A program made the translations under genes and the position numbers. Below are positions 1 through 64,000 of a stretch of 64,000 nucleotides of DNA, in pieces. Under the pieces are notes generated by a model that was given only the letters and a program-made list of their open reading frames with translations, searched no databases and had not been told where the DNA came from. The stretch covers positions 124,001 to 188,000 of the forward strand of contig NZ_CADFEI010000015.1 of assembly GCF_902833225.1 (NCBI RefSeq), given 5' to 3'. This DNA comes from Burkholderia sp. BCC1644 (lineage in GTDB: Bacteria; Pseudomonadota; Gammaproteobacteria; Burkholderiales; Burkholderiaceae). How positions within the stretch are numbered: the first letter of the stretch is position 1; every line of letters starts with the position of its first letter.

Positions 1-372
1 CTGCGGCACGTACGGCACCGCAACGTCGCCCGGCTGCGTCGGCGGGTTGACCACGCCGCCCGCCACGACCGGTGCGCCCGACGCGCGCGCCGACCTCGCC
101 TGCACGGCTTCCGAGCGCGCCTCGCTGATCAGCTCGTTCGCGTTCTGCTGCGTGAGCACGCCGCGCTTCACGAGCAGGTTGATCAGGTTGATCACCACAC
201 TTTCCGTCGGCGCGGCCTTCCCCGATGCCGCCTGCGCCTCGAGCGACTGCCCGTGCGCGGCGGACGCGCACGTCAGCCCGAGCGTCAGCACCGCCGCGCC
301 GACACGCGACAGGCGCGTGGCCGGCACGCCATTGCGGGGCACCCCACCCCGTCCGTTCATCTTCCGAATCAT
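1..372 (-). CDS. Putative porin, N-terminal part (runs off the window)
   Basis: The first 124 codons of a minus-strand gene are visible and the frame is still open at base 1. The ATG at 372 has a GGAG about 7 bases upstream; a second in-frame ATG lies at 360. The first 40 or so residues form a signal peptide with a hydrophobic stretch ending in Ala-Ala-His-Gly. The mature start carries the helix VVINLINLLVKRGVLTQQNA and then a GDVAVPYVPQ segment, a pattern I associate with Porin_5-type putative porins. It lies just downstream of tonB, exbD and exbB, so an outer-membrane channel served by this energy-transducing set is plausible. The barrel itself is outside the window, so the family call is moderate. 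Confidence 0.6.
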   Translation of the reverse strand, partial: MIRKMNGRGGVPRNGVPATRLSRVGAAVLTLGLTCASAAHGQSLEAQAASGKAAPTESVVINLINLLVKRGVLTQQNANELISEARSEAVQARSARASGAPVVAGGVVNPPTQPGDVAVPYVPQ

Positions 373-464
373 CGAAGCACTCCGAACAATTTTCGTTTCT
401 TTTCCGGCAGCATCCGTGCAACGGCGCTGCCCCATGATTCTTTCGTGGTCTCTCTCGCGCATCG

Positions 465-1163
465 TCATGCCGGCTTGCGGCCCTGGAGCTTGACGAGCAC
501 CGGATACGACGTCGCCGGCGGCGGGACTTCATCGACCCTGCCGAGCGCTTCCACTGCCGCGACGACAGCCGTGTCGATCTTCGCGTCGCCGGTCGACTGC
601 GCGATCGTCACCTTCGTGATCCGCCCCGACGCATCCATCCACAGGTTCAGGCTGCCCGCGAAGCGCGCGCCGCCCGCCTCCTGCACGCCCTTGTCCTGTT
701 CGATCGCGCGCTGCAGCAGATACACCATGTATTGCGCGTAGCTCGCATTGCCGAACTTGCCGCCCCCGCCGCTACCGACCATTCCCGAGCCGTCGCCCGC
801 GCCGATGCCGAAGCTGTCGGTGCCGGCCTGCGCATCGGCATTCATCGTCATCTGCTTCGGCTGGTTGTCCGACGGCTTCGGCGCCTCGGACGGTTTCGGC
901 GCGATCGTCGGCCGGTCGACCGGCGTCTTGACCTCCTCCTTCACCTTCTCGGGCGGCGGCTTCTGTTGCGGCGGCGGCGGGGGCGGCGGCAACGGGATCA
1001 CCGTCGTCACCTGCGGCGCGCTCACGCGCTTCACGCCCGCGGTATCGCCGGCGAAATGCCAGATCAGCGCGGCCAGCCCCGCGAGCACGAGCGCGATCGC
1101 CACCGGCTTCACGAAGCGGCCGGGGCCTTTCTGCGGCGGGCCGCCGTTATAGGTCATTTCCAT
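465..1163 (-). CDS. tonB: Energy transducer TonB family protein
   Basis: A 232-residue inner-membrane anchored periplasmic protein that would pass proton-motive force from ExbB/ExbD to outer-membrane partners. A single membrane helix lies at about residues 18-38. A proline-rich periplasmic spacer with runs of Pro and Lys/Glu follows (about 50-100), then a Gly-rich linker and a C-terminal TonB-like domain (about 155-230). It starts 4 bases after the exbD stop and is surely co-transcribed. The TonB of the P. aeruginosa PUMA3 region occupies the same place after exbB2-exbD2. The real partner cannot be named; the porin-like gene 92 bases downstream and the TpsB upstream are candidates by position only. 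Confidence 0.85.
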   Translation of the reverse strand: MEMTYNGGPPQKGPGRFVKPVAIALVLAGLAALIWHFAGDTAGVKRVSAPQVTTVIPLPPPPPPPQQKPPPEKVKEEVKTPVDRPTIAPKPSEAPKPSDNQPKQMTMNADAQAGTDSFGIGAGDGSGMVGSGGGGKFGNASYAQYMVYLLQRAIEQDKGVQEAGGARFAGSLNLWMDASGRITKVTIAQSTGDAKIDTAVVAAVEALGRVDEVPPPATSYPVLVKLQGRKPA

Positions 1164-1167
1164 CGCG

Positions 1168-1578
1168 TCAGCCGCCCTGCTTCGCCTTGCCGGTCACGAG
1201 CCCGACCTGCGACAGGTCGAGGCGGCGCAGCAGGTCGAGCACGTCCATGACTTTCTGGTACTGCACGGCCGCGTCGCCCTTCAGCACGATCGGGAATTCC
1301 GGATTGGTCGCCTTCTCGGTGCGCAGCCGGCTTTCGAGTTCGTCCATCGTCACCGGGTACGCGTCGAGGAACACCTGCCCCGAATCGGCCACCGTGATCG
1401 CCTTCGTCTTCGGCTTCGCCAGACTCGCTGACGAGCTCGCCTTCGGCAGGTCGACCTTGATGCCCTGCACCGACGCGGTCGTCATGATGATGAAGATGAT
1501 CAGCAGCACGTACGCGAGGTCGAGCATCGGTGTGATGTTGATGTCGTCGTACGGCTTGTCGTCGTCCTGAACCTGCAT
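1168..1578 (-). CDS. exbD: Biopolymer transporter ExbD
   Basis: A 136-residue protein with a short cytoplasmic N-terminus and one transmembrane helix (about 20-42) that begins with the sequence ITPMLDLAYVLLIIF. Asp20 in this stretch corresponds to the conserved proton-path aspartate of ExbD/TolR. A periplasmic domain completes the protein. The length is usual for the family. It sits between the ExbB fusion gene (28-base gap) and tonB (4-base gap), giving a three-gene proton-driven motor operon. Confidence 0.92.
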   Translation of the reverse strand: MQVQDDDKPYDDINITPMLDLAYVLLIIFIIMTTASVQGIKVDLPKASSSASLAKPKTKAITVADSGQVFLDAYPVTMDELESRLRTEKATNPEFPIVLKGDAAVQYQKVMDVLDLLRRLDLSQVGLVTGKAKQGG

Positions 1579-1606
1579 GGTGGTCTCCAGCGTGCGTTCG
1601 ATGCGC

Positions 1607-3412
1607 TCAGTCGGCCAGTACGGCGTGATCGGGCGAGCGGTGCGCTTCGGCGAGGCGCGTGACGAATTCGTCGACGAACACCTGCATGTTCGCCGTCACG
1701 TTCTTGTTGCGGATCAGCAGGTAGTTGTAGCCGAACAGCGCGGGGATCGCGACGAACAGGCCCGTGACCGTGGCGAGCAGCGCGGCCGCGATACCCGGCG
1801 CGATCGCGTTGACGTTCACGTCGCCGGCCGCCGCGATCGCCGCGAACGTGATCATCACGCCGACCACCGTGCCGAGCAGGCCGAGGAACGGGCCGCCCGA
1901 GATCGCGATCGTCAGCAGCACCATCGATTTCGACAGCCGCTGGTTCTCGCGCACGAGCGTCGCGTCCATCGACGCGCGGATCGCCTCGATCGATTCGGAC
2001 GTGATCACCGTGCGACCGTTGCCGTCCACGCGGCTGTGGATCTCGTGCACGCCGGCCTTGTACAGCCGGTACAGCGACGACTGGTACAGCCGGCGGCCGT
2101 CGGCGCTCGCTTCGTCGACATGCGCGAGACCGACCAGGTGACGCCCGGCCACTTCGCGAAAGCGCTGCACGAAATACTGGTTCGCCTTGTCGACGGTGCC
2201 GACGTAGCGCGCCTTGGTCCACATCACGATCCACGACACGAGCGCCATGCCGAGCAGGATCGCGATCACGACCCACGCGTCGACGGTCACCGACTGCACG
2301 ATCACGCCGAAGTAGCCGAAGCCGAAGCCCGACTGCTTCTCGTCGGCACCGTACGCGACGAGCTTCGATTCCGAACCCTGCGCGAGCGCATCGACGGCGA
2401 TGGCGGCCGGCGAGCGTGCGATCTTCGACAGGCGCAGTTCATCGAGCGCGCCCGCATACGCGGCGAACCCGGCCGGCGCGCCGCTGGCGTCCGCGCCGAT
2501 CGTCGCCGCGCCGGTCAGCGCGGGCAGCGTCGCCGCGACCTGCGCGGCCTGCTTGCCGTTCACGTAGACGGTCAGGTTCTTGCCGTCGGCCGTGACGGCG
2601 AGGTAGGTCCACTGGTTCGCGGCGACCGGCGGGGCGGCCGGCGTGCGCACCGGCGCGGGATTGTTGGCCGCGCCGTCGACTTCCGCGAACGGCACGCCGT
2701 TGTCGAGGCCGATCAGCAACGCGTTCGCGCTGTCGCGGCGGCTGTACAGCAGCGTGTTCGCCGCCAGCGCCGACGGCTTCACCCATGCACTGAACGTGAA
2801 GCTGCCGCCGGCCGGCACATTCAACGATGCGCTCGCCGGCAACGTCAGCGAGCCCGTGCCGTCGAACCGCGCACCCTTGCCGACGATGCCGTCCTCGACC
2901 GTGCGGAACGACGCGTTCTGCGCGTGGTTGCCGTACGCGGTCGCATCCTTCGGCGGCGCGCCGGCCGCGCCGTTGAAGTGGTAGACGAGCGTGTAGTCGG
3001 CATCGAACGTTTCGGCCGGCCGGCCGCCGTCCGGCGCCTTCTTGTTGCCGTAGTACATCCAGATCGACTCCGCGGCGCCGGCCGGCATCTTCGGCACGTC
3101 GACCCAGATCAGGGCGACGCCGAGCACGGGATCGTATTGCTCGACGTGGAAATTCAGCGGCGTCTTGTCGTCGGCGGCGACGAAGCGGATGTCCGCGCCG
3201 TTGTCGGCCAGCCCGTCGAACTGGAAGTTGCCGGAATGCAGGCGGATCAGCAGCGGCACGCGGCCGGCCGACTCCGCGAGGTTCGCGCCTTTCGGGCTCG
3301 CGTCGATCGTGATCGACTTCCGGTACGACCAGTCGTTCTGCCACCACGCGTTCGCGATGCCGGGCAGCACGCCGAGCATCACCGCCAACAGGAAAAACAA
3401 GACTCGCTTCAC
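1607..3412 (-). CDS. exbB: ExbB/MotA/TolQ proton channel protein with N-terminal DUF2341 and ConA-like domains
   Basis: A 601-residue protein, far longer than a normal ExbB (about 240). I start it at GTG 3412 because GGGGAG lies 6 bases upstream and the next residues form a clean signal peptide (VKRVLFFLLAVMLG, cleaved near ANA). An ATG 57 bases further upstream lacks this. Residues about 23-140 look like a DUF2341 domain (WWQNDWSYRKSITI start). About 150-330 look like a LamG/concanavalin-like lectin fold. After a helix near 375-400 comes the MotA/TolQ/ExbB domain with the GPFLGLLGTVVGVM motif and two further helices. The export signal places the lectin-like part in the periplasm. exbD and tonB follow. 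Whether the exodomain binds glycan or protein is unknown. Confidence 0.85.
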   Translation of the reverse strand: MKRVLFFLLAVMLGVLPGIANAWWQNDWSYRKSITIDASPKGANLAESAGRVPLLIRLHSGNFQFDGLADNGADIRFVAADDKTPLNFHVEQYDPVLGVALIWVDVPKMPAGAAESIWMYYGNKKAPDGGRPAETFDADYTLVYHFNGAAGAPPKDATAYGNHAQNASFRTVEDGIVGKGARFDGTGSLTLPASASLNVPAGGSFTFSAWVKPSALAANTLLYSRRDSANALLIGLDNGVPFAEVDGAANNPAPVRTPAAPPVAANQWTYLAVTADGKNLTVYVNGKQAAQVAATLPALTGAATIGADASGAPAGFAAYAGALDELRLSKIARSPAAIAVDALAQGSESKLVAYGADEKQSGFGFGYFGVIVQSVTVDAWVVIAILLGMALVSWIVMWTKARYVGTVDKANQYFVQRFREVAGRHLVGLAHVDEASADGRRLYQSSLYRLYKAGVHEIHSRVDGNGRTVITSESIEAIRASMDATLVRENQRLSKSMVLLTIAISGGPFLGLLGTVVGVMITFAAIAAAGDVNVNAIAPGIAAALLATVTGLFVAIPALFGYNYLLIRNKNVTANMQVFVDEFVTRLAEAHRSPDHAVLAD

Positions 3413-3479
3413 GATCCACTCCCCGAATGTGCGGGCGCCGCGCTCGTCGCATCGCCCCGCCACGATCAAAAAAAATCCG

Positions 3480-5132
3480 TCAGAACCCCAGCCTCACGTA
3501 GAAATCGAACCGCGGGCTGTATTGCCGCGTATAGACACCCGCCTTCAACGGCCAGCCGGCCTCGAAATCCGCGCTCGCGTACTTCATGAGCTGCACCCGC
3601 GTGCCGACGCCGACGCTCATCAGGTTGAAGCGCGACGTCTGCTCCGGCAGCGGGCTCAACAGCCACAGGTGCGCCGCGTCGAAAAATGCGTGGAAGCGCC
3701 ACTCGTTCAGGCGGCTGCCGACTGCGCCGCCAAGCCACTTCGCAAGCGACGGGCTACGCAGCTCGAGCGATGCGATCACGCCACTGTCGGCCGTGTTCTC
3801 GGCCTGCATGTAGCCGCGCACGCTGTTCATCCCGCCCGCGGCGAACTGCTCGCTCGACACGAGCGGCGAGTTCGAGATCTGTGCGTTCACGTGCGCGTTG
3901 GCCTGCATGTCGTTCGCGAAGCGCTGCGTGTGGTTCACGTCGAACTTGCCGTACACGAAATCGGGCGTCGCGTTGTAGCGCTTGTTGTCCCATGCGCCCC
4001 AGTCGCTGCCGAGGCCGCGAATGTTCGTCGTCAACGACGCGGAGAACGAGGTCTGCGAATTCTTCAGGCTCAACTGGCCGTTGTAGGACAGCGTGACCGG
4101 CACGTAGGTGAGCGGCGCCGTCGAGCCGCCCTGGCCCGGCAGCGACACGTCTTCGTCGTAATGCTTGCGATCGATCTCGATGCTGACCGAGTGCGCGTAG
4201 GTTTCAGTGGCCGGCAGCGAATAGATCGCCGTGAAGCCGTACGTGGTGCCCTTGCCGAGCACGTTGGTGTTGCCGACCGACGCGACGTTGCTGTCCGAAT
4301 GCACGACCGTCGCGAGGAAGCTCCAGCGCGAATCCTTGATCGGCGCGAGATACGAGAACGCGTAGACACGCGCATCGTTCGGATGCTGCGGCGCGATCAC
4401 GTAGGTGCCGGAAATCACGTGGCCGAGCTGCCAGAGATTCGAATAGCTGAGGCTCGCGGTCGTACGCAGCGTCGACGTGCCGGGGCTGTTGTCGTTGTTC
4501 AGTTCGAGCGAGCCGTGCAGCGGGCTGTGATCGTCGACCTTCAGGTCGACGTCGACCGTCTGCGGCAGCGCGCCCGGCTTCAGCACCGGTATAACCTGCC
4601 GGTCGGCCGAGCGGTTCAGGTCGGTGAGTTGCTGCTGCGCCTGGTTGAAATCGGGCACCTGGCCTTCGGCGAGCGCCGGCACCGCATCGCGGATGTTCTG
4701 CGGCGAGTTGTATTTCGCGCCATCGACGCGCAAGCGCCCGACCTTCGCCTCGGTCACCTGCAGCAGGATCACGCCGTTCTTCACCTGCTGCTGCGGCAGC
4801 TCGACGACGACCGACTGGTAGCCGCGATCCTGGTACGCCTTCTGCAACGCATCGCGCGCCGCGTTCACGTCGGCGAGCGTGCGCCCCGGCCCTTCGAACG
4901 GATACACGGCCTTCTCGATCTCGAGCGTCGGCAACGTCGTGTTGCCGCGCACCACGAAGGCATTCACGTCGAACGACTGCGGTGCGGCCGGCGCCGCCTT
5001 CACGGCAGGCGCGGCTTCCTGCGCATGAATGCCCGGCGCGACGCTCAACCCTCCGGCCAGCACGGCACCAGCCAGGCATCGGCAATTCAGCCGCCATCGT
5101 TCGCGTGACTTGCGGTCTACTCTCGGCGGCAT
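3480..5132 (-). CDS. ShlB/FhaC/HecB family two-partner secretion transporter (TpsB)
   Basis: A 550-residue outer-membrane transporter that would move the TpsA exoprotein across the outer membrane. It has a signal peptide ending near IHAQE, a POTRA_2-type domain at about 50-130 (FVVRGNTTLPTLEIEKAVYP) and a second POTRA region to about 200. The ShlB-type 16-strand barrel takes up the rest and ends in a C-terminal Phe (YVRLGF), typical of outer-membrane barrels. GGGGA lies about 8 bases before the ATG. The cognate TpsA is most likely the giant gene at 20700-33431, 15 kb away. P. aeruginosa PdtB is separated from PdtA in a comparable though shorter way. The exbB fusion gene follows 67 bases downstream. 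A degenerate copy of the locus promoter module lies at 5208-5240. Confidence 0.92.
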   Translation of the reverse strand: MPPRVDRKSRERWRLNCRCLAGAVLAGGLSVAPGIHAQEAAPAVKAAPAAPQSFDVNAFVVRGNTTLPTLEIEKAVYPFEGPGRTLADVNAARDALQKAYQDRGYQSVVVELPQQQVKNGVILLQVTEAKVGRLRVDGAKYNSPQNIRDAVPALAEGQVPDFNQAQQQLTDLNRSADRQVIPVLKPGALPQTVDVDLKVDDHSPLHGSLELNNDNSPGTSTLRTTASLSYSNLWQLGHVISGTYVIAPQHPNDARVYAFSYLAPIKDSRWSFLATVVHSDSNVASVGNTNVLGKGTTYGFTAIYSLPATETYAHSVSIEIDRKHYDEDVSLPGQGGSTAPLTYVPVTLSYNGQLSLKNSQTSFSASLTTNIRGLGSDWGAWDNKRYNATPDFVYGKFDVNHTQRFANDMQANAHVNAQISNSPLVSSEQFAAGGMNSVRGYMQAENTADSGVIASLELRSPSLAKWLGGAVGSRLNEWRFHAFFDAAHLWLLSPLPEQTSRFNLMSVGVGTRVQLMKYASADFEAGWPLKAGVYTRQYSPRFDFYVRLGF

Positions 5133-5207
5133 GCGCCATTCCCCTTTGTTGTTCCGGATCGAAGCGTTGCGCGCTGCACCCGCCGCTCGCCCCGCTATCA
5201 GTTGCCT

Positions 5208-5240
5208 GTTTCACTTTGATGACGATTGATTCGCCATCCT
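5208..5240 (-). promoter_or_regulatory. Degenerate copy of the locus promoter module upstream of tpsB
   Basis: On the plus strand, heptamers GTTTCAC (5208-5214) and ATGACGA (5219-5225) are separated by 4 bases. They are followed after 2 bases by GATTCGCCATCC, which resembles the GTTACGGACCATT core with two bases missing. ATGACGA is identical to the heptamer in the copy at 40502. No GTC element is found at the expected distance, so this is weaker than the three good copies. Confidence 0.3.
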
Positions 5241-5282
5241 TATCATGAGCTGCGCAATGCTTCTTATGCCGTCGATCCGAAC

Positions 5283-5930
5283 TCAGCCGTGACGCGTCAG
5301 CGCCGCCTGCGCATCGGCCTCGAAACCGAACTGCGTCGCAGCGAACTGCAACAGCGTATCGACGCACGCCGCGAGCGACACGCACCCGGTATCGATCGTG
5401 AGATCGGCTTCCACCGGCGGTTCGTACGGCGCCGAAACGCCCGTGAATTCCGGCAGCGCACCGCACCGCGCCTTCGCATACAGCCCTTTCGGATCCCGCG
5501 TCTCGCAGCAGGCCAGCGGCGTGCTCACATACACTTCACGGAATGCCGGCCCCACGATTGCTCTCGCCGCATCGCGCATCGCCGCAAGCGGCGAAATGAC
5601 CGCGACGATCGCCAGCGCACCGGATTCGCTCGTCAGCGCCGCGACTTCGGCGATGCGTCGCACGTTCTCGAAGCGATCCTGCACCGTAAAACCGAGATCC
5701 CGATTCAGCCCCGTCCGCAACCGGTCGCCGTCGAGCACCACCGGATGCACGCGCCGGTCGCGCAGTCGCGCCGCCACCGCGTCGGCCAGCGTCGTCTTGC
5801 CCGCGCCCGACAACCCCGTGAGCCACAACACCCCGCCGGCCCGCTGCGGCGATGCGCTCCGCCCTGCGCGAGCCACGTCTACCGATAAGGACGAAACGAC
5901 GTTCGGAAACCCGCAACGATCGATTTTCAT
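5283..5930 (-). CDS. cysC: Adenylylsulfate (APS) kinase CysC
   Basis: A 215-residue cytoplasmic enzyme predicted to phosphorylate APS to PAPS, the sulfuryl donor for sulfotransferases. The Walker A loop GLSGAGKTT lies at about residues 40-48. The typical VVLDGDRLRTGLN segment, the FTVQDRFENVRR stretch and the late DPKGLYAKA motif follow. I use the ATG at 5930, which overlaps the stop of the upstream gene (TGATG). That tight coupling with the TIGR03032 gene suggests a joint role. No cysD, cysN, cysH or sulfotransferase is present in the window, so PAPS use in ordinary sulfate assimilation is not supported by context. Sulfation of a surface product is an inference. Confidence 0.88.
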   Translation of the reverse strand: MKIDRCGFPNVVSSLSVDVARAGRSASPQRAGGVLWLTGLSGAGKTTLADAVAARLRDRRVHPVVLDGDRLRTGLNRDLGFTVQDRFENVRRIAEVAALTSESGALAIVAVISPLAAMRDAARAIVGPAFREVYVSTPLACCETRDPKGLYAKARCGALPEFTGVSAPYEPPVEADLTIDTGCVSLAACVDTLLQFAATQFGFEADAQAALTRHG

Positions 5931-7102
5931 CACGCGCGCTCCCCCGCCTTCGCCGGTTCGTCGTCCTCGCGCGGGCGCGTCTGCCAGAAGCCGCCCTGCA
6001 TCGTCACGATCGAAGGCGTCTCGGCCCATTGATTCGGGCTCAGGATTTCAGCACGCCGCACGTTCGGGATCACCTGCACGTCGAAGATCTCGTCGACACC
6101 GTTGAAGAACTGCAGGATGCCGAGCACGTCGCCGGTGTTCGCGTCGAGCGCGGCAACGCCCGCGACCAGCACATCCGATTCGCTTTCGATCGGCAACCCC
6201 TGCGGACCGCGTTTGTCGCGCAGCTTCGACAGCCCGACGAACAGCACGCCACCGTACTCGGCGAGACCGTGCGTAAAGCCCGGCAGCTTCGCGAACACGC
6301 GCCGCGCGCCGGACTGCGGATCGATCTGCAGCACGTGGCCGCGGCCGCCTTCGAGCACATGCAAGCGCCCGCCGATCACGCGCGGCGAATGCGGCATCGA
6401 CAGCCCCGATGCGACGATCCGGCCGGACGGCACCTCCATCACGATGCCGCTGCTTGCCATCCCGCTCCGCCAGCCGAACGGCTCGTTGCTCATGCCGAGC
6501 GCGGTCGCGAACCGCACCTTGCCGTCGGCGAACGCCATGCCGTTCAGGTGGCAGCGATCGTCCGGCCTGGTCTCCGTCACGAACGGCGGCTGCCAGATCG
6601 GCGTGAAATTGAAATAGCCGTCGATCACGCTGATGCACGAATAGCGCGTGTTGACCGCGAGCAGCACGTGCTTGTCGAACGCCATGTCGTGCAGGTCGAG
6701 ATCGCCGGTGTAGTAGGCCATGCGCGGCACGAACATCGCGTCGTAGTGATCGGGCCGGGCCGGATAGTGCGGCGCGAGCGTCGACACGTTGGCGAACACC
6801 ATCAGCTCGTGCATCGTCGCGACCGCGAGCCGGTTGCCCGACACGGCCATCCCCATCGAGCGCGGCAACAGGCACGCGGACAGCGTCGGCACGCCGTCGT
6901 CGACACCGATCACGGCCACGCCGGACGGGCGGCGGCTCACGGCCAGCGAGCACTTGAGCGCCTCGAGCACCTGCAGGAAGCGCCCGGTGTCGCGCAGGTT
7001 GATGACCGGCGACAGCGCTTCCGCCTGCCGCGCCGATGCATCGTCAGTCGGCGCGCCGCTTTCATCCGCCGGCCGGGTTTCCTCGAACTGTTCCACTGTC
7101 AT
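5930..7102 (-). CDS. TIGR03032 family protein of unknown function
   Basis: A 390-residue protein. The start chosen is the ATG at 7102 (MTVEQFEETR), since upstream codons are low-complexity. It has no signal peptide or membrane helix. It carries the patterns I associate with the uncharacterised TIGR03032/DUF4915 family: the CHLNGMAFADGKVRF region, MPHSPRVIGGRLHVLEGGRG and the LPGFTHGLAEYGGVLFVGLS region, consistent with a beta-propeller-like repeat fold. Its stop codon overlaps the cysC start, so the two are translated together. Function is unknown; it may act on the same substrate as the PAPS-dependent step. Confidence 0.75.
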   Translation of the reverse strand: MTVEQFEETRPADESGAPTDDASARQAEALSPVINLRDTGRFLQVLEALKCSLAVSRRPSGVAVIGVDDGVPTLSACLLPRSMGMAVSGNRLAVATMHELMVFANVSTLAPHYPARPDHYDAMFVPRMAYYTGDLDLHDMAFDKHVLLAVNTRYSCISVIDGYFNFTPIWQPPFVTETRPDDRCHLNGMAFADGKVRFATALGMSNEPFGWRSGMASSGIVMEVPSGRIVASGLSMPHSPRVIGGRLHVLEGGRGHVLQIDPQSGARRVFAKLPGFTHGLAEYGGVLFVGLSKLRDKRGPQGLPIESESDVLVAGVAALDANTGDVLGILQFFNGVDEIFDVQVIPNVRRAEILSPNQWAETPSIVTMQGGFWQTRPREDDEPAKAGERA

Positions 7103-7709
7103 GCACCTGTCGGCTTCACGCCGCCTGATGAGAAAAAATGCGCGCGTTTGCGTACTCCCGCCCGCTGGCCCGACGCACGCGCGTCGATCGCGAACAGTGC
7201 CGCGTACGGCGCACCAAGTCGCAGCTCCCACCTACCTAGACGGAACGAAGCGCGGATTGCCGCAATGTTTTTTGCGTGACGCCGGCCGATCCGCCGGCAG
7301 GGGCAAGCGGTCGACGCAAGCGGCCTGCAATGCGCGCGGCCGCCCCTCGCGCGAGACTCGCGAGACGCGGCGCATGACCTTGCGTGGCCCCCGTTTCGTG
7401 TACGTGTCGTTGCCTGGCCGACGGGCGGCGCTTCAGCGGCCCGCGCGCTAAACCGCGACGGGCCAGCGTGCGGCCCGACAATCCTCCGGTTTCAACCGGG
7501 AAGTTTTTGTGACATTCCACTGAAGATATTCACGAAACACGCGCGAAACACGGCACGCGATCGTCGGGACCGTTTACGCGGCACCGCCGCACCGCGGCCT
7601 CGCGGCGCGCGGCACGGCAGACCGCAAGCGCGTACGAAATCCTGCGGCTTGCGGCCACCCGCTTCGTCCTAGCTATTGAGAACAGAACACGTCAACGACA
7701 GGACACTCC
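7103..7709. other. Intergenic region between divergent genes
   Basis: About 600 bases with no convincing gene. Open frames here have poor composition and no ribosome binding site. A small hairpin (CCGGT, 4-base loop, ACCGG, about 7486-7499) is followed by GAAGTTTTT on the plus strand. The promoters of the TIGR03032-cysC pair (leftward) and of the 7710 gene (rightward) should lie here. I see no copy of the locus promoter module. Confidence 0.5.
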
Positions 7710-8273
7710 ATGTCATTCGCCACGATGCTCGTACGGTGGCTCGCCGGGCGGTTGTCCGGCGCCGCCGGAATGCCGGGCCCGTTGCGGCCGCGCGCCGCTC
7801 ATGCCGCGTCGAATCCGCCGCTGCGCTGGCGCACGCCGTGGCTCGCGTGGCAGCTGCTGTCGTGGTCCGTGCTCACGCTGCTCGCGCCGCCGATCTGGAT
7901 GATCGGTACGCTGCTGCTGATCAATCCGTCGAGCGACCAGCCACTGTTCTGGGCGCTCGCGATGGCGATCGTGCCCGTCGCAAACGGGGTCGCGATCGTC
8001 GCGACGAACCAGCGGCATCACCGCGCGCCGTTCACGCGGCGCCCGGCGGTTGCAGCGCACATGTTCGCGATCGCGATGATCGTCGGCTGCACGCTGTTCG
8101 TGCTGCTGCTGTGGCGCTCGCATGCGATCGCCGGCCTCGTCGGCCCGCTTGCGGCCGACGGCATGCGTCCCGCGACGCTCGCGTGCTGGGTCGCGGGGCT
8201 CGCCGCGCTGTTCGGCGTCACGTCATCTGCGCATGCGAGCATCGCGCATGCGTGGCTGGCGTTCGACGTGTGA
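7710..8273 (+). CDS. Hypothetical membrane protein, about four helices
   Basis: A 187-residue protein that I do not recognise. Hydrophobic segments lie at about residues 45-70, 78-98, 113-135 and 155-178, joined by short basic loops, which suggests an inner-membrane protein with four helices. It ends at a TGA 32 bases before the gspK start. A GTG that would start gspK earlier overlaps that stop, so the two genes are probably co-transcribed. It may be an accessory of the pseudopilus machinery, but only position supports this. Confidence 0.6.
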   Translation: MSFATMLVRWLAGRLSGAAGMPGPLRPRAAHAASNPPLRWRTPWLAWQLLSWSVLTLLAPPIWMIGTLLLINPSSDQPLFWALAMAIVPVANGVAIVATNQRHHRAPFTRRPAVAAHMFAIAMIVGCTLFVLLLWRSHAIAGLVGPLAADGMRPATLACWVAGLAALFGVTSSAHASIAHAWLAFDV

Positions 8274-8305
8274 GCGCGCCGCGCCGACACTGCGGGGGCA
8301 CGCGG

Positions 8306-9301
8306 ATGCATCGATACAGGGCAGGAAGGACGGCACATGCACGACGCGAGCGCGGCATCGCGATCGTGACGGTGCTGCTCGTCGTCGCGCTGGCGGCCAC
8401 GCTCGCGGCCAGCGTGCTGTGGCGCCAGCAGGTCGCGACGCGCGACGTCGAGAACCAGCGGCTCGCGACGCAGACGATGTGGATCGAGCGCGCCGCGGTC
8501 GAGTGGGCACGCGCGACGCTGCGCGCGCAAAGCGCGACGTCGAACGTCACGTTCGCCGGCCAGCCGTGGTCGGCTCCGGTCGCCGACGTGCAGCTCTCGG
8601 ACCTGCTGCCGTCCGACGCGCTGGCGGTCAACGCGGAGCTGTCGCGCGCGTGGATCTCGGGCAGCGTCGAGGACGCGCAGGCGCGCTTCAACCTGATGAA
8701 CCTCGTGTCACGCGTCGCGCCCGGCAAACCGTGGCAGTCCAGCGGCGAAGGCGTGCTGGCCTACCGGCGCCTGCTCGTCCAGCTGTCACTCGATCCCGCG
8801 CTCGCGCAACCGACGGCCGACTACATGCTGCGCTCGCTGCGCGACGCGAACGGCCCGGGCGGCTGGCCGCTGCAGCTCGTGTCGGTCGAGGATCTCGCGC
8901 GCATTCCCGGCTACGACGCGCATGCGATCGACACGCTCGCGCCGTTCGTGACGATCCTGCCCGACCTGACCGTCGTCAACGCGAACACCGCAGCCGAGCC
9001 CGTGCTCGTCGCGGCGATTCCGACGCTGTCGGCGAGCCAGGCCAAGCGGCTCGTCGACCGGCGCGCGACCGCCTACTTCGTCAGCACCGGCGACATCGCC
9101 GAATACCTGCTGCCCGCGCAGGGCGGCAACCCGACGCTGCCGGACGGCTCGGCCGTCGGCGTGAACAGCGGCTACTTCATCGTGCATTGCCGCGTGCATT
9201 CGGCGCGGATCAACGCGCGCATCGACACGCTGATCGCCCGCTACGGCAGCGGCAATTTCGCGTGGACGTCGGTCATCTGGGTGCGGCGGCTGACGAGTTG
9301 A
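8306..9301 (+). CDS. gspK: Type II secretion minor pseudopilin GspK
   Basis: A 331-residue protein. A type III signal/prepilin helix near the N-terminus (RERGIAIVTVLLVVALAAT) is followed by the large globular domain usual for GspK, including the QARFNLMNL motif and the helical IPGYDAHAID/LTVVNANTAAEPVL region. As in other GspK proteins the Glu at mature position 5 is absent. I start at ATG 8306 since GGGGG lies 7 bases upstream; an in-frame GTG at 8270 overlaps the previous stop. GspK caps the pseudopilus tip with GspI and GspJ, yet those genes lie more than 30 kb away in this window. Confidence 0.88.
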   Translation: MHRYRAGRTAHARRERGIAIVTVLLVVALAATLAASVLWRQQVATRDVENQRLATQTMWIERAAVEWARATLRAQSATSNVTFAGQPWSAPVADVQLSDLLPSDALAVNAELSRAWISGSVEDAQARFNLMNLVSRVAPGKPWQSSGEGVLAYRRLLVQLSLDPALAQPTADYMLRSLRDANGPGGWPLQLVSVEDLARIPGYDAHAIDTLAPFVTILPDLTVVNANTAAEPVLVAAIPTLSASQAKRLVDRRATAYFVSTGDIAEYLLPAQGGNPTLPDGSAVGVNSGYFIVHCRVHSARINARIDTLIARYGSGNFAWTSVIWVRRLTS

Positions 9302-9368
9302 AGCCGGATGCGGCACGTGCCGGCGCGGTGAACTGCGAACCGGGCCGGCGACGTGCGACCGGCCCCCG

Positions 9369-11012
9369 CTAATTCAGCGACGATTCGCTCAATGTCACCG
9401 GACGCAGCCCCTGCGACGCCGCCGCATCGAACGACAGCCGCGTGAAGCTCGTCTCGCGCACTTCGCCGAGCAGCCGGTTCCAGTCGTCGATCGACACCAG
9501 CAGCGCGATCGGCCGGTTGTACTTGGTGACCATCACGAGCGCCTCGCCCGCGTGCCGCAGCGCCTTCGACGGATTGCTGCTGAAGTCGCGCGTCGCCATC
9601 GCGATCGTGCGCAGGCTGAACACGTTCGCGGCCGGATCGTCGCCGTCGTCGTGCATCAGGCGCTCGAGCGTCGCCGCGCGCAGCAACGCCTGCGACTTCG
9701 CGGACAGCCGGTTGTCCCGGCGCCGGCGCCGCTCGCTGCGCGGGTCGACGTGCACGGCGAGCATGTGCACGATCTGCCCGAGCGTCGTCGCCGGCAACTG
9801 GTCGTAACGCGCCCACCAGTCCGGCGGCAGCGCGATCATCATGCCTGCGTAGGTGGCTGCCACGCCGTCGGCGATCAGCGACGGCAGGCGCTCGGCGTCG
9901 CGCGCGTCGAGATCGAGCGCGCCGCCGACGACGCGTGTCATCACGCTGAACGCGTTGTATGCGAACGCCATGATCCCGCTCGCCAGCAGCGCCGCACGCG
10001 CGGGCACCGCGCCGAACGGCGCGCCGCCCGTGACGGACTCGAGCGCCAGCGGCAACGCGTCACGCCAGCGCCGGCACGACAGCGCCACGACCTGCGGCGC
10101 GTCGAACCGCTCGGCCGGCAGATCGGTCAGCAGCGTGACGATGTCGCCGGGCGCCTCCGCACGGTGCCATTCGATTCGCCGAAATGCGCCCGACACACCG
10201 CCTTCGCCGGCCATCCCGACGGATTGTTCACGAATGCGACCGTCGCCGAACGCGCCGGCCTCGCGCCAGTCGCCAAGCGGCCGCCATGCGGCCGAGCGGC
10301 CGTATTCGCGCAGCACGAACGCGCCGCCGCGGCGCGGCCAGCCGGACAGGATCGCGTCCGTATCGAAACGCCCGTCGACGATCCACAGCTCGCCGGGCCG
10401 AACCGTTTCGAGCAGCGCGCCGACGAATGCACGCTCGTGCGACCGGCCGCGCTCGCAAGGCAGCAAGTCGACGATCATCCCGAGATCCGGATCGTAGACC
10501 GGCAGCACGCGTGCACCGCCCGCCGCCGCATCGCGGGCGGGATCGTCGCACGCGCGCCCGCAGTCGCAACCGTCGGCCCGCGGCGCGCAAGCCTCGCCGA
10601 ACCCGTCCAGCACGCGCAGCCGCATCCCGTCGACCGCGCGCGCACCGTCGACGCTGCGCACCAATGCGACCGGCAGCAGCAGGTCGACGCTGTCCCTGGC
10701 CAGCGCGCGCCCCCAGCCGGAGCGCCACCGGCTCATGCAATCGTGCAGCGCCGTCACGGCCGCGGCCAACCCCGGCGCGACTGCCCCGGCTGCCCCGGCG
10801 GCATCCGGCATCCGCTGCCACGCGGCAATCGCCGCGATCGCGTCGACGGCGACGGCAAACAGCGCCTCGCGGATCGACTCGCCATCGGGTTCGTCGCCGG
10901 CGTCCGCCGCGGCGCCGACCCAGTCGTCGTGCAGCGCGCATTGCAGCACGAGCCGCGCCATGATCGTCACCGGGCTCTGCTCGACAAAGCGTTCCACGAT
11001 CGTGCGCATCAT
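9369..11012 (-). CDS. IS4-transposase-like protein fused to a C-terminal Phd/YefM domain (PhdA-like)
   Basis: A 547-residue protein. Residues 1-410 align by eye to IS4-family DDE transposases: FVEQSPVTIMARLVL at the start, the VYDPDLGMIVDLLPCERG segment (173-190), ELWIVDGRF with Asp213, FVLREYGRS, LLTDLP, RRWR and ALLASGIMAFAYNAFSV. The catalytic Glu expected three residues after Trp316 is Ala319, so the nuclease is probably dead. Residues about 473-520 form a Phd/YefM antitoxin-like domain (AMATRDFSSNPSKALRHAGE). There are no flanking inverted repeats. No toxin gene is adjacent. The P. aeruginosa locus has phdA (prevent-host-death family) between pdtA and pdtB, and this gene may be its counterpart. 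ATG 11012 is preceded by a GGGG-type site. Confidence 0.75.
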   Translation of the reverse strand: MMRTIVERFVEQSPVTIMARLVLQCALHDDWVGAAADAGDEPDGESIREALFAVAVDAIAAIAAWQRMPDAAGAAGAVAPGLAAAVTALHDCMSRWRSGWGRALARDSVDLLLPVALVRSVDGARAVDGMRLRVLDGFGEACAPRADGCDCGRACDDPARDAAAGGARVLPVYDPDLGMIVDLLPCERGRSHERAFVGALLETVRPGELWIVDGRFDTDAILSGWPRRGGAFVLREYGRSAAWRPLGDWREAGAFGDGRIREQSVGMAGEGGVSGAFRRIEWHRAEAPGDIVTLLTDLPAERFDAPQVVALSCRRWRDALPLALESVTGGAPFGAVPARAALLASGIMAFAYNAFSVMTRVVGGALDLDARDAERLPSLIADGVAATYAGMMIALPPDWWARYDQLPATTLGQIVHMLAVHVDPRSERRRRRDNRLSAKSQALLRAATLERLMHDDGDDPAANVFSLRTIAMATRDFSSNPSKALRHAGEALVMVTKYNRPIALLVSIDDWNRLLGEVRETSFTRLSFDAAASQGLRPVTLSESSLN

Positions 11013-11170
11013 CGGGTTACCCCACACTGTCTGGTTGATCGCACGTGCCGTCGCAACGGCGTCCGCACTTGACGGAGCGCCGGCGACACCGCAGCATCGT
11101 GGGCGACCCGATCCGCGCGACGCCGCGCCGTCGCGGCGGTCCGCCCGCAATCGATGCACGAGGCACCGGC

Positions 11171-11983
11171 ATGTACGTAGATCCCCGCGTGGCGCACGGC
11201 CGCGCCCGGTTCGACCTGAGCGGCTCTCCGCGGCTCGTCGCCGACGAGCGCCGCTGGGAGATCAGCGACGTCGTCACGCGCGGTATCGACGATTTCACGG
11301 GCGTGCGCAACCGCCGCAACCTGCTGCGGCTGCTCGAGCGCCAGATCGCGCCAAAGCTTGCGCGCCTCGGGCTCGAGCCGTACGTCGGCGCGCTCGGCCG
11401 CGCCGAAGGGCTGTTCGTCAACTTCTCGACGATGAGCGCCGAGCACGGCCTGCGCGAATTCCAGCTGCAGTTGACGGTGCCCGACCTCGTGCTGCGCAGC
11501 TTCGCGTCGAACGTGATCCGGCCGCACGCGGTCGCGCGCTGCATGCAGCGCAACGGCGTGATGTCGCTGGCGGAAATCGAACATGAGACGCGTATCGCGT
11601 TCGTCGCGGCGCGCGTGATGCGTTCGCTCGCGCTTGCGGAAGGCTGGCAGCAAATCGGCGTCCCGACGCCGCACGGGCTGTTCGTCGGCGCGCTGACCGA
11701 GGGGGACGACGTCGCGATGAACACCTATTTCCGTCCCGGCGACAACGACCGTCCGTCGCGCTGGAGCGGCTTCTCCGCGCTCTTCTCGACGATGCCGGAC
11801 TGGCGCCCGGAACAGGTCCGGCACGGCGGCGAACTGCTGCAATGGATGGTCAACCATATCGTGGCCCTGCAAGAATCCGCACCGTTCGTCGAACGCTTTC
11901 CCTTTCTGCGCGAGCCGCTGCGCGACGCCGGCGACCCGCTCGACGCCGCCTGGAACGGCGCACGCGCCGGCCACCGTGCGTGA
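11171..11983 (+). CDS. Conserved-looking hypothetical protein
   Basis: A 270-residue soluble protein with no signal peptide or membrane segment; I do not recognise the family. The start at 11171 (MYVDPRVAHG) follows a GAGG-type site. Composition and codon use match the real genes around it. Visible features are an Arg-rich ISDVVTRGIDDFTGVRN stretch, FVNFSTMSAEHGLREFQLQL, and a C-terminal HGGELLQWMVNHIVAL helix. It is divergent from the PhdA-like gene, with 158 bases between the start codons, and they may share a regulatory region. Confidence 0.55.
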   Translation: MYVDPRVAHGRARFDLSGSPRLVADERRWEISDVVTRGIDDFTGVRNRRNLLRLLERQIAPKLARLGLEPYVGALGRAEGLFVNFSTMSAEHGLREFQLQLTVPDLVLRSFASNVIRPHAVARCMQRNGVMSLAEIEHETRIAFVAARVMRSLALAEGWQQIGVPTPHGLFVGALTEGDDVAMNTYFRPGDNDRPSRWSGFSALFSTMPDWRPEQVRHGGELLQWMVNHIVALQESAPFVERFPFLREPLRDAGDPLDAAWNGARAGHRA

Positions 11984-12139
11984 GCGGTGATCCGGGAGCC
12001 CGTTCAGGCTCCCGGTCCCGGTCTCCGCCTCTCGGCCCCTCTGCACGGCCCCCTCGCCCTCTCATATACAAGGTCGAAGCAGGCCCGCCTAACCCGCAGA
12101 CTTTCTTGCGGCGCAGGTGCCCGGACAGCGCCCGCCCCG

Positions 12140-12400
12140 TCAATGCGTGTGCGTCGACCCGCCCGGCTCGCCTGGCTCCTGGCGGCCGACCGTCTCCAGC
12201 ACGGCCCACATCCAGATCAGCTCGCGGACCGTGCGCGCATGCTCGTCGCTCTGCGCGCGCCAGCGCCCGAAAGCGTCGAGTTCCTGTTCAGTCGTGTCGC
12301 CGGCGCGCAGCCACAGCAGCCAGCGCACCGCGCCCTCGCGGATCGCATCGGCGCGCGTATTCGCGTCGCCGGAATCCGATTCCCGTTGCGATTCGTTCAT
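12140..12400 (-). CDS. Stand-alone DUF4880 (FecR N-terminal) protein
   Basis: An 86-residue protein starting MNESQRESDS. It carries only the helical N-terminal domain of FecR-like anti-sigma factors (AVRWLLWLRAGDTTEQELDAFGRWRAQ) and then stops. This is the part of FecR proteins that contacts the sigma factor. It lies 259 bases downstream of the full FecR gene and has the same domain, so it may be a decayed duplicate or a free sigma-binding modulator. An in-frame GTG at 12406 is an alternative start. Confidence 0.55.
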   Translation of the reverse strand: MNESQRESDSGDANTRADAIREGAVRWLLWLRAGDTTEQELDAFGRWRAQSDEHARTVRELIWMWAVLETVGRQEPGEPGGSTHTH

Positions 12401-12659
12401 GATCACGCCACCGCCCGAAGCTCATTCGACACACCTTCCCCGCACCGCACATCGCCGCGGCCGGGGCGCTTGCCACCCATGCCTCGGGTCCGACGACGCC
12501 CCGCCGGGCCGTCATCGAAGACGGCCCGGCGTTTGCCGGCCCTCATGGATAAAGTCGTATCGAAGGGCCGTAACCCGCAGCGCGGGCAGCCCAAAAGCAG
12601 GCGAACGGGCCGCCTGGCGGAGACACGAGGAAAGGAAGCGGAAGACGCGGGAAACCGCG
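12401..12659. other. Intergenic with a strong hairpin
   Basis: No gene. A perfect 11-bp inverted repeat (12503-12513 and 12520-12530, 6-base loop, GC-rich) lies downstream of the FecR gene. It lacks a clear U-tract on either strand, so it may be a weak or factor-assisted terminator, or an RNA end-protection element, for the sigma/anti-sigma transcript. Confidence 0.4.
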
Positions 12660-13655
12660 TCAGCTCAGCAGCACGATGTTGCCGGGCAGGCGCGTGATGT
12701 GCGCGCCGTACAGGCGGCCGACCATGTCGATCACGTCGTCGAGCCGCGTGATCGGGAACTGCGCCTGCATCCGGTTCGCGCCGAGCGACGCGCTGCGCAG
12801 GATGACCTTGCCGCGCCGGTAGCGGTTGATCTCGTCGACGACGTCCGACAGCGGCACGCCGTTGAACACCAGCATGCCGCGCCGCCACGCGCTGACGGCG
12901 CCCGGATCGATCCGCGACACCGGCTGCACGCCGCGATCGTCGTAGACGACCTGATCGTCGGCGTTCAGCGTGCGCGCGCCGCGCGGATGCTGGAGCGCGA
13001 CCGTGCCGGACAGGCAGGTCACGCAAACCTGCGTGCCCGTGCGCCGCACGTTGAAGCGCGCGACGGTCGCCTGCATGCGGCCGCCGCCCGCCACCACCGT
13101 GACGGGCTGGATCGGCGTCGCGCGGCCGGCCGGCGGCGCGACCGCGTCGATCTCGGCCTCCCCCGCGACGACTTCGACGCCGTGTGCGGCATCGCTCGCG
13201 GGCAGCACGTCGAGACGCGTCTGCGTATTCAACTCGACCGTCACGCGCGACGACAGCGCGACGCTGCGCTGCTCGCCGGTGCCCGTGTGGTAATCGGCCG
13301 CGATGTCACCGAGCGACGGCCACAGCTGCATCGGCGGGCGTACCGCGAGCCACGACGCGCCGGCCGCGACCGCGAAACCGATGAACGCGCGCCGTCCGGT
13401 GCGCATCGTGCGCTCGCGCTTTGCAACGTTTGCCCAGGCGGCGGCCGCCCGCTCCTCGTGCGCAAGCTCGGTCGCCGCCGTGCGCAGCGAACTCCAGGTG
13501 CCGCGCAGCAGATCGGCGGCTTGCGGACGATCGGCACACCAGCGCTCGAACGCGTCGGCTTCAGCCTGGCTCGCTTCTCCCGAGCGCAGACGCAGCAGCC
13601 ACGCGCTCGCTTCGTCGAGTTCGTCGTGGGCAGGTTGGGCCTGGGCTTTCGTCAT
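12660..13655 (-). CDS. FecR-type anti-sigma factor (VreR-like)
   Basis: A 331-residue single-pass regulator of the adjacent ECF sigma factor. It has an N-terminal DUF4880 region (about 12-50), a membrane helix near 88-106 (RAFIGFAVAAGASWLAV), a FecR domain (about 115-215) and a C-terminal DUF4974-like domain (about 255-331) that would meet the STN signal in the periplasm. I use ATG 13655; a TTG at 13670 that overlaps the sigma stop is an alternative and would give tighter coupling. The gene order STN protein, sigma, FecR is that of the P. aeruginosa vreA-vreI-vreR cluster, though function is inferred. Confidence 0.85.
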   Translation of the reverse strand: MTKAQAQPAHDELDEASAWLLRLRSGEASQAEADAFERWCADRPQAADLLRGTWSSLRTAATELAHEERAAAAWANVAKRERTMRTGRRAFIGFAVAAGASWLAVRPPMQLWPSLGDIAADYHTGTGEQRSVALSSRVTVELNTQTRLDVLPASDAAHGVEVVAGEAEIDAVAPPAGRATPIQPVTVVAGGGRMQATVARFNVRRTGTQVCVTCLSGTVALQHPRGARTLNADDQVVYDDRGVQPVSRIDPGAVSAWRRGMLVFNGVPLSDVVDEINRYRRGKVILRSASLGANRMQAQFPITRLDDVIDMVGRLYGAHITRLPGNIVLLS

Positions 13656-13666
13656 CGTCCGGGTGC

Positions 13667-14215
13667 TCAAAATTTGCGCGGGCCGCCTCGCGTGCCCGTG
13701 TACGGATCACCGTCTTCCTGCATGCGCTGCAGGCAGTACTTCATCGCCGCGCTCAGCTCGCTTTCGACGAGCCGCAGCGATATGCCGAAATGCTCGGCGA
13801 TCTCGCGGTTCAGCAGGCCGTCCACGCGGGCGGCCAGCAGGATCGCGCGACGCCGCGGCGGCAGGCCGCGCAGCACGTCCTTCAGGGTCTCGACCTTGCG
13901 GCGCGCCGCGACGATGCGCTCGGGATCGGCCACTTCGTCGGGCATCTCGAGCAGCGTCTCGACATCGTCGTCGTGCAGATGCCGCCGTTCGCGGCGATGC
14001 TGGTCGATCGCGACATTGTTCGCCATCCCGAGTATATAGGCGTCCGCGTTCGTCACCTGCGTGGAGACGTTCGCGTTCTCGAGGCGCAGCCAGGTTTCGT
14101 GCAGCGCATCGGCGGCGCCGTCCTTCGATCCCGTCACGCGTTCGAGCCGCCTGACCAGGTACGCGTAGCGCGTCGCCAGCAGATTGCGGAGCCCGGAGCG
14201 GTTGCTGTCGGACAT
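13667..14215 (-). CDS. ECF (FecI-like) RNA polymerase sigma factor (VreI-like)
   Basis: A 182-residue sigma-70 family ECF factor. Region 2 lies at about 20-85 (DALHETWLRLENA and NADAYILGMANNVAIDQHRR). Region 4 lies at about 112-165 (LPPRRRAILLAARVDGL then REIAEHFGISLRLVE), the DNA-binding helix-turn-helix. It sits 6 bases after the STN gene and its end meets the FecR start, so the three form one signalling operon. Likely targets are units of this locus. The shared promoter module upstream of gspI, of the glycosyltransferase operon and of tpsA, with its GTC element, is a candidate. Confidence 0.9.
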   Translation of the reverse strand: MSDSNRSGLRNLLATRYAYLVRRLERVTGSKDGAADALHETWLRLENANVSTQVTNADAYILGMANNVAIDQHRRERRHLHDDDVETLLEMPDEVADPERIVAARRKVETLKDVLRGLPPRRRAILLAARVDGLLNREIAEHFGISLRLVESELSAAMKYCLQRMQEDGDPYTGTRGGPRKF

Positions 14216-14221
14216 GGCGGC

Positions 14222-14968
14222 CTAGCCCCGCACGGCCGGCTGCGGCGCCGGGCAACGGAAATGCACGCCGTTGCCGGCCGGCCGCAACAGGATCGTGACC
14301 GGCTGCGGCAGGTCCGCCGGCGGCCCATCGTCCAGCTTCAGCGCGCGCAGCGCGCGCATCACCGCCGCGTCGCGGGCGGCCGAACCGCTCGATGCCACCA
14401 TGTTGACCGCCACCACCGCCCCCCTGTTGTCGATGCGCACCTGCGCGACGAGTCGATAGCTGCCCGGCACCGCCGCCGGCTGCGCGCACAGCGCATCGAT
14501 CAGACGCGCCTGCAGCAGGCCCGCAAACGCGCGCCGATCGCCTGAATCGCCGATCCCGTCGATCGGCAACGCCGCATCCGCCGGCGTGTCGGCCGTCGCG
14601 GGCGGCGTCTCGCCGGCCGGCTGCGCGACGATGATCGCTTCGTCCGGACGCGAGAATTCCGCACGCAACCCCGTTCCGGCCAGCATCCGCTCGAGCGCGT
14701 CGCGCGGCGCGAAGTCGCCCTGTACCGGCGCACTCGTGCGCCCGTCGAGCAGCGGCGCCGGCGCCAGCACGATCAGCTCGGTGAGCCGCGCGAAGTCCTG
14801 CAAGGTCTTCGCGAGCGGCTGCGCGGGCAGATCGAAATGCACCGCGCTGCCCGGCTGGCGGCCGATGGAACCGGTCTCCTGCGCGTGCACGCCGCGCATG
14901 CACAGCACGACGAACGCGAGCCACGCGACGAGCGCCAGGACACCGGTCGGCGCCCGTGAACGAGTCAT
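14222..14968 (-). CDS. STN-domain periplasmic signalling protein with TonB-C-like domain (VreA-like)
   Basis: A 248-residue exported protein. The start at ATG 14968 follows AGGGA. The signal peptide spans about residues 1-29. An STN (secretin/TonB short N-terminal) domain lies at about 44-115 (FDLPAQPLAKTLQDFARLTE, then PVQGDFAPRDALERMLAGTG). After a Pro/Ala linker the last 80 residues resemble a TonB C-terminal domain (YRLVAQVRIDNRGAVVAVNM). There is no receptor barrel, unlike FecA-type transducers. This is the layout described for VreA of the PUMA3 system. It would signal to the FecR-like protein and the ECF sigma factor encoded directly downstream. Confidence 0.82.
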   Translation of the reverse strand: MTRSRAPTGVLALVAWLAFVVLCMRGVHAQETGSIGRQPGSAVHFDLPAQPLAKTLQDFARLTELIVLAPAPLLDGRTSAPVQGDFAPRDALERMLAGTGLRAEFSRPDEAIIVAQPAGETPPATADTPADAALPIDGIGDSGDRRAFAGLLQARLIDALCAQPAAVPGSYRLVAQVRIDNRGAVVAVNMVASSGSAARDAAVMRALRALKLDDGPPADLPQPVTILLRPAGNGVHFRCPAPQPAVRG

Positions 14969-15151
14969 GAATCCCTGGACGGAAGTGGAGTTGCACGCTG
15001 CGTGCCGAAGCGCGTGCCCCCGTGAGCGGCTCCGTCGCAAGCGAACGACAGATTGTGAGCGGGCACTGTGACAGTCAGGTGAAGCGTGCAGCGGCGCGAT
15101 TCAATCGCGGCGCGTGCGCGCAGCGTGTTCACGCCCGGTGCCACGCGTCGC

Positions 15152-15649
15152 TCACGGCCGGCGTACGACGAAGTTGCCGATGCCCGTGCCGACGACGGCC
15201 ATTCGCACGTCGCCCGACCACAGCGTGATCGTCACGGGCACGTCGATGCTTTCACTGCCGAGCACCACGCGCGACGGCACTTCGCCGCCGCCGGTGTAGC
15301 GCACCGACACGCCCGTTACCGCCGTGCCCCAGCGGCGTGCGCGGTACAGGTCGTCCGTCATCGGCGCCCAGCCGCCGCTTTCGGTGCGCTGCACAAAGCG
15401 ATAGCCGCCGCCGACCGGCTGCCATGCGATCGGCATCGAGCGCACCTGTGCTTCGTCGCCAGCCGATTCGAGCAGGTTCGCCAGGCGTTGCGCCTCCTCC
15501 GCCAGATCGGTGCGGCGATTGCGCGACGGCGCGAGCGTCACGACCGCGACCAGCAGCCCGACGATCACGAGCACGACGAGCATCTCCAGCAGCGTGAAGC
15601 CGGATTGACGATATCGACGTGATCGCAGCCGCATGTTCGTGCGTTTCAT
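15152..15649 (-). CDS. gspH: Type II secretion pseudopilin GspH
   Basis: A 165-residue minor pseudopilin. A short basic leader is followed by the prepilin-peptidase site and helix SGFTLLEMLVVLVIVG with Glu at mature position 5. The GspH globular domain follows (LAEEAQRLANLLESAGDEAQ). The ATG at 15649 is chosen to keep a short leader. It starts 10 bases downstream of the gspG stop. Confidence 0.85.
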   Translation of the reverse strand: MKRTNMRLRSRRYRQSGFTLLEMLVVLVIVGLLVAVVTLAPSRNRRTDLAEEAQRLANLLESAGDEAQVRSMPIAWQPVGGGYRFVQRTESGGWAPMTDDLYRARRWGTAVTGVSVRYTGGGEVPSRVVLGSESIDVPVTITLWSGDVRMAVVGTGIGNFVVRRP

Positions 15650-15659
15650 GGGTATGCCG

Positions 15660-16145
15660 TTACTGCCATGAGCCGATATCCGCATCGTTCCCCTCGCCGC
15701 CCGGCTTGCCGTCTGCGCCGTAGCTGAACACGTCGATCGCGCCATGCGCGCCCGGGTTCAGGTACTGATACGCGTTGCCCCAAGGATCCTTCGGCAACCA
15801 CTCCAGATAGCCGCCGTCCTTCCAGTTGTTCGGTACCGGATCGGTGGCCGGCTTCTGGACCAGCGCGGTCAGCCCTTGCTCCTGCGATGGATAACGACCG
15901 TTGTCGAGACGGTACAGGTTCAGCGACTGCATCATCGTGCCGATGTCCTGCTTCGCGGCAATGCGGCGCGCCTCGTCCGGACGGCTCATGATCTTCGGCA
16001 CGATCAGCGCAGCGAGAATCCCGAGAATCGCGACCACCACCATGATCTCGATCAGCGTGAAGCCGCGTTGCGTGCGGCGACGCGTGCGTCCACACGACTG
16101 GCCGGCGTACGACGACGCTCGCGTTTCGTTGAAGCCCGTCATCAT
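15660..16145 (-). CDS. gspG: Type II secretion major pseudopilin GspG
   Basis: A 161-residue protein with the major pseudopilin signature: leader RRRTQRG, then FTLIEIMVVVAILGILAAL with Glu5, and the conserved KQDIGTMMQSLNLYRLDNG, PSQEQGL and PWGNAYQYLNPG segments, a calcium-site-bearing fold. The start is the first of two adjacent ATG codons (16145), with GAGGGTG upstream. The length is normal. gspH follows, and gspC diverges 61 bases away. Confidence 0.93.
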   Translation of the reverse strand: MMTGFNETRASSYAGQSCGRTRRRTQRGFTLIEIMVVVAILGILAALIVPKIMSRPDEARRIAAKQDIGTMMQSLNLYRLDNGRYPSQEQGLTALVQKPATDPVPNNWKDGGYLEWLPKDPWGNAYQYLNPGAHGAIDVFSYGADGKPGGEGNDADIGSWQ

Positions 16146-16206
16146 GCATTCACCCTCGCAGCAAAGAATGGAGAACGTCTTCTGTCCATCGCATCGGCCT
16201 GTCGCC

Positions 16207-16653
16207 ATGAAACCCTTCGACCTGCTTCGCATCGCGCCTTCCCGCGCCGATCTCGCACCGCTTGTGGCAACGCTCGCCGCCGCCGCGGCACTCATTACCG
16301 TATCGCTGTGGGCCGTGCGCGTATTGAGCGCCGCCGATGCGCCGGTCGCATCGTTTGCACCGCCGCCCGCGCCAATCGACGTCGCGGCCGGCGCGCGGCT
16401 GTTCGGCGCGAAACCCGACGACGGCCGCGATGCCATCCAGCTGCTCGGCGTACTCGCCTTCGATGCGCGCCGCGCGGCTGCGATCGTCAGCGTCGGCGGC
16501 GACGCATCGCGCGTCGTGTCGCTCGGCGCGGCGATCGGCGAAGCCCCGAAGCTTGCCGAGGTTCGCGCACGCTCGATCGTCGTCGACCGCAACGGCCTGC
16601 AACGCGAGATCACGCTGCCCGCCGTGGAGAAAGCCAACGCGTTCGTGCGCTGA
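16207..16653 (+). CDS. gspC: Type II secretion inner-membrane protein GspC (short form)
   Basis: A 148-residue protein with one membrane helix (about 25-45) followed by the homology-region part of GspC (LFGAKPDDGRDAIQLLGVLA, then RAAAIVSVGGDASRVVSLG). It has no C-terminal PDZ or coiled-coil domain. HxcP and XcpP-type proteins couple the assembly platform to the secretin by this region. It is alone on the plus strand between gspG and gspF, and it converges on the gspF end with a 13-base gap. Confidence 0.78.
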   Translation: MKPFDLLRIAPSRADLAPLVATLAAAAALITVSLWAVRVLSAADAPVASFAPPPAPIDVAAGARLFGAKPDDGRDAIQLLGVLAFDARRAAAIVSVGGDASRVVSLGAAIGEAPKLAEVRARSIVVDRNGLQREITLPAVEKANAFVR

Positions 16654-16666
16654 GCCGAACCGCGCG

Positions 16667-17884
16667 TCACTGCACCATGTTGTTTAGCTCGATGATCGGC
16701 ATCATCACCGCCAGCACGATCACGAGCACCACGCCACCCATCGCGAGGATCAACAGCGGTTCGAGCAGGCTCGTCAGGAACATCGTGCGGCGCTCCAGCT
16801 CGCGCGATTCGCCTTCGGATGCGCGATCGAGCATCGTGGTCACGTCGCCCGTCGCCTCGCCCGAACGGATCAGGTGCACGAGTACCGGCGGGAACGTCTT
16901 CGTATGGGCCAACGCACGCGACAGCGCGGAGCCCTCGCGCACGCGGACGATCGCGTCGTCGACGTTCGCGCGCATCGCACGATTCGACAACGTCTCGCCG
17001 GCCGCCTGCAACGCGCGCAGGATCGGTACGCCGGCCGCGGTGAGGATGCCGAGCGTGCTCGCGAAGCGCACCGTGTTGTAGCCACGCACGAGCTTGCCTG
17101 CCAGCGGCGTGGTCAGCAGCCACGTGTCGAACCTGAGCCGCGGCGCATCGCGCGACAGCACCTTGCGGACCGCATAGACGATCGCGACCGTCGCCACGAG
17201 CGACGCCCACCACCAGTGCCGCACGAAATCCGACAGCGCGAGCATCACGACCGTCAGCGTCGGCAGTTGCTGCTTGGTGCTGGTGAACACGTTCGCGACC
17301 TGCGGCACCACGTAGCTCAACAGGAACGTGACGATGCCGAACGCGATCAGCGTGACGATGCCCGGATACGTGAACGCGAGCAGGATCTTCTGTTTCAGCG
17401 CGTTGCTTTGTTCGATGTAGTCGGCCAGGCGCGACAGCACGATGCCGAGCTTGCCGGTGTGCTCGCCGGCCGCGACGAGCGCGCGGTAGATTTCAGGGAA
17501 ATCGCGCGGATGCTGGGTCAGCGCATTCGCGAACGAATGGCCGCCGACGACTTCCGCGCGGATCGATGCCATCAGCTCGCGCACGTAGTCGCGCTCGGCC
17601 TGCTCGCTCAGCACCGACAGCGATTCGTCGAGCGGCAGCCCTGCGACCAGCAGGCTCGCGAGCTGGCGCGTGATGATCGCCTGCTCGCGCTGTGACAGCT
17701 TGCGTCCGAGCGACAGGCGCTGGTGGCGCTCGCCGTGCAGGCGCTGTGCCGCAAGTTCGACGACGAGCGGCGTGAGACCTTGCGTGCGCAGATGACTGCG
17801 GCCTGCGCGCGCGCTGTCGGCTTCGAGCACGCCTTTCAGCGTGCGGCCGGTGGGATCGATCGCTTCGTAGCGGAATGCCGACAT
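16667..17884 (-). CDS. gspF: Type II secretion inner-membrane platform protein GspF
   Basis: A 405-residue protein with two T2SSF domains (about 70-190 and 275-395) and three membrane helices (near 170, 220 and 378-398). The conserved RQLASLLVAGLPLDESL, EHTGKLG and LIRSGEATGDV motifs are present. The length is usual. It is complete and in frame. No gspE ATPase gene is adjacent, which is unusual because gspE normally precedes gspF. Confidence 0.93.
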   Translation of the reverse strand: MSAFRYEAIDPTGRTLKGVLEADSARAGRSHLRTQGLTPLVVELAAQRLHGERHQRLSLGRKLSQREQAIITRQLASLLVAGLPLDESLSVLSEQAERDYVRELMASIRAEVVGGHSFANALTQHPRDFPEIYRALVAAGEHTGKLGIVLSRLADYIEQSNALKQKILLAFTYPGIVTLIAFGIVTFLLSYVVPQVANVFTSTKQQLPTLTVVMLALSDFVRHWWWASLVATVAIVYAVRKVLSRDAPRLRFDTWLLTTPLAGKLVRGYNTVRFASTLGILTAAGVPILRALQAAGETLSNRAMRANVDDAIVRVREGSALSRALAHTKTFPPVLVHLIRSGEATGDVTTMLDRASEGESRELERRTMFLTSLLEPLLILAMGGVVLVIVLAVMMPIIELNNMVQ

Positions 17885-18547
17885 GCCGGTGCTCTCCTGT
17901 CACGTGCGCGACTGCTTTCGATGACGTCGCGCAGCATGCCGGACGGAGTCGCCGGGGAAGACTACGGAGCGAACCGGCGCAAATTTGTGACGGATGTTGG
18001 GCTACCTTTTTTGGCGGGCTTTATTACCTGGGTTATCCATTCTTATAACGTAAAAACGATTTCACCCTTATCCAATCAATTAATCGGTCACACATTAAAT
18101 ACACACACGTTGCCTCGCGCTTCAATTTACGGATTCGCACGGCCAACTAAAGAAATACATCAAAGACGTGGATATTCATCGACGCACGGAATGTTCCGTA
18201 GCATCCGCCACAAAACCGTCTTGAAGTTGGGATAGCGCTTCCCGGGCTCGCGTACTACGCCGACAGCTTCCGTCAAGTGTGATGCGGGCTCCCACACACG
18301 ATCCGTCGAACAACCCTGGTTGAATCCCAATATCTGAACACTCCGGTCTGTGCCGAATAACGCCCCAATCTACGCCTTATCAATTCGAATAACGCAATGA
18401 CTTGTCAGTTGAAAATGTTACGCACCATTCGTTATGAAAAATTCACACGCGTCATTCGGATTTCCCCCTACATTTACCCGGCGGTCCAAAAGCATTCCAA
18501 CCGCAGTAGCAGGGGTTCCCGTTTATCTTCGTCCAAGGAAATTTCTC
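17885..18547. other. AT-rich intergenic region upstream of gspF and the DING gene
   Basis: About 660 bases, clearly lower in GC than the neighbours, with no credible gene. It must hold the promoters of gspF (leftward) and of the DING gene (rightward). A copy of the 13-base core motif lies at 18417-18429. A partly similar stretch (CCATTC, TTAT, then A-rich, then TTCAC) recurs near 18037-18065 and 18424-18447. Confidence 0.5.
18397..18429 (-). promoter_or_regulatory. Partial copy of the locus promoter module, pointing to gspF
   Basis: The core GTTACGCACCATT (18417-18429, one change from the copies at 33559 and 40511) is preceded on the plus strand after 2 bases by a heptamer (18408-18414), 4 bases, then ATGACTT (18397-18403). 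The spacing equals that of the other copies, but the inner heptamer is degenerate and no GTC is seen at the usual distance. It reads leftward towards gspF, but it could also act on the DING gene. Confidence 0.45.
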
Positions 18548-19852
18548 ATGAAATCCAGCAAGCGCAAGATCTGTCAAGTCCTCGCTCTCGTTGTTTCGGG
18601 CATGGGCGCATCGCTCGCGATGGCCGCAGGCCCCGTGATTCAAGGTGGCGGTTCGTCGCTCGTCGCCCCGACCATCGGCGCCAATTCGCCGGCTTCCGGC
18701 GAAATCGGCCTGTACGGCACCGCCAACGCCACGTTCACGTACTACTCGGTCGGCTCGGGCGCCGGCCAGAACGCGTTCCTGAACAACCAGCCGACGTTCT
18801 TCGGCGCAGGCGTCACGGGCACGGTCCACTTCGCGAACAGCGACGCGGCACTGGCGACCACGCAGATCTCGTCGTACAAAGCTGGCCTCGGCACGACCAA
18901 CGGCCCGCTGATCCAGATCCCGTATATCGTCACGCCGATCACGGTGCCGGTCGTCAATGGCCCGGCCGTGACGAGCACGACGACCCCGCAAACGACGCCG
19001 AGTCAAGCGCATAGCATCGCGCTGAACGACGACGATCTGTGCGGCGTGTTCTCGGGCAAGCTGACGAACTGGAACCAGGTCATCAATCCGGAAACCGGCT
19101 CGGCCTATGCGCTGAGCGCGCCGATCAAGGTCATCTATCGCTCGGACGGCAGCGGCACGACCGAACTGCTGACCCGTCACCTGGCTGCTGTCTGTACGAC
19201 CACCAACACGGCCTCGGGTGTATCGTTCGTCGATTCGCTGACGTTCACGGCTTCGTTCCCGGGCGGCGTGCCGGCGAACTTCACGGCTGCCTCGGGTAGC
19301 GGCGGCGTGCGCACGCAACTGGTGAGCTACCAGTCGGCCGGTACGGCTGCTGTCGCTTACCTGAGCCCGGATTACACGAACACGTTCCTGGCTCCGCAAA
19401 GCACGGTTGTGACGTCGGCCAGCGCATTCCAGCTGCCGATTGCGAGCCTCGTGAACAGGGGCGACAGCAAGTACTACGCGCCGACGTATGCGAATGCGTC
19501 GACGGCCCTCGGCACGATTGCTCCGCCGTCGAACAAGCTCGCGGCGTCGAATCAGGCCAACTGGGTGCCGAACGCGGGTAACCCGGCGTCCGGCTATCCG
19601 GTTTCGGGCACGAGCCAGATCATCCTGAGCCAGTGCTACGCCAACTCGACCGTCAAGACGAACGTTCATGACTTCCTGAACAACCACTTCACGAACGCCA
19701 GCTACGCGTCCGTCGTGCACGGCAATGGCTTCGACACGGTTCCGTCGTCGTACCAGACGGCCATCTCGAACGACTTCCTGAGCAACGCAAGCGGCTTCAA
19801 CCTCGACATCGGCAACACGAGCGTCTGTACGGGTACGGTGGTCGGCCGCTAA
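18548..19852 (+). CDS. DING/PstS-like periplasmic or secreted phosphate-binding protein
   Basis: A 434-residue exported protein. AAGGAAA lies ahead of the ATG at 18548. The signal peptide (about 1-26) ends at SLAMA. The mature N-terminus has the GGGSSLVAP stretch that corresponds to the DINGGG start of DING proteins. Further matches are LCGVFSGKLTNWNQV, the phosphate-loop SDGSGTTELLTRH, a SPDYTNTF segment, and the end block SGYPVSGTSQIILSQCYAN to FLSNASGFNLDIGNTSVC. DING proteins bind phosphate very tightly, and in P. aeruginosa such genes lie beside the Hxc T2SS. The presence of gsp genes here suggests secretion through T2SS and phosphate control, both inferred. A strong terminator follows. 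Confidence 0.85.
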   Translation: MKSSKRKICQVLALVVSGMGASLAMAAGPVIQGGGSSLVAPTIGANSPASGEIGLYGTANATFTYYSVGSGAGQNAFLNNQPTFFGAGVTGTVHFANSDAALATTQISSYKAGLGTTNGPLIQIPYIVTPITVPVVNGPAVTSTTTPQTTPSQAHSIALNDDDLCGVFSGKLTNWNQVINPETGSAYALSAPIKVIYRSDGSGTTELLTRHLAAVCTTTNTASGVSFVDSLTFTASFPGGVPANFTAASGSGGVRTQLVSYQSAGTAAVAYLSPDYTNTFLAPQSTVVTSASAFQLPIASLVNRGDSKYYAPTYANASTALGTIAPPSNKLAASNQANWVPNAGNPASGYPVSGTSQIILSQCYANSTVKTNVHDFLNNHFTNASYASVVHGNGFDTVPSSYQTAISNDFLSNASGFNLDIGNTSVCTGTVVGR

Positions 19853-19887
19853 GCGATCGGCAACCTTCTCGACTGACGTCCAGGCAA

Positions 19888-19924
19888 CTGCGCCCTTGGG
19901 GCTCCAAGGGCGCAGTTTTTATTT
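19888..19924 (+). terminator. Rho-independent terminator of the DING gene
   Basis: A perfect 12-bp stem (19888-19899 with 19904-19915) and a 4-base loop, followed by TTTTTATTT. It lies 35 bases after the stop codon. Confidence 0.95.
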
Positions 19925-20040
19925 ATGCGCGTGGGGCACGCACTCCGCGCCGCGTGCAAATATTCAAGTCGCTGCAAACTGTCCACCAGGCGTCATACAT
20001 ATTAAGAAGTAATCCTATATGACACTTTATCGGCGTAGAG

Positions 20041-20489
20041 TCCGCAAGCTCATCCCCCCGTTCTTTCCGGCCTGGGTATCACGGTCGCGATGGCCGCACC
20101 AAACGTGCAAGGCGGTGGCTCATCGCTCGTCGCCCCGGTAATCGGCGCAACCTGCAGCCCCACGACCGAAATCAGGATGTTTGGCACATCGGAACACCGC
20201 AGAGCATCGCGATAACATCAGCCAGCGCATTCCACCTTCCGGCTACCCTATTTCCGGTACGAACCAGATCATTCCGAGTCAGTGTCATACCGACCCCAGC
20301 GTCAGTACAGCAATACACGACTTCCTGAACGCGCACTATACGAATGCCTGCTTCGCACCGATCATTCGCGGCAACGGCTTCGATACGGTTCCGGATGCCT
20401 ATCAGAGAGCCATCTCTGACGACCTCCCGAGCAACGCACGTGGCCGCAGTAACCCGAGCGTCTGCGCCGGTACTGTTGTAGGCCGGCAA
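20041..20489 (+). pseudogene. Decayed second copy of the DING gene
   Basis: The segment matches the upstream DING gene in pieces. The signal-peptide end and mature start (AMAAPNVQGGGSSLVAPVIG) are readable but hit a TAA at about 20214. The middle, some 800 bases, is missing. Sequence resumes with a short GCCAGCGCATTCCA match, then SGYPISGTNQIIPSQCHTDP through GNGFDTVPDAYQRAISDDL to SVCAGTVVGR. The original stop codon is lost (CAA in place of TAA). Two deletions, frame breaks and substitutions mark it as non-functional. The remaining 3' frame of about 100 codons is unlikely to be used. Confidence 0.9.
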
Positions 20490-20520
20490 GCGATCGACAA
20501 GCCGATTTCCAGGTGCAAGC

Positions 20521-20562
20521 GACTGTGCCCCTGGATTGCCAGGGGCACAGTCATTTTGATTT
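20521..20562 (+). terminator. Terminator hairpin retained after the DING pseudogene
   Basis: A perfect 14-bp stem (20521-20534 with 20539-20552) with an ATTG loop, followed by ATTTTGATTT. It parallels the terminator of the intact gene in position, loop size and stem style, but the arms differ in sequence. It also lies beyond the tpsA 3' end and may stop tpsA read-through on the other strand. Confidence 0.8.
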
Positions 20563-20699
20563 CATTGTCCCGGCACGTTCGTTACGCAGTCTCTACTGCT
20601 ATTTCGCGATCCCGTTTTCAACGCGCGATTCACGTCGATCCCGCACACGAAACACCGCCGGGAACATGGTTGCCCTGCCTCACCCAGCCAATCGAGTGA

Positions 20700-23600
20700 T
20701 CAGATCTTGCCAAGCTTCGCGCGCTCAGCCTCGGTCAGCCCGGCACGTTGTGTTGCGCTTGCTTGCCCAAATCCGATTATCGAGACCGAGTTCGACGGAT
20801 CATAGCCGACTTGCTGGCGGTGTTTCTTTGACCCGTCACCGCCTGCATCGCCAAAACCCTCGACCTGCACCGAGATCGTCCAGCGCCGTACCGCCCCGCC
20901 GGATGCGTTGTTCTTCGCCATGTCCTGCGCGACCTGGGTCGCAGCCGATGCAGCCGCACTCGCAGCGGTCAACGCACCGGTGTTCACCGCCTGCACCAGC
21001 GGGATGCCCGATGCTTTACCCGTCACCTGTATGTTGTCCGCGTTCACCACGCGCAGCGCCGCAACGTTAAGGTTGCCCGCGCGAATACCCGCATCGCCGG
21101 CATCAACGGTACCACGCGGCGCGATCAGGTTGATCGTGCCCAACGGAATACCGGGCACGCTCTGCAGCGTCGCAATGCCTGCACCCGTGACCTGCCCGCG
21201 CGCATCGACCGTACAGTAGTGATTCGGGTCACACACGTATTGAGGTGCCGGCGTATCGGCCGACGATTTCGCGCCCTTGCCGGCGTTGATGTCTCCGTTC
21301 GAGCTCCAGATCGTCATGTCGCCGCCCTGCTCGGCGAAAATCCGGCTTTGCGCGAGCAGTACGCTTCGATCCGTAAAGATGTTCACGTCGCCCTTCTCAA
21401 GCGTCAGGATACCCATTGCGCCGGGACCGACGACCACGTTTCCGCTTGTATCCGCAATCTGCGGCGGTGCCGACGCGCTGCCGACCAGCGCCTGTCCGCC
21501 GGGGCCCAGGATCGAGATATTTCCGCCTTGTTGCGTCTGGATCGTCGTGTTCCGGATATCGAGATCACCGGTATCGATCGGCTTGTTCGTACCGTTTCCA
21601 CCGCCTCCGAGATTGTTCGCCGTATAGCCGAACGACGCAGGGAACAATGTATTGATCGCGTCATAGCCGCGTGCGTACTTCTGGAAATAGGGACTCGCGG
21701 CGTTGTTGTAATCTTCACCGACCCGAGTCAGCACGTTGAACAACACCTGTTCCGCAAAGATCTGCTGAACGTACGAAGGCAGGTTCTTGAATTTCGACCA
21801 TGCCTGCATCGCATCCAGCGGTTCGATCGCACGTTGGTCCTTGACTAGTCCCGTATCGACCACATTGCCTGCGACGTACTGCTGTACGAAGGCAATGAGA
21901 TCGGACGCCGTGCCCGGCACGCCCGCGCTCGACCCGGTCGGATCAATGTACTTCGAGATAAACGTGCCGGTATCGATTCCCGGACTGACACCGAACAGGA
22001 TATTTACGTTTGCACTGTCGTGTGGCAGGTTCGGGTTCGACGCATTTCCGGTCGCGTTAATGCCCGTCAACAAGCCGGTCTTGGGATACGCGCTGTTCAA
22101 CGCGGCGTAGGCCTCGGACTGGCTAGTCAGCGGACCGATGTTTCGGCCGGCCTCGATATCGAAGTATCCCGGTCCGCCCAGCGTCAGCGCAGGCACCACG
22201 GCCGCGTTGTAAACCAACGACGTATCGTAGATGTCGCGTCCCGCCACGATGCGGGTGACATCCGATTTACGCAGATTCTGCCCCCGGAACGACAAGTTCA
22301 CGATGTCCTGCCCGGCCTGGATCATCGCCGGCTTGTCGATCACGACCTGCATGAGCTTGTCGTAGAATCCTGCTGCTCCTCCGCTCGACTGCAGTACACC
22401 ACTGACGATATCGCCGTTCAGGCTGTAGATGCGTGCCGGTACCGGATCGTCCGCATGCAAGGCATTGGCGGCGTGTGCAGCCGTCGTCGGATCGGTGAGC
22501 GAGGCTATCGTTGCAAACGGATTCGTGGCGGAGGGCATCGCCGATGGATCGCTATCCGACATACCGAATACCGGGCCCGCCCCCCCAATCCCGGCCATAT
22601 TCGCAAGATTGATGGAACCATCGGCAATGAGACTCAAATTGCCTGACGTCGACGGGAAAAGCGCCCCGCCCGATGCAACGTCGATGCCTCCCGAAAACGC
22701 CGTCGCATTCACGGTCGCAGGCAATACGGACGATGGATCGACAACCGCTCCGCCTTGAAAACTATCCCTTAGCACGAGTTTCGACGCCAACGAGTTCAGC
22801 ACCACATTGCCCGTAATGGCCATGACGTTGACGGCCGAATCGGACGAATATGCCTGTGCATCGGAATACTGCTTGTACTGACTTTGAAGGTTCGTGCTTC
22901 CGATCTGAAGATAGGATGGGTTGAATACGCCGCCGATTTCCGCGCCTTGCCGCGCAACGACGTCGATGATGCCGTCCTGAGTGGCCAGCAAGGTCGAGAC
23001 CGACACCGGGACTTGCCCCGACGTCAACCACGGCTGCACGACAACGTCCGAGCCAATGCGCCCCCCTGCCGTGATCCCGCCCGTTCCTTTCGCGACGAAA
23101 TAGTTGCCGCTCAAGATGTCGCCGCCCGCCTTCACAACCAAATTTCCACCGCCGATCGTGACAGGTGTACCACTGGCGTCCTTGTACCACGTGGTCGGCA
23201 ATGACACGCCCAGATCGGCGATATTGCCGCCAGCGTTGATCATGACGTTACCGCCAGCACTCATCACACCCTGATCGAATGCACCGAAATCGATGGACGT
23301 CCGGTCGAGCGACACGAATTTTCCGCCGTCCAGTAACGTCGGCCTGGCCGTCACCTGCATCCATTGCCACCAGAACTGCCCGATTGGAGTCCCGGCCTGT
23401 CCTGTAATCGTACCGTTTGCATCAACGACATTTTCGATGCCGGTGATATTGCCTTGAGCACGAATCGAAATATCACCGGCAGCCTCCGGATTGACAGGCG
23501 CCGTGACAAGGATGTTGCCGCGTGTGTTGCTGCCCCCCTGCACTATCGTGGTGGTGTTGGACGCAACTGGCCCGCCCGACGACGGAACGCCCGCCGTATA

Positions 23601-26600
23601 GATGGCGCCCGGGACAATCGTCACACCCGAATCCTGCTGCTTCGACGGATCGAACAGCGACACGTTGCCCGCAGCCGATACGTCGATGGCCCCACTACCC
23701 GTCCGAATCAGCGTAGGCGCAATCACGGCCAGACCGTTCGGCGTATCGAGATTGGGGTTGGTTGCGTTGTTGTATTCGAAGTGACCATCGAGCGTCACAT
23801 TTCCGCCACTCCCGGTGGGTGACGACGACAAAAATGCCTGAGCCGGCTTCAGCGCCTGAGGATCGGTACTCGAAAAATCAGCGCCGGCCACGATCCGATA
23901 CGACGAACTGGCACCCGCGACCAGCGATGCCGAGGCCAGTGGCAACGCATTGCCTGCCGTGACTACCGGCGCAGGCGTGTTGTCGGTCACGGGTGGCGCG
24001 ATGACAATGGATGTCGTCGTCAGCACTGGGCCAAGCACGGAAGGCGGGGGTGATAGCGCCTCCAGATGCGGAGCGATACCTGTTGACTTGTAGAACTGGA
24101 TCTCGCTGTCCACATAGCCGTTATAGGAGGCCAGGTACCGAAGATAGGCTGCCGCGTCGGACTGTGCGTCTCCCGTCGGGTATGGAACAGCCAGCGCCGG
24201 CTGATTCGGAGCCATCGGTCGGGTCGTCCACGAGCGCATGTTGATGCCGTAGTACGAAAACAGACTGAGTACCTTGCCGACGGGCACGCCCAGGAAGCTT
24301 CTTTGAACCGCATCTGCCGGCGATAGCAGATAGTCGAGATACGCGCTATAGAGACCGTAATACTGCCCGATCTCCGCGGGGTCGCCCGAGGTGAAGTCAT
24401 ATGGCCTCTGCGCAGGCGACGGCAATCCATTGTTGAGGTAATACCCGAAGTAGTAGTAATTCGCCGGCCCCAGCAGCACACCGCTTTGCACTGCATATGT
24501 CGACGACGCGGGCACGTTGATCGTGATACCCGTACCAGTCGGATTCGCGATCTGGAAAAAACCATCCGACAAGCTCGCCCTGACATCAACGTCATTCTCC
24601 GCCCGCAGCGTAACGATCGGCGCCTGCCCATTGAACCGGAATGCCTGATTTGTCGCCGACGTCCCGGCTCCGAGGTTCCAGTTCGTCAGTACTTCGATGT
24701 TCCCGCCGTTGATCGCCGGGCTCGGATTGTCCAGCTCGATACCCGGCACGATGCGCGCATTCGCGATTCCCGTGCCGGTGAACGGATTCTTCAATGCGTC
24801 CAGCCCATGCTGCACGAAACCCATCAGCGTTCCGGGCGCGGCCGTCGTCGCATTGCCGCCCTGATACCCGTAGAACGTCTGGTGATCCGTGTTCGAGCCA
24901 CCCGACACCGGCGCAAAGAACATGCTCTGCAGCCCGCCAAAGCCGATCGTGCTGGATCCGCTCTGCAATTGCGCCTGTGTCACTGCCGACGTTGCGCCCG
25001 TCGTATTGTTCTTTACGGTGCCGCCGCCGCTCCCATCCGGCGTGAACGTAAAGGTCGTCGGCGTGCTCGACGTGCTCTGCGCGGTGAAGGTACCGGCCAG
25101 CAGGTGACCGCTGGCGTCGTACCAGCCAGCCGGGTCGACGATGCCGTCGAAATGCCTGGCGCCGGTCGTCGCGTCCGTGGTGCTCCACGTTGCATATGCC
25201 TCGAGCGTCGTCGCGCGTGAACCCGCGATGCCCTTGCCCGCTGCGAATCCCGAAGACGGTAACACCACGTTCACGGTGCCGTCCGACAACAGCGGCGCGC
25301 GGAAATTCACCGTGCCGCCCGACAGCCCGCCGGCCGTGCCGCCCGAAACGTCGATCAACGCGTTCGCGCCGACCCGGATCAACCCGGCGCGCGACGGATC
25401 GATGTTTTCGTAACCGTAAGTGGCATTGTACGGATCGGCCACGCCTGGATCGAACACGCCGCTCGTTCCGATATCGACCCTGCCGCCGCGCTGTTTCGAA
25501 TCCGAGCCGCGCGCCAGCAGCGTGCCCTCGACGTCGACACCACTGCGCCCATACAGCGCGATCGCACCACCGGCCTTGCCGGATGCGTCAATCGTGCCCG
25601 ATACGTTGACGTTGCCATTTGCCGTGTCCAGTGCGTTGCCCGCGCCGCCATCAGCCGTCAGCGACACCGCATGCGCGGTGAGCGTGTTGCCGGCAGACAG
25701 CGCAAGATTGCCCGACCGGGTGTGGATCGCGATGGCCTGGTTCACGCCGCTCGATGCGAGCGTCTTCGCGAGGGCGTCGAGATCGGCGGCGCCGCTCGTG
25801 TCGAGCGACAACGAACCGCCCGCATAACCGCTCGCCGCCCCGCCCTTGATCGTGCCGTTCAGGTTCACGACTTGCCTGGGCGCCGACAACGTCAGGCTGC
25901 CCGCCGCGCCACCACCCTTCGCACCCGAGAAATCAAGCGTCGAACCGGCCTGCACGTCGACCGTGCCGACATCGGCCGTCAGGGTAATCGCGCCGGCCGG
26001 CGCGTATTGCACGATGTCGAAGAACTGCTTCGACACGCCAGCTGCGCTCACTGTCGAACCGCTGCCGAGCGTCAGGTTGCCGCTCGTCGCCTCGAGGCTC
26101 ACATTGCCCGCAGGGGCGGCGATCGTCGCGCCGTTGTCGGCGATCGTCCCGCCGATGAAATGCCATGCGCCGCCTACCGGTGTCGTAGCCAGCGCGGTGC
26201 CTGACGCGCCATTCAACGTCAGTGCGCCGGTCGTTTTCACGGTCGATGCCGAACTCGTATCGGCAAGATAGACGGGCGCATTCAGCGTGACCGGAAGCGT
26301 ACCGAAGTCGAACGTGCCGGTGCCCTGCCCGACGACGCCGCCCGACGCGGTCATGCTTGCGGAGCCGAAACCGCTCGCCGTCTTCGTTCCCGCGCCGAAA
26401 TCGATCTCCTTCGCATTGACCGTCAGCGTGCCGCTGCCCGATGCTGCCGTACCGTTCGGCGCCCCCGTTTCGTTCGAGAACGTGATCCGCTGCGCATTCA
26501 GCGTCACGCTGCCGCCATCGCTCGTGAATGTCCCGGCGCTCAGGTTCACGCTGTTGCCGAACGTCGCATTCACGTCGCCGACGAAACCGATCGCGCCATA

Positions 26601-29600
26601 GCTGCGCAGCGTCACTTGTTGCGCTTTGCCGAATTGCGCGAGCCCGGCCGGATCGATCACGAAACCTGGCAGTGCAGCGGAAGCCGCGCCATTCGCACCG
26701 GTGAACGTGATAGCCGAGCCGTCCGCCGTGATCGCCGTCGCCGACAGCACCGCGCTCGGATCGACCTTCAGGTTCCCCGACGAATCCAGCGTCAATGCCT
26801 GGCCGCCTGAGAGGGTTGCACCTGCGCCCACGGTCAGCAGACCGCTGCCGGTCGAGCCCGTGCGCGTGAGCGGCGCCATCGCGCCGTTCGACACGCGCAG
26901 CAGCGCACCGTCGCCTGCGATTGCAATCGGCTGGTCCTTCGCCACCGGATAGTCGCCGGATGCCACGATCGACGCGCCTGCGTCGATGCGCAGGCCATTC
27001 ACGGCATTCGGATCCGTGCCGCTCGCGTCGGTCTTCGTGACGAGCAGGATCTCCGGGCCCTTGAGCGCCGTGTTGCCATCGTTCGATACGATCACGCTGT
27101 TCGCGATCGGCGTGATCGTCACGCCGTTCGTCGTTGCCGCACGCGTGCCGCCGATCAGCAGGCTGCCCGCATTCAGCGAATCGAGTGCATCACTGCCGAT
27201 CTGCAGATAACCCTGCAACGCGGTACCGCCATTGCCGAGGATCTGAATGTCCCGGGACGCAATATCGACTTCCGCCGGCGCCCCTCCGCTGCCGGCAGCC
27301 GTATTCAGCGTAGCGCCGAGCGTCAATGCCTTGGTTGCAGCCAGCACGAGTTGACCGCCGTCCACCGGCGACGGCGGCGTCACATTGCCTTTCTTCGCGG
27401 CCTGCGCGGCAAAGAAAGCGTTCGCGCCCGTCAGGGTGTACTGAGAGTATTGCTGCCACACCGGCCCGGACTGCACGTTGAATAGCGTCGGCGTCGCGCT
27501 GCGGCCGCCCGTCAGCGCATCAGCGAAATAACCGGCCGTCATCACGGTGCCATCCGGCAGCACCTGGCTCGCCCCCGGTGCGACATTACCCGGCGCGCTC
27601 GCGAGCGTGACGCGATATGCCCCTGGCAGGGTCGCGTACTTGCCGGGAAGCAGCGTGTAATAGCCGGCCGCCAGCCCTGGCACCCCGGACAGATAGACGG
27701 CCTTGCCGACCGGGTCCTTCAAGCCGGCTTGGCCCAAACCGAGCGATACCGTCGTGCTGACGGTCGAACCGTCCACCGACGGCTGCACCGAGTGCGCGAA
27801 CACCGGATCGTAGGCCGCCACCGGCGATTGCGCGCCCGGCACGATCGCATAAACATTCGTCGCCCCTGGGTTGACCGGAACCGTCGCCCCGGCGGGGTTG
27901 TTCGCATAGCTGACGTTGTATTGCGACAGCACGTCGCGCGTACCCCCCGTACCCGGCACCCACTCGACCGCCTGCAGGTCGCCGCCGCCCGAGAGGTCAA
28001 TCTTCGCGCCCTTGTCGAGCGCGACGCGGCTGCCGTTGACGCCGATGTATTTCGCGGGTGGCGCGGTCAGATCCGGCGCGGTCGCGCCCGTGGTCGGATT
28101 GAACTGCCACTCGACGCCGTCGACCGTCGTGCCATAAGGGATCACGAGACCGCCGTTCGATACCGACGTCGTACTGCCGTTCGCGAACGTCACCGAATCG
28201 GTCGCGACCAGCGGCTGGCCGGCGAACTGCGCCTGGGTCGCGGCGTTCGACGGATCGCCGACGCCGAAGACGATCGTGCCCGACGGTGCGCGCACCGTAC
28301 CGCCCTGCACGATATCGGTCGCATCGACGAGCAAGGTGCCGCCTGCCGACAACGGTGTGCCCGATGCTCCGTTCGACGCGAACGTGACGGTCGTCGGCGC
28401 CGGCTTTCCCGTCGCCGGATCGATCGGTCCGACGGCATCGACGATGAACGTGCTGCCGGTGGCCGGATACAGGTCCGCGGCCCTGAACGACACGTTGCCA
28501 GGCGTGTAAAGAACGCCGGGGAGCAGTGCGGTGCCCGAAGAATTCGTATTGGACGAGCTCATCCGAATATCGCCTGCACTGACGAAGTTCGCATGTCCGA
28601 CGTTGTTCAGCTGGAACTGATTACGCAGATCGATGAACGACGCGTTCACATTCAGCGTCGCATCGGACCGGGTCGCGACCGGCGCAAATGCCGGCGACTG
28701 CGCCGTCAGCGTCGGCCCGATCAGTGCGACGTATGGCGCATCGATCTCGATCGTGGTGCCGGACGGCCGCTGCGGCGGCTGCGTCAGCAAGGTCTGAAGA
28801 ACCGAGGCCGGATTCGTACTGCCGTTCGATTGCGTTGCAGGCGTCGACAGCAGGGTCGCGAATTGATCCATGCCTAGCGCCGCGACGCGCCCGGTATTCA
28901 ACGTAACCGATTCAGGCAGCGCCAGTTTGACGTCGCCTGCGAACGCAATCGGCGGCACTTCCACGGCTGCTGGCATAGGCGTGGCGTCGCCAAGCACGAG
29001 ATTCGCGACGCCCGATCCGTCGAGGCGGTCGACAGAGAATTGAATCACGCCGGTCGGCTTGCCGATCGGCAAGCCGGTCGTCGTGTCGATGGCGGTCGCG
29101 AAGCTTTGGCCGGCCCCGAGACCTGCTGGCGTCAGTTCGCCACTTTGCCGGATGACCAGTGCGGTCGCGCCGGTTGCGTTGTTGTTCTGATGCGGCAGGA
29201 TCGCCAGCGTGCCGCCACGCCCCTGCGGAGCGCCCGCGTGCGCAGCGAGCGTCGCATCTGCGAAGAGGCCGTACGCGGCAGACAGCGTGATCGAACCGGC
29301 ATCGCTCCACACCGGCTGCGACGCATAAGTCCCGTTTGCCTGCAACTGATCGAAGTTCGCCGATGCACCGGACACGTCGATCCGCGACCCCGGCTGCGCA
29401 ACCACATAACCCGCATCGCTCGACAGCGTGACCGAGCCGCCCGACAGGACTTTGCCGGTGTTCGGCACGACGGTCGTAGCCCCGATCCTGACCGGCGCGG
29501 CGAGCGGATTGGCAAGTGCGGTGCCCGACACATCGAGCGCCGCGTCCGTACCGAGCCAGACCGATCGGCTGTCGCTCGGCGTGAATATGCCGTACTGGCC

Positions 29601-32600
29601 CGTCTGACCGAACGTGCCGCCCGAATCCGCACTGAGCGTGATCGACCCGCCTGGCGCGACGATCGAGCCGAGCACGGTCACCTGCGTGGGCGAGCCGAAC
29701 CCGACGCTCGCACCGGCATCCGCGTGAATCGATGCGCCGGACGACAGCGTGACGGCCCCCGTCACGCCCGGATACGACGGCGCCGTATTCCCCGCGGTCA
29801 GCCATGACACATAGTTGCCGCCCGTCAACACGAGGCTGGTCGACTGCCGGTGGTAGTCGTCGAGTCGACCGGAGGTCGTCAGCCCCGCCGTCGACAGGTT
29901 GCTACCGGTGGTTGCCTGCTGCAGCGCAAGCGCATCCGGAATCAGATTGCGCTGAGTCAGCGCGACCGTCGCACCGGGCGCCACGGTCGCGTCGTAGTAG
30001 GCGTTCAGTACATACTTGCCGAAGCCCTGCTGCGCGAAGAAGCTCTCCGGCAGATAGACATCCCACGGTGCGGCAGCTTTCTGATCGCCGCCGATCCTGA
30101 AGCCGAGCGCCTGCAACGTCAGCGTGCCGCCGCCCGAAAAGCCATCGCTGAGAATCGTGCCACCGAGCGCAATGGTGCCGTTCGCGGGTTGCGTCGTAGG
30201 CAGGTTCGGGCCGCCATCGCCTATATGGCCGAACTGCTTTGACTGAGGAGCGACATAGGTCTGCAACGATACGTTCCCGCCACGCCCGACCGGAATGCCG
30301 TTCTGCATCAGCAACTGGCCGCTGGACAGCAGTTCGCCGCCGCTCGACACGTCCAGCACACTGCCGGGACGCAACAGAATCGCGCCTGTCGCATCCGTGA
30401 AACCTTCACCCACGTGTCCGATCGACTGCTCGCTGGTCGCCAGCGAAATGTTGCCGCCGTTGACGAACTGGGTATTGCCCGGCGTCGTACCCGGCGCCGC
30501 CTGTACGTCGTTGTTGACCCATTGGCCGGCAGCACTGAGCACGGCTTGCGGACCGACGACGATATTGCCGCCGCTCGTGATGGAGATCGATCCGCCCGGT
30601 GCGGACAAACTGCCCGCCACATTGACGTCCGCACCGCCGGTCGCGCTGTTGAGCGCGATGGAGCCACCCGGCTGCACGTTGAGGCGGGTATCCTGCGCGA
30701 CGACAATTCCCTTGCCGCCGTGCGTATCCTGCGTCACGTTGACGTTCGAGAAGCCGCCGGCGTTCAGCGCGTCGACCGGCACCACCATCGTGGTCAGCAC
30801 GTTGTGCGGATCGGTCGCGGCGACATTCTGCAGCGACGCCCTGTCGATCGGCGTATTGCTCGAGAAACCCGCCGCCAGATCGTCGAGCTGCGGCGCCTGG
30901 CCTTGCAGAATCGTCAAGCCGGTGACGCCGGTCGGCGCCGCATTCGAATTGTTCCACGTCAGGCTGGCGAGCGTGCCGCTGGTGAGCTTCGCATCTGCAC
31001 CGAGATTGAACGTCCCGCTCGCAGGCAGGCTGTTGCCCTGCATCTGCTTCGCGCCGCCGAACGACTGCGCGCTGATGTCCCCATCGAGCACGAGCGTCGA
31101 GGTCGCGAACAGGTCGAGCGTGCCTGCGTTGCCACCAACGATATAGTCACCCTGATACGAACCGGCCGTCAGCAGCGGGTTGTACCACGTCTTCGTCACG
31201 CCCCAGCGCGGATGGCTTTCGATGAACTGGCCGGAAATTCCGACGTAGGTTTCGTACTGGCTCGCCTGCCCGATCGGCACGATCGCACCATTTGCGTCGA
31301 CGAGTCGCGTCGTATTGACGATCCCGCCGTCGACATGCACGTACCCGCCGTTCAGGTTCAGTGACGAACCACGTGCAGTCATCACCTCGTTGCCAGACAG
31401 CGTGATCGTCCCGCCGTTGGTCAACAGCTGATCGACACTGCGGGGAATCAGGTTCACATAGCCCGACAGATTCAGGATCGGACTACCGACCCATGACACG
31501 CCGTCGCTGCGCGTGCCCGTTAACGTGCTGTCGACGACGACTCCCTTCAACCCGAACAGGAAACTGTTCCGGAGCAACGGCGAATCGGCGAGTTCGTTCT
31601 GGCCGATCCGATCGATCGTCACGAGCGTCTGCGCGATCGGGATTTCGACGTTCGCAAGCCCGGACACGTCGATCGTCGATCCCGCATCCTGATAAATGCG
31701 GCCAGGCGCCGAACTCTGCTTGACGTCAGGCGTATAGGCCGTTACCGATGGCGAAAGCGCTGTCACCGACACGTTCGAACCCGGCGCCTCGATCAGTGAA
31801 CCGCCCTGGAACCACACTGCACCGGCCGTCATTGCGATGCCGCCGGGCGTGAACGTCGTGCCGGGCGTCGACGTCGCCGTCTGCCCGCTGCTGTCTGGCA
31901 GCACGGTCGTGACCGAGCCCGGCCCGAACGTGAGCAAACCCGAGCGATTCGCGTTGTCTGCACTGCCGCCAGCCAGTCCGCCCGTTGCAAGCGGTGTCCC
32001 CGGATACGCGTTGCCGAGCGGATCGTTCGACACGTATTCGTCGACCGTCGAAATCGTGATCCGGCCCGGCGTATTGACGCTCGTCGTCACGCCTACCACA
32101 CCATTCTGCGCGACGCGGCCGCCGAGGAGATTCACGCTGCCGCGCGAGGCTTGTACGATGCCCGTGTTCGTCAGCGTGCCCACCGGCGTAAGGTCGACCG
32201 TCGTACCATTCTGCGTCGTGACGATCTGGCCGCTCAGCTCGGGCAACAGCAGTTGCGGATTGTTTTTCAGCCCACTGTTCGGCCGCAAGCTCACACCGAC
32301 ACCCGCGGCCAGCACGACCTGGCCGTCAGTCGCCGTGATGCTGCCGCCATTCGTCACGTTCGGCGCTGCAACGAGCACGAATCCGCCGTCGCTGACCGTG
32401 CCGTTCGTATGCGTCACAATCGACGCACCCTGTTCGATCGTGATGTCGCCCGGCGCCTGATAGCTACCACTCGTTTTCGCGACGTTGCCGAGCCCGAGTA
32501 TCTCGTTGGGGCGACTCGACGATCCCGCCACCCCGCTTGAACTCCCGGACTCCGGATACGCCAGCCCGCCGGTCGTGCCGGCAGGCAAGCTGAGGAACTG

Positions 32601-33431
32601 CTGATTGCTCGCAACGATGCCGTCGGGCGTCGGTACGATCTGGTTCTTCATGTCCAGCAGGTTCAGCGACGACGCCACCAGCGAATGCACGTTCACCTGC
32701 GACCCGGCGCCGAACAGCACCCCGTTCCGGTTGATCACATACACCGCCCCCTGCGCGCTGATGTTCCCCAGAATCTGGCTCGGCCGCCCGCTCGGATCGT
32801 TGATCCGGTTCAGCACCGCCCAGTTGTTCGCGCCGTTCGTCTGCGTGCCGCCCGACTGGTCGAAGTTCAGCGTCGTCTGCCGGCCGACGTTCATCGTCTC
32901 CCACGTCAGCACCGCGTTCTGCCCGGTCTGCTTGACGTCGACGTTCACGTGGCCGCTCGCGTCGGCGTTTTGCGTCGGCGCGTTCGCGTTGAACCACAGC
33001 ACCGGATTGTTCGTATCGCCCGTCGCGCCCGCCGCCACCTGCAGCCCGCCCGGCGCAAGCCCGTTCGGCACGGTCGACGGCAGCTTCGCCGCGGCCGCCG
33101 CCGCATTCTGCTGCGCGGCGATCTGCGCGGCGATCGCGTGCGCGGCATAACCGAGGTTGCGGATCGACGGCTGGCTCGCCTGCAACGCCTGCTGCGGCGA
33201 CACGCCGAGATTCGGCATGCCCGGCACGCCGCCGGCTCCGCCCGCGCCGCCGCCTGACGCCCGCGCGGTGGCCTGCCCGAGGTTCGTGATGCCCGCCCCG
33301 TGCGCATGCGCGGACACGCCCGCCGCGAGCATCAGCACGACCGCCCGGTAAAGCGGGCTCAGCTCCGAATTCAGGACCGACCGCGAGGCCGTTGCGCGAA
33401 GTTGCCGATCCGTACGTGCGCGTGCTGCCAT
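20700..33431 (-). CDS. Giant filamentous haemagglutinin-type TpsA exoprotein (PdtA-like)
   Basis: A 4,243-residue secreted protein. I start at ATG 33431 (MAARARTDRQ) since GGGGTGG lies about 5 bases upstream; an earlier ATG at 33551 would add 40 unlikely residues. An extended signal peptide (to AHAHG, about residue 45) is followed by an Ala/Gln-rich segment and the TPS secretion domain (about 115-310: VLTWETMNVGRQTTLNFDQ, VYVINRNGVLFGAGSQVNVH). Thousands of residues of beta-helix-like repeats rich in Gly, Ser, Thr, Asn and Val follow. The C-terminal 300 residues resemble DUF3739 (GDVNIFTDRSVLLAQSRIFA, then RAGNLNVAALRVVNADN). The only two cysteines I see lie near the end, six residues apart. 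Export by the TpsB at 3480-5132 is expected. It is preceded by the locus promoter module. Confidence 0.9.
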   Translation of the reverse strand: MAARARTDRQLRATASRSVLNSELSPLYRAVVLMLAAGVSAHAHGAGITNLGQATARASGGGAGGAGGVPGMPNLGVSPQQALQASQPSIRNLGYAAHAIAAQIAAQQNAAAAAAKLPSTVPNGLAPGGLQVAAGATGDTNNPVLWFNANAPTQNADASGHVNVDVKQTGQNAVLTWETMNVGRQTTLNFDQSGGTQTNGANNWAVLNRINDPSGRPSQILGNISAQGAVYVINRNGVLFGAGSQVNVHSLVASSLNLLDMKNQIVPTPDGIVASNQQFLSLPAGTTGGLAYPESGSSSGVAGSSSRPNEILGLGNVAKTSGSYQAPGDITIEQGASIVTHTNGTVSDGGFVLVAAPNVTNGGSITATDGQVVLAAGVGVSLRPNSGLKNNPQLLLPELSGQIVTTQNGTTVDLTPVGTLTNTGIVQASRGSVNLLGGRVAQNGVVGVTTSVNTPGRITISTVDEYVSNDPLGNAYPGTPLATGGLAGGSADNANRSGLLTFGPGSVTTVLPDSSGQTATSTPGTTFTPGGIAMTAGAVWFQGGSLIEAPGSNVSVTALSPSVTAYTPDVKQSSAPGRIYQDAGSTIDVSGLANVEIPIAQTLVTIDRIGQNELADSPLLRNSFLFGLKGVVVDSTLTGTRSDGVSWVGSPILNLSGYVNLIPRSVDQLLTNGGTITLSGNEVMTARGSSLNLNGGYVHVDGGIVNTTRLVDANGAIVPIGQASQYETYVGISGQFIESHPRWGVTKTWYNPLLTAGSYQGDYIVGGNAGTLDLFATSTLVLDGDISAQSFGGAKQMQGNSLPASGTFNLGADAKLTSGTLASLTWNNSNAAPTGVTGLTILQGQAPQLDDLAAGFSSNTPIDRASLQNVAATDPHNVLTTMVVPVDALNAGGFSNVNVTQDTHGGKGIVVAQDTRLNVQPGGSIALNSATGGADVNVAGSLSAPGGSISITSGGNIVVGPQAVLSAAGQWVNNDVQAAPGTTPGNTQFVNGGNISLATSEQSIGHVGEGFTDATGAILLRPGSVLDVSSGGELLSSGQLLMQNGIPVGRGGNVSLQTYVAPQSKQFGHIGDGGPNLPTTQPANGTIALGGTILSDGFSGGGTLTLQALGFRIGGDQKAAAPWDVYLPESFFAQQGFGKYVLNAYYDATVAPGATVALTQRNLIPDALALQQATTGSNLSTAGLTTSGRLDDYHRQSTSLVLTGGNYVSWLTAGNTAPSYPGVTGAVTLSSGASIHADAGASVGFGSPTQVTVLGSIVAPGGSITLSADSGGTFGQTGQYGIFTPSDSRSVWLGTDAALDVSGTALANPLAAPVRIGATTVVPNTGKVLSGGSVTLSSDAGYVVAQPGSRIDVSGASANFDQLQANGTYASQPVWSDAGSITLSAAYGLFADATLAAHAGAPQGRGGTLAILPHQNNNATGATALVIRQSGELTPAGLGAGQSFATAIDTTTGLPIGKPTGVIQFSVDRLDGSGVANLVLGDATPMPAAVEVPPIAFAGDVKLALPESVTLNTGRVAALGMDQFATLLSTPATQSNGSTNPASVLQTLLTQPPQRPSGTTIEIDAPYVALIGPTLTAQSPAFAPVATRSDATLNVNASFIDLRNQFQLNNVGHANFVSAGDIRMSSSNTNSSGTALLPGVLYTPGNVSFRAADLYPATGSTFIVDAVGPIDPATGKPAPTTVTFASNGASGTPLSAGGTLLVDATDIVQGGTVRAPSGTIVFGVGDPSNAATQAQFAGQPLVATDSVTFANGSTTSVSNGGLVIPYGTTVDGVEWQFNPTTGATAPDLTAPPAKYIGVNGSRVALDKGAKIDLSGGGDLQAVEWVPGTGGTRDVLSQYNVSYANNPAGATVPVNPGATNVYAIVPGAQSPVAAYDPVFAHSVQPSVDGSTVSTTVSLGLGQAGLKDPVGKAVYLSGVPGLAAGYYTLLPGKYATLPGAYRVTLASAPGNVAPGASQVLPDGTVMTAGYFADALTGGRSATPTLFNVQSGPVWQQYSQYTLTGANAFFAAQAAKKGNVTPPSPVDGGQLVLAATKALTLGATLNTAAGSGGAPAEVDIASRDIQILGNGGTALQGYLQIGSDALDSLNAGSLLIGGTRAATTNGVTITPIANSVIVSNDGNTALKGPEILLVTKTDASGTDPNAVNGLRIDAGASIVASGDYPVAKDQPIAIAGDGALLRVSNGAMAPLTRTGSTGSGLLTVGAGATLSGGQALTLDSSGNLKVDPSAVLSATAITADGSAITFTGANGAASAALPGFVIDPAGLAQFGKAQQVTLRSYGAIGFVGDVNATFGNSVNLSAGTFTSDGGSVTLNAQRITFSNETGAPNGTAASGSGTLTVNAKEIDFGAGTKTASGFGSASMTASGGVVGQGTGTFDFGTLPVTLNAPVYLADTSSASTVKTTGALTLNGASGTALATTPVGGAWHFIGGTIADNGATIAAPAGNVSLEATSGNLTLGSGSTVSAAGVSKQFFDIVQYAPAGAITLTADVGTVDVQAGSTLDFSGAKGGGAAGSLTLSAPRQVVNLNGTIKGGAASGYAGGSLSLDTSGAADLDALAKTLASSGVNQAIAIHTRSGNLALSAGNTLTAHAVSLTADGGAGNALDTANGNVNVSGTIDASGKAGGAIALYGRSGVDVEGTLLARGSDSKQRGGRVDIGTSGVFDPGVADPYNATYGYENIDPSRAGLIRVGANALIDVSGGTAGGLSGGTVNFRAPLLSDGTVNVVLPSSGFAAGKGIAGSRATTLEAYATWSTTDATTGARHFDGIVDPAGWYDASGHLLAGTFTAQSTSSTPTTFTFTPDGSGGGTVKNNTTGATSAVTQAQLQSGSSTIGFGGLQSMFFAPVSGGSNTDHQTFYGYQGGNATTAAPGTLMGFVQHGLDALKNPFTGTGIANARIVPGIELDNPSPAINGGNIEVLTNWNLGAGTSATNQAFRFNGQAPIVTLRAENDVDVRASLSDGFFQIANPTGTGITINVPASSTYAVQSGVLLGPANYYYFGYYLNNGLPSPAQRPYDFTSGDPAEIGQYYGLYSAYLDYLLSPADAVQRSFLGVPVGKVLSLFSYYGINMRSWTTRPMAPNQPALAVPYPTGDAQSDAAAYLRYLASYNGYVDSEIQFYKSTGIAPHLEALSPPPSVLGPVLTTTSIVIAPPVTDNTPAPVVTAGNALPLASASLVAGASSSYRIVAGADFSSTDPQALKPAQAFLSSSPTGSGGNVTLDGHFEYNNATNPNLDTPNGLAVIAPTLIRTGSGAIDVSAAGNVSLFDPSKQQDSGVTIVPGAIYTAGVPSSGGPVASNTTTIVQGGSNTRGNILVTAPVNPEAAGDISIRAQGNITGIENVVDANGTITGQAGTPIGQFWWQWMQVTARPTLLDGGKFVSLDRTSIDFGAFDQGVMSAGGNVMINAGGNIADLGVSLPTTWYKDASGTPVTIGGGNLVVKAGGDILSGNYFVAKGTGGITAGGRIGSDVVVQPWLTSGQVPVSVSTLLATQDGIIDVVARQGAEIGGVFNPSYLQIGSTNLQSQYKQYSDAQAYSSDSAVNVMAITGNVVLNSLASKLVLRDSFQGGAVVDPSSVLPATVNATAFSGGIDVASGGALFPSTSGNLSLIADGSINLANMAGIGGAGPVFGMSDSDPSAMPSATNPFATIASLTDPTTAAHAANALHADDPVPARIYSLNGDIVSGVLQSSGGAAGFYDKLMQVVIDKPAMIQAGQDIVNLSFRGQNLRKSDVTRIVAGRDIYDTSLVYNAAVVPALTLGGPGYFDIEAGRNIGPLTSQSEAYAALNSAYPKTGLLTGINATGNASNPNLPHDSANVNILFGVSPGIDTGTFISKYIDPTGSSAGVPGTASDLIAFVQQYVAGNVVDTGLVKDQRAIEPLDAMQAWSKFKNLPSYVQQIFAEQVLFNVLTRVGEDYNNAASPYFQKYARGYDAINTLFPASFGYTANNLGGGGNGTNKPIDTGDLDIRNTTIQTQQGGNISILGPGGQALVGSASAPPQIADTSGNVVVGPGAMGILTLEKGDVNIFTDRSVLLAQSRIFAEQGGDMTIWSSNGDINAGKGAKSSADTPAPQYVCDPNHYCTVDARGQVTGAGIATLQSVPGIPLGTINLIAPRGTVDAGDAGIRAGNLNVAALRVVNADNIQVTGKASGIPLVQAVNTGALTAASAAASAATQVAQDMAKNNASGGAVRRWTISVQVEGFGDAGGDGSKKHRQQVGYDPSNSVSIIGFGQASATQRAGLTEAERAKLGKI

Positions 33432-33521
33432 TCTTGCCACCCCGATGCTAGGAATTTGCGCGCGGCGCCGGTCCGGCACCGCACATGTCGTTGCGCCCGA
33501 AACAGGCCGCTGGAATCCGAA

Positions 33522-33571
33522 GACCATACGAAGCGCGAATGGCAGCGACATGGCGACTGTTACGGACCATT
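33522..33571 (-). promoter_or_regulatory. Composite promoter module of tpsA
   Basis: In minus-strand sense: core AATGGTCCGTAAC (33571-33559), 2 bases, heptamer TCGCCAT (33556-33550), 4 bases, heptamer CTGCCAT (33545-33539), 14 bases, then GTC (33524-33522) within TATGGTCTT. The two heptamers resemble CTGTCAT Pho-box repeats at the standard 11-bp period. The GTC sits about 91 bases before the start codon, in the place of a -10 element. The role is inferred from its conservation at three units. Confidence 0.65.
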
Positions 33572-33587
33572 CCGGCCGCCGTGAAAA

Positions 33588-33608
33588 GGTCCGTAGCTTT
33601 TGTCATGG
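33588..33608 (+). promoter_or_regulatory. Inverted partial copy of the module
   Basis: GGTCCGTAGC (33588-33597), 2 bases, then TTGTCAT (33600-33606) on the plus strand. It faces the tpsA copy and so makes an inverted repeat of eight matching bases with a 19-base gap. The second heptamer is poor. It could help looping or cooperative binding at tpsA, or promote transcription antisense to the preceding gene. Confidence 0.4.
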
Positions 33609-33616
33609 AAGGCCGG

Positions 33617-35890
33617 TCACGCCGCCTCGGAGCGGTCGCGGCGTACCGTGCCGAGCGCGTCGGCCACGCGGCCGACGACAGCCGGCCAGTCTCCCGGCCG
33701 CGTCTGCCGGAACAGCGTCGCGGCCGGATACCACGGGCTGCCGTCGCGCTCGAGCAGCCAGCGCCAGTCCGGCACGCGCGGCAGCAGCACCCAGACGGGC
33801 CGCCCGAGCGCGCCCGCCAGATGCGCGACCGACGTGTCGACGCTGATCACGAGATCCAGCGTGTCGACCAGCGCAGCCGTTTCGGCGAAATCCTGCAACG
33901 CGTCCGCGAACGACAGCACGCCGCTCGTGGCAAGCGCGTCGGCATCACGCGCACGCACCTGCGGCTGCAAGCTCACGAACGTCACGTCGAGCGCATCGCA
34001 CCCGACGAGCGGCGCGAGCGCGGCGAACGGTATCGAGCGGTTTTCGTCGTTCGCGTGGCGCGGATTGCCGGACCACGCGAGCCCGACCCGCAGCCGGCCC
34101 GGCGGCGCTATCGCGTCGATACGCTGCACCCACGCGGCACGCCGCGACGCATCGGCGCGCAGGTACGGCACGTCGGCCGGCACCGTATCGAGCGTCGTGC
34201 GGAACGCGTACGGCAGGCTCATCAGCGGACACTGCAGGTCGAACGCCGGCATCGGCTGCCCTTCGGTGACAACCCGGCTCACGCCGCGCAGCGTGCCGAG
34301 CAGCTCGCCGAGCGCGGCCGGCGCCTCGACGATCACGGTCGCGCCCGCGTCGTGCGCCAGGTTCGCGTAGCGGCAAAACTGCAGCGTGTCGCCGTACCCC
34401 TGCTCCGCATGCAGCAGCAGCGTGCGGCCGGCGAGCGGTTCGTCGCCGGTCCACAGCGGCCGGTCCGCATGACGCCGGTGCAGCATCACGTCGGCCGCAT
34501 CCCAGCGCGCCTCGTGCTGCCGCCAGCCCGCATCGAAATCGCCCGTCAGCAGCCGGCAGAACGCCTCGGAACGGCGCGCGGCGCCGTGGTTCGGATCGCG
34601 CCGGCAGGCATCGGCGTAGTCGGTCAGCGCGGCGGCATCGTCGCCGAGGTGCTGGCGCGCGAGCGCACGCGTGAACAGGGCCTGCGCAGTTTCCGCCGGT
34701 GCGGCCGCCGCCGCCGCATGGCTCGCGAGCGCCTCGTCGTAGCGGCCGAGCTGCTGTAGCGCGAGCGCGCGGTTGTAATGCAGTTCCGCATGCGGGCCCG
34801 TCAGCGCCAGCGCCGCGTCGTAATCGGCGAGCGCATCGTCGAACCGGCCGAGTGCGCGCAGCGCGGCCGCACTGTTGCGGCGCGCGTCGATATCGTCGGG
34901 TTTGCGCGCCAGTGCTTGCGCATAAGCCTGGGCGGCTTGCGCATGACGTTCGAGCCCGAGCAGCGCATTGCCGCGCCCGACCCATGCCGCGACATTGCCG
35001 CGATTCAGCGCGAGCAGCCGGTCGCAGCGCTTCAGCAATTCGTCGCGGGCATGCAGCAGATCCAGCGCGACGCAACTCGCGTACAGCAACTGCTCGTCTT
35101 TCGGCAACCGTGCGAGCCCTTCGTCGAGACACGCGAGCGCATCGGCCGGGCGGCCGAGTTCGGTCATCACGACGCCGCACGCGTAGACGATCTCCGGCGT
35201 CTTGCCGCGCGCGACCATCGCGAGCTGATAGCTGTGCAGCGCCTGCTCGCGATGACCGAGCGCTCGCAGTGCATGCCCGCGCTCGAGGTTCGCGGCCGCA
35301 TCGTTCGGGTCGATCCGCAACGCGCGCTCGATGCTGATCAGCGCATCGGCAGGCCGGTCGAGCCAGCGCAACGTCTCGCCGCGCTTGCGCCACGCCGTTG
35401 CGTGCGCCGGTTCCCGCACGAGCGCCCGATCGTAGGCCGTGAGCGCCGCGTCGTATTGCCCGAGCGCGAGCAGCGCATCGCCGCGCGCCGCATTCGACGG
35501 CGCATGGTCCGGATCGGCCGCGAGTGCGCGATCGGCGAGCGCGAGCGCGTCGCGGTGACGGCCGACACCGGTCAGCGCCGCCGCATGGTTCGCCAGATTC
35601 CACGGCTGGTTCAATCCGAACCGCATCGAGCGCGAGATCAGCGGCTCCGCCCGCCCGGGATCGCCGAGCTGCAGATACACGAGACCCAGCAGGTGCAGCG
35701 CCTCGACATGGTCGGGCGCCATCGTCAGTACGCCTTCGTAGAGCCGTCCGGCCCCCGCGAAGTCGCGCAGTTCGAGCCGCGCGCGGGCCTGGCGAAGCGC
35801 ATCGTCGAGCACCGCACGCAACGGCGCGGCGCTTGCGCCGAAGCCGGCGCCGGCGCCGGGCGACGGTGCGGCCCCGCGGCGCGTATTCAT
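33617..35890 (-). CDS. TPR protein with C-terminal GT9-like glycosyltransferase domain (third of three)
   Basis: A 757-residue cytoplasmic protein. The N-terminal 470 residues are about twelve tetratricopeptide repeats (LHLLGLVYLQLGDPGRAEPL and similar). The C-terminal 260 residues carry the pattern of a GT9/heptosyltransferase-like fold: TLLLHAEQGYGDTLQFCRY, RVGLAWSGNPRHANDENRS, and DLVISVDTSVAHLAGALG. The ATG at 35890 overlaps the stop of the upstream paralogue (ATGA), so it is translationally coupled. TPR-linked glycosyltransferases next to TPS adhesins bring to mind HMW1C modification of HMW1A, but HMW1C is family GT41 and the similarity is one of role, not of clear descent. Confidence 0.82.
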   Translation of the reverse strand: MNTRRGAAPSPGAGAGFGASAAPLRAVLDDALRQARARLELRDFAGAGRLYEGVLTMAPDHVEALHLLGLVYLQLGDPGRAEPLISRSMRFGLNQPWNLANHAAALTGVGRHRDALALADRALAADPDHAPSNAARGDALLALGQYDAALTAYDRALVREPAHATAWRKRGETLRWLDRPADALISIERALRIDPNDAAANLERGHALRALGHREQALHSYQLAMVARGKTPEIVYACGVVMTELGRPADALACLDEGLARLPKDEQLLYASCVALDLLHARDELLKRCDRLLALNRGNVAAWVGRGNALLGLERHAQAAQAYAQALARKPDDIDARRNSAAALRALGRFDDALADYDAALALTGPHAELHYNRALALQQLGRYDEALASHAAAAAAPAETAQALFTRALARQHLGDDAAALTDYADACRRDPNHGAARRSEAFCRLLTGDFDAGWRQHEARWDAADVMLHRRHADRPLWTGDEPLAGRTLLLHAEQGYGDTLQFCRYANLAHDAGATVIVEAPAALGELLGTLRGVSRVVTEGQPMPAFDLQCPLMSLPYAFRTTLDTVPADVPYLRADASRRAAWVQRIDAIAPPGRLRVGLAWSGNPRHANDENRSIPFAALAPLVGCDALDVTFVSLQPQVRARDADALATSGVLSFADALQDFAETAALVDTLDLVISVDTSVAHLAGALGRPVWVLLPRVPDWRWLLERDGSPWYPAATLFRQTRPGDWPAVVGRVADALGTVRRDRSEAA

Positions 35891-38130
35891 CGCGCGCCTC
35901 CGCCGACGAGCGTCGGCAGCTCCGCCGCGATCCGCTCGACGACGGGCGCCCACTGCCCGCCCTCGGGCTGGCGGAACAATCGCACCGACGGATACCACGG
36001 GCTGTCGTCCCGCTCGAGCAGCCAGCGGAAATCGGGCGTATGCGGAATCATCAGCGCAAGCGGCCGGCCGAGTGCGCCGGCGAGGTGCGCGACGGACGTA
36101 TCGACGCTGACGATGCCGTCCATCAGCGCGGTCAGCGCGGCCGTATCGGCGAAATCCGCAAGGTCGTCGCCGACGAAGCGCACCGCGCTCGCGTCGAGCA
36201 CCGGACGATCCTCGTCGCGGACCACTTTCTGCAGGCTGATCCACTCGTAACGGTCGTCGAACAGCGGCAGCAGATCCGCGAGCGTCATCGAGCGGTTGCG
36301 GTCGTTCAGGTGCAGCGGGTTGCCGGACCACACGAGACCGATGCGCGGCCGCGTCGGTGCGCCAAGCCGTTCGCGCCATTGCGCGATACGCACGGGATCG
36401 GCAGAGAGATACGGCACGCCGGCCGGAATCGACTCCAGGTCCGTGCGGAACTCGAGCGGCAGGCTCAGCAGCGGGCAATGCTGGTCGAACGGCGGCAGCG
36501 GCTCGCCGCGCGCGACGAGCGCATCGACACCGTCGAGCGTGGCGAACAGCGCCTTCAGTTCGACCGGCGCTTCGAGCACGACGCGTGCGCCGAGCGCTTT
36601 CACGAGCGGAACATAGCGGCAGAACTGCAGCGTGTCGCCGAGCCCCTGTTCCGGGTACAGCAGGATCGTCTTGCCGTCGAGCGGCATCCCGTGCGTCCAG
36701 CGCGGCTGCGCGAACGTGCGCCGGCTCGCGTCGAGCTGCGTATCACGCCAGCGCCATTCGTACTCGGCCCAGCCCGCTTCGAAATCGCCGATCGACAAAC
36801 ACAGGAACGCGCGCATGCAGTGTGCGAGCACGTAGTCGGGATCGATCTCGATCGCATCCGCATAGGCCTGCCGCGCGGCGTCGTGATGCCGCAGCGCGCG
36901 CAGCGCATTGCCCTTGTGAAAGTGCGCAAGTTTGTCGCGCGGCGTCGCGTCGATCACGCGCGCGAAATCGTCGAGCGCAGCGGCGTAGCGGTGCGTTTCG
37001 AGCTGCACGCGGCCGCGCGTGAACCACGCGGGCACATAGCCCGCATCGAGCGCGAGCGCACGGTCGCACATGTCGCGCGCATCGTCATGACGCTCGATGC
37101 GCATCAGCGCGCTCGCGTAGTTGCACAGCACGCCGGTGCTGCGCGGTTCCGCGTCGAGCGCGCGCGCATAGCTGTCGGCCGCATCGCGATAGCGCTCCAG
37201 GTGGCTGGCCGCGTTGCCGCGGTTCGCCAGCGCCCGCGCATGGCGCGGATCGATCGCGAGCACGCGGTCGCAGCGCACGAGCGCCTCGTCGTGCCGGCCG
37301 AGCAGCTCGAGCGCGATCGAGCTGTTGAAGATCGCATCGACGAAGGTCGGGCTCGCCGCGATTGCCGCATTGAAATCCGCGAGCGCGCGCGCGGGATCGT
37401 TCAGGTCGAGATAGGCGACACCGCGCAGGAACAGCACCTCGGCGCTGCCCGGCATTTGCGCAAGCGCGTAGCCGTAGCTGTCGACGGCATCGCGAAAGCG
37501 GCCGAGTTCGCGCAGCGCGAGACCGCGCCCGCGCATCGCGTCGAACGAACGCCCGGCCAGCGCGATCGATCGATCGCAATCGGCGAGCGCGTCGTCGTGA
37601 CGGCCGAGCGCGCGCTGCATGTCGCTGCGCTTCACATAACCGTCGGCAAAACCGGGCGTCAGCTCGAGCAGCCGATCGTAGACCGCACACGCATCGTCGT
37701 GCCGCGCGAGTTGCGCGAGCAGGCCCGCGCGCTGGAACAGCACGCGCTGATGAACCGGATTGATCGCGAGCGCTTCGTCGAGCCGCGCGAGCGCGTCGTG
37801 CTCGCGCCCGAGCCCGGTCAGCACCGCCGCGTAATTCGCGAGCGCGAGCGGCACCGGCCGACGCTCGATCGAGCGCCGCATCAGCGGCTCGGCATCGTCG
37901 AGGCGCCCTTGCTGAAAGCGCACCGCGCCGAGCAGGTGCAGCGCCTCCGGATGCTCGGGATCGAGCGTCAGCAATTCCGTATACGCGTGTTCCGCATGCT
38001 GCAGCGCGCCGTCGTGGTGCGCCTTGCGCGCACGCAGGAGCAGCCGTTCGAGTTGCGCGGTGTCGGGCGGACGGCGATCCGGCGCGACCGGCGCGCTCGC
38101 GAGTGTCGTCCCTTCCCCGTTCGGTGTCAT
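35887..38130 (-). CDS. TPR protein with C-terminal GT9-like glycosyltransferase domain (second of three)
   Basis: A 747-residue paralogue of its neighbours. TPR units fill about residues 30-470 (EALHLLGAVRFQQGRLDDAE). The C-terminal catalytic-like domain has ILLYPEQGLGDTLQFCRYVP, RIGLVWSGNPLHLNDRNRS and VSVDTSVAHLAGALGRPLAL, then FRWLLERDDSPWYPS. It starts 42 bases after the first paralogue and overlaps the third by four bases, forming one operon with no internal promoter motif that I can see. Confidence 0.82.
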   Translation of the reverse strand: MTPNGEGTTLASAPVAPDRRPPDTAQLERLLLRARKAHHDGALQHAEHAYTELLTLDPEHPEALHLLGAVRFQQGRLDDAEPLMRRSIERRPVPLALANYAAVLTGLGREHDALARLDEALAINPVHQRVLFQRAGLLAQLARHDDACAVYDRLLELTPGFADGYVKRSDMQRALGRHDDALADCDRSIALAGRSFDAMRGRGLALRELGRFRDAVDSYGYALAQMPGSAEVLFLRGVAYLDLNDPARALADFNAAIAASPTFVDAIFNSSIALELLGRHDEALVRCDRVLAIDPRHARALANRGNAASHLERYRDAADSYARALDAEPRSTGVLCNYASALMRIERHDDARDMCDRALALDAGYVPAWFTRGRVQLETHRYAAALDDFARVIDATPRDKLAHFHKGNALRALRHHDAARQAYADAIEIDPDYVLAHCMRAFLCLSIGDFEAGWAEYEWRWRDTQLDASRRTFAQPRWTHGMPLDGKTILLYPEQGLGDTLQFCRYVPLVKALGARVVLEAPVELKALFATLDGVDALVARGEPLPPFDQHCPLLSLPLEFRTDLESIPAGVPYLSADPVRIAQWRERLGAPTRPRIGLVWSGNPLHLNDRNRSMTLADLLPLFDDRYEWISLQKVVRDEDRPVLDASAVRFVGDDLADFADTAALTALMDGIVSVDTSVAHLAGALGRPLALMIPHTPDFRWLLERDDSPWYPSVRLFRQPEGGQWAPVVERIAAELPTLVGGGAR

Positions 38131-38172
38131 CGTGTGGCCCCCACTTGTCGCTGTTCGTATCGTGTGTCGTGT

Positions 38173-40395
38173 CTAACGTGTCATCGCCGCGATCGCGGCA
38201 CGCACCGCGTCGATCGCGCCCGTCCAGTCGCCCGGCGCCGCCTGCCGGAACAGCCGCGCGGACGGATACCACGGGCTGTCGCCGCGGGTCCGCATCCAGC
38301 GCCACTCGGCCGGATCGGGCAGCAGCACCCAGACCGCGTGGCCCAGCGCACCCGCCAGATGCGCGACGGCGGAATCGACCGCAATCACGAGATCCAGCGC
38401 GCCGATCAGCGCGGCCGTGTCTGCGAAATCGCCGAGTTCGTCGTCGACGCGGCGCACCGGCGCCTCCGCGAGCAGCGCCGCGTCGCGTTCGCGCACGGGT
38501 TTTTGCAGGCTGATCCAGTCGACGTCGAGATCGAACAGCGGCGCGAGCCGCGAGAAATCGATCGACCGGTTGTGATCGTTCCGGTGCTCCGGATTGCCGG
38601 CCCAGGCGATCCCGATTCGCGGCCGGCGCCGTTCGCCGAGCAGCGCTTCCCACTGGCGCGTGCGCTGCGGGTCGGCATGCAGATAGGCGCCGGCACACGG
38701 AATCGTGGCTTCGTCGGTGCGAAACGCGTGCGGCAGGCTCATCAGCGGCGCCTGGCAATCGAACGCCGGCAGCGGCTCGCCACGCGCGATCACGTCGACC
38801 GACCCGGGCAGCGACGCCATCAGCGCGCGCAGCTGCGGCTGCACCTCGAACACGACCCGCGCACCGCGCGCGGCCACCAGCGGCACATAGCGGCAGAAAT
38901 GCAGCGTGTCGCCGAACCCTTGTTCCGCATGAATCAGCACCGTCCGGCCGTCGAGCGGCGTGTCGCCCTGCCACGCCGGCTGCGTGAACGGCCGGTAGTG
39001 CCGCGCAAGCTGCGCGTCGCGCAGCCGCCATTCGTACTCGGGCCAGCCGCGCGCGAAATCGCCTTCGATCAGATACAGCGACGCGCGCGCGAAATGCGCC
39101 TCGGCGTAGTCGGGATGCAGCGCGATCGCGCGGTCATACGCGACGAGCGCGTCGTCCGTGCGCGCCGTTTCGAAATGCAGGTTGCCGCGATTGAGCCAGT
39201 TCGTCGCGTGATCGGGACGCAGCGCGAGCGCACGGTCGATCGACGCCATCGCTTCGTCGTAGCGGTGCAGGTCCTGCAACACGCTGCTGCGGTTGGTCCA
39301 CGCCTCGGCGAACCGCGCGTCGCGCGCAAGCGCGGCATCGTAGCTGGCCAGCGCGTCGTCGTAACGCTTCAGGTAACGCAGCGCGGTGCCGCGGTTGCAC
39401 AACGTCTCCGCCGAGTGCGGATCGAGCGCCAGCGCGCGCGCATAGGCGGCCAGTGCTTCGTCGTGGCGCTTGAGCTGCAACAACGCATTGCCGCGACTCG
39501 CATGGGCGCGGACATGATCCGGATCGAACGCCAGCACGCGCTCGCAGCGGGCCAGCGCTTCGTCCGCGCGGCCGAGCCGTTCGAGCGCAACCGCGCTGTT
39601 GTAAAGCACGTCGATCCGCGCGGGATCGGCCGCGATCGCCTCGTTGAACGCGTCGAGCGCCTCGCCCGGCCGATCGAGATCGATCAGCGTGCGGCCGCGC
39701 TCGGCCATGATCGCAGCGATGCCGGGCCGGATCGCGCTGGCGCGCTCGAAGCACTGCAGCGCATCGGCCTGCCGCTGCAGTTCGCGCAGCGCGAGGCCGC
39801 GGTTGAACCACGATTCGAACGAACGCGGGTCGACCATCAGCGCGCGATCGTAGGTATCGAGCGCTTCGTCGAAGCGGCGCAGCGCACGCAGCGCACTGCC
39901 GCGATTGCAGAGCGCATCGAGCACCAGCGGCGACACGGCGAGCGCGCGGTCGAACGACGCGAGCGCGTCGTCGTAGCGGCGCAATCCGAGCAGCGTATTG
40001 CCACGTCGCACGAGCGTCTGCACGTCGTCGGGCGTCGCGCGCAGCGCGGCCGCGAAATGCTCGAGCGCTTCGCCGGCGCGGCCGCGCTCGCCGGCGATCG
40101 CGCCGAGATCCGACAGCGCGCGCGTGCCCGGTGCGATCGCGATCGACTGGCGCAGCAATGCTTCGGCGTCGTCGGCCGCGCCGCGCTGGAACTGCAGCAC
40201 GCCGTACAGGTGCAATGCCTGGGGATTGTCCGGCTCGTTCTCGAGCACGGCGAGGTATTCGCGCGCCGCGTCGTCGAATCGTCCGGCGCCATGCCAGTTC
40301 TGTGCGCGGCTCAGGATCGCCGCCGATTGCCGTTGACCGCGCGCGTCGAGTCCCGACGCGCCCGCGTGTGCATCATGCCGGTGCTCGACCGTCAC
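38173..40395 (-). CDS. TPR protein with C-terminal GT9-like glycosyltransferase domain (first of three)
   Basis: A 740-residue paralogue and the first gene of the operon. TPR repeats fill about residues 30-460 (ALHLYGVLQFQRGAADDAEA; LCNRGSALRALRRFDEALD). The C-terminal GT9-like domain has VLIHAEQGFGDTLHFCRYVP, RIGIAWAGNPEHRNDHNRS and LVIAVDSAVAHLAGALGHAV. The second paralogue differs mainly in the loops near these motifs, which may mean different acceptors. The promoter module ends about 80 bases upstream of the start. Acceptor and donor sugars are unknown; the tpsA product is the natural acceptor by position. Confidence 0.82.
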   Translation of the reverse strand: MTVEHRHDAHAGASGLDARGQRQSAAILSRAQNWHGAGRFDDAAREYLAVLENEPDNPQALHLYGVLQFQRGAADDAEALLRQSIAIAPGTRALSDLGAIAGERGRAGEALEHFAAALRATPDDVQTLVRRGNTLLGLRRYDDALASFDRALAVSPLVLDALCNRGSALRALRRFDEALDTYDRALMVDPRSFESWFNRGLALRELQRQADALQCFERASAIRPGIAAIMAERGRTLIDLDRPGEALDAFNEAIAADPARIDVLYNSAVALERLGRADEALARCERVLAFDPDHVRAHASRGNALLQLKRHDEALAAYARALALDPHSAETLCNRGTALRYLKRYDDALASYDAALARDARFAEAWTNRSSVLQDLHRYDEAMASIDRALALRPDHATNWLNRGNLHFETARTDDALVAYDRAIALHPDYAEAHFARASLYLIEGDFARGWPEYEWRLRDAQLARHYRPFTQPAWQGDTPLDGRTVLIHAEQGFGDTLHFCRYVPLVAARGARVVFEVQPQLRALMASLPGSVDVIARGEPLPAFDCQAPLMSLPHAFRTDEATIPCAGAYLHADPQRTRQWEALLGERRRPRIGIAWAGNPEHRNDHNRSIDFSRLAPLFDLDVDWISLQKPVRERDAALLAEAPVRRVDDELGDFADTAALIGALDLVIAVDSAVAHLAGALGHAVWVLLPDPAEWRWMRTRGDSPWYPSARLFRQAAPGDWTGAIDAVRAAIAAMTR

Positions 40396-40474
40396 GTTCG
40401 CCCCCTTCCCGTTTGCCGATGCCGCCGCTGGCCCGGCTCGATGGAACCGGTCGCGGCGGTCATGCTCGTCACGA

Positions 40475-40523
40475 GACTAACGGACGGGCAATAACAGACG
40501 TATGACGAAAGTTACGGACCATT
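40475..40523 (-). promoter_or_regulatory. Composite promoter module of the TPR-glycosyltransferase operon
   Basis: Minus-strand sense: core AATGGTCCGTAAC (40523-40511), 2 bases, TCGTCAT (40508-40502), ACGT, CTGTTAT (40497-40491), 13 bases, GTC (40477-40475). The heptamer pair fits the Pho-box pattern best of the set (5/7 and 6/7 to CTGTCAT). A degenerate core (GGTCCGTCCC, 40541-40532) lies 21 bases further upstream, two helical turns away. Confidence 0.65.
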
Positions 40524-40573
40524 TTGCCCGGGGGACGGACCACATTGCCGGCCGGATGCAGCGCGTGCCGCCG

Positions 40574-41236
40574 TCACTGGCCGATCGGGATCGTCCGCAC
40601 GTATTCGACGGCCGGCGCGCCCATCGTGACCGCGAAGCGCACGCCGCGCGGCAGCGGCATGCCGAGCGACGTGATGTTGCTGACGCCGTGCTGCGCGAGA
40701 AACTGCGCATAGGACTGTTCGATGACGGTCTGGCTCGTCGTCCATCCCCCCGGCGGAATCCACACCGAAAGCTGCATCGTCCGCGCATCATTGCTCACCA
40801 CCACGCGCGCGAACGTGTCGATGTGTTGCAGCGCGTCCTCCACGTCGGCCAGCGACGCAAGCGGCTGCGACGCGCTGCGCACGAGTTCGCGCCCCTTGAG
40901 CTGGTAGCGCACGACCTGCATCTGCGCCGGCCCGCTGCCGACGCCGAGACGACGCACCATCACGAGTTCGTTCGGGCGAATGCGCAGCGGGGGCCCGAAC
41001 ACTTCGTCCGCCGTCACGAGGTTCGTCAGGTCGAATTGCAACTGGGAGAAATAGCGGCCGAGCAGACGCGTTTGCGACAGATTCGACGCGATATCGTCGC
41101 GGCCGCGGATCGTCGCATCGAGGCCGCGCCACGACAGCAGCGCGATCACGGCGAGCAGCGCGATCGCGACCAGCATCTCGATCAGCGTGAAGCCGCGGGC
41201 ACGCGCCGCCGCGCGCGGTTCAATGGCGCGCTTCAT
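40574..41236 (-). CDS. gspJ: Type II secretion minor pseudopilin GspJ
   Basis: A 220-residue protein with a short basic leader, the site and helix RGFTLIEMLVAIALLAVIAL (Glu5 present), and the GspJ globular part (LSWRGLDATIRGRDDIASNL, LGRYFSQLQFDLTNL). It overlaps the gspI end by 17 bases. Together with GspI and GspK it should form the pseudopilus tip. Confidence 0.88.
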   Translation of the reverse strand: MKRAIEPRAAARARGFTLIEMLVAIALLAVIALLSWRGLDATIRGRDDIASNLSQTRLLGRYFSQLQFDLTNLVTADEVFGPPLRIRPNELVMVRRLGVGSGPAQMQVVRYQLKGRELVRSASQPLASLADVEDALQHIDTFARVVVSNDARTMQLSVWIPPGGWTTSQTVIEQSYAQFLAQHGVSNITSLGMPLPRGVRFAVTMGAPAVEYVRTIPIGQ

Positions 41237-41663
41237 TCTGGATCACCGTGACGACTTCGGCGAGCACGTTGCGGCTCGACGAGGATGGATACACGCTGAC
41301 CGTCACGCGCCGCACCAGCGGGCTCGGCAACGCGGCCACCGACTGGCGGCACACGAACCGGTAGCGGCCCTGCGGGCACGCGAACGTGTTCGTGCCGACG
41401 GACGGCCACGCCGATGCAATGCGGATTTCGCCAAGCGCGTTGTCGGCGCTCCAGAGCGCGAGCAGGCGCATGCGCGCCATGTCGGTATCCGACGCGAGCG
41501 CGCCGATCGCGCGCATCACGGCGCCGAGCGCCACGGCCACGATCGCCAGCGCGATCAGCACCTCGATCAGCGTGAATCCCCGTTGAAGCGTACGCGCCGC
41601 GCGCGATCCGCCGCGCGCATGGCGGCGGTAGTCCGTTCTGTCGTCGCACATGACCTGCATCAT
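41220..41663 (-). CDS. gspI: Type II secretion minor pseudopilin GspI
   Basis: A 147-residue protein. After a long leader of about 29 residues comes the prepilin site and helix RGFTLIEVLIALAIVAVALG (Glu5 present), and the short GspI body (ALWSADNALGEIRI). A later in-frame start would shorten the leader. It is the first gene after a promoter module whose GTC lies 77 bases upstream. It overlaps gspJ. Confidence 0.86.
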   Translation of the reverse strand: MMQVMCDDRTDYRRHARGGSRAARTLQRGFTLIEVLIALAIVAVALGAVMRAIGALASDTDMARMRLLALWSADNALGEIRIASAWPSVGTNTFACPQGRYRFVCRQSVAALPSPLVRRVTVSVYPSSSSRNVLAEVVTVIQNEARH

Positions 41664-41739
41664 TCTTGTCGATGGGTCGGCGTCCGGCGGTCAAACCGCG
41701 GCGCAGGCCGCGTCGCCGGCGCGACGGACGCCGTGCACG

Positions 41740-41789
41740 GACGTTAAGCGCAACGTATGGCACGCACGTGTCGAATGGTACGGACCATT
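41740..41789 (-). promoter_or_regulatory. Composite promoter module of gspIJ
   Basis: Minus-strand sense: core AATGGTCCGTACC (41789-41777), 2 bases, heptamer TCGACAC (41774-41768), 4 bases, GTGCCAT (41763-41757), 14 bases, GTC (41742-41740) in TAACGTCC. The core here extends to a palindrome, AATGGT, four bases, ACCATT. Spacing matches the tpsA copy exactly. Confidence 0.6.
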
Positions 41790-41967
41790 TGGCGCGACGA
41801 GCACCGGGGACAGGCGTGCCGACGCCCCGCATGCGGTATCGCGCGATGCGCGCACCGCGCCGGACAAAAGGCTGAAAACGGAAAGGAATCGGGAACGAAC
41901 CGCCCGGCACCGGACGGCGAAAGGCGGACGGTGAAAGCGATCCTCGGGCGGGATCGCCGCGACGGCG

Positions 41968-42174
41968 TCAGGCCGTCACGGCGTCGTCATATTCGGCGCG
42001 GGCAAGCTGGCCGGCGGCGACTGCCTCGGCTTCGCCGCGAAAGCCTTCCCGGCTGAACGCAACGACTTTCACGCCGACGCCGGTCGCCCGCTTCACCGTC
42101 AGCGCCCATTGCCATCCACCGTCTTGTTCAAAGACGTGCAGCGAGGGTTCGAAGGAAGGGTCGAGTACGGTCAC
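41968..42174 (-). CDS. Small hypothetical protein
   Basis: A 68-residue soluble protein starting at GTG 42174, with a good AGGAG about 8 bases upstream. Sequence features are WQWALTVKRATGVGVKVVAF and an Ala/Glu-rich end. I do not recognise a family. It marks the right edge of the accessory locus and looks like an ordinary small Burkholderia hypothetical. Confidence 0.5.
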   Translation of the reverse strand: MTVLDPSFEPSLHVFEQDGGWQWALTVKRATGVGVKVVAFSREGFRGEAEAVAAGQLARAEYDDAVTA

Positions 42175-42478
42175 GCGTTTTGCTCCTGCCCCCTTGCGCG
42201 CCGCATCGGCAACACTCGGGGCATGTCGAAAGGGTCGCGCCGGTGTGCCGACGCGTTTCTGCCATTCGACAGTCTAGTCAATAATTGTTGCGACGCACCA
42301 TCAGAGGTTTCACTCATCTATCGGAACCGCCCGGTCGATCGAAACTGACTGAAACCCATACGGGACGGGCTTCCGGGCCATGTCAGGCGACACCGTATCG
42401 CATTCGTGCGGCAACGTGCCGCACACACGAACGATTGCTTGCATCGGCCATTCGTGGATCGCGGAAACGGGGTGCGAT
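42175..42478. other. Intergenic, no gene seen
   Basis: About 300 bases between the small hypothetical gene and alkB. Open frames here lack coding character. The leftward promoter of the small gene probably lies in its AT-richer middle (about 42270-42360). Confidence 0.4.
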
Positions 42479-43075
42479 CTATCCGGCGGACATCACCCGC
42501 CGGAAGGTCAGGTTGACGCGCTCGCCCTGCACGCCCGGCGCCTTCGGCACGCGGTGCTGCCATTCCGACTGCGTGCGCCCACGCATCACGAGCAGGCTGC
42601 CATGCACGAGGCGGTACGCATGCGTGACGCCGGTCGCGCGATGGCGCAGATCGAACACGCGCATCGCACCGAGGCTCACCGACGCGATCACCGGCGCCTC
42701 GCCGAGCTCCGGCTCGTTGTCCGCGTGCCAGCCGAGGCTGTCCAGCCCGTTGCGGTAGCGATTGAGCAGCACGCTGTTGAAGCGCGCGCCGCACGTTGCC
42801 TCGACCGCCTGCTTCAGGTCGAGCACGGCCGGCGTCCACGGCGCGGGCACGTTGCGGATCCCCGAATACACGTACACGGCATCCGGCTCGCCCTGCCACG
42901 CGGTGAGCCGCGGCAACGGAATGCGGCCACGCGGCGTACGGATCGTATCCTGCCGCCACGCGACCTCGCCGATCAGCGCGGCAAGCGTGCGATCGGCATC
43001 GGCTTGTGCAAGCCAGTCTGGGTACCAGTCCACGTCGGGCGCGGGCGTGTCAGCGAAGAGATCGGGCGTCGACAT
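42479..43075 (-). CDS. alkB: Alpha-ketoglutarate-dependent dioxygenase AlkB
   Basis: A 198-residue DNA/RNA repair dioxygenase that oxidatively removes alkyl groups from bases. Iron ligands His117 and Asp119 (HADNEPELG) and His174 are present, and the 2-oxoglutarate motif RxNxTxR is seen at Arg186 to Arg192. The N-terminal substrate-lid segments [13 protein letters not shown] and VYVYSGIRN are typical. The start is ATG 43075 ([10 protein letters not shown]); an earlier ATG at 43114 adds 13 residues. It stands alone. Confidence 0.92.
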
Positions 43076-43312
43076 GTCGGAAAGAGCGGGCGGGAAACGG
43101 AGCGAACGATGCATGTCTGCATACTAGCCAACGGCGCCGCGCACCGCCATGCGCTGTCATTCGCCGATGAAAGGAAACCGCCGCGCACCGCGATGCACAT
43201 ACGCGCATCACGCTATCATCGCGGCGTGTCGCGGCACGCTCCGCCGAGGGGCGCCGCTTTTCTCCGCCACGCCGGCCGGCACGACGCGGCCGCTTTCTTC
43301 CCGGACCCCATC

Positions 43313-43900
43313 ATGACGACGCTCTCCGATTCCGCCCTCGATCAACTGTTTCTCACTGCCCGCACGCACAACGCGTGGCAGGACAAACCCGTCGACGACG
43401 CGCTGCTGCACCGGCTGATCGACCTGATGAAATTCGGCCCGACGTCGGCGAACTCGAGCCCCGCACGCTTCGTGTTCGTCAAGTCGCCCGAAGCGAAGGC
43501 GCGCCTGAAACCCGCGCTGTCCGAAGGCAACCTCGCGAAAACCATGGCCGCGCCCGTCACCGTGATCGTCGGGATGGATTACGCGTTCTACGAGCACCTG
43601 CCGCGCCTGTTCCCGCATGCCGACGCACGCAGCTGGTTCGCCGGCAACGATGCGCTGATCCAGGCCACCACGTTCCGCAACGCGTCGCTGCAAGGCGCAT
43701 ACCTGATCCTGGCCGCACGCGCGCTCGGCCTCGATGCGGGCCCGATGTCGGGCTTCGACGGCGCGAAGGTCGATGCCGAATTCTTCGCGGGCACCACGAT
43801 CAAGAGCAACTTCCTCGTGAATCTCGGCTACGGCGATCCGGCCGGCCTGTTCCCGCGCAGCCCGCGCTTCGATTTCGACGATATCGCACGCATCGAGTAA
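43313..43900 (+). CDS. RutE-like malonic semialdehyde reductase / nitroreductase family protein
   Basis: A 195-residue FMN-dependent oxidoreductase of the nitroreductase fold, resembling E. coli RutE. Typical stretches are [39 protein letters not shown], and the C-terminal [18 protein letters not shown]. No rut pathway genes are adjacent, so the physiological substrate is unsure. A long inverted repeat (GGGCCAG to CTGGCCC, with nested GCCCGTT/AACGGGC, about 43909-43953) follows and may end transcription. Confidence 0.85.
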
Positions 43901-43949
43901 CGATTGCGGGCCAGGGCCCGTTCACACTGATAACGGGCTTGCGCTGGCC

Positions 43950-45092
43950 CTAGCGCGTCAGCCGGATCAGCGTGATCTCGGACGGCACGCCGAAGCGGTT
44001 CGGCGGCCCCCAGTATCCAGTGCCGCGGCTCGCATAGAGCCACATGTCGCCGAAACGGTTCAGCCCGCCGATCACCGGCTGCTGCATCCGCACGAACGGC
44101 GGCCACGGCAAGAACTGGCCGCCGTGCGTGTGGCCCGACAACTGCAGGGTGTAACCCGCGCGGTTCGCCGCTTCCGCGCTGCGCGGCTGGTGCGCGAGCA
44201 GGATCTTCGTGCCGACGTCGCGCGGCGCGCCCGCCAGCGCCTGCGCGGGATCGCTGCGATGCGCGGGATCGAACCCGCCGGCCGTGAAATCGGTCACGCC
44301 CGCGAGCACCGCGCGTGCGCCGTCGTGTTCGATCAGCACGTGCTCGTTCAGCAGCACCGTCAGCCCGATGCGGCGAAATTCGTCGATCCACGCATGCGCG
44401 CCCGCGTAGTACTCATGGTTGCCGGTCACGAGGAAGCTGCCGTGCCGCGACCGCATCCGGCCGAGCGGCGCCGTGTGGTCGCGCAGGCGCTTGACCGAAC
44501 CGTCCACCACGTCGCCAGTCACGACTACCAGATCGGCGTCGAGCGCATTGACCGCACGCACGATCCGTTCGATATACGGCCGCTTGATCGTCGGCCCGAC
44601 GTGGATGTCGGACAGCTGGACGATCGTCAGCCCGTCGAGCGCCGCCGGCAGCCCCGCCACCGGAATCGACACGCGCTTGACCGCCGCCGTGCGGCGCGCG
44701 CCGACGAACCCGATCGCGGTGACGAGCACCGCGGCCGCCAGCACGCCGAGCGCCGTGTCGGTCGCCGCGCCGTTCCACGCGCCGTCGTGCCCGAGATGCC
44801 GCCACGCGACCACGCCGAGCAGCACGAATTCGCGCAGGAACGTCAGCACCAGCAGCGACGAAAAGAAACCCATCACGAGCGACCCGGCCCAGCCGACCAG
44901 CGTCGCGGCCCAGCCTTCGTCGAAGCGGCGCGAGAACATGCCGACCGGAATCAGCACGACGAAGCTCGCCAGCACGAGCGCCGCAATTGTGCGCGCGACC
45001 GGCGACGCGAACGCATCGGGAATGATCCGCATCCCGACGTACAAATGGAACAGCACGCCGATTGCAATGAACCGGACAAAGAAACTTCGCAT
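43950..45092 (-). CDS. Membrane-bound metallophosphoesterase (YaeI-like)
   Basis: A 380-residue protein. Four hydrophobic segments in the first 130 residues anchor it in the inner membrane. The calcineurin-like domain (about 150-380) has the metal-binding blocks QLSDIHVG, VVTGDVVDG, VTGNHEYY, LLAHQPR and LQLSGHTHGGQ. Related proteins act on lipid phosphates or UDP-linked substrates. The ATG at 45092 is chosen because the upstream frame has no coding character. It diverges from the LysR gene. Confidence 0.88.
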   Translation of the reverse strand: MRSFFVRFIAIGVLFHLYVGMRIIPDAFASPVARTIAALVLASFVVLIPVGMFSRRFDEGWAATLVGWAGSLVMGFFSSLLVLTFLREFVLLGVVAWRHLGHDGAWNGAATDTALGVLAAAVLVTAIGFVGARRTAAVKRVSIPVAGLPAALDGLTIVQLSDIHVGPTIKRPYIERIVRAVNALDADLVVVTGDVVDGSVKRLRDHTAPLGRMRSRHGSFLVTGNHEYYAGAHAWIDEFRRIGLTVLLNEHVLIEHDGARAVLAGVTDFTAGGFDPAHRSDPAQALAGAPRDVGTKILLAHQPRSAEAANRAGYTLQLSGHTHGGQFLPWPPFVRMQQPVIGGLNRFGDMWLYASRGTGYWGPPNRFGVPSEITLIRLTR

Positions 45093-45278
45093 GGAACGCT
45101 CACCTTCGTTGCGATACCGCTTCCGCGAAGCGCGGCACGGGGCCGTGATGCCCTGCGCCGCGCTTCGCGCCATACGCACGATGGTACACAGATCCCGGCC
45201 GTGACGACCGGTCGCGGCCGCCGGTGGAGGACCACGCGGCTTCGCGCGATAATCGGCCATCCTTCCGCCGCCCCGCCC

Positions 45279-46181
45279 ATGCGCTTCGATCTCGTCGACC
45301 TCAAACTCTTCACGCACATCGCGGAGGCGAACAGCCTGACGCGCGGCGCCGAACGCGCGCACCTGTCGGTGCCGGCAGCCAGCATGCGCATCAAGAATCT
45401 CGAGGAGCAGGTCGGCGTGAAACTGCTGAGCCGCACGAGCCAGGGCGTCACGTTGACCGCGCCGGGCGAGACGCTGCTCGCCCATGCGCGCCGCGTGCTG
45501 CGCCAGCTCGAACAATTGACGGGCGACCTGCAGGAATATGCGTCGGGCGTGAAAGGCCATGTGCGCGTGTTCGCGAACACCACCGCGATGAGCGAATTCC
45601 TGCCGGGCGTGCTGCGCCGCTATCTCGTCAGCCACCCCGACGTGACGATCGACATGCAGGAGCGGCTGAGCCCCGACATCGTGCGCGCGGTGCAGGAAGG
45701 CATGGTCGACATCGGCATCGTCGCGGGCGACGTGCGCACCGACGGGCTGCAGGCGATGCCGTACCGGCGTGACCGCCTCGTGCTCGTGACGGCGCTCGGG
45801 CACCCGCTTGCCGAACTGGCGTCGGCACCGTTCGTCGCGACGCTCGACCACGACTTCATCGGCCTGACCGAAGCGAGCGCGATCCACAACTTCCTGAAGC
45901 GCGCGGCCGCCGACGTGCAGCGCACGCTGCGCTGGCGCATCCAGGTCAGCAACTTCGAGGCAGCGTGCCGGATGATCGAGGCGAACGTCGGTGTCGGCGT
46001 GCTGCCCGAAGGCACCGCGCGCCGCCATGCGAAGACGATGGCGCTGCGCCTCGTCGCGCTCGAGGACGACTGGGCCGAACGCCAGCTGCAGATCTGCGTC
46101 GCCGATCTCGATGCACTGCCGCGCTTCGCGCGCGACCTCGTCGACCTGCTCGTCGCGGACGCGCCCGGCCAGCCGGACTGA
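45279..46181 (+). CDS. LysR family transcriptional regulator
   Basis: A 300-residue regulator: winged helix-turn-helix at about 1-62 (LVDLKLFTHIAEANSLTRGA, VPAASMRIKNLEEQVGVKLL) and a LysR substrate-binding domain from about 88. It lies upstream of the efflux operon in the same direction with a 389-base gap and diverges from the phosphoesterase gene. It may control either, but no operator is evident to me. Confidence 0.9.
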   Translation: MRFDLVDLKLFTHIAEANSLTRGAERAHLSVPAASMRIKNLEEQVGVKLLSRTSQGVTLTAPGETLLAHARRVLRQLEQLTGDLQEYASGVKGHVRVFANTTAMSEFLPGVLRRYLVSHPDVTIDMQERLSPDIVRAVQEGMVDIGIVAGDVRTDGLQAMPYRRDRLVLVTALGHPLAELASAPFVATLDHDFIGLTEASAIHNFLKRAAADVQRTLRWRIQVSNFEAACRMIEANVGVGVLPEGTARRHAKTMALRLVALEDDWAERQLQICVADLDALPRFARDLVDLLVADAPGQPD

Positions 46182-46570
46182 CCGGATTCAGGCACGTTCA
46201 GGCAGCAATTGGGCATTTTCACCGTCATTGCCTTGCATCGACATGGCAAACGCCTTCACCTTTCGTTCGTCTGACGATTCTTTGCAGTCCGTTAGCAACC
46301 CTACGCGAGCGTGCGCTGGCAGAATCGCGGCGATCCGGCCGTTGCTGCCGAAACGCGCGGCCGGATGAACGGCCGGACGGACCGGCCGCCGGCACGCCCG
46401 CGACCGGCCATGGCCCGTGCCGCGCGCGTGTGCCGGATCGCTGGCGATCCGCATCGCGCTGATTTATGATCGGCTCCGTATCCTGGAATCGTCGTCGCGG
46501 CCCGGCCGGTCGCGACGATCCACATTGCGCCGCGCCCGGCATCCACCCCCAACGTCGAGCTCGTCACACC
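46182..46570. other. Intergenic upstream of the efflux operon
   Basis: 389 bases with no coding signal. It should hold the promoter of ytcA-mdtNOP. I see no clear operator or attenuator. Confidence 0.4.
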
Positions 46571-46864
46571 ATGAGAAAAACAACGCCGCGCGCGCCCCTG
46601 CGCGTTGCCGCCGCCCTGGCGCCCGCCCTGCCGCTCGCGGGCTGCGCATCACACGGCGCACCGTCGTACGTGCTGTTCGGCGCGTACTTCCCGCTCTGGC
46701 TCGTCAGCGCGATCGTCGGCGTCATCGGCGCGATCATCGCGCACCGCGTGTTCGTCTCGACCGGCTGGGCCGCCACCGTGCCTTACCAGCTCGCCGTCTG
46801 CACCGCGATCGGGCTCGTGGTCGCCGTGATCGTCTGGCTCACCGGCACGGGGCCGTTCGCATGA
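46571..46864 (+). CDS. YtcA family small lipoprotein
   Basis: A 97-residue protein. The signal peptide ends in the lipobox LAGC (about residues 20-23). Two hydrophobic helices follow, with the PLWLVSAIVGVIGAIIAHR and AVCTAIGLVVAVIVWL segments. This small lipoprotein precedes MdtN-type fusion proteins in many bacteria. Its TGA overlaps the ATG of the next gene by four bases. Confidence 0.78.
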   Translation: MRKTTPRAPLRVAAALAPALPLAGCASHGAPSYVLFGAYFPLWLVSAIVGVIGAIIAHRVFVSTGWAATVPYQLAVCTAIGLVVAVIVWLTGTGPFA

Positions 46865-47910
46865 AGGCCGCCGGACTCCCCCGCCCCTCCGTGAAAGGCC
46901 GCGTGATCGCGCTCGCGATCGTCGCGCTCGGCGTCGCCGCGCTCGTGTATGCGTACTACCGCACGACGGCCTATCCGTCGACGGACGACGCGTCGATCGA
47001 CGCGGACGTCGTGCACGTCGCGTCGCCCGTCGGCGGCCGCATCGTGCAGCTCGCAGTGCACGAGAACCAGCGCGTCGCGAAGGGCGACCTGCTGTACGTC
47101 ATCGATCCCGTGCCGTACCGCCTGACGGTCGCGCAGGCGCAGGCCGACGTCGAACTCGCGCGCGCGTCGCTCGACACGCGCCGCCGCTCGCTGATCGGCG
47201 AGCGCTCGAATGCGGCGGTCGCCGCCGAGCAGGTCAAACGCGCGACGCAGAACGCCGACCTCGCGACACGCGACGTGAACCGGCTCGCGCCGCTCGCCGC
47301 GCAGGGTTATGTCAGCGCGCAGCAGTTCGACCAGGCGAAGGTCCGCCAGCGCGACGCATCCGTCTCGCTCGCGCAGGCGCAGGAGCAGCAGCGCGCATCC
47401 GCACAGACGATCGGGGACGAAGCCGACGCGATCGCGACGCTGCATGCGCGCGAAGCCGCGCTCGCCCGCGCGCAGCATGCGCTCGACGATACGGTCGTGC
47501 GTGCGCCGCACGACGGGCTCGTGACGGGTCTCACCGTCCTCGCTGGCGAAACCCTTGCACCGAACCAGTCGATCTTCACGTTGATCGACGCGCGCGAATG
47601 GTTCGCCGTCGGCAATTTCCGCGAGACGGCGCTGAGCCGCATCGCGGTCGGCGATTGCGCGACCGTCTATTCGATGATCGACCGCAGCCGCCCGCTGACG
47701 GGCAAGGTCGTCGGCATCGGCGCCGGCATCGCGGACAGCGCGCGCATCAACCTGCCGCGCTCGCTGCCGATCGTGCAGAACTCGGTGAACTGGGTACACG
47801 TCGCGCAGCGCTTCCCGGTGCGCGTGAAGCTCGACGAACCCGATGCGAAGCTCGTGCGCGTCGGCGCCAGCGCGATCGTCGAGGTCCGGCATGGCACTGC
47901 CTGCCGCTGA
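46861..47910 (+). CDS. mdtN: HlyD/EmrA-type membrane fusion protein (MdtN-like)
   Basis: A 349-residue periplasmic adaptor with one N-terminal membrane helix (about 14-34). The YPSTDDASIDADVVHVASPV start of the barrel-sandwich region and the lipoyl half GGRIVQLAVHENQRVAKGDL are followed by a long coiled-coil hairpin and the closing APHDGLVTGLTVLAGE segment. It links the inner-membrane FUSC protein and the outer-membrane channel encoded next. It overlaps the following gene by 20 bases. Confidence 0.88.
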   Translation: MKAAGLPRPSVKGRVIALAIVALGVAALVYAYYRTTAYPSTDDASIDADVVHVASPVGGRIVQLAVHENQRVAKGDLLYVIDPVPYRLTVAQAQADVELARASLDTRRRSLIGERSNAAVAAEQVKRATQNADLATRDVNRLAPLAAQGYVSAQQFDQAKVRQRDASVSLAQAQEQQRASAQTIGDEADAIATLHAREAALARAQHALDDTVVRAPHDGLVTGLTVLAGETLAPNQSIFTLIDAREWFAVGNFRETALSRIAVGDCATVYSMIDRSRPLTGKVVGIGAGIADSARINLPRSLPIVQNSVNWVHVAQRFPVRVKLDEPDAKLVRVGASAIVEVRHGTACR

Positions 47911-49963
47911 CGTTCGCGCGCCGGGCCCGCGCGAAGTCCTGCGGCTGCTCGCGCCGTTTCCGGGGCGCACGGCCATCGCCGTGCGCGTCGCGCTGATCTG
48001 CGCGCTGACCGCGCTCGTGACGGCCGCGTACGGCACGCCCGAAGCCGCACTTTCCGCGTACGTCGTGTTCTTCATGATCCGTGCCGACCGCGTGACGAGC
48101 GTCGTGCTCGCGGCCGCGCTGCTGCTGATCGTCACGATCGTGATCGGGCTGGTGCTCGGCATCGCGATCTTCAGCATCGACTATTCGATCCTGCGGGTCG
48201 CGTGCATGGCCGTGCTGTCGGTCGCCCTCCTGTACCTCACTTCCGCCAGCAAGCTGCGACCGGTGGGCGCGATCCTCGCGATGATCGTCGGCTTCGGGCT
48301 CGACCAGCTCGGCCTCGCGCCGTTCGGCGAAGCCGCGACGCGCGCGCTGCTCTATATCTGGCTGACGATCGCGATCCCCGTCGGCGTGGCGATCGTCGTC
48401 AACCTGCTGATCGCGCCGTCGCCGCGCAAGCTCGTGCACGCGCAGCTCGCGAAGCGGCTGCGGCTCGCCGCGCGGCGACTGCGCGGCGACGACGATGCAC
48501 GCGCCGCATTCGACACGAGCCTGCGTGAAGGCGACAAGCAACTGCTCACGTGGCTCAAGCTGTCGAAGCTCGAAGGCTCGTCGACCGCCGCCGACGTCGC
48601 CGCGTTGAGGCAAGCCATCGCCTCGAGCACCGCGCTGATGGTCGGCGTCGCGCTGGCCGATCGCGAACCGGACGCGCGGCTGCCCGATGCGTTCGCCACG
48701 CCGATCGCCGCGACGCTCGACGACATGGCCGCCATTCTCGAACGCGGCGGCTATCCGGTCGACGTGACGCTCGCGCTGCCGCCCGCCGACGCACTGCCGC
48801 CGCTCGCGCGCATCGCCGCGACCGATCTCCATGCAGCGATCACGCGCTTCGCGGAGCCGGGCGCGGCGGTCTCGACGGCCGATGCAGCGACGGAGGCTTC
48901 GGCCGGCGCAACGCCCGCTGCCCCTGCCGCCCCGCCCGCAGCACCCACCGCAGCGCCGGCACCGGCCCCAAGCGGCGGCTTCTTCCTGCCCGACGCGCGC
49001 ACCAATCCCGACCACATCCGTTATGCGCTGAAAACGACGGCCGCGGCGATCTTCTGCTACCTGCTGTACTCGCAGCTCGACTGGTCGGGCATCCATACGT
49101 GCGTCGTCACCTGCTACATCGTGTCGCTCGGCTCGACGGCCGAGACGGTCGAGAAGCTCACGCTGCGGATCGTCGGCTGCATGGTCGGCGCACTGCTCGG
49201 CACCGCCGCGCTCGTGTTCGTCGTGCCGGCGCTGTCGTCGGTCGGCCACTTGATGGCGCTGGTGTTCGCCGGCGCGTGGCTGTCCGCGTGGATCGCATTC
49301 GGCTCGCCGCGCATCGCGTATGCGGGCTTCCAGATCGCATTCGCGTTTTTCCTGTGCGTGATCCAGGGCGCCGGCCCCGGCTTCGACCTGACGATCGCGC
49401 GCGACCGCACGATCGGCATCCTGCTCGGCAACGTCGTCGTGTATCTCGTGTTCACACGCATCTGGCCCGTCAGCATCGGCAAGCAGATCGACGTCGCGTT
49501 CGCCGCGCTGCTCGACCAGTGGCGACGCATCGCGCAGATCGCGCAGCCGGCGGAACGGCGCGCGCTCGCGGCCGAAGCGTTCGCGCGCCACGGCGCGATC
49601 GCGCAGGAACTCGGCCTCGTCCATTACGAACCGTCGTGGGTGCGGCCGGCCGCGACGTGGCTCGCCACGCGACGGCGCGCGCTCGCGGAACTCGGCGCGA
49701 TCGAAGGCCCGCTGTTCCTGCTCGCCGAACGCAAGCCCGGCGACGCCGCGATCGGCGCGCAACTCGCACGCGTGACCGAGCCGCGCGACGACGAAGCCGC
49801 GCCCCCGCCGAACCCGGCGCCATCGGCCCCGCCGCCGCGCGCCGCGCCCACCGACCCCGCACGCGACGCGCTGCTGAACCTGATCGACACGCGACTCGCG
49901 CAGATCGCCGACGCCGCCCGCCAAGCCACACCGAAGGAGCCTGCCCCCCATGCGTCGACCTGA
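47891..49963 (+). CDS. mdtO: FUSC family inner-membrane efflux protein (MdtO-like)
   Basis: A 690-residue membrane protein with two clusters of hydrophobic helices (about 30-180 and 365-500) around a soluble part, the layout of FUSC/AaeB/MdtO proteins. The second half carries the conserved YALKTTAAAIFCYLLYSQLD and THTCVVTCYIVSLGSTAE-like stretch (HTCVVTCYIVSLGS is seen). A Pro/Ala-rich linker (about 330-360) joins the halves. These pumps export aromatic acids, dyes or similar compounds; the substrate here is unknown. It overlaps its neighbours on both sides. Confidence 0.87.
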   Translation: MALPAADVRAPGPREVLRLLAPFPGRTAIAVRVALICALTALVTAAYGTPEAALSAYVVFFMIRADRVTSVVLAAALLLIVTIVIGLVLGIAIFSIDYSILRVACMAVLSVALLYLTSASKLRPVGAILAMIVGFGLDQLGLAPFGEAATRALLYIWLTIAIPVGVAIVVNLLIAPSPRKLVHAQLAKRLRLAARRLRGDDDARAAFDTSLREGDKQLLTWLKLSKLEGSSTAADVAALRQAIASSTALMVGVALADREPDARLPDAFATPIAATLDDMAAILERGGYPVDVTLALPPADALPPLARIAATDLHAAITRFAEPGAAVSTADAATEASAGATPAAPAAPPAAPTAAPAPAPSGGFFLPDARTNPDHIRYALKTTAAAIFCYLLYSQLDWSGIHTCVVTCYIVSLGSTAETVEKLTLRIVGCMVGALLGTAALVFVVPALSSVGHLMALVFAGAWLSAWIAFGSPRIAYAGFQIAFAFFLCVIQGAGPGFDLTIARDRTIGILLGNVVVYLVFTRIWPVSIGKQIDVAFAALLDQWRRIAQIAQPAERRALAAEAFARHGAIAQELGLVHYEPSWVRPAATWLATRRRALAELGAIEGPLFLLAERKPGDAAIGAQLARVTEPRDDEAAPPPNPAPSAPPPRAAPTDPARDALLNLIDTRLAQIADAARQATPKEPAPHAST

Positions 49964-51494
49964 ACCGCCGGCCGCCTCGATCGCCGTAGCCGCCCTCGCG
50001 ACCGCCGTCGCGCTGGCCGGCTGCGCGACGTCGTCGATCGACCTGGCGCCGGAGGCACCCGACCGCCCGTGGCAGCCGCAAACGTCGGCCGCGGGCGACA
50101 TCGTGCCAGGCCCGCCGCGCGCGTCCGCGCACGGCGCGCACGACTACACGCTGCCCGCGTCGCCGGCGCTCGCGTCGGTCGCGCCGCCGGCCGCGCTCGA
50201 CACCGCGCATCCGTACACGCTGCCCGAGCTGATCGATCTCGCCGAATCGGCGAACCCGCTGACGCGCATCGCATGGAACGACGCGCGCAACGCGGCGCTC
50301 GCGGTCGGTCTCGCCAAGGCCGCCTACCTGCCGCGCCTGTCGGCGACCGCGATGGGCGCGTACCAGACGAGCCACGGCTCGACGTCGACGATCCTCGGCG
50401 ATTCGTCGAGCGACACCACGGTGCACGGCACGATTTCCGCGCTGTCGCTGCAATGGCTGCTGTTCGATTTCGGCGGCCGCGCGGCACGCGTCGAAGCAGC
50501 CGAACAGGCGTCGATCGCATCGAACGTCGCGTTCACCGCCGTGCACCAGCAGGTGATCCACGACGTGACCGTCGGCTACTACCGCTATGAAGCCGCGCGC
50601 TCGCGCGCCGTCAGCGCACAGCAGGGCCTCGCGAACGCGGATGCGATCCTCGCGGCATCGCGCGCGCGGCTCAAGCACGGCGTCGGCACGGTCGTCGAGC
50701 TTGCGCAGGCGACGCAGAACCGCGCACAGGCGAACCTCGCGCTCGTGCAGGCGAACGGCGCGGAAAGCGACAGCTACCTCGCGCTCGTCTCCGCGCTCGG
50801 CATCTCGCCGCTGTCGAAGCCGACGATCGCGGCGCTGCCGAAGCGGCCGCTGCCGCCCGCGCTCGGCTCGTCGGTCGATGCGATCGTGTCGGACGCGATC
50901 GCGCGCCGCCCCGACCTGCAGGGCGCGTTTGCGCTCGAAAAGGCCAATCGCGCGAAGATCAAGGCCGCCGAGGCCGCGTTCATGCCGAAGATCTTCCTGT
51001 CCGCGTCGACGTCGTACGCGAGCGGCGGCACGGCCATCTCCGCGCTGCCCGCGATCGGCGACCAGGCGCCGACCGTCAACCTGAACGGCAGCCGCTACGG
51101 CGGCGGCGTGTTCCTCGGCGTGACGATCCCGCTCTACGACGGCGGCCTGCGCTCGGCCGTGCTGATGCAGGCGCGCAACGATGCGGAAAGCGCATCCGCG
51201 CGCCTCACGCGGACCAAGGAGGAAGCCGTGCGCCAGGTCGTCGCCGCGCAGAACGCGGTGCAGACGAGCCTCGCGTCGCACGACGCGGCCAAGGCGCTCG
51301 TCGATGCCGCGCAGACCAGCTACGACGCGGCGCTGACCGCTTACCGGAACGGCGTCGGCTCGGTCACCGACGCGACGATCGCGCAAAGCCAGTTGCTCGC
51401 GGCCCGGAACGCGGAGGTCGACAGCTATGCCGGCGCGCTGTCGGCCGCCGCCGCGCTCGCACTCGCGACGGGCACGATCGGCGCCGCGCAGTAG
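49950..51494 (+). CDS. mdtP: NodT/MdtP-type outer-membrane efflux lipoprotein
   Basis: A 514-residue TolC-like channel. The lipobox ALAGCAT lies near residues 21-27. Two OEP repeats of long helices and barrel strands are seen: SANPLTRIAWNDARNAALAV with QWLLFDFGGRAARVEAAEQA, then RPDLQGAFALEKANRAKIKA with GVTIPLYDGGLRSAVLMQAR. It closes the ytcA-mdtN-mdtO-mdtP operon. Confidence 0.9.
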   Translation: MRRPEPPAASIAVAALATAVALAGCATSSIDLAPEAPDRPWQPQTSAAGDIVPGPPRASAHGAHDYTLPASPALASVAPPAALDTAHPYTLPELIDLAESANPLTRIAWNDARNAALAVGLAKAAYLPRLSATAMGAYQTSHGSTSTILGDSSSDTTVHGTISALSLQWLLFDFGGRAARVEAAEQASIASNVAFTAVHQQVIHDVTVGYYRYEAARSRAVSAQQGLANADAILAASRARLKHGVGTVVELAQATQNRAQANLALVQANGAESDSYLALVSALGISPLSKPTIAALPKRPLPPALGSSVDAIVSDAIARRPDLQGAFALEKANRAKIKAAEAAFMPKIFLSASTSYASGGTAISALPAIGDQAPTVNLNGSRYGGGVFLGVTIPLYDGGLRSAVLMQARNDAESASARLTRTKEEAVRQVVAAQNAVQTSLASHDAAKALVDAAQTSYDAALTAYRNGVGSVTDATIAQSQLLAARNAEVDSYAGALSAAAALALATGTIGAAQ

Positions 51495-51802
51495 CGCCGC
51501 CGCCGCAAGGCGGTTGACGCCTGCGCGCGCCGCCCACTAGAATGCCGCCCATTCTTCCTTCAGGAACCATCGTGGACAGTTGCAGCACTCCGTTGCGTGC
51601 GCCGCTTGCCGCCTGAACGCCTGTCCGACGCAGTCCTCCTGCCCCGGCTCGCGTTCCGCGAGCCCGCACGCCCCCCCGTTTCACATTGAATGACGCATTC
51701 GCGCGGTACAGTACCGCGCGATGACGGCCATCGTCGCGTCGCCCATGGCCTTGCGCCACGGCGACGCCGGCCGGCTCGCGCTTCTTGCACGGCAGGACAA
51801 CC
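51495..51802 (+). promoter_or_regulatory. Long mgtC leader with hairpins
   Basis: 308 bases upstream of mgtC. It contains a possible short ORF (51572-51616) and two strong hairpins: an 8-bp stem with a 3-base loop (51646-51653 with 51657-51664) and a 9-bp stem with a CAG loop (51700-51708 with 51712-51720). mgtC genes in enteric bacteria are controlled by long leaders with short proline-rich ORFs. A similar scheme here is an inference. Confidence 0.4.
51572..51616 (+). CDS. Possible 14-codon upstream ORF in the mgtC leader
   Basis: A GTG start at 51572 with AGGAA about 8 bases upstream gives a 14-residue peptide (MDSCSTPLRAPLAA) ending in TGA. It includes two proline codons. It is too short to judge by composition. 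The value of the call rests on the ribosome binding site and on its position before the leader hairpins. Confidence 0.3.
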   Translation: MDSCSTPLRAPLAA

Positions 51803-52510
51803 ATGACTTTCGATTTCGCACTCCGTCTTTTCACCGCGTTCGCCTGCGGCGTCGCCATCGGCCTCGAGCGCCAGATGCGCCAGCGCACGGCCGGCCTGCG
51901 CACCATCACGCTCGTGGCGAGCGGCGCATGCCTGTTCGTCACGCTGGGCGTGCTGACCGGCAACGGCGTCGCGGGCGTCACGCAGATCGCCGCGTACGTC
52001 GTGTCGGGCGTCGGCTTTCTCGGCGGCGGCGTGATCATGCGCGACAAGGGCTCGATCCAGGGCATCAACACGGCCGCGACGCTGTGGTGCTCGGCCGCCG
52101 TCGGCGTACTGGCCGGCTCCGGCCATTACGTGCCCGCGCTCGCCGGCACGGGCGTCGTGCTGCTCACCAATACCGTGCTGCGCGGCGTCAGCCAGGCGAT
52201 CAACGCGACGCCCGTATCGAACGCCGATCTCGTGCGCGAATACCAGATCACGGTGATCTGCCTGGCAGCCGACGAAGTGCACATCCGCACGTTGCTGTCG
52301 AACTCGATGTACGCGAAGCCGCTGTCGTTCCAGAGCCTGACGAGCGAGGACGTGCCCGACCAGCCGGACCGGCTGAAGGTGACCGCGACGCTGAAGCTGC
52401 ATCCGAAGGATCAGCAGAAACTCGAGCAGATCGCGAGCCGGATGAGCATGGAGAAGAGCATTTCCAGCGTGAGCTGGACCGCGAAGGAAGCGGAGCCGCT
52501 GATGGAGTGA
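51803..52510 (+). CDS. mgtC: MgtC/SapB family membrane protein
   Basis: A 235-residue protein. The N-terminal MgtC domain has four to five helices with the family stretches ACGVAIGLERQMRQRTAGLR, SGVGFLGGGVIMRDKGSIQG and INTAATLWCSAAVGVLAGSG. An ACT-like C-terminal domain starts near 150. MgtC supports growth in low magnesium and survival in macrophages, and the B. cenocepacia homologue next to cepR was reported to do both. The start ATG 51803 is preferred over the ATG 18 bases upstream. Confidence 0.93.
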   Translation: MTFDFALRLFTAFACGVAIGLERQMRQRTAGLRTITLVASGACLFVTLGVLTGNGVAGVTQIAAYVVSGVGFLGGGVIMRDKGSIQGINTAATLWCSAAVGVLAGSGHYVPALAGTGVVLLTNTVLRGVSQAINATPVSNADLVREYQITVICLAADEVHIRTLLSNSMYAKPLSFQSLTSEDVPDQPDRLKVTATLKLHPKDQQKLEQIASRMSMEKSISSVSWTAKEAEPLME

Positions 52511-52552
52511 GCGGCGTGGCGGCCGCCGTACCCGGCGGCGCCCTCGCCTGCG

Positions 52553-53272
52553 TCACGGCGCGTCGATGAGCCCGGCCGAAATCGCCTTGACGACTGCCTG
52601 GACCTTGTTGGTCGCGCCGAGCTTCTCGAGAATGTTGTTGACGTGGAAGTTGACCGTCCGCTCCGAGATGCTGAGGATCTGGCCGATTTCGCACGCGGTC
52701 TTGCCCTCGGCCGTCCAGCACAGCACCTCGCGCTCGCGCGCGGTCAGCGTGACGCCCGCCGCGGGCGACAGCTTCGGCACCATGAAGCGGCTCATCAGCG
52801 AATGCGACAGGTTCGCGAGCCAGTTCGTCTGCAGCGTCAGCATGTTGATTTCGGCAGGCGTCAGCCGGTCGGCATGGCGCGCGATGCTCAGCAGGCCGAA
52901 CGCACCGCGGGCCGCCCAGCTCGACTGCGCAACGCCCACCGACAGCCCGAAATCGCGCGCGTCCTGCCACAGCGGGCACGGGTCGATCCGGTCGACGTCC
53001 GGCCAGACGATCATGTTGGTGCTGAGCGCGCCGTCGCGAACCGTCGAATCGATCTCGATGTAGTTCTGCGCCTGGTAGTGCGCCATCCAGCCGTCGGGAT
53101 AGGTATTGAAGATGGCGACCGACGGCTTCGATACGGGCAGCGGTACGCGAATGCCGTAACAGCAATATTCGAATCCCAGCCGCTTTGAATAGGCGGCGAT
53201 CCGCTGGAAGAGCTGCTGCTCGTCTTCCGCGGCGCTGAATTGTTGGTAGGCATCCTGCCAGCGCAGTTCCAT
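52553..53272 (-). CDS. cepR: LuxR-type quorum-sensing regulator CepR
   Basis: A 239-residue regulator. The N-terminal acyl-homoserine lactone pocket includes the conserved Trp, Tyr, Asp pattern (GWMAHYQAQNYIEIDSTVRD). The C-terminal LuxR helix-turn-helix (about 175-235) includes LTAREREVLCWTAEGKTACE and SISERTVNFHVNNILEKLGA. I recognise it as CepR by sequence and by its place between mgtC and rsaM-cepI. It binds octanoyl-homoserine lactone made by CepI and activates cepI through the box at 53920. Confidence 0.97.
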   Translation of the reverse strand: MELRWQDAYQQFSAAEDEQQLFQRIAAYSKRLGFEYCCYGIRVPLPVSKPSVAIFNTYPDGWMAHYQAQNYIEIDSTVRDGALSTNMIVWPDVDRIDPCPLWQDARDFGLSVGVAQSSWAARGAFGLLSIARHADRLTPAEINMLTLQTNWLANLSHSLMSRFMVPKLSPAAGVTLTAREREVLCWTAEGKTACEIGQILSISERTVNFHVNNILEKLGATNKVQAVVKAISAGLIDAP

Positions 53273-53293
53273 TCGTTCTCCGACAACGTCACG

Positions 53294-53309
53294 CTGTCAT
53301 ACTTGTCAG
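53294..53309. promoter_or_regulatory. Lux-box-like dyad between cepR and rsaM
   Basis: CTGTCATACTTGTCAG fits the CT-N12-AG pattern of LuxR boxes and is a near-perfect dyad. It is centred 30 bases upstream of the cepR start and 44 bases upstream of rsaM. It could mediate CepR control of either gene. Confidence 0.5.
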
Positions 53310-53345
53310 GTTCCAGCACCCGTTCGAGGCTGATACATTCCGCGC

Positions 53346-53789
53346 ATGACCTCACCTTTGCTGCACCCGGTCCCCGGCCCGTCCCCGGACGGCTACGTAC
53401 GCCTGTCAGAAGGCGCACTGGCCGTGCTTGCTCTCGACCATGTCTCGAGCGGCCTCGACGCATCGCTGCTGGCCGAACTGCGCGACAGCGCGATCGACGC
53501 ACGCCTCGCCGGCTATACCGAATGGCATCGCCCGGCCAGTGCCGGCGCCCCTTACGTGACGGTCGGCTGGGACTGGTACCTCGAACGCGCGACGGGCACG
53601 TTCGTGATCGCGGGCGACGACGTCCGCAGCAACGTGATGCTCGTCGATGCCACCGGCGCCGACATCGGCATGTTCCGCACCGCCGCCGCGCTCGCCGCGC
53701 GACTTGCCGGCATCGACTGGCCCGCCGCCGTCGCATCGGCCCTGCTTGGTCGCAACGACGCCTATCATGCCGGTCCCACGCTCCAGTGA
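53346..53789 (+). CDS. rsaM: RsaM-like quorum-sensing modulator
   Basis: A 147-residue protein set between cepR and cepI, the known position of the BcRsaM repressor-like modulator of AHL synthesis. Visible family features are the WHRPASAGAPYVTVGWDWYL core and the compact beta-rich C-terminus with no DNA-binding motif. It tunes quorum sensing, apparently without direct DNA binding. It is transcribed with the same polarity as cepI and diverges from cepR. Confidence 0.92.
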   Translation: MTSPLLHPVPGPSPDGYVRLSEGALAVLALDHVSSGLDASLLAELRDSAIDARLAGYTEWHRPASAGAPYVTVGWDWYLERATGTFVIAGDDVRSNVMLVDATGADIGMFRTAAALAARLAGIDWPAAVASALLGRNDAYHAGPTLQ

Positions 53790-53919
53790 CAACCTGCCAC
53801 ACATTCCTCTGATCATTTCGCAAGACTGGCGCTCTTTATAAGCAAAAGCGGTCCAGTTTTCAATCCCGTTGATCAAGAAACCGTTACCACGCCGCAAATG
53901 GCGTCTTTGCACCGCCAAC

Positions 53920-53941
53920 CTGTAAGAGTTACCAGTTACAG
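53920..53941 (+). promoter_or_regulatory. cep box of cepI
   Basis: A 22-base dyad beginning CTGTAAGAGTTACCAG and ending in TTACAG, 58 bases before the cepI ATG. It matches the known CepR binding site of cepI. A -10-like TGTAAT follows at about 53961. Confidence 0.9.
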
Positions 53942-53998
53942 CCTCCTCGTGCCGCGCGATGTAATGCACGCATACAAAAGCACAGATCCGAGGACACC

Positions 53999-54607
53999 AT
54001 GCGGACCTTCGTTCACGAGGAAGGGCGGTTGCCACACCAACTTGCAGCGGATCTCGGGCGCTATCGGCGCCGCGTGTTCGTCGAACAGCTCGGTTGGGCG
54101 CTCCCGTCGGCGAACGAAAGCTTCGAACGCGACCAGTTCGATCGCGACGATACCGTCTACGTGTTCGCGAGGAACGCGGGCGGCGACATGTGCGGATGTG
54201 CGCGCCTGCTGCCTACCACGCGCCCGTATCTGCTGAAGTCGCTGTTCGCCGACCTGATCGCCGAAGACATGCCGCTGCCGCAATCGGCTGCCGTCTGGGA
54301 GCTGTCCAGGTTCGCGGCGACCGACGACGAAGGCGGGCCGGGCAACGCCGAGTGGGCCGTGCGTCCGATGCTCGCGGCCGTCGTCGAATGCGCGGCGCAG
54401 CTCGGCGCACGGCAGCTGATCGGCGTGACGTTCGCGAGCATGGAGCGGCTGTTCCGCCGGATCGGCATTCACGCGCACCGCGCAGGCCCGCCGAAACAGG
54501 TGGACGGTCGTCTGGTGGTCGCGTGCTGGATCGACATTGATCCGCAAACGTTTGCGGCACTAGGAATCGAACCGGGGCAGGCAGCCCGGCAAGCCATCGC
54601 CGCCTGA
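53999..54607 (+). CDS. cepI: Acyl-homoserine lactone synthase CepI
   Basis: A 202-residue LuxI-family enzyme that makes mainly N-octanoyl-homoserine lactone from SAM and acyl-ACP. Conserved residues are present: the RYRRRVFVEQLGW stretch, FERDQFDRDDTVYVFAR, CARLLPTTRPYLL and WELSRFAA, then RRIGIHAHRAGPP. The length matches CepI. The next gene begins 51 bases later with its own strong ribosome binding site and is probably co-transcribed. Confidence 0.97.
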   Translation: MRTFVHEEGRLPHQLAADLGRYRRRVFVEQLGWALPSANESFERDQFDRDDTVYVFARNAGGDMCGCARLLPTTRPYLLKSLFADLIAEDMPLPQSAAVWELSRFAATDDEGGPGNAEWAVRPMLAAVVECAAQLGARQLIGVTFASMERLFRRIGIHAHRAGPPKQVDGRLVVACWIDIDPQTFAALGIEPGQAARQAIAA

Positions 54608-54658
54608 ACCGGAACGCGCGTTTCCGTTCGGGCGGCATCGTAACGAAGGAGAACCAAC

Positions 54659-55426
54659 GTGGACCAGTCTCAGGTCTTTCGCGCGATGATGCCCGGGTTG
54701 ACGAGCGCCAGCGGCGCCAACATCACGGTCGCCTATCCGTCGTTTCCCAGGCCGCTGCCGCTCGTGCGGCTCGACCGCCGCGGGCTCGTGTTTCGTGCCG
54801 CCGGCGCCGCGCCGCTCGTCTGCGGTCTGCCGCGCCCGGCGACGCTCCTGGTCGCGGACGCGCCGCTCTGCTCGCTGCGCCTTGTGATTCGCGACATCGC
54901 CCCGGCCGGCAGCGGCCGGCACGACCTGACGATGCAGCCGTCCGGCGCCGCCGGCGACGAATTGCTGTGGCATGCGCTGCGCGATCGCGAACCGTACCGT
55001 CACATTCAGCACCCGCTCGCGCCTGTCGACACGGCCGTCGCCGCCGACAGCAGCGAGCCGCTCGCAGCGGCCGGCGAAGCTGCACCCCGGCCGTCGCGCA
55101 GCGCGGCCTTCCGCCTGCCTTGCCGTAGCGATGCGCTGTTCTTTGCCGACTGGCTCGAATACCACTTCGACGAACTGCGCGCGCTGTCGCAGCAGCACGG
55201 GCCGCAACTGCAGCTCAACCAGCTCGAACGACAGGTCGCCGACGACGAGGTCGGCGTGCGCTTCGTCTACGACATCGACGGGCATGCCACGCGGCACGCG
55301 CTGACCGACTGCGCACGCGAGGCCTGTGCATGGATCGAGACGGAAATGCGCGACAAGTACGCGCTGCCTGTCGCGCAGGAGCGGTTCGGCGCATTTGCGG
55401 CGCACGCACGGGCCGGCGGCATGTGA
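54659..55426 (+). CDS. cepI-linked conserved hypothetical protein (BCAM1871-like)
   Basis: A 255-residue soluble protein starting at GTG 54659, with AAGGAG 7 bases upstream. In the B. cepacia complex a conserved hypothetical gene follows cepI, and this is its likely counterpart. The C-terminal half (DELRALSQQHGPQLQLNQLE, DDEVGVRFVYDIDGHATRHA) looks like a DUF1488-type region in its last 80 residues, which I hold as tentative. The function is unknown. Confidence 0.75.
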   Translation: MDQSQVFRAMMPGLTSASGANITVAYPSFPRPLPLVRLDRRGLVFRAAGAAPLVCGLPRPATLLVADAPLCSLRLVIRDIAPAGSGRHDLTMQPSGAAGDELLWHALRDREPYRHIQHPLAPVDTAVAADSSEPLAAAGEAAPRPSRSAAFRLPCRSDALFFADWLEYHFDELRALSQQHGPQLQLNQLERQVADDEVGVRFVYDIDGHATRHALTDCAREACAWIETEMRDKYALPVAQERFGAFAAHARAGGM

Positions 55427-55428
55427 AT

Positions 55429-55556
55429 CGGTAACGGCTACCAGTTGCACGGATACAACTAGGGCTTGCAAACGTCCGGGTTTTCCCTTAAATTTACGTC
55501 TGTCTCCTCCATGTCTCCAAACATGGATTCAGCCCGCTCAAGCAGCGGGCTTTTTT
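55429..55556 (+). ncRNA. Candidate short quorum-sensing-linked RNA or 3' end of the cepI transcript
   Basis: A cep-box-like sequence (55429-55450, 16 of 22 positions match the cepI box) is followed by TTGCAA (55466-55471), 17 bases, and TAAATT (55489-55494), a plausible -35/-10 pair. A Rho-independent terminator lies at 55531-55556. Transcription from this promoter would give an RNA of about 60 bases with no ORF. Alternatively the terminator simply ends the cepI operon. There is no experimental support. Confidence 0.25.
55531..55556 (+). terminator. Rho-independent terminator downstream of the cepI operon
   Basis: Stem AGCCCGCT / AGCGGGCT (55531-55538 with 55544-55551), a 5-base loop, then a run of T residues to 55556. 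Confidence 0.9.
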
Positions 55557-55686
55557 ATTGCCTGCGTGGAATCCGGGGCCACATCATTGGTCGCCTTTAC
55601 CACCGGCCGCGTAAGCATTTCGACACGCCACGATCCAAATCGACCGGATATCATCGGCGGGCCTGCCACCCTTCGCCGAGGTCATC

Positions 55687-56073
55687 TTGCACGCCCACCT
55701 GCGCATTGCCCGCCCGGTCAGCAACCTCGCCCGCACCGAGCGCATGTATCGCGACGCCCTCGACTTGTCGGTCCTCGCCCGCTTCGACGATCAAGACGGC
55801 TTTTCCGGCGTGATGCTGGGCCGTGACGGTCTCGACTATCACTTCGAATTCACGCACTGCCCCGATCATCCGATCGCGCCGTCGCCGACGCCCGAGGACC
55901 TGATCGTCTTCTACCTGCCCGATCGCCCGGAATGGGAAGCCGCATGTGAGCGCGCTACCGCACATGGCTTCATGCCCGTGACGTCGTTCAATCCGTACTG
56001 GGAAATTTCCGGTCAGACCTTCGAGGATGCCGACGGCTACCGGATCGTGCTGCAGAACGGCACGTGGCGCTGA
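55687..56073 (+). CDS. VOC family (glyoxalase-like) protein
   Basis: A 128-residue protein of the vicinal-oxygen-chelate fold with two beta-alpha-beta-beta-beta units (LRIARPVSNLARTERMYRDA, then ERATAHGFMPVTSFNPYWE). It ends in the typical FEDADGYRIVLQNG. The start shown is TTG 55687, and an alternative downstream start is possible. The function is not predictable. Confidence 0.75.
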   Translation: MHAHLRIARPVSNLARTERMYRDALDLSVLARFDDQDGFSGVMLGRDGLDYHFEFTHCPDHPIAPSPTPEDLIVFYLPDRPEWEAACERATAHGFMPVTSFNPYWEISGQTFEDADGYRIVLQNGTWR

Positions 56074-56094
56074 CACGCGAAGACGCGTGAGCCG

Positions 56095-56661
56095 TTACGC
56101 GCCGGCAACGCCGCCGGCGCGCGCGACGTACACGACGTGCGGCCGCAGCGGGTGCCCGTCCGGCAACGCCGGGTGATCGAAATCGCGCGCGGGTTGGCGC
56201 AGCATGCCGAGCCGCTCCATCACGCGCCGTGATCGCACGTTGGTGTCGGCCGTCCACGCGAAGATCTCTCCGAGCCCTGCCCGGCCGAGTGCGTCGGTCA
56301 ATGCGGCGGCAGCCGCTTCGACCGCGTAGCCATGCCCCCAGGCGTGGCGCGCCTGCCGCCACATGATCTCGATACACGGTGCCATCGGGTGCGTTGCTCG
56401 CGCTTCGTGCGACAGGCCGCAAAGCCCGATCAGCATCGCATCGGCACGACGTTCGACCGCCCACACACCGAAACCGTGTGCATCGAAATGCGCTTCGAAG
56501 CGCGCGACGAGGTCGCTCGCCTCGGTGACGGACATCGGGCCGCGTGCGAGCCACGCAGTCACGTCCGGATCCGTATGCATCGCCGAAAGCGCACCCGCAT
56601 CCGACGCGCGCCAGCGACGCAGTGTCAGGCGTTCGGTTTCGATCTTCGAGGGGGTGGACAT
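56095..56661 (-). CDS. GNAT family N-acetyltransferase (RimJ/RimL-like)
   Basis: A 188-residue acetyltransferase. The N-terminus IETERLTLRRWRASDAGAL is typical of the RimJ/RimL group. The acetyl-CoA region is GHGYAVEAAAAALTDALGRA, and NVRSRRVMERLGM closes the fold. It converges on the VOC gene. Confidence 0.88.
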   Translation of the reverse strand: MSTPSKIETERLTLRRWRASDAGALSAMHTDPDVTAWLARGPMSVTEASDLVARFEAHFDAHGFGVWAVERRADAMLIGLCGLSHEARATHPMAPCIEIMWRQARHAWGHGYAVEAAAAALTDALGRAGLGEIFAWTADTNVRSRRVMERLGMLRQPARDFDHPALPDGHPLRPHVVYVARAGGVAGA

Positions 56662-56790
56662 GGAGATGCGGATCGTACCGGCGGCAGCGGAACGCTGGTG
56701 ACGTCACGAACCCGAAGGCGGACGGCTGTCGAAGCGAGAACCTCGATCGTCGCGTCTGCCCGCGACGATCGAGAGAACAAACAACGCGAA

Positions 56791-56810
56791 ACGGGCGCAG
56801 GCACGCCCGT
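56791..56810 (-). terminator. Probable terminator hairpin of ribA
   Basis: A 7-bp stem (56791-56797 with 56804-56810), read on the minus strand and followed by a short TTT. It lies just after the ribA stop. The U-tract is weak. Confidence 0.4.
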
Positions 56811-56815
56811 GGGGG

Positions 56816-57466
56816 TTACTCGTTTTCTTCGAAGTAATGCCCGAACTTCGTCTGCTTCGTGCGGATATAACGCTCGTTTTCCTCGCGCACGGGCACCGCA
56901 AGCGCAACCCGCTCGCAGACGGGAATGCCGTGCTTCGCGAGCGTGTCGAACTTCTCGGGGTTGTTGCTCATCAGCCGCACCGACGTCACGCCGAGGATCC
57001 GGAGGATCGCGGCGGCCGAATCGTATTCGCGGGCGTCGTCGGGCAGGCCGAGGTCGAGGTTAGCTTCGACGGTGTCGCGCCCCTGCTCCTGCAGCGCGTA
57101 CGCGCGGATCTTGTTGCTCAGGCCGATCCCGCGCCCCTCGTGGCCGCGCAGATACAGCAGCACGCCGCGGTCTTCCGCCGCGATGTAGCGCAACGCGAGG
57201 TCGAGCTGCTCGCCGCAATCGCAGCGATACGAGCCGAATACGTCGCCGGTCAGGCATTCGGAATGCAGCCGCGTCAGCACGGACTGCTCGCCGGCCACGT
57301 CGCCCATCACGAGCGCAAGATGTTCGGCATCGCTGCCCGATACGCGAAACGCGTATGACTTGAACGTACCGTAGCGCGTAGGCAGCGACGCGGTGGCGAC
57401 GAGTGTCACGCACTCGTCGGCCTGGCCATTGCCCGGCGTGGGCGATTGGGGATGCGAAGACATCAT
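56816..57466 (-). CDS. ribA: GTP cyclohydrolase II RibA
   Basis: A 216-residue enzyme that opens the GTP imidazole ring at the start of riboflavin synthesis. The zinc site C-x10-C-x-C ([20 protein letters not shown]) lies at about residues 70-82. The catalytic [20 protein letters not shown] stretch and the [11 protein letters not shown] motif are intact. It is a single-function RibA without RibB, standing alone. The start ATG 57466 is adjacent to a second ATG. Confidence 0.95.
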
Positions 57467-57644
57467 GAATTCAATCGAAACGTTCAGGAATGTAGGAGTT
57501 GTGTGGATAGTGCGTGACGGGAGTTTACCGCTAATCTGGAAACGTCACGCGACTGCCACTGCCTGCCCGGCTATACTGGGCTCATCGGGTGTCGCGCACC
57601 AACGCCCAGCCTTTCCTGTATCGACCTGCACACGGAGAAAGCGA

Positions 57645-58103
57645 ATGAGCACGACTGTCGCGCAGATTCTCAAGGCCAAGCCGGATTCGGGCCGCACGAT
57701 CTACACCGTCACGAAGACCGATCTCGTCTACGACGCCATCAAGCTGATGGCGGAAAAGGGGATCGGTGCGTTGCTGGTCGTGGACGGCGACGACATCGCT
57801 GGCATCGTCACCGAGCGCGATTATGCGCGCAAGGTTGTCCTGCAGGACCGTTCATCGAAAGCCACCCGCGTCGAGGAAATCATGACGGCCAAGGTGCGCT
57901 ACGTCGAACCATCGCAATCGACCGACGAGTGCATGGCGCTGATGACCGAGCACCGGATGCGCCACCTGCCCGTCCTCGACGGCGGCAAGCTGGTCGGCCT
58001 CATCTCGATCGGCGACCTCGTGAAGAGCGTGATTGCCGATCAGCAGTTCACGATCAGCCAGCTCGAACACTACATTCACGGCACGCCGGTCGCTTCCACC
58101 TGA
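57645..58103 (+). CDS. CBS-domain protein
   Basis: A 152-residue protein made of two CBS domains (about 12-65 and 75-130; GIGALLVVDGDDIAGIVTER and HRMRHLPVLDGGKLVGLISI). CBS pairs usually bind adenosine ligands and regulate a partner. A good ribosome binding site (GGAGAAAG) precedes the ATG. No partner is evident. An imperfect hairpin near 58118-58142 without a U-tract follows. Confidence 0.9.
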   Translation: MSTTVAQILKAKPDSGRTIYTVTKTDLVYDAIKLMAEKGIGALLVVDGDDIAGIVTERDYARKVVLQDRSSKATRVEEIMTAKVRYVEPSQSTDECMALMTEHRMRHLPVLDGGKLVGLISIGDLVKSVIADQQFTISQLEHYIHGTPVAST

Positions 58104-58260
58104 TCCGCTCCAGCGAAAAAGGCCCAAACGCGTGAGCGTCTGGGCGGAAAGCCGCCGACTTGCGGCGACGGAGGTTCTGCTCCTGCGGGCAAACGACGCG
58201 CGCAAATGGCGCGCGTCACGTCGATGGAATGGTGCGCTCGGGCAGACCGGGGACGTTCGA

Positions 58261-58590
58261 TTAGTTGCCGAAATAGACCGAGTTCACGGGGTTCGGCGCG
58301 TCATGCGTCATGCGGCGGCCTGCCTGGCCGGCACCCGTCGCCACGGCACCGTAGCCGCTCGTGTCGGCCTGCGCGAGCATCGGCTGGTTCGGCTGGATGC
58401 GTTGTTCGGCTGCCTGGATGTTGTTCGGGTACTGCGAATCGCTCGCCAGCGGCTTGTAGCCGTTCTGTTCGAGTTGCACGAGTTCGGCCTTGACCTGGTC
58501 GCGCGTCAGCCCCTGCTCGGACTGTGCAAACGATGCGATCGGTGCGGCAAGGACGGATGCGGCGATGGCTGCGTAGATGATCGACTTCAT
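58261..58590 (-). CDS. DUF4148 domain protein, exported
   Basis: A 109-residue protein with a signal peptide (MKSIIYAAIAASVLAAPIAS, cleaved at SFA-QS) and the DUF4148 core TRDQVKAELVQLEQNGYKPL. Small exported proteins of this family are abundant in Burkholderia and of unknown role. Confidence 0.85.
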   Translation of the reverse strand: MKSIIYAAIAASVLAAPIASFAQSEQGLTRDQVKAELVQLEQNGYKPLASDSQYPNNIQAAEQRIQPNQPMLAQADTSGYGAVATGAGQAGRRMTHDAPNPVNSVYFGN

Positions 58591-59102
58591 GATTTACCTC
58601 CGGAATATGTTCTCTTTTGACGTCGCCTCGGCAGGACTGTCTGAAGCGATTGAAACCAGTGTAGTGCTCGCCACTCCGAGGGGAAACCCTTAGTTTGAAC
58701 ATACAGCGTTGCGATTTTGGCAAATATCACTGAGTGTTTCTGAGCACATCCGTCGCGACTTGCTTCATCTGTACAACAATCGCTGACGAAACGCCAACAA
58801 CCGGATCACATATCCCAAAGGTTGTGTTGTAGAATCGTAAGGTTTTATTCGCCAGTCGATATTCCATCCACCATGTACGCGCTCACGCCCCCTTCGGTTT
58901 CGCCGTCCGGCCCGGCCGGCGTGCGCGCGCACGCCGGCCATCCGGCGCATCCCCTCGCTCGACGCACGGCCCAGGCGCCGCTCGCGCCTGCCCGGCGCCT
59001 GATCTGACGGCTCGGTCTCCTCCCGGAGCCAGGTCAGACAGGCTCCGGGCGATCCCCATAGGCACGCCACGCCTGCCCTTGCCGATCATTTGGAGAACTG
59101 CC
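58591..59102. other. Intergenic region upstream of the Rnk-like gene
   Basis: About 510 bases, AT-rich in the first half. It should hold the leftward DUF4148 promoter and the rightward promoter of the next gene; a -10-like TAGAAT lies near 58830. A 44-codon frame from 58873 has no ribosome binding site and an Arg/Pro/Ala-rich translation, so I do not call it a gene. A GGAGCC/GGCTCC hairpin lies near 59024-59047. Confidence 0.4.
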
Positions 59103-59501
59103 ATGAAACAACGCCTTTACCAGTTGACCGAACTCGACGTTGCTCGCCTCGAAAAGCACGCCGAACACAACCCGCGCTTCCAGACCATGCTCGACACGCT
59201 GCTCGAGCGTGCCGACATCGTCCAGCCCGACGCCATCAAGGCGAATGTCGTCACGATGAACTCGCAGATCACACTGCTCGACGAGGCGACCCAGGAACAG
59301 GCCACCTGGACGATTGTTTATCCCGATTCCGCCAATCTCGAACTCGGCCGCCTGAACGTCTTCTCGCCTGTCGGCATGGCGCTGCTGGGCACGCAGCGTG
59401 GCCAGATGGTCAAGGTGATGCAGCCGAGCGGCGCCGAAAAGCTGATGAAGGTCTCCGCGATCGTGTTCCAGCCGGAGGCCAACGGCGAATACACGCGCTG
59501 A
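59103..59501 (+). CDS. rnk: Rnk-like nucleoside diphosphate kinase regulator (GreA/GreB C-terminal fold)
   Basis: A 132-residue protein. A short helical N-terminal part (TELDVARLEKHAEHNPRFQT) is followed by the GreA/GreB-type C-terminal domain (ATWTIVYPDSANLELGRLNV, SPVGMALLGTQRGQ). Rnk proteins bind RNA polymerase near the secondary channel without the long coiled coil of GreA. GGAG lies before the ATG. Confidence 0.8.
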   Translation: MKQRLYQLTELDVARLEKHAEHNPRFQTMLDTLLERADIVQPDAIKANVVTMNSQITLLDEATQEQATWTIVYPDSANLELGRLNVFSPVGMALLGTQRGQMVKVMQPSGAEKLMKVSAIVFQPEANGEYTR

Positions 59502-59542
59502 GCCATCGGTAGCCAGCGCCGAGCTCGACACGGGCGCAGAAC

Positions 59543-59573
59543 GAAAAAAGCGAGGCACCGGCCTCGCTTTTTT
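59543..59573 (+). terminator. Terminator of the Rnk-like gene
   Basis: Stem GCGAGGC / GCCTCGC (59550-59556 with 59561-59567) with an ACCG loop, preceded by A6 and followed by T6. It can act in both directions. Confidence 0.93.
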
Positions 59574-59616
59574 GCATTCGGACGATCCGAAACGTCGTCA
59601 TCCCATTCCGCAGACG

Positions 59617-59644
59617 AAAAAAAGGCGCCCGAAGGCGCCTTTTT
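59617..59644 (-). terminator. Terminator of the porin gene
   Basis: Stem AGGCGCC / GGCGCCT (59623-59629 with 59634-59640), flanked by A7 and T5. On the minus strand it follows the porin stop and gives a U-rich tail. Confidence 0.93.
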
Positions 59645-59678
59645 CGATGCTGCGAAGCGGGTTACCCCGCCGTCACGC

Positions 59679-60812
59679 TTAGAAGCGGTGACGCAGACCA
59701 ACCGTTGCTGCGGTTTGGTTGATCGACGAGCTCGGCAGGACCGAGTTGTCGCCGTTGTAGATCGATGCGCCGATGCCGTTCTTCGCTGCACGCTGGTACA
59801 CAGCTTGTGCGTAGACGTCCGTGCGCTTCGACAGTGCGTAGTCAGCTTGCAGGCCGAACTGGTTCCAGTGCGTGCTGCCGTTGTTGATCTTCGCGTTCGT
59901 GTACGTGTAAGCAGCACCCAGGCCGAGAGCCGGCGTCAGGTTGTACTTTGCGTTGACTTCGTAGTTGTCGGTGCGCACCGAGCCGAGGCTACCAACAGCA
60001 TTGTTGTCGAGACGCGCTTGCGTCCATGCAGCGCCGACTTGTGCCGGGCCGAATGCGTAGCCAGCAGCAGCACCGTACGTGCGGACACGGCCTTGGCTAG
60101 CGATGCCACCGATCGCCGACGACGTCGCGCCGTTTGCGTTCGTACCGTCACCCAGGTTCGCTTGCGAGTATGCAGCAGCAAGCTTCAGGCCTTGGAACTG
60201 GTATGCAGCACCCGCGCTGTATGCACGGTTGTTGGCGAAGTTCGTGTTGTTCGAGAACGAGTACGTGCCGCCGAATTGCAGGCCAGCGTAGTTCGCGCTC
60301 GTGTACTTGATCGTGTTGTTCTGAGCGACATCACCGTTCGTGCTCAGACGGTCAAGGTTCAGCGGGTGCGCGAAGTACGTGCCGCCCCACGAGCCCGTTG
60401 CCGTCAGCGGCGCCAGGTAGTCTTGCGTTGCGTCGTATTGCTTACCCAGCGTGACCGTGCCGTACTGGCTCGACAGGCCGACGAAAGCTTGACGGTTGAA
60501 CATGCCGCCGTTGCCGTTCGCGAACTTGCCGTTACCGATGTTGAAGCCGCTTTCCAACGTGAAGATTGCCTTCAGGCCGCCACCCAGGTCTTCCGAGCCA
60601 CGCAGGCCGAAACGGCTCTGGTCAATGCCCGAACCCATCGACCAACGCGACTTGCCGTTGACCGGCACGCCCGATGCGTTGACGCCCGTTGCGACGTTGC
60701 TTTGGTAGGTGATGCCTGCGTCCAGCACGCCGTACAGCGTGACGCTGCTTTGTGCGTGAGCGACGGTAGCAAACGATGCTGCAGCTGCTGCAACGATCAG
60801 AGTCTTGTTCAT
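59679..60812 (-). CDS. Gram-negative porin (OpcP/OmpC-like)
   Basis: A 377-residue outer-membrane trimeric porin. The signal peptide MNKTLIVAAAAASFATVAHA is followed by QSSVTLYGVLDAGITYQSN. The conserved GSRFGLRGSEDLGGGLKAIF-type stretch is seen as SRFGLRGSEDLGGGLKAIF, and the protein ends in the terminal Phe of VGLRHRF. Codon use is more biased than in neighbours (many GCA, GCT and ACG choices), as expected of a highly expressed gene. Confidence 0.95.
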   Translation of the reverse strand: MNKTLIVAAAAASFATVAHAQSSVTLYGVLDAGITYQSNVATGVNASGVPVNGKSRWSMGSGIDQSRFGLRGSEDLGGGLKAIFTLESGFNIGNGKFANGNGGMFNRQAFVGLSSQYGTVTLGKQYDATQDYLAPLTATGSWGGTYFAHPLNLDRLSTNGDVAQNNTIKYTSANYAGLQFGGTYSFSNNTNFANNRAYSAGAAYQFQGLKLAAAYSQANLGDGTNANGATSSAIGGIASQGRVRTYGAAAGYAFGPAQVGAAWTQARLDNNAVGSLGSVRTDNYEVNAKYNLTPALGLGAAYTYTNAKINNGSTHWNQFGLQADYALSKRTDVYAQAVYQRAAKNGIGASIYNGDNSVLPSSSINQTAATVGLRHRF

Positions 60813-61389
60813 TCGTGGAGCTCCCTTCTAAAAAGAGGCAGGTCTCGCGACCTTGTTCATAAACGGTCTGCAACCGCCCGGGAGCGCCATCGATCCTGCT
60901 GGCCGCGCCCGGATAGTTGCCCGTTTGGGAACCGTGAGTTTAGGGGTGTACCCTAGGGGAGCGATCCGCAAATAAAGAAATAAGCTTTTCCAGAACTAGA
61001 AATAATGAAAGTGGGGCCTAGTCATAAGTATTTGTTTTAACGTTTGTTTTTGACTTCTTGACGACGGCATTTTGGAGGCATTCATCGCACCATTCTTACA
61101 TGTCATCGTCTTGACGGTTGCATAGAAACAACAAACGGATCCGACGCAGCACCCCCAAATCGGTAACTTATACCTATTTTAGTCCCAAATTCCGGGTGCC
61201 GGGCGTCTAAAACGTACTCGCCCTTCTGTAAACAGGGTGCCTCGGGCGATGTCCCCGTCAGTCGACGGAAAGGAAATGGCGGTTGCCACCTGACGTGACA
61301 CGCAGTAACAGCCTTAACCGCTCGCGTAACCCGGCCGGTGCACTGGCAGGCTAATGTAAGGCAGCCTTCAATACTGAACAGGACACGCC
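60813..61389. other. Porin upstream region
   Basis: About 580 bases without a gene, AT-rich between 60960 and 61080. It must contain the porin promoter on the minus strand and the promoter of the WXXGXW gene on the plus strand. No regulator site is named with confidence. Confidence 0.4.
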
Positions 61390-61761
61390 ATGAATCGACG
61401 CTCGTTGTTGCGCGCCATCGGATTGACCGCCGCCTTCGCCGGCACCGGCTGGCTGCGCGCCGCTTCGGCCCAGCCCGCGCCGCCCGTGTATCGGCCGTCC
61501 GGCCCGAACCGCGTGCCCGGCGGCCCGCCGTATGACGATCGCCCGCGCTCCGGGCCGCCGGCAGCCCGGCACGACCGCCGGCCGCCGCCACCCCGGCCGC
61601 ACGGCTATATATGGACGGACGGCTATTGGCGCTGGCAGCGTGGCCGCTATATATGGGTGTCCGGCCGCTGGGTCGCACGACGCCCCGGACGTCGCTGGGT
61701 ACCCGGCTACTGGCGCCGCCAGGGGCCGGCATGGGTCTACGTCGAAGGCTCGTGGCGATAG
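61390..61761 (+). CDS. WXXGXW-repeat exported protein
   Basis: A 123-residue protein with a Tat-like or Sec signal (MNRRSLLRAIGLTAAFAGTG, then AASAQ), a Pro/Arg-rich stretch and three repeats of the YxWxxGxW type: YIWTDGYWRWQRG, YIWVSGRWV and WVPGYWRR, then WVYVEGSWR. The family is common in beta-proteobacteria and of unknown function, probably periplasmic or surface-bound. Confidence 0.85.
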   Translation: MNRRSLLRAIGLTAAFAGTGWLRAASAQPAPPVYRPSGPNRVPGGPPYDDRPRSGPPAARHDRRPPPPRPHGYIWTDGYWRWQRGRYIWVSGRWVARRPGRRWVPGYWRRQGPAWVYVEGSWR

Positions 61762-62053
61762 GATGCCGCCCGGCTCCGGCCAATGAAGGTCCGGAGCCGG
61801 ACGGCGCGCGGGAAGCGGCGCCGTTCGCGCCGTGAATCAGGATGCACGGCCCGCAATCAGCGCATCGTTACGCCAGCGCCCTGCCGCCTTCGCGACGAAC
61901 ACATCGACGCATCATCGCGGCCGTTCGTCGCGACGGCATCCTTCGGATAACGAAATCAATCGATGCCGACGCAAACGGATCCGGCCATGCGTCGTTCCAT
62001 CGCGCGCCATCTGCGGCACGCCATGCACCGGCGAAGCGGCCGGTGCGTCCTGC
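61762..62053. other. Intergenic, no gene seen
   Basis: About 290 bases between convergent genes. It starts with an inverted repeat (GGCTCCGGCC to GGTCCGGAGCC, about 61772-61799) that may terminate the WXXGXW gene. No coding signal is seen. Confidence 0.4.
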
Positions 62054-62440
62054 TCAACGCCCGCCGCCCTCCGGTTCCCGCGCACGACGACGCGCCGCGC
62101 AGATCGCGCGATGATGTTCGTCGGCCCACCGGATCATCGCCTGCATCGGCGTGAGGAACGAGCGCCCGAGATCGGTCAGCGCATACTCGACGCGCGGCGG
62201 CACTTCGGCGAACAGCGCGCGGCTGACGAAGCCGTCCTGCTCGAGCCGCTTCAGCGTACGCGACAGCATCTGGTTCGACACATCGCCGATCGCGCGGCCG
62301 AGTTCGTTGAAACGCATCGTTCCGCCGGACAGCGCTTCGAGCACGAGCAGGCTCCACTGGTCGCCGATGCGGTCGAGCACATCGCGGATCGGGCAAGGCT
62401 GGTCGAGTTCGACGGATTCGTCGGCGGACGGCAACGGCAT
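62054..62440 (-). CDS. HxlR family transcriptional regulator
   Basis: A 128-residue winged-helix regulator with the family core CPIRDVLDRIGDQWSLLVLE, LSGGTMRFNELGRAIGDVSN, QMLSRTLKRLEQDGFVSR and YALTDLGRSF. An N-terminal Cys before the core is typical of redox- or aldehyde-sensing members. The start ATG 62440 has purine-rich sequence upstream. It diverges from the NTF2-like gene, which it may regulate. Confidence 0.92.
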   Translation of the reverse strand: MPLPSADESVELDQPCPIRDVLDRIGDQWSLLVLEALSGGTMRFNELGRAIGDVSNQMLSRTLKRLEQDGFVSRALFAEVPPRVEYALTDLGRSFLTPMQAMIRWADEHHRAICAARRRAREPEGGGR

Positions 62441-62777
62441 GACTGGACTCTCTTCTCTCTTTCTAGGGCAATGCACGGTCATCGCGGTGTGACCTGTTCA
62501 CACCGCGATGACTTCTTGTGACGGGTTCGCGGCAACTGTACCATTCGATCGACCCGGCAACCGGCACGATTCGCCAGTTCACCGAAACATGACGATGCCG
62601 CACGGCATCGCCGTATCAGCCGCCGCGACGCCCCATGCGTTGCGACGAATCCTTCGCATCGGGACTGCACGCGTGCCGGCAATTGCACCCTGCCGCCCGC
62701 CGATCGTCACGATCGGCGTCACCCGCAGTCGCGCATCGCGCGCCCACTCACGAACCGTCAGACAAGGAAACCGCTAC
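62441..62777. other. Divergent promoter region of hxlR and the NTF2-like gene
   Basis: 337 bases without a gene. An inverted repeat (CATCGCGGTGTGA to TCACACCGCGATG, about 62480-62510) with a short AT-rich centre is a good candidate HxlR operator; its arms match over about 13 bases. Confidence 0.5.
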
Positions 62778-63254
62778 ATGTCATTGTTCCGCTCCCCCGC
62801 TCGCGCCGTTGCCGCCTGCGTGTTGCTGGCCGCATCGACGGCCGCGCTGGCCGCCGGCCCGGCTACCCGCGACCTGGCCGCCGAGGAAGCCAACCGCCAG
62901 CTCGTGCTGACGTTCTACGACCGCTTCTTCAACAAGCACGAAGCAGTCGAGGCCGCCGCCGTCGTCGCGGACGACTATAAACAGCACAACCCGCACGTGC
63001 CGGACGGCAAGAAGCCATTCGTGTCGTACTTCGTCGGCGCGTTCCAGAAGAACCCCGCATCGCGCGCGCGCATCGTCCGCAGCGCAACCGACGGCGATCT
63101 CGTGTACCTGCACGTGCATGCGACCGAACGTCCGGGCGATCGCGGCGAAGCGGTGGTCGACATCTTCCGCGTGAAGGACGGCAAGATCGTCGAGCACTGG
63201 GACGTGATCCAGCCGGTGCCCGAAACGGCCGCAAACCGGAACACGATGTTCTGA
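62778..63254 (+). CDS. Exported NTF2-like/SnoaL-like protein
   Basis: A 158-residue protein with a signal peptide (cleaved near ALAAG) and a SnoaL/NTF2-like fold: NRQLVLTFYDRFFNKHEAVE, the DDYKQHNPHVPDGK stretch and VVDIFRVKDGKIVEHWDVIQ. AAGGAAA precedes the ATG. Such proteins are often paired with HxlR or similar regulators and have unknown substrates. Confidence 0.85.
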   Translation: MSLFRSPARAVAACVLLAASTAALAAGPATRDLAAEEANRQLVLTFYDRFFNKHEAVEAAAVVADDYKQHNPHVPDGKKPFVSYFVGAFQKNPASRARIVRSATDGDLVYLHVHATERPGDRGEAVVDIFRVKDGKIVEHWDVIQPVPETAANRNTMF

Positions 63255-63382
63255 CGCGCGGGCGCCGGGCAAGCGCGGATGCCCGGCGCCGGCGAAGTCC
63301 CCTACAATCGTGCTTCGCCGCCGCTCCGGCGCAGGCGAAGCACGGCCCGCGAAGGCGGCCGTTCGCGAAGACGGTGTCAACG

Positions 63383-64000
63383 ATGAGCCCCGCCCAAATT
63401 TCCCTGAGCAACGCCGGCGACCTGATCGCCAGCCTCGGCAGTCCGCAGTTTCCCGCCCGGCTTTGGGCGTGGCTGCGCGAAACCGTCGATCCGCAATCCC
63501 ATTACAGCGTCGCGACGCGTTACCGGCGTGACGCGCCGTCGCACGCGGTCGACGGCGTCGACGTGCTGTTCTTCGCCGGCGGCGACGATCCCGACGGCAC
63601 GCGCCACGCACTCGATCTGTATACACAGGGCGACTGGCGCAACGACACCCTGCTCCCGCATATCGAGCGCACGACCGATTCGCAGCTCGTGTTCTCCTGC
63701 AACGAGGAAATCGACACGGCGACCGAGTACGGCCGCCAGTTCGCGCTTGGCGAGCTCGGCGAGGACTGCACGCTGCTCGGCAGCGAGCGCGACTATGTCT
63801 ATGCGTTCTCGCTGTTCCGCCGGCGCGGCCAGCCGTCCTATACGCTGGCCGAACTGGCGCTGCTGCGGCAGCTCGGCGATTTCGTGCTGCCGCTGCTGAT
63901 CCAGCATGCGCGGCTCGCACGCCTGACGCCGCGCTCGGACGACGGCGCGCTGCTGCAGCGCTTCGAACAGCGGCTGTCGGCCAGCGGCGCGGCGCTGTCG
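63383..64000 (+). CDS. Probable LuxR family regulator, N-terminal part (runs off the window)
   Basis: 206 codons are visible and the frame is open at the window end. No signal peptide or membrane segment is present. The N-terminal 190 residues look like the sensor part of Burkholderia LuxR-type regulators (PQFPARLWAWLRETVDPQSH, VDVLFFAGGDDPDG, YVYAFSLFRRRGQPSYTLAE), and the RLSASGAALS end is where a LuxR helix-turn-helix would begin. The DNA-binding domain is not visible, so the call is tentative. Confidence 0.55.
   Translation, partial: MSPAQISLSNAGDLIASLGSPQFPARLWAWLRETVDPQSHYSVATRYRRDAPSHAVDGVDVLFFAGGDDPDGTRHALDLYTQGDWRNDTLLPHIERTTDSQLVFSCNEEIDTATEYGRQFALGELGEDCTLLGSERDYVYAFSLFRRRGQPSYTLAELALLRQLGDFVLPLLIQHARLARLTPRSDDGALLQRFEQRLSASGAALS

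Follow-up and report, generated by a model that had tools for sequence, protein, structure and literature searches.

Which regulators read the composite promoter module that recurs in a secretion gene cluster of Burkholderia sp. BCC1644, and do PhoB and an ECF sigma factor act there at one promoter or at separate ones? The stretch analysed, referred to here as the window, comprises 64,000 nucleotides. The initial annotation described the same arrangement upstream of tpsA, the first glycosyltransferase gene and gspI, namely a core, 2 bp, a heptamer, 4 bp, a second heptamer and, after 13-14 bp, the trinucleotide GTC. These three modules (P1, P2 and P3) are all found at the places described, with this spacing preserved in each of them and with distances to the genes that agree with the start codons ATG 33431, GTG 40395 and ATG 41663, respectively. 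Moreover, four further copies occur at 18190 (P5), 18414 (P4) and, as an inverted partial copy, 33585 (P6) on the plus strand, and in diverged form at 18008 (P7) on the minus strand (Table 1). One module each precedes tpsA, the glycosyltransferase gene and gspI, two stand before a PstS/DING-like gene, and gspF lies behind the diverged, lower-scoring module.

Table 1. Promoter modules, ECF-type promoters and relevant genes in the window.
Feature	Position	Strand	Remarks
P1 core AATGGTCCGTAAC, tpsA	33559..33571	-	
P1 Pho-type direct repeat TCGCCAT-4-CTGCCAT	33539..33556	-	pstS-matrix scores 3.5 + 5.9
P1 -10-like TATGGT	33523..33528	-	TAnnnT in 23/23 distinct orthologous sequences
P6 inverted core and single half-site TTGTCAT	33585..33606	+	just upstream of P1
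P2 core AATGGTCCGTAAC, first TPR-glycosyltransferase gene	40511..40523	-	
P2 Pho-type direct repeat TCGTCAT-4-CTGTTAT	40491..40508	-	scores 7.9 + 7.8, best pair among the modules
P2 -10-like TAGTCT	40474..40479	-	
P3 core variant AATGGTCCGTACC, gspI	41777..41789	-	
P3 Pho-type direct repeat TCGACAC-4-GTGCCAT	41757..41774	-	scores 3.0 + 4.7
P3 -10-like TAACGT	41741..41746	-	
P5 distal module, PstS/DING-like gene; core AATGTTCCGTAGC, CCGCCAC-4-CCGTCTT	18190..18222	+	scores 2.3 + 4.7
P4 proximal module, PstS/DING-like gene; core AATGTTACGCACC, TCGTTAT-4-AATTCAC	18414..18474	+	TACATT at 18469-18474
P7 diverged module, gspF; core AAGGTAGCCCAAC, single half-site CCGTCAC, TAGTCT	17959..18008	-	
ECF-type promoter TTGCGG-N17-CGTCTA, DUF4915 gene	7237..7265	-	no core module
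ECF-type promoter TTGCGG-N17-CGTCCT, APS-kinase-like gene	5888..5916	-	no core module
APS-kinase-like gene	5283-5852		precedes tpsB
tpsB	3480-5132		exbB, exbD and tonB behind
ECF sigma gene, FecI type, VreI-like	13667..14215	-	
FecR-type anti-sigma gene, VreR-like	12660..13670	-	
STN plus TonB-C protein, VreA-like	14222..15040	-	

The heptamers, which had been likened to Pho repeats, were scored on the letters of the window with a half-site matrix built only from the pstS promoter of this genome (five half-sites), so that one Pho promoter serves as the yardstick; the 99% level of a random 7-mer is 3.8. A consensus Pho pattern with up to two mismatches has 27 places in the genome, compared with 8 for the reversed pattern, and only the one at pstS was used. 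By this matrix, both heptamer positions rank in the top three of 49 in P1-P5 (five of the six modules), and in P7 only the first one is ranked (best), the second not being recognisable (-3.7). The likeness is thereby borne out by rank, but in P1, P3 and P5 the first half-site is weak, with scores (3.5, 3.0 and 2.3) under the random level. Higher scores go to lone half-site-like words that precede the core in P1 (8.0 at -16), P4 (6.3 at -12) and P5 (8.2 at -17), none of which has a partner 11 bp away. As a 7-4-7 direct repeat, the box is clear in P2 and P4 (every half-site at least 5.2), partial in P1, P3 and P5, and reduced to one half-site in P7. The pstS promoter itself consists of TTGTCAC-ATTA-CCGTCAT, 10 bp and TAACCT, a geometry repeated in P1 and P3. 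As in pstS, the box of P1-P3 stands in the place of a -35 element, where the second heptamer had been positioned by the initial annotation, and lies 10 bp (P1 and P3) or 11 bp (P2) before the -10-like hexamer; P4 and P5 deviate from this spacing.

The downstream element requires a correction. GTC, previously taken as the conserved end of the module, is found at its place in 11 of 23 (tpsA), 28 of 31 (glycosyltransferase) and 18 of 30 (gspI) distinct orthologous sequences, whereas TAnnnT is present at +31 in all 23, at +31/+32 in all 31 and at +31 in 29 of the 30, respectively. In P4, TAnnnT sits 11-12 bp further on than in other modules. P5 contains a TA at +31 in the window, but of 26 distinct sequences of this module 24 have no TAnnnT between +25 and +47, and the same is true of 18 of 19 distinct P6 sequences.

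The core, with the 13-bp consensus AAtGkTnCgtAnC, ties the modules to a single locus. A genome-wide motif search, put forward earlier as a check, finds the composite AATGKTCCGTANCNNNYGNYAY (core and then first half-site) at four exact places in the 8.25 Mb genome and at five with up to one mismatch, all of them in the cluster. With up to two mismatches there are 11 places, six in the cluster, and a reversed-pattern control gives five; none of the five matches outside the cluster combines two half-sites above 3.8 with TAnnnT at +25 to +47. The core alone, with up to one mismatch, has six places in 8.25 Mb, four of them in the window (one being the other face of the 18414 core), and the first half-site follows neither of the two outside. 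With up to three mismatches, 14 matches occur in the window, compared with 7.1 expected, a mild enrichment that 1 of 100 shuffles reaches.

Orthologues of the modules are present in Burkholderia, Paraburkholderia and Trinickia. Genomes that carry the ECF gene (E <= 1e-20; n=33, this one included) hold a mean of 6.15 core matches, compared with 2.71 in those without it (n=28), and control values are 1.42 and 1.68, respectively. One genome without the ECF gene (G042) still has a core, apparently left over from a cluster that has since been lost, because in the stretch fetched from it only the part of the window from 41599 on was matched. Scored with a leave-class-out matrix, P1-P5 of the window reach 24.7-37.3 bits, whereas the null maxima, from 10 Markov shuffles each, average 11-14. 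P7, left out of the matrix, scores 15.7, a value that does not exceed all null maxima of the full matrix, which extend to 20.5. The class sequences were gathered by the composite pattern and, therefore, conservation of the columns named in that pattern is inflated. Excluded from the class counts were 60 distinct sequences (composite, up to three mismatches) that resembled no class well enough, some of which are plainly Paraburkholderia or Trinickia modules, whereas others are chance matches or represent P3 or P4 seen from the opposite strand. P7 is absent in 9 of 39 distinct gspF upstream regions; 10 of the 30 that bear it were used for column conservation, 6 for matrix scoring and 7 for GTC-position counts.

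This evidence favours the earlier suggestion of an additional, putative factor at the core, termed X here. In selected ORFs of the window and of about 7.4 kb to its left, no transcription-factor domain besides that of the sigma factor was recognised, and the search yielded porin, YbjN-like, PpiC and PDZ-protease proteins instead. One weak antitoxin-type match, below the cut-off, falls in a doubtful ORF of the cluster, and some conserved cluster ORFs have no domain match at all. PUMA3 clusters in Burkholderia have already been published, but no published account of the core was found: matches for 10-11-base pieces of it include, among those listed, no title on a Burkholderia promoter, and literature on Burkholderia phosphate starvation, the pho box or PhoB includes no title on this cluster among the matches listed.

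The cluster contains a second type of promoter. As expected of a PUMA3 cluster, its genes for an STN protein, an ECF sigma and a FecR anti-sigma adjoin TPS, ExbBD and T2SS genes, and ECF-type promoters precede its DUF4915 and APS-kinase-like genes, neither with a strong half-site pair. The fuller motif TTGCGGNNNTN10TTNCGTCYW, a pattern derived from these very two sites, matches only them in the genome at up to one mismatch (control 1). In relatives, with identical match sets counted once, the ECF-type motif recurs in 10 of 12 distinct tpsB rows, within 500 bp before the gene, and, for DUF4915, in 13 of 15 distinct rows, with a Trinickia and a Paraburkholderia represented; it is absent from tpsB row L157 (L102 has only a poor match) and from DUF4915 rows L045 and L108. 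The loose pattern TTGC(C/G)G-N17-19-GTC is common, with 18 matches in 48 kb, the conserved ones being those at 7265 (-) and 5916 (-), and none of the 18 is located at P1-P5 or P7. Moreover, the helix-turn-helix of the sigma (NREIAE-FGISLRLVE) is unchanged where the core differs, namely in P7 and in the Trinickia genomes G158 and G172.

These observations bear on the earlier proposal that PhoB and the cluster ECF sigma would act jointly at the modules, as at pdtA/phdA, with GTC as the ECF -10. In its favour, the cluster is a PUMA3 homologue (PMC2729926, in the text available) and the available text of PMC4971064 describes the P. aeruginosa pdtA promoter as requiring pho box, -35 and -10 together, while GTC(T/C) near the module end resembles an ECF -10, and P1, P4 and P5 have their lone half-site-like words before the core. 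However, TTGC(C/G)G with GTC 17-19 bp on is missing at all six modules, columns +10 to +14 are barely conserved, GTC is less conserved than TAnnnT, and no pair in 11-bp register shows among the top-scoring words of the 45 bp that precede the core, although distant loci have their Pho pair upstream of the -35. The joint promoter is not supported, because the ECF-type promoter of the cluster differs (TTGCGG, 17 bp, CGTC) and stands elsewhere, because the distance from core to TAnnnT exceeds that of a -35/-10 pair, and because the core varies where the DNA-reading helix of the sigma does not. It is considered unlikely, and the earlier interpretation as a whole holds in part.

Alternatively, the core could be the ECF -35 and the second heptamer its -10 (nGTCAT), which would make the PhoB half-sites illusory. 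From T6 of the core to the G at +16 there are 23 bp, as in distant PUMA3 ECF-type promoters (by eye), and P5 has CCGTCTT at the supposed -10. Despite this equal distance the reading was rejected as very improbable, given the other conserved ECF-type motif in the same cluster and the constant helix-turn-helix beside cores that diverge; moreover, the first heptamer, within the supposed spacer, is more conserved than the supposed -10 (partly an effect of collection), and a genome with ECF paralogues only 57-59% identical (G059) retains the core at two sites, one of them before gspI. It is likewise quite improbable that the core merely extends PhoB binding by a further subunit, with no other factor. 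The pstS matrix does give core positions 7-13 (CCGTAAC) a score of 4.2 in the window copies of P1 and P2, and the core keeps a constant distance from the first heptamer, but class consensus strings of P3, P4 and P7 score -0.2, -6.5 and -4.6 there, and pstS has no core match at up to one mismatch. As a half-site the core was rejected, since its spacing would be 9 rather than 11 bp and column 12, that of the half-site A, is variable, which agrees with the initial view that it is no part of a known Pho box.

The account judged somewhat likelier than its negation is that the modules are PhoB-dependent, sigma-70-like promoters with a separate core-binding factor X, and that the ECF sigma reads a different set of promoters in the cluster. 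In place of the -35 there would be two PhoB half-sites in 11-bp register, followed 10-11 bp later by the TAnnnT -10 (about one turn further downstream in P4), from which the start sites are predicted. The 13-bp core, separated by 2 bp from the first half-site downstream of it, would be bound by X, which would sit alongside PhoB (roughly -55 to -43) and would probably aid PhoB action at these mostly weak boxes. The cluster ECF sigma most likely skips the core modules and may read TTGCGG-N17-CGTC at the DUF4915 and APS-kinase/tpsB genes. Since some cluster promoters carry a Pho-like box with core and two others are ECF-type, a division of two control signals between parts of one secretion system is suggested, with TpsA and its transporter possibly answering different signals. 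A bolder and tentative extension, which we consider somewhat more doubtful than not, is that X acts as a dedicated PhoB partner at a single secretion cluster, in Burkholderia, Paraburkholderia and Trinickia alike, and that what is one PhoB-and-ECF gate in P. aeruginosa has been divided here, cargo and T2SS falling to PhoB plus X, and TpsB, the energy module and DUF4915 to the ECF sigma, so that the 'and' would be made at the level of secretion rather than at a single promoter. If true, this would be an example of a two-input promoter dismantled during evolution. The analysis offers a testable map of which PUMA3-type genes in Burkholderia answer phosphate and which the cell-surface signalling sigma, and points to a candidate regulator with its site, geometry and likely targets laid out.

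Among known systems, the genome's own pstS promoter, regarded as one of the PhoB/sigma-70 type, shares the 7-4-7 direct repeat, the 11-bp register and the 10 bp to a TAnnnT -10, whereas the modules have an extra 13-bp core directly upstream, mostly weaker half-sites and a distribution limited to one cluster. Distant PUMA3-like loci also have Pho half-sites 11 bp apart before a tpsA that adjoins stn-ecf-fecR, but upstream of TTGC(C/G)G and GTC. Such a pair lies directly upstream of the ECF-type motif in 5 of 15 distant tpsA regions (four by scan, one partly by eye), namely L213, L217, L220, L222 and L229 of L211-L230, with L220 at 11571 and L230 left out and the scan displaying only rows with a half-site score of at least 6; the remaining 10 of the 15 have no clear pair at that motif. 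The composite has no match at tpsA in 20 distant loci, and one of seven has an ECF-type promoter before tpsB, L229 having little upstream sequence to examine. According to the available text of PMC4971064 and PMC2729926, B. vietnamiensis carries a PUMA3 homologue in which tpsA interrupts the hxc-like genes, and P. aeruginosa PUMA3 (VreA-VreI-VreR) resembles the present cluster in its STN protein, FecI-type sigma, FecR-type anti-sigma, T2SS, TpsA/TpsB, ExbB/ExbD/TonB and PpiC, as well as in the Pho-type box of target promoters. The tpsA-like pdtA of P. aeruginosa depends on both PhoB and the sigma factor (PMC4971064, in the same text). Compared by description, pdtA/phdA unite pho box and the sigma's -35 and -10 in one promoter, whereas in the Burkholderia cluster tpsA, the glycosyltransferase gene, gspI, the DING-like gene and gspF have box, core and TAnnnT (though TAnnnT is lacking in P5, and P7 has a single half-site), and the ECF-type motif, without a clear box pair, stands before DUF4915 and APS-kinase/tpsB.

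The three modules that the initial annotation had placed upstream of tpsA (P1), the first TPR-glycosyltransferase gene (GT, P2) and gspI (P3) were recovered from the window sequence with the same positions and build, i.e., a 13-bp core followed by two PhoB-type half-sites (heptamers) and a downstream element. With up to one mismatch, the core occurs at six places in the 8.25 Mb genome, four of them within the window, and the two matches outside it are not followed by a first half-site. The composite pattern, consisting of the core, three free bases and the first half-site, has four exact matches and one more with a single mismatch, every one of them inside the cluster; two mismatches yield six additional places in the genome, one of them in the cluster. 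The motif is neither due to chance nor randomly scattered over the genome.

A position matrix was built from orthologous sequences, each class being left out in turn, with 10 Markov shuffles each as the null. With the leave-one-class-out matrix, the five window sites P1 to P5, where P4 and P5 are the proximal and distal sites of a PstS/DING-like gene, reached 24.7 to 37.3 bits, compared with null maxima that averaged 11 to 14. A diverged sixth site upstream of gspF (P7) reached 15.7 bits, within the null maxima (up to 20.5, full matrix); among relatives, however, 30 of 39 distinct gspF upstream regions match it at 17 or more of 22 positions. Apart from these sites, the top-scoring position in every matrix run was 18429 (-) with 20.1 to 27.5 bits; it is the opposite strand of the core at 18414 (+), which is near-palindromic, and was not counted as a separate module. 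Moreover, the tpsA module is preceded by a core in inverted orientation that has one half-site; this copy and the one at 18190 both lack the -10-like element TAnnnT, and they may be regulatory sites only. The likely start of tpsA is the ATG at 33431.

The core was searched in 61 genomes of the genus and the ECF gene, the FecI-type, VreI-like sigma gene of the cluster, in 60 of them. The gene was found at E 1e-20 or better in 32 of the 60, in addition to the genome under study, and core matches averaged 6.15 in the 33 genomes with the ECF gene versus 2.71 in the 28 without it, a difference absent from the reversed-pattern control. One genome (G042) has no ECF gene, yet retains a core in the flank of an apparently lost cluster. 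A scan of named genomes recovered the ECF gene at 22 loci, which belong to Burkholderia, Paraburkholderia and Trinickia, and core modules occur in loci of the three genera alike. One relative with the cluster is Paraburkholderia kururiensis (L132). Multiple stn-ecf-fecR-tpsA copies per genome were seen in other genera of the family (distant loci L211-L229), and PMC2729926 also reports multiple copies for Janthinobacterium and Rhodopseudomonas.

Further genes of the cluster are collected in the table. The ORFs scanned included no recognisable secretin or ATPase gene. Loci L137 and L203 each carry a tandem of two full-length PstS/DING-like copies.

Coordinates and features of cluster genes (window positions, unless L231 is named)
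Feature	Position	Strand	Observation
APS-kinase-like gene	5283-6029	-	Between ECF-type promoter and tpsB; longest ORF begins upstream of the promoter; match in only 3 of 10 relatives compared (G215, G130, G057)
T2SS genes	7676-17884 and 40574-41663		F, H, I and K above cut-off; C below its cut-off; J assigned by N-methylation motif and position
DUF4880 ORF	12140-12406	-	Free-standing, 88 residues, DUF4880 (FecR N-terminal) domain, adjoins the complete fecR gene; has matches in relatives (43-56% in five, over 0.5-0.8 of ORF length); possible second, soluble sigma regulator
PstS/DING-like remnant	about 20090-20500	+	Apparent remnant of a second gene, behind the intact one
tpsA ORF start	33432-33551	-	Longest ORF begins within the promoter module
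TPR proteins	33617-40395	-	Three in a row between gspJ and tpsA; two with glycosyltransferase-9 match near cut-off
Cluster continuation	L231 8571-16469 (about 7.4 kb left of window)		Porin_5 protein, YbjN-like protein, PpiC isomerase, PDZ/trypsin-like protein; genes conserved in relatives

The pstS promoter of this genome contains half-sites of the PhoB type; its last pair reads TTGTCAC-ATTA-CCGTCAT, and TAACCT comes after a 10-bp gap. In a half-site matrix drawn solely from the five pstS half-sites, a single Pho promoter serving as yardstick, P1 to P5 have both heptamer positions within the top three, and in P7 the first heptamer ranks top. P2 and P4 match strongly, but in P1, P3 and P5 the first half-site scores 3.5, 3.0 and 2.3, respectively, short of the 99 percent level for random 7-mers (3.8). 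Upstream of the core, P1, P4 and P5 also contain individual words with higher scores, none of which has a partner in the 11-bp register. Among class sequences gathered with the composite pattern, which come from related species and so are not independent samples, the position of TAnnnT is +31 in all 23 tpsA and in 29 of 30 gspI sequences, +31 or +32 in all 31 GT sequences and all 7 gspF sequences compared, and +42 or +43 in all 36 DING-proximal sequences; GTC is less conserved. Because of this collection, the columns named by the composite pattern may show inflated conservation relative to an unbiased sample, and columns outside it (e.g., +16, +31 and +36) are free of the bias. Together, the half-site pair and TAnnnT are arranged as in a PhoB promoter whose -10 is sigma-70-like.

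A promoter combining PhoB with the ECF sigma had been proposed for the modules. The pstS-like half-sites favour its PhoB part, and the ECF part is not upheld, as the ECF-type motif stands elsewhere in the cluster. This second motif (TTGCGG, 17 bp, CGTC) precedes the DUF4915 gene and the APS-kinase-like gene before tpsB. Loosely defined, the motif is frequent (18 places in 48 kb); when up to one mismatch is allowed, the fuller form, drawn from its two window sites, has no genomic match besides these two, and in relatives it recurs in 10 of the 12 distinct tpsB rows and 13 of the 15 distinct DUF4915 rows. Reading the core itself as an ECF -35 is unlikely given this separate motif and a sigma-factor DNA-reading helix that is identical in species with differing cores. 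Nor does the core suit a PhoB half-site, its spacing being 9 bp and the column due to hold A being variable. In two genomes (G009 and G059; L140, L141 and L197), two ECF paralogues of 56-59% per genome each adjoin a tpsA; two of the resulting four tpsA genes are preceded by matches to tandem TTGCGG promoters, and gspI and a second site retain core modules.

A PhoB-promoter build, with a core that is probably neither ECF -35 nor PhoB half-site, points to a mechanism in which PhoB would activate the module promoters together with a housekeeping-type sigma factor, while a putative factor X would bind the core beside PhoB. It is conservation alone that suggests the existence of X. The sigma factor was the only transcription factor recognised among the cluster ORFs scanned; as these are part of the ORFs of the cluster and some conserved ones have no family match, the gene for X may lie within the cluster in unrecognisable form, or elsewhere. 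If control is indeed divided between the two promoter types, TpsA and its transporter TpsB would respond to different signals, and secretion would require both.

The gene cluster is a homologue of PUMA3, the VreA-VreI-VreR type cluster of P. aeruginosa. Among the papers listed in searches of the open-licence literature, none showed the core, two promoter types in one cluster or their gene assignment. For B. vietnamiensis, PMC2729926 describes PUMA3 as preceded by hxc-like genes, with tpsA interrupting them, and as followed by tpsB and exbBD, the same gene order as in the window cluster. For P. aeruginosa, a promoter combining PhoB and ECF is known, with a Pho box upstream of the ECF elements (PMC4971064). 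Among distant PUMA3-like loci, whose ECF proteins are 42 to 46 percent identical, 5 of 15 tpsA upstream regions carry a Pho half-site pair directly 5' of TTGC(C/G)G and GTC, an arrangement that, compared by description, is the one that this source gives for P. aeruginosa.
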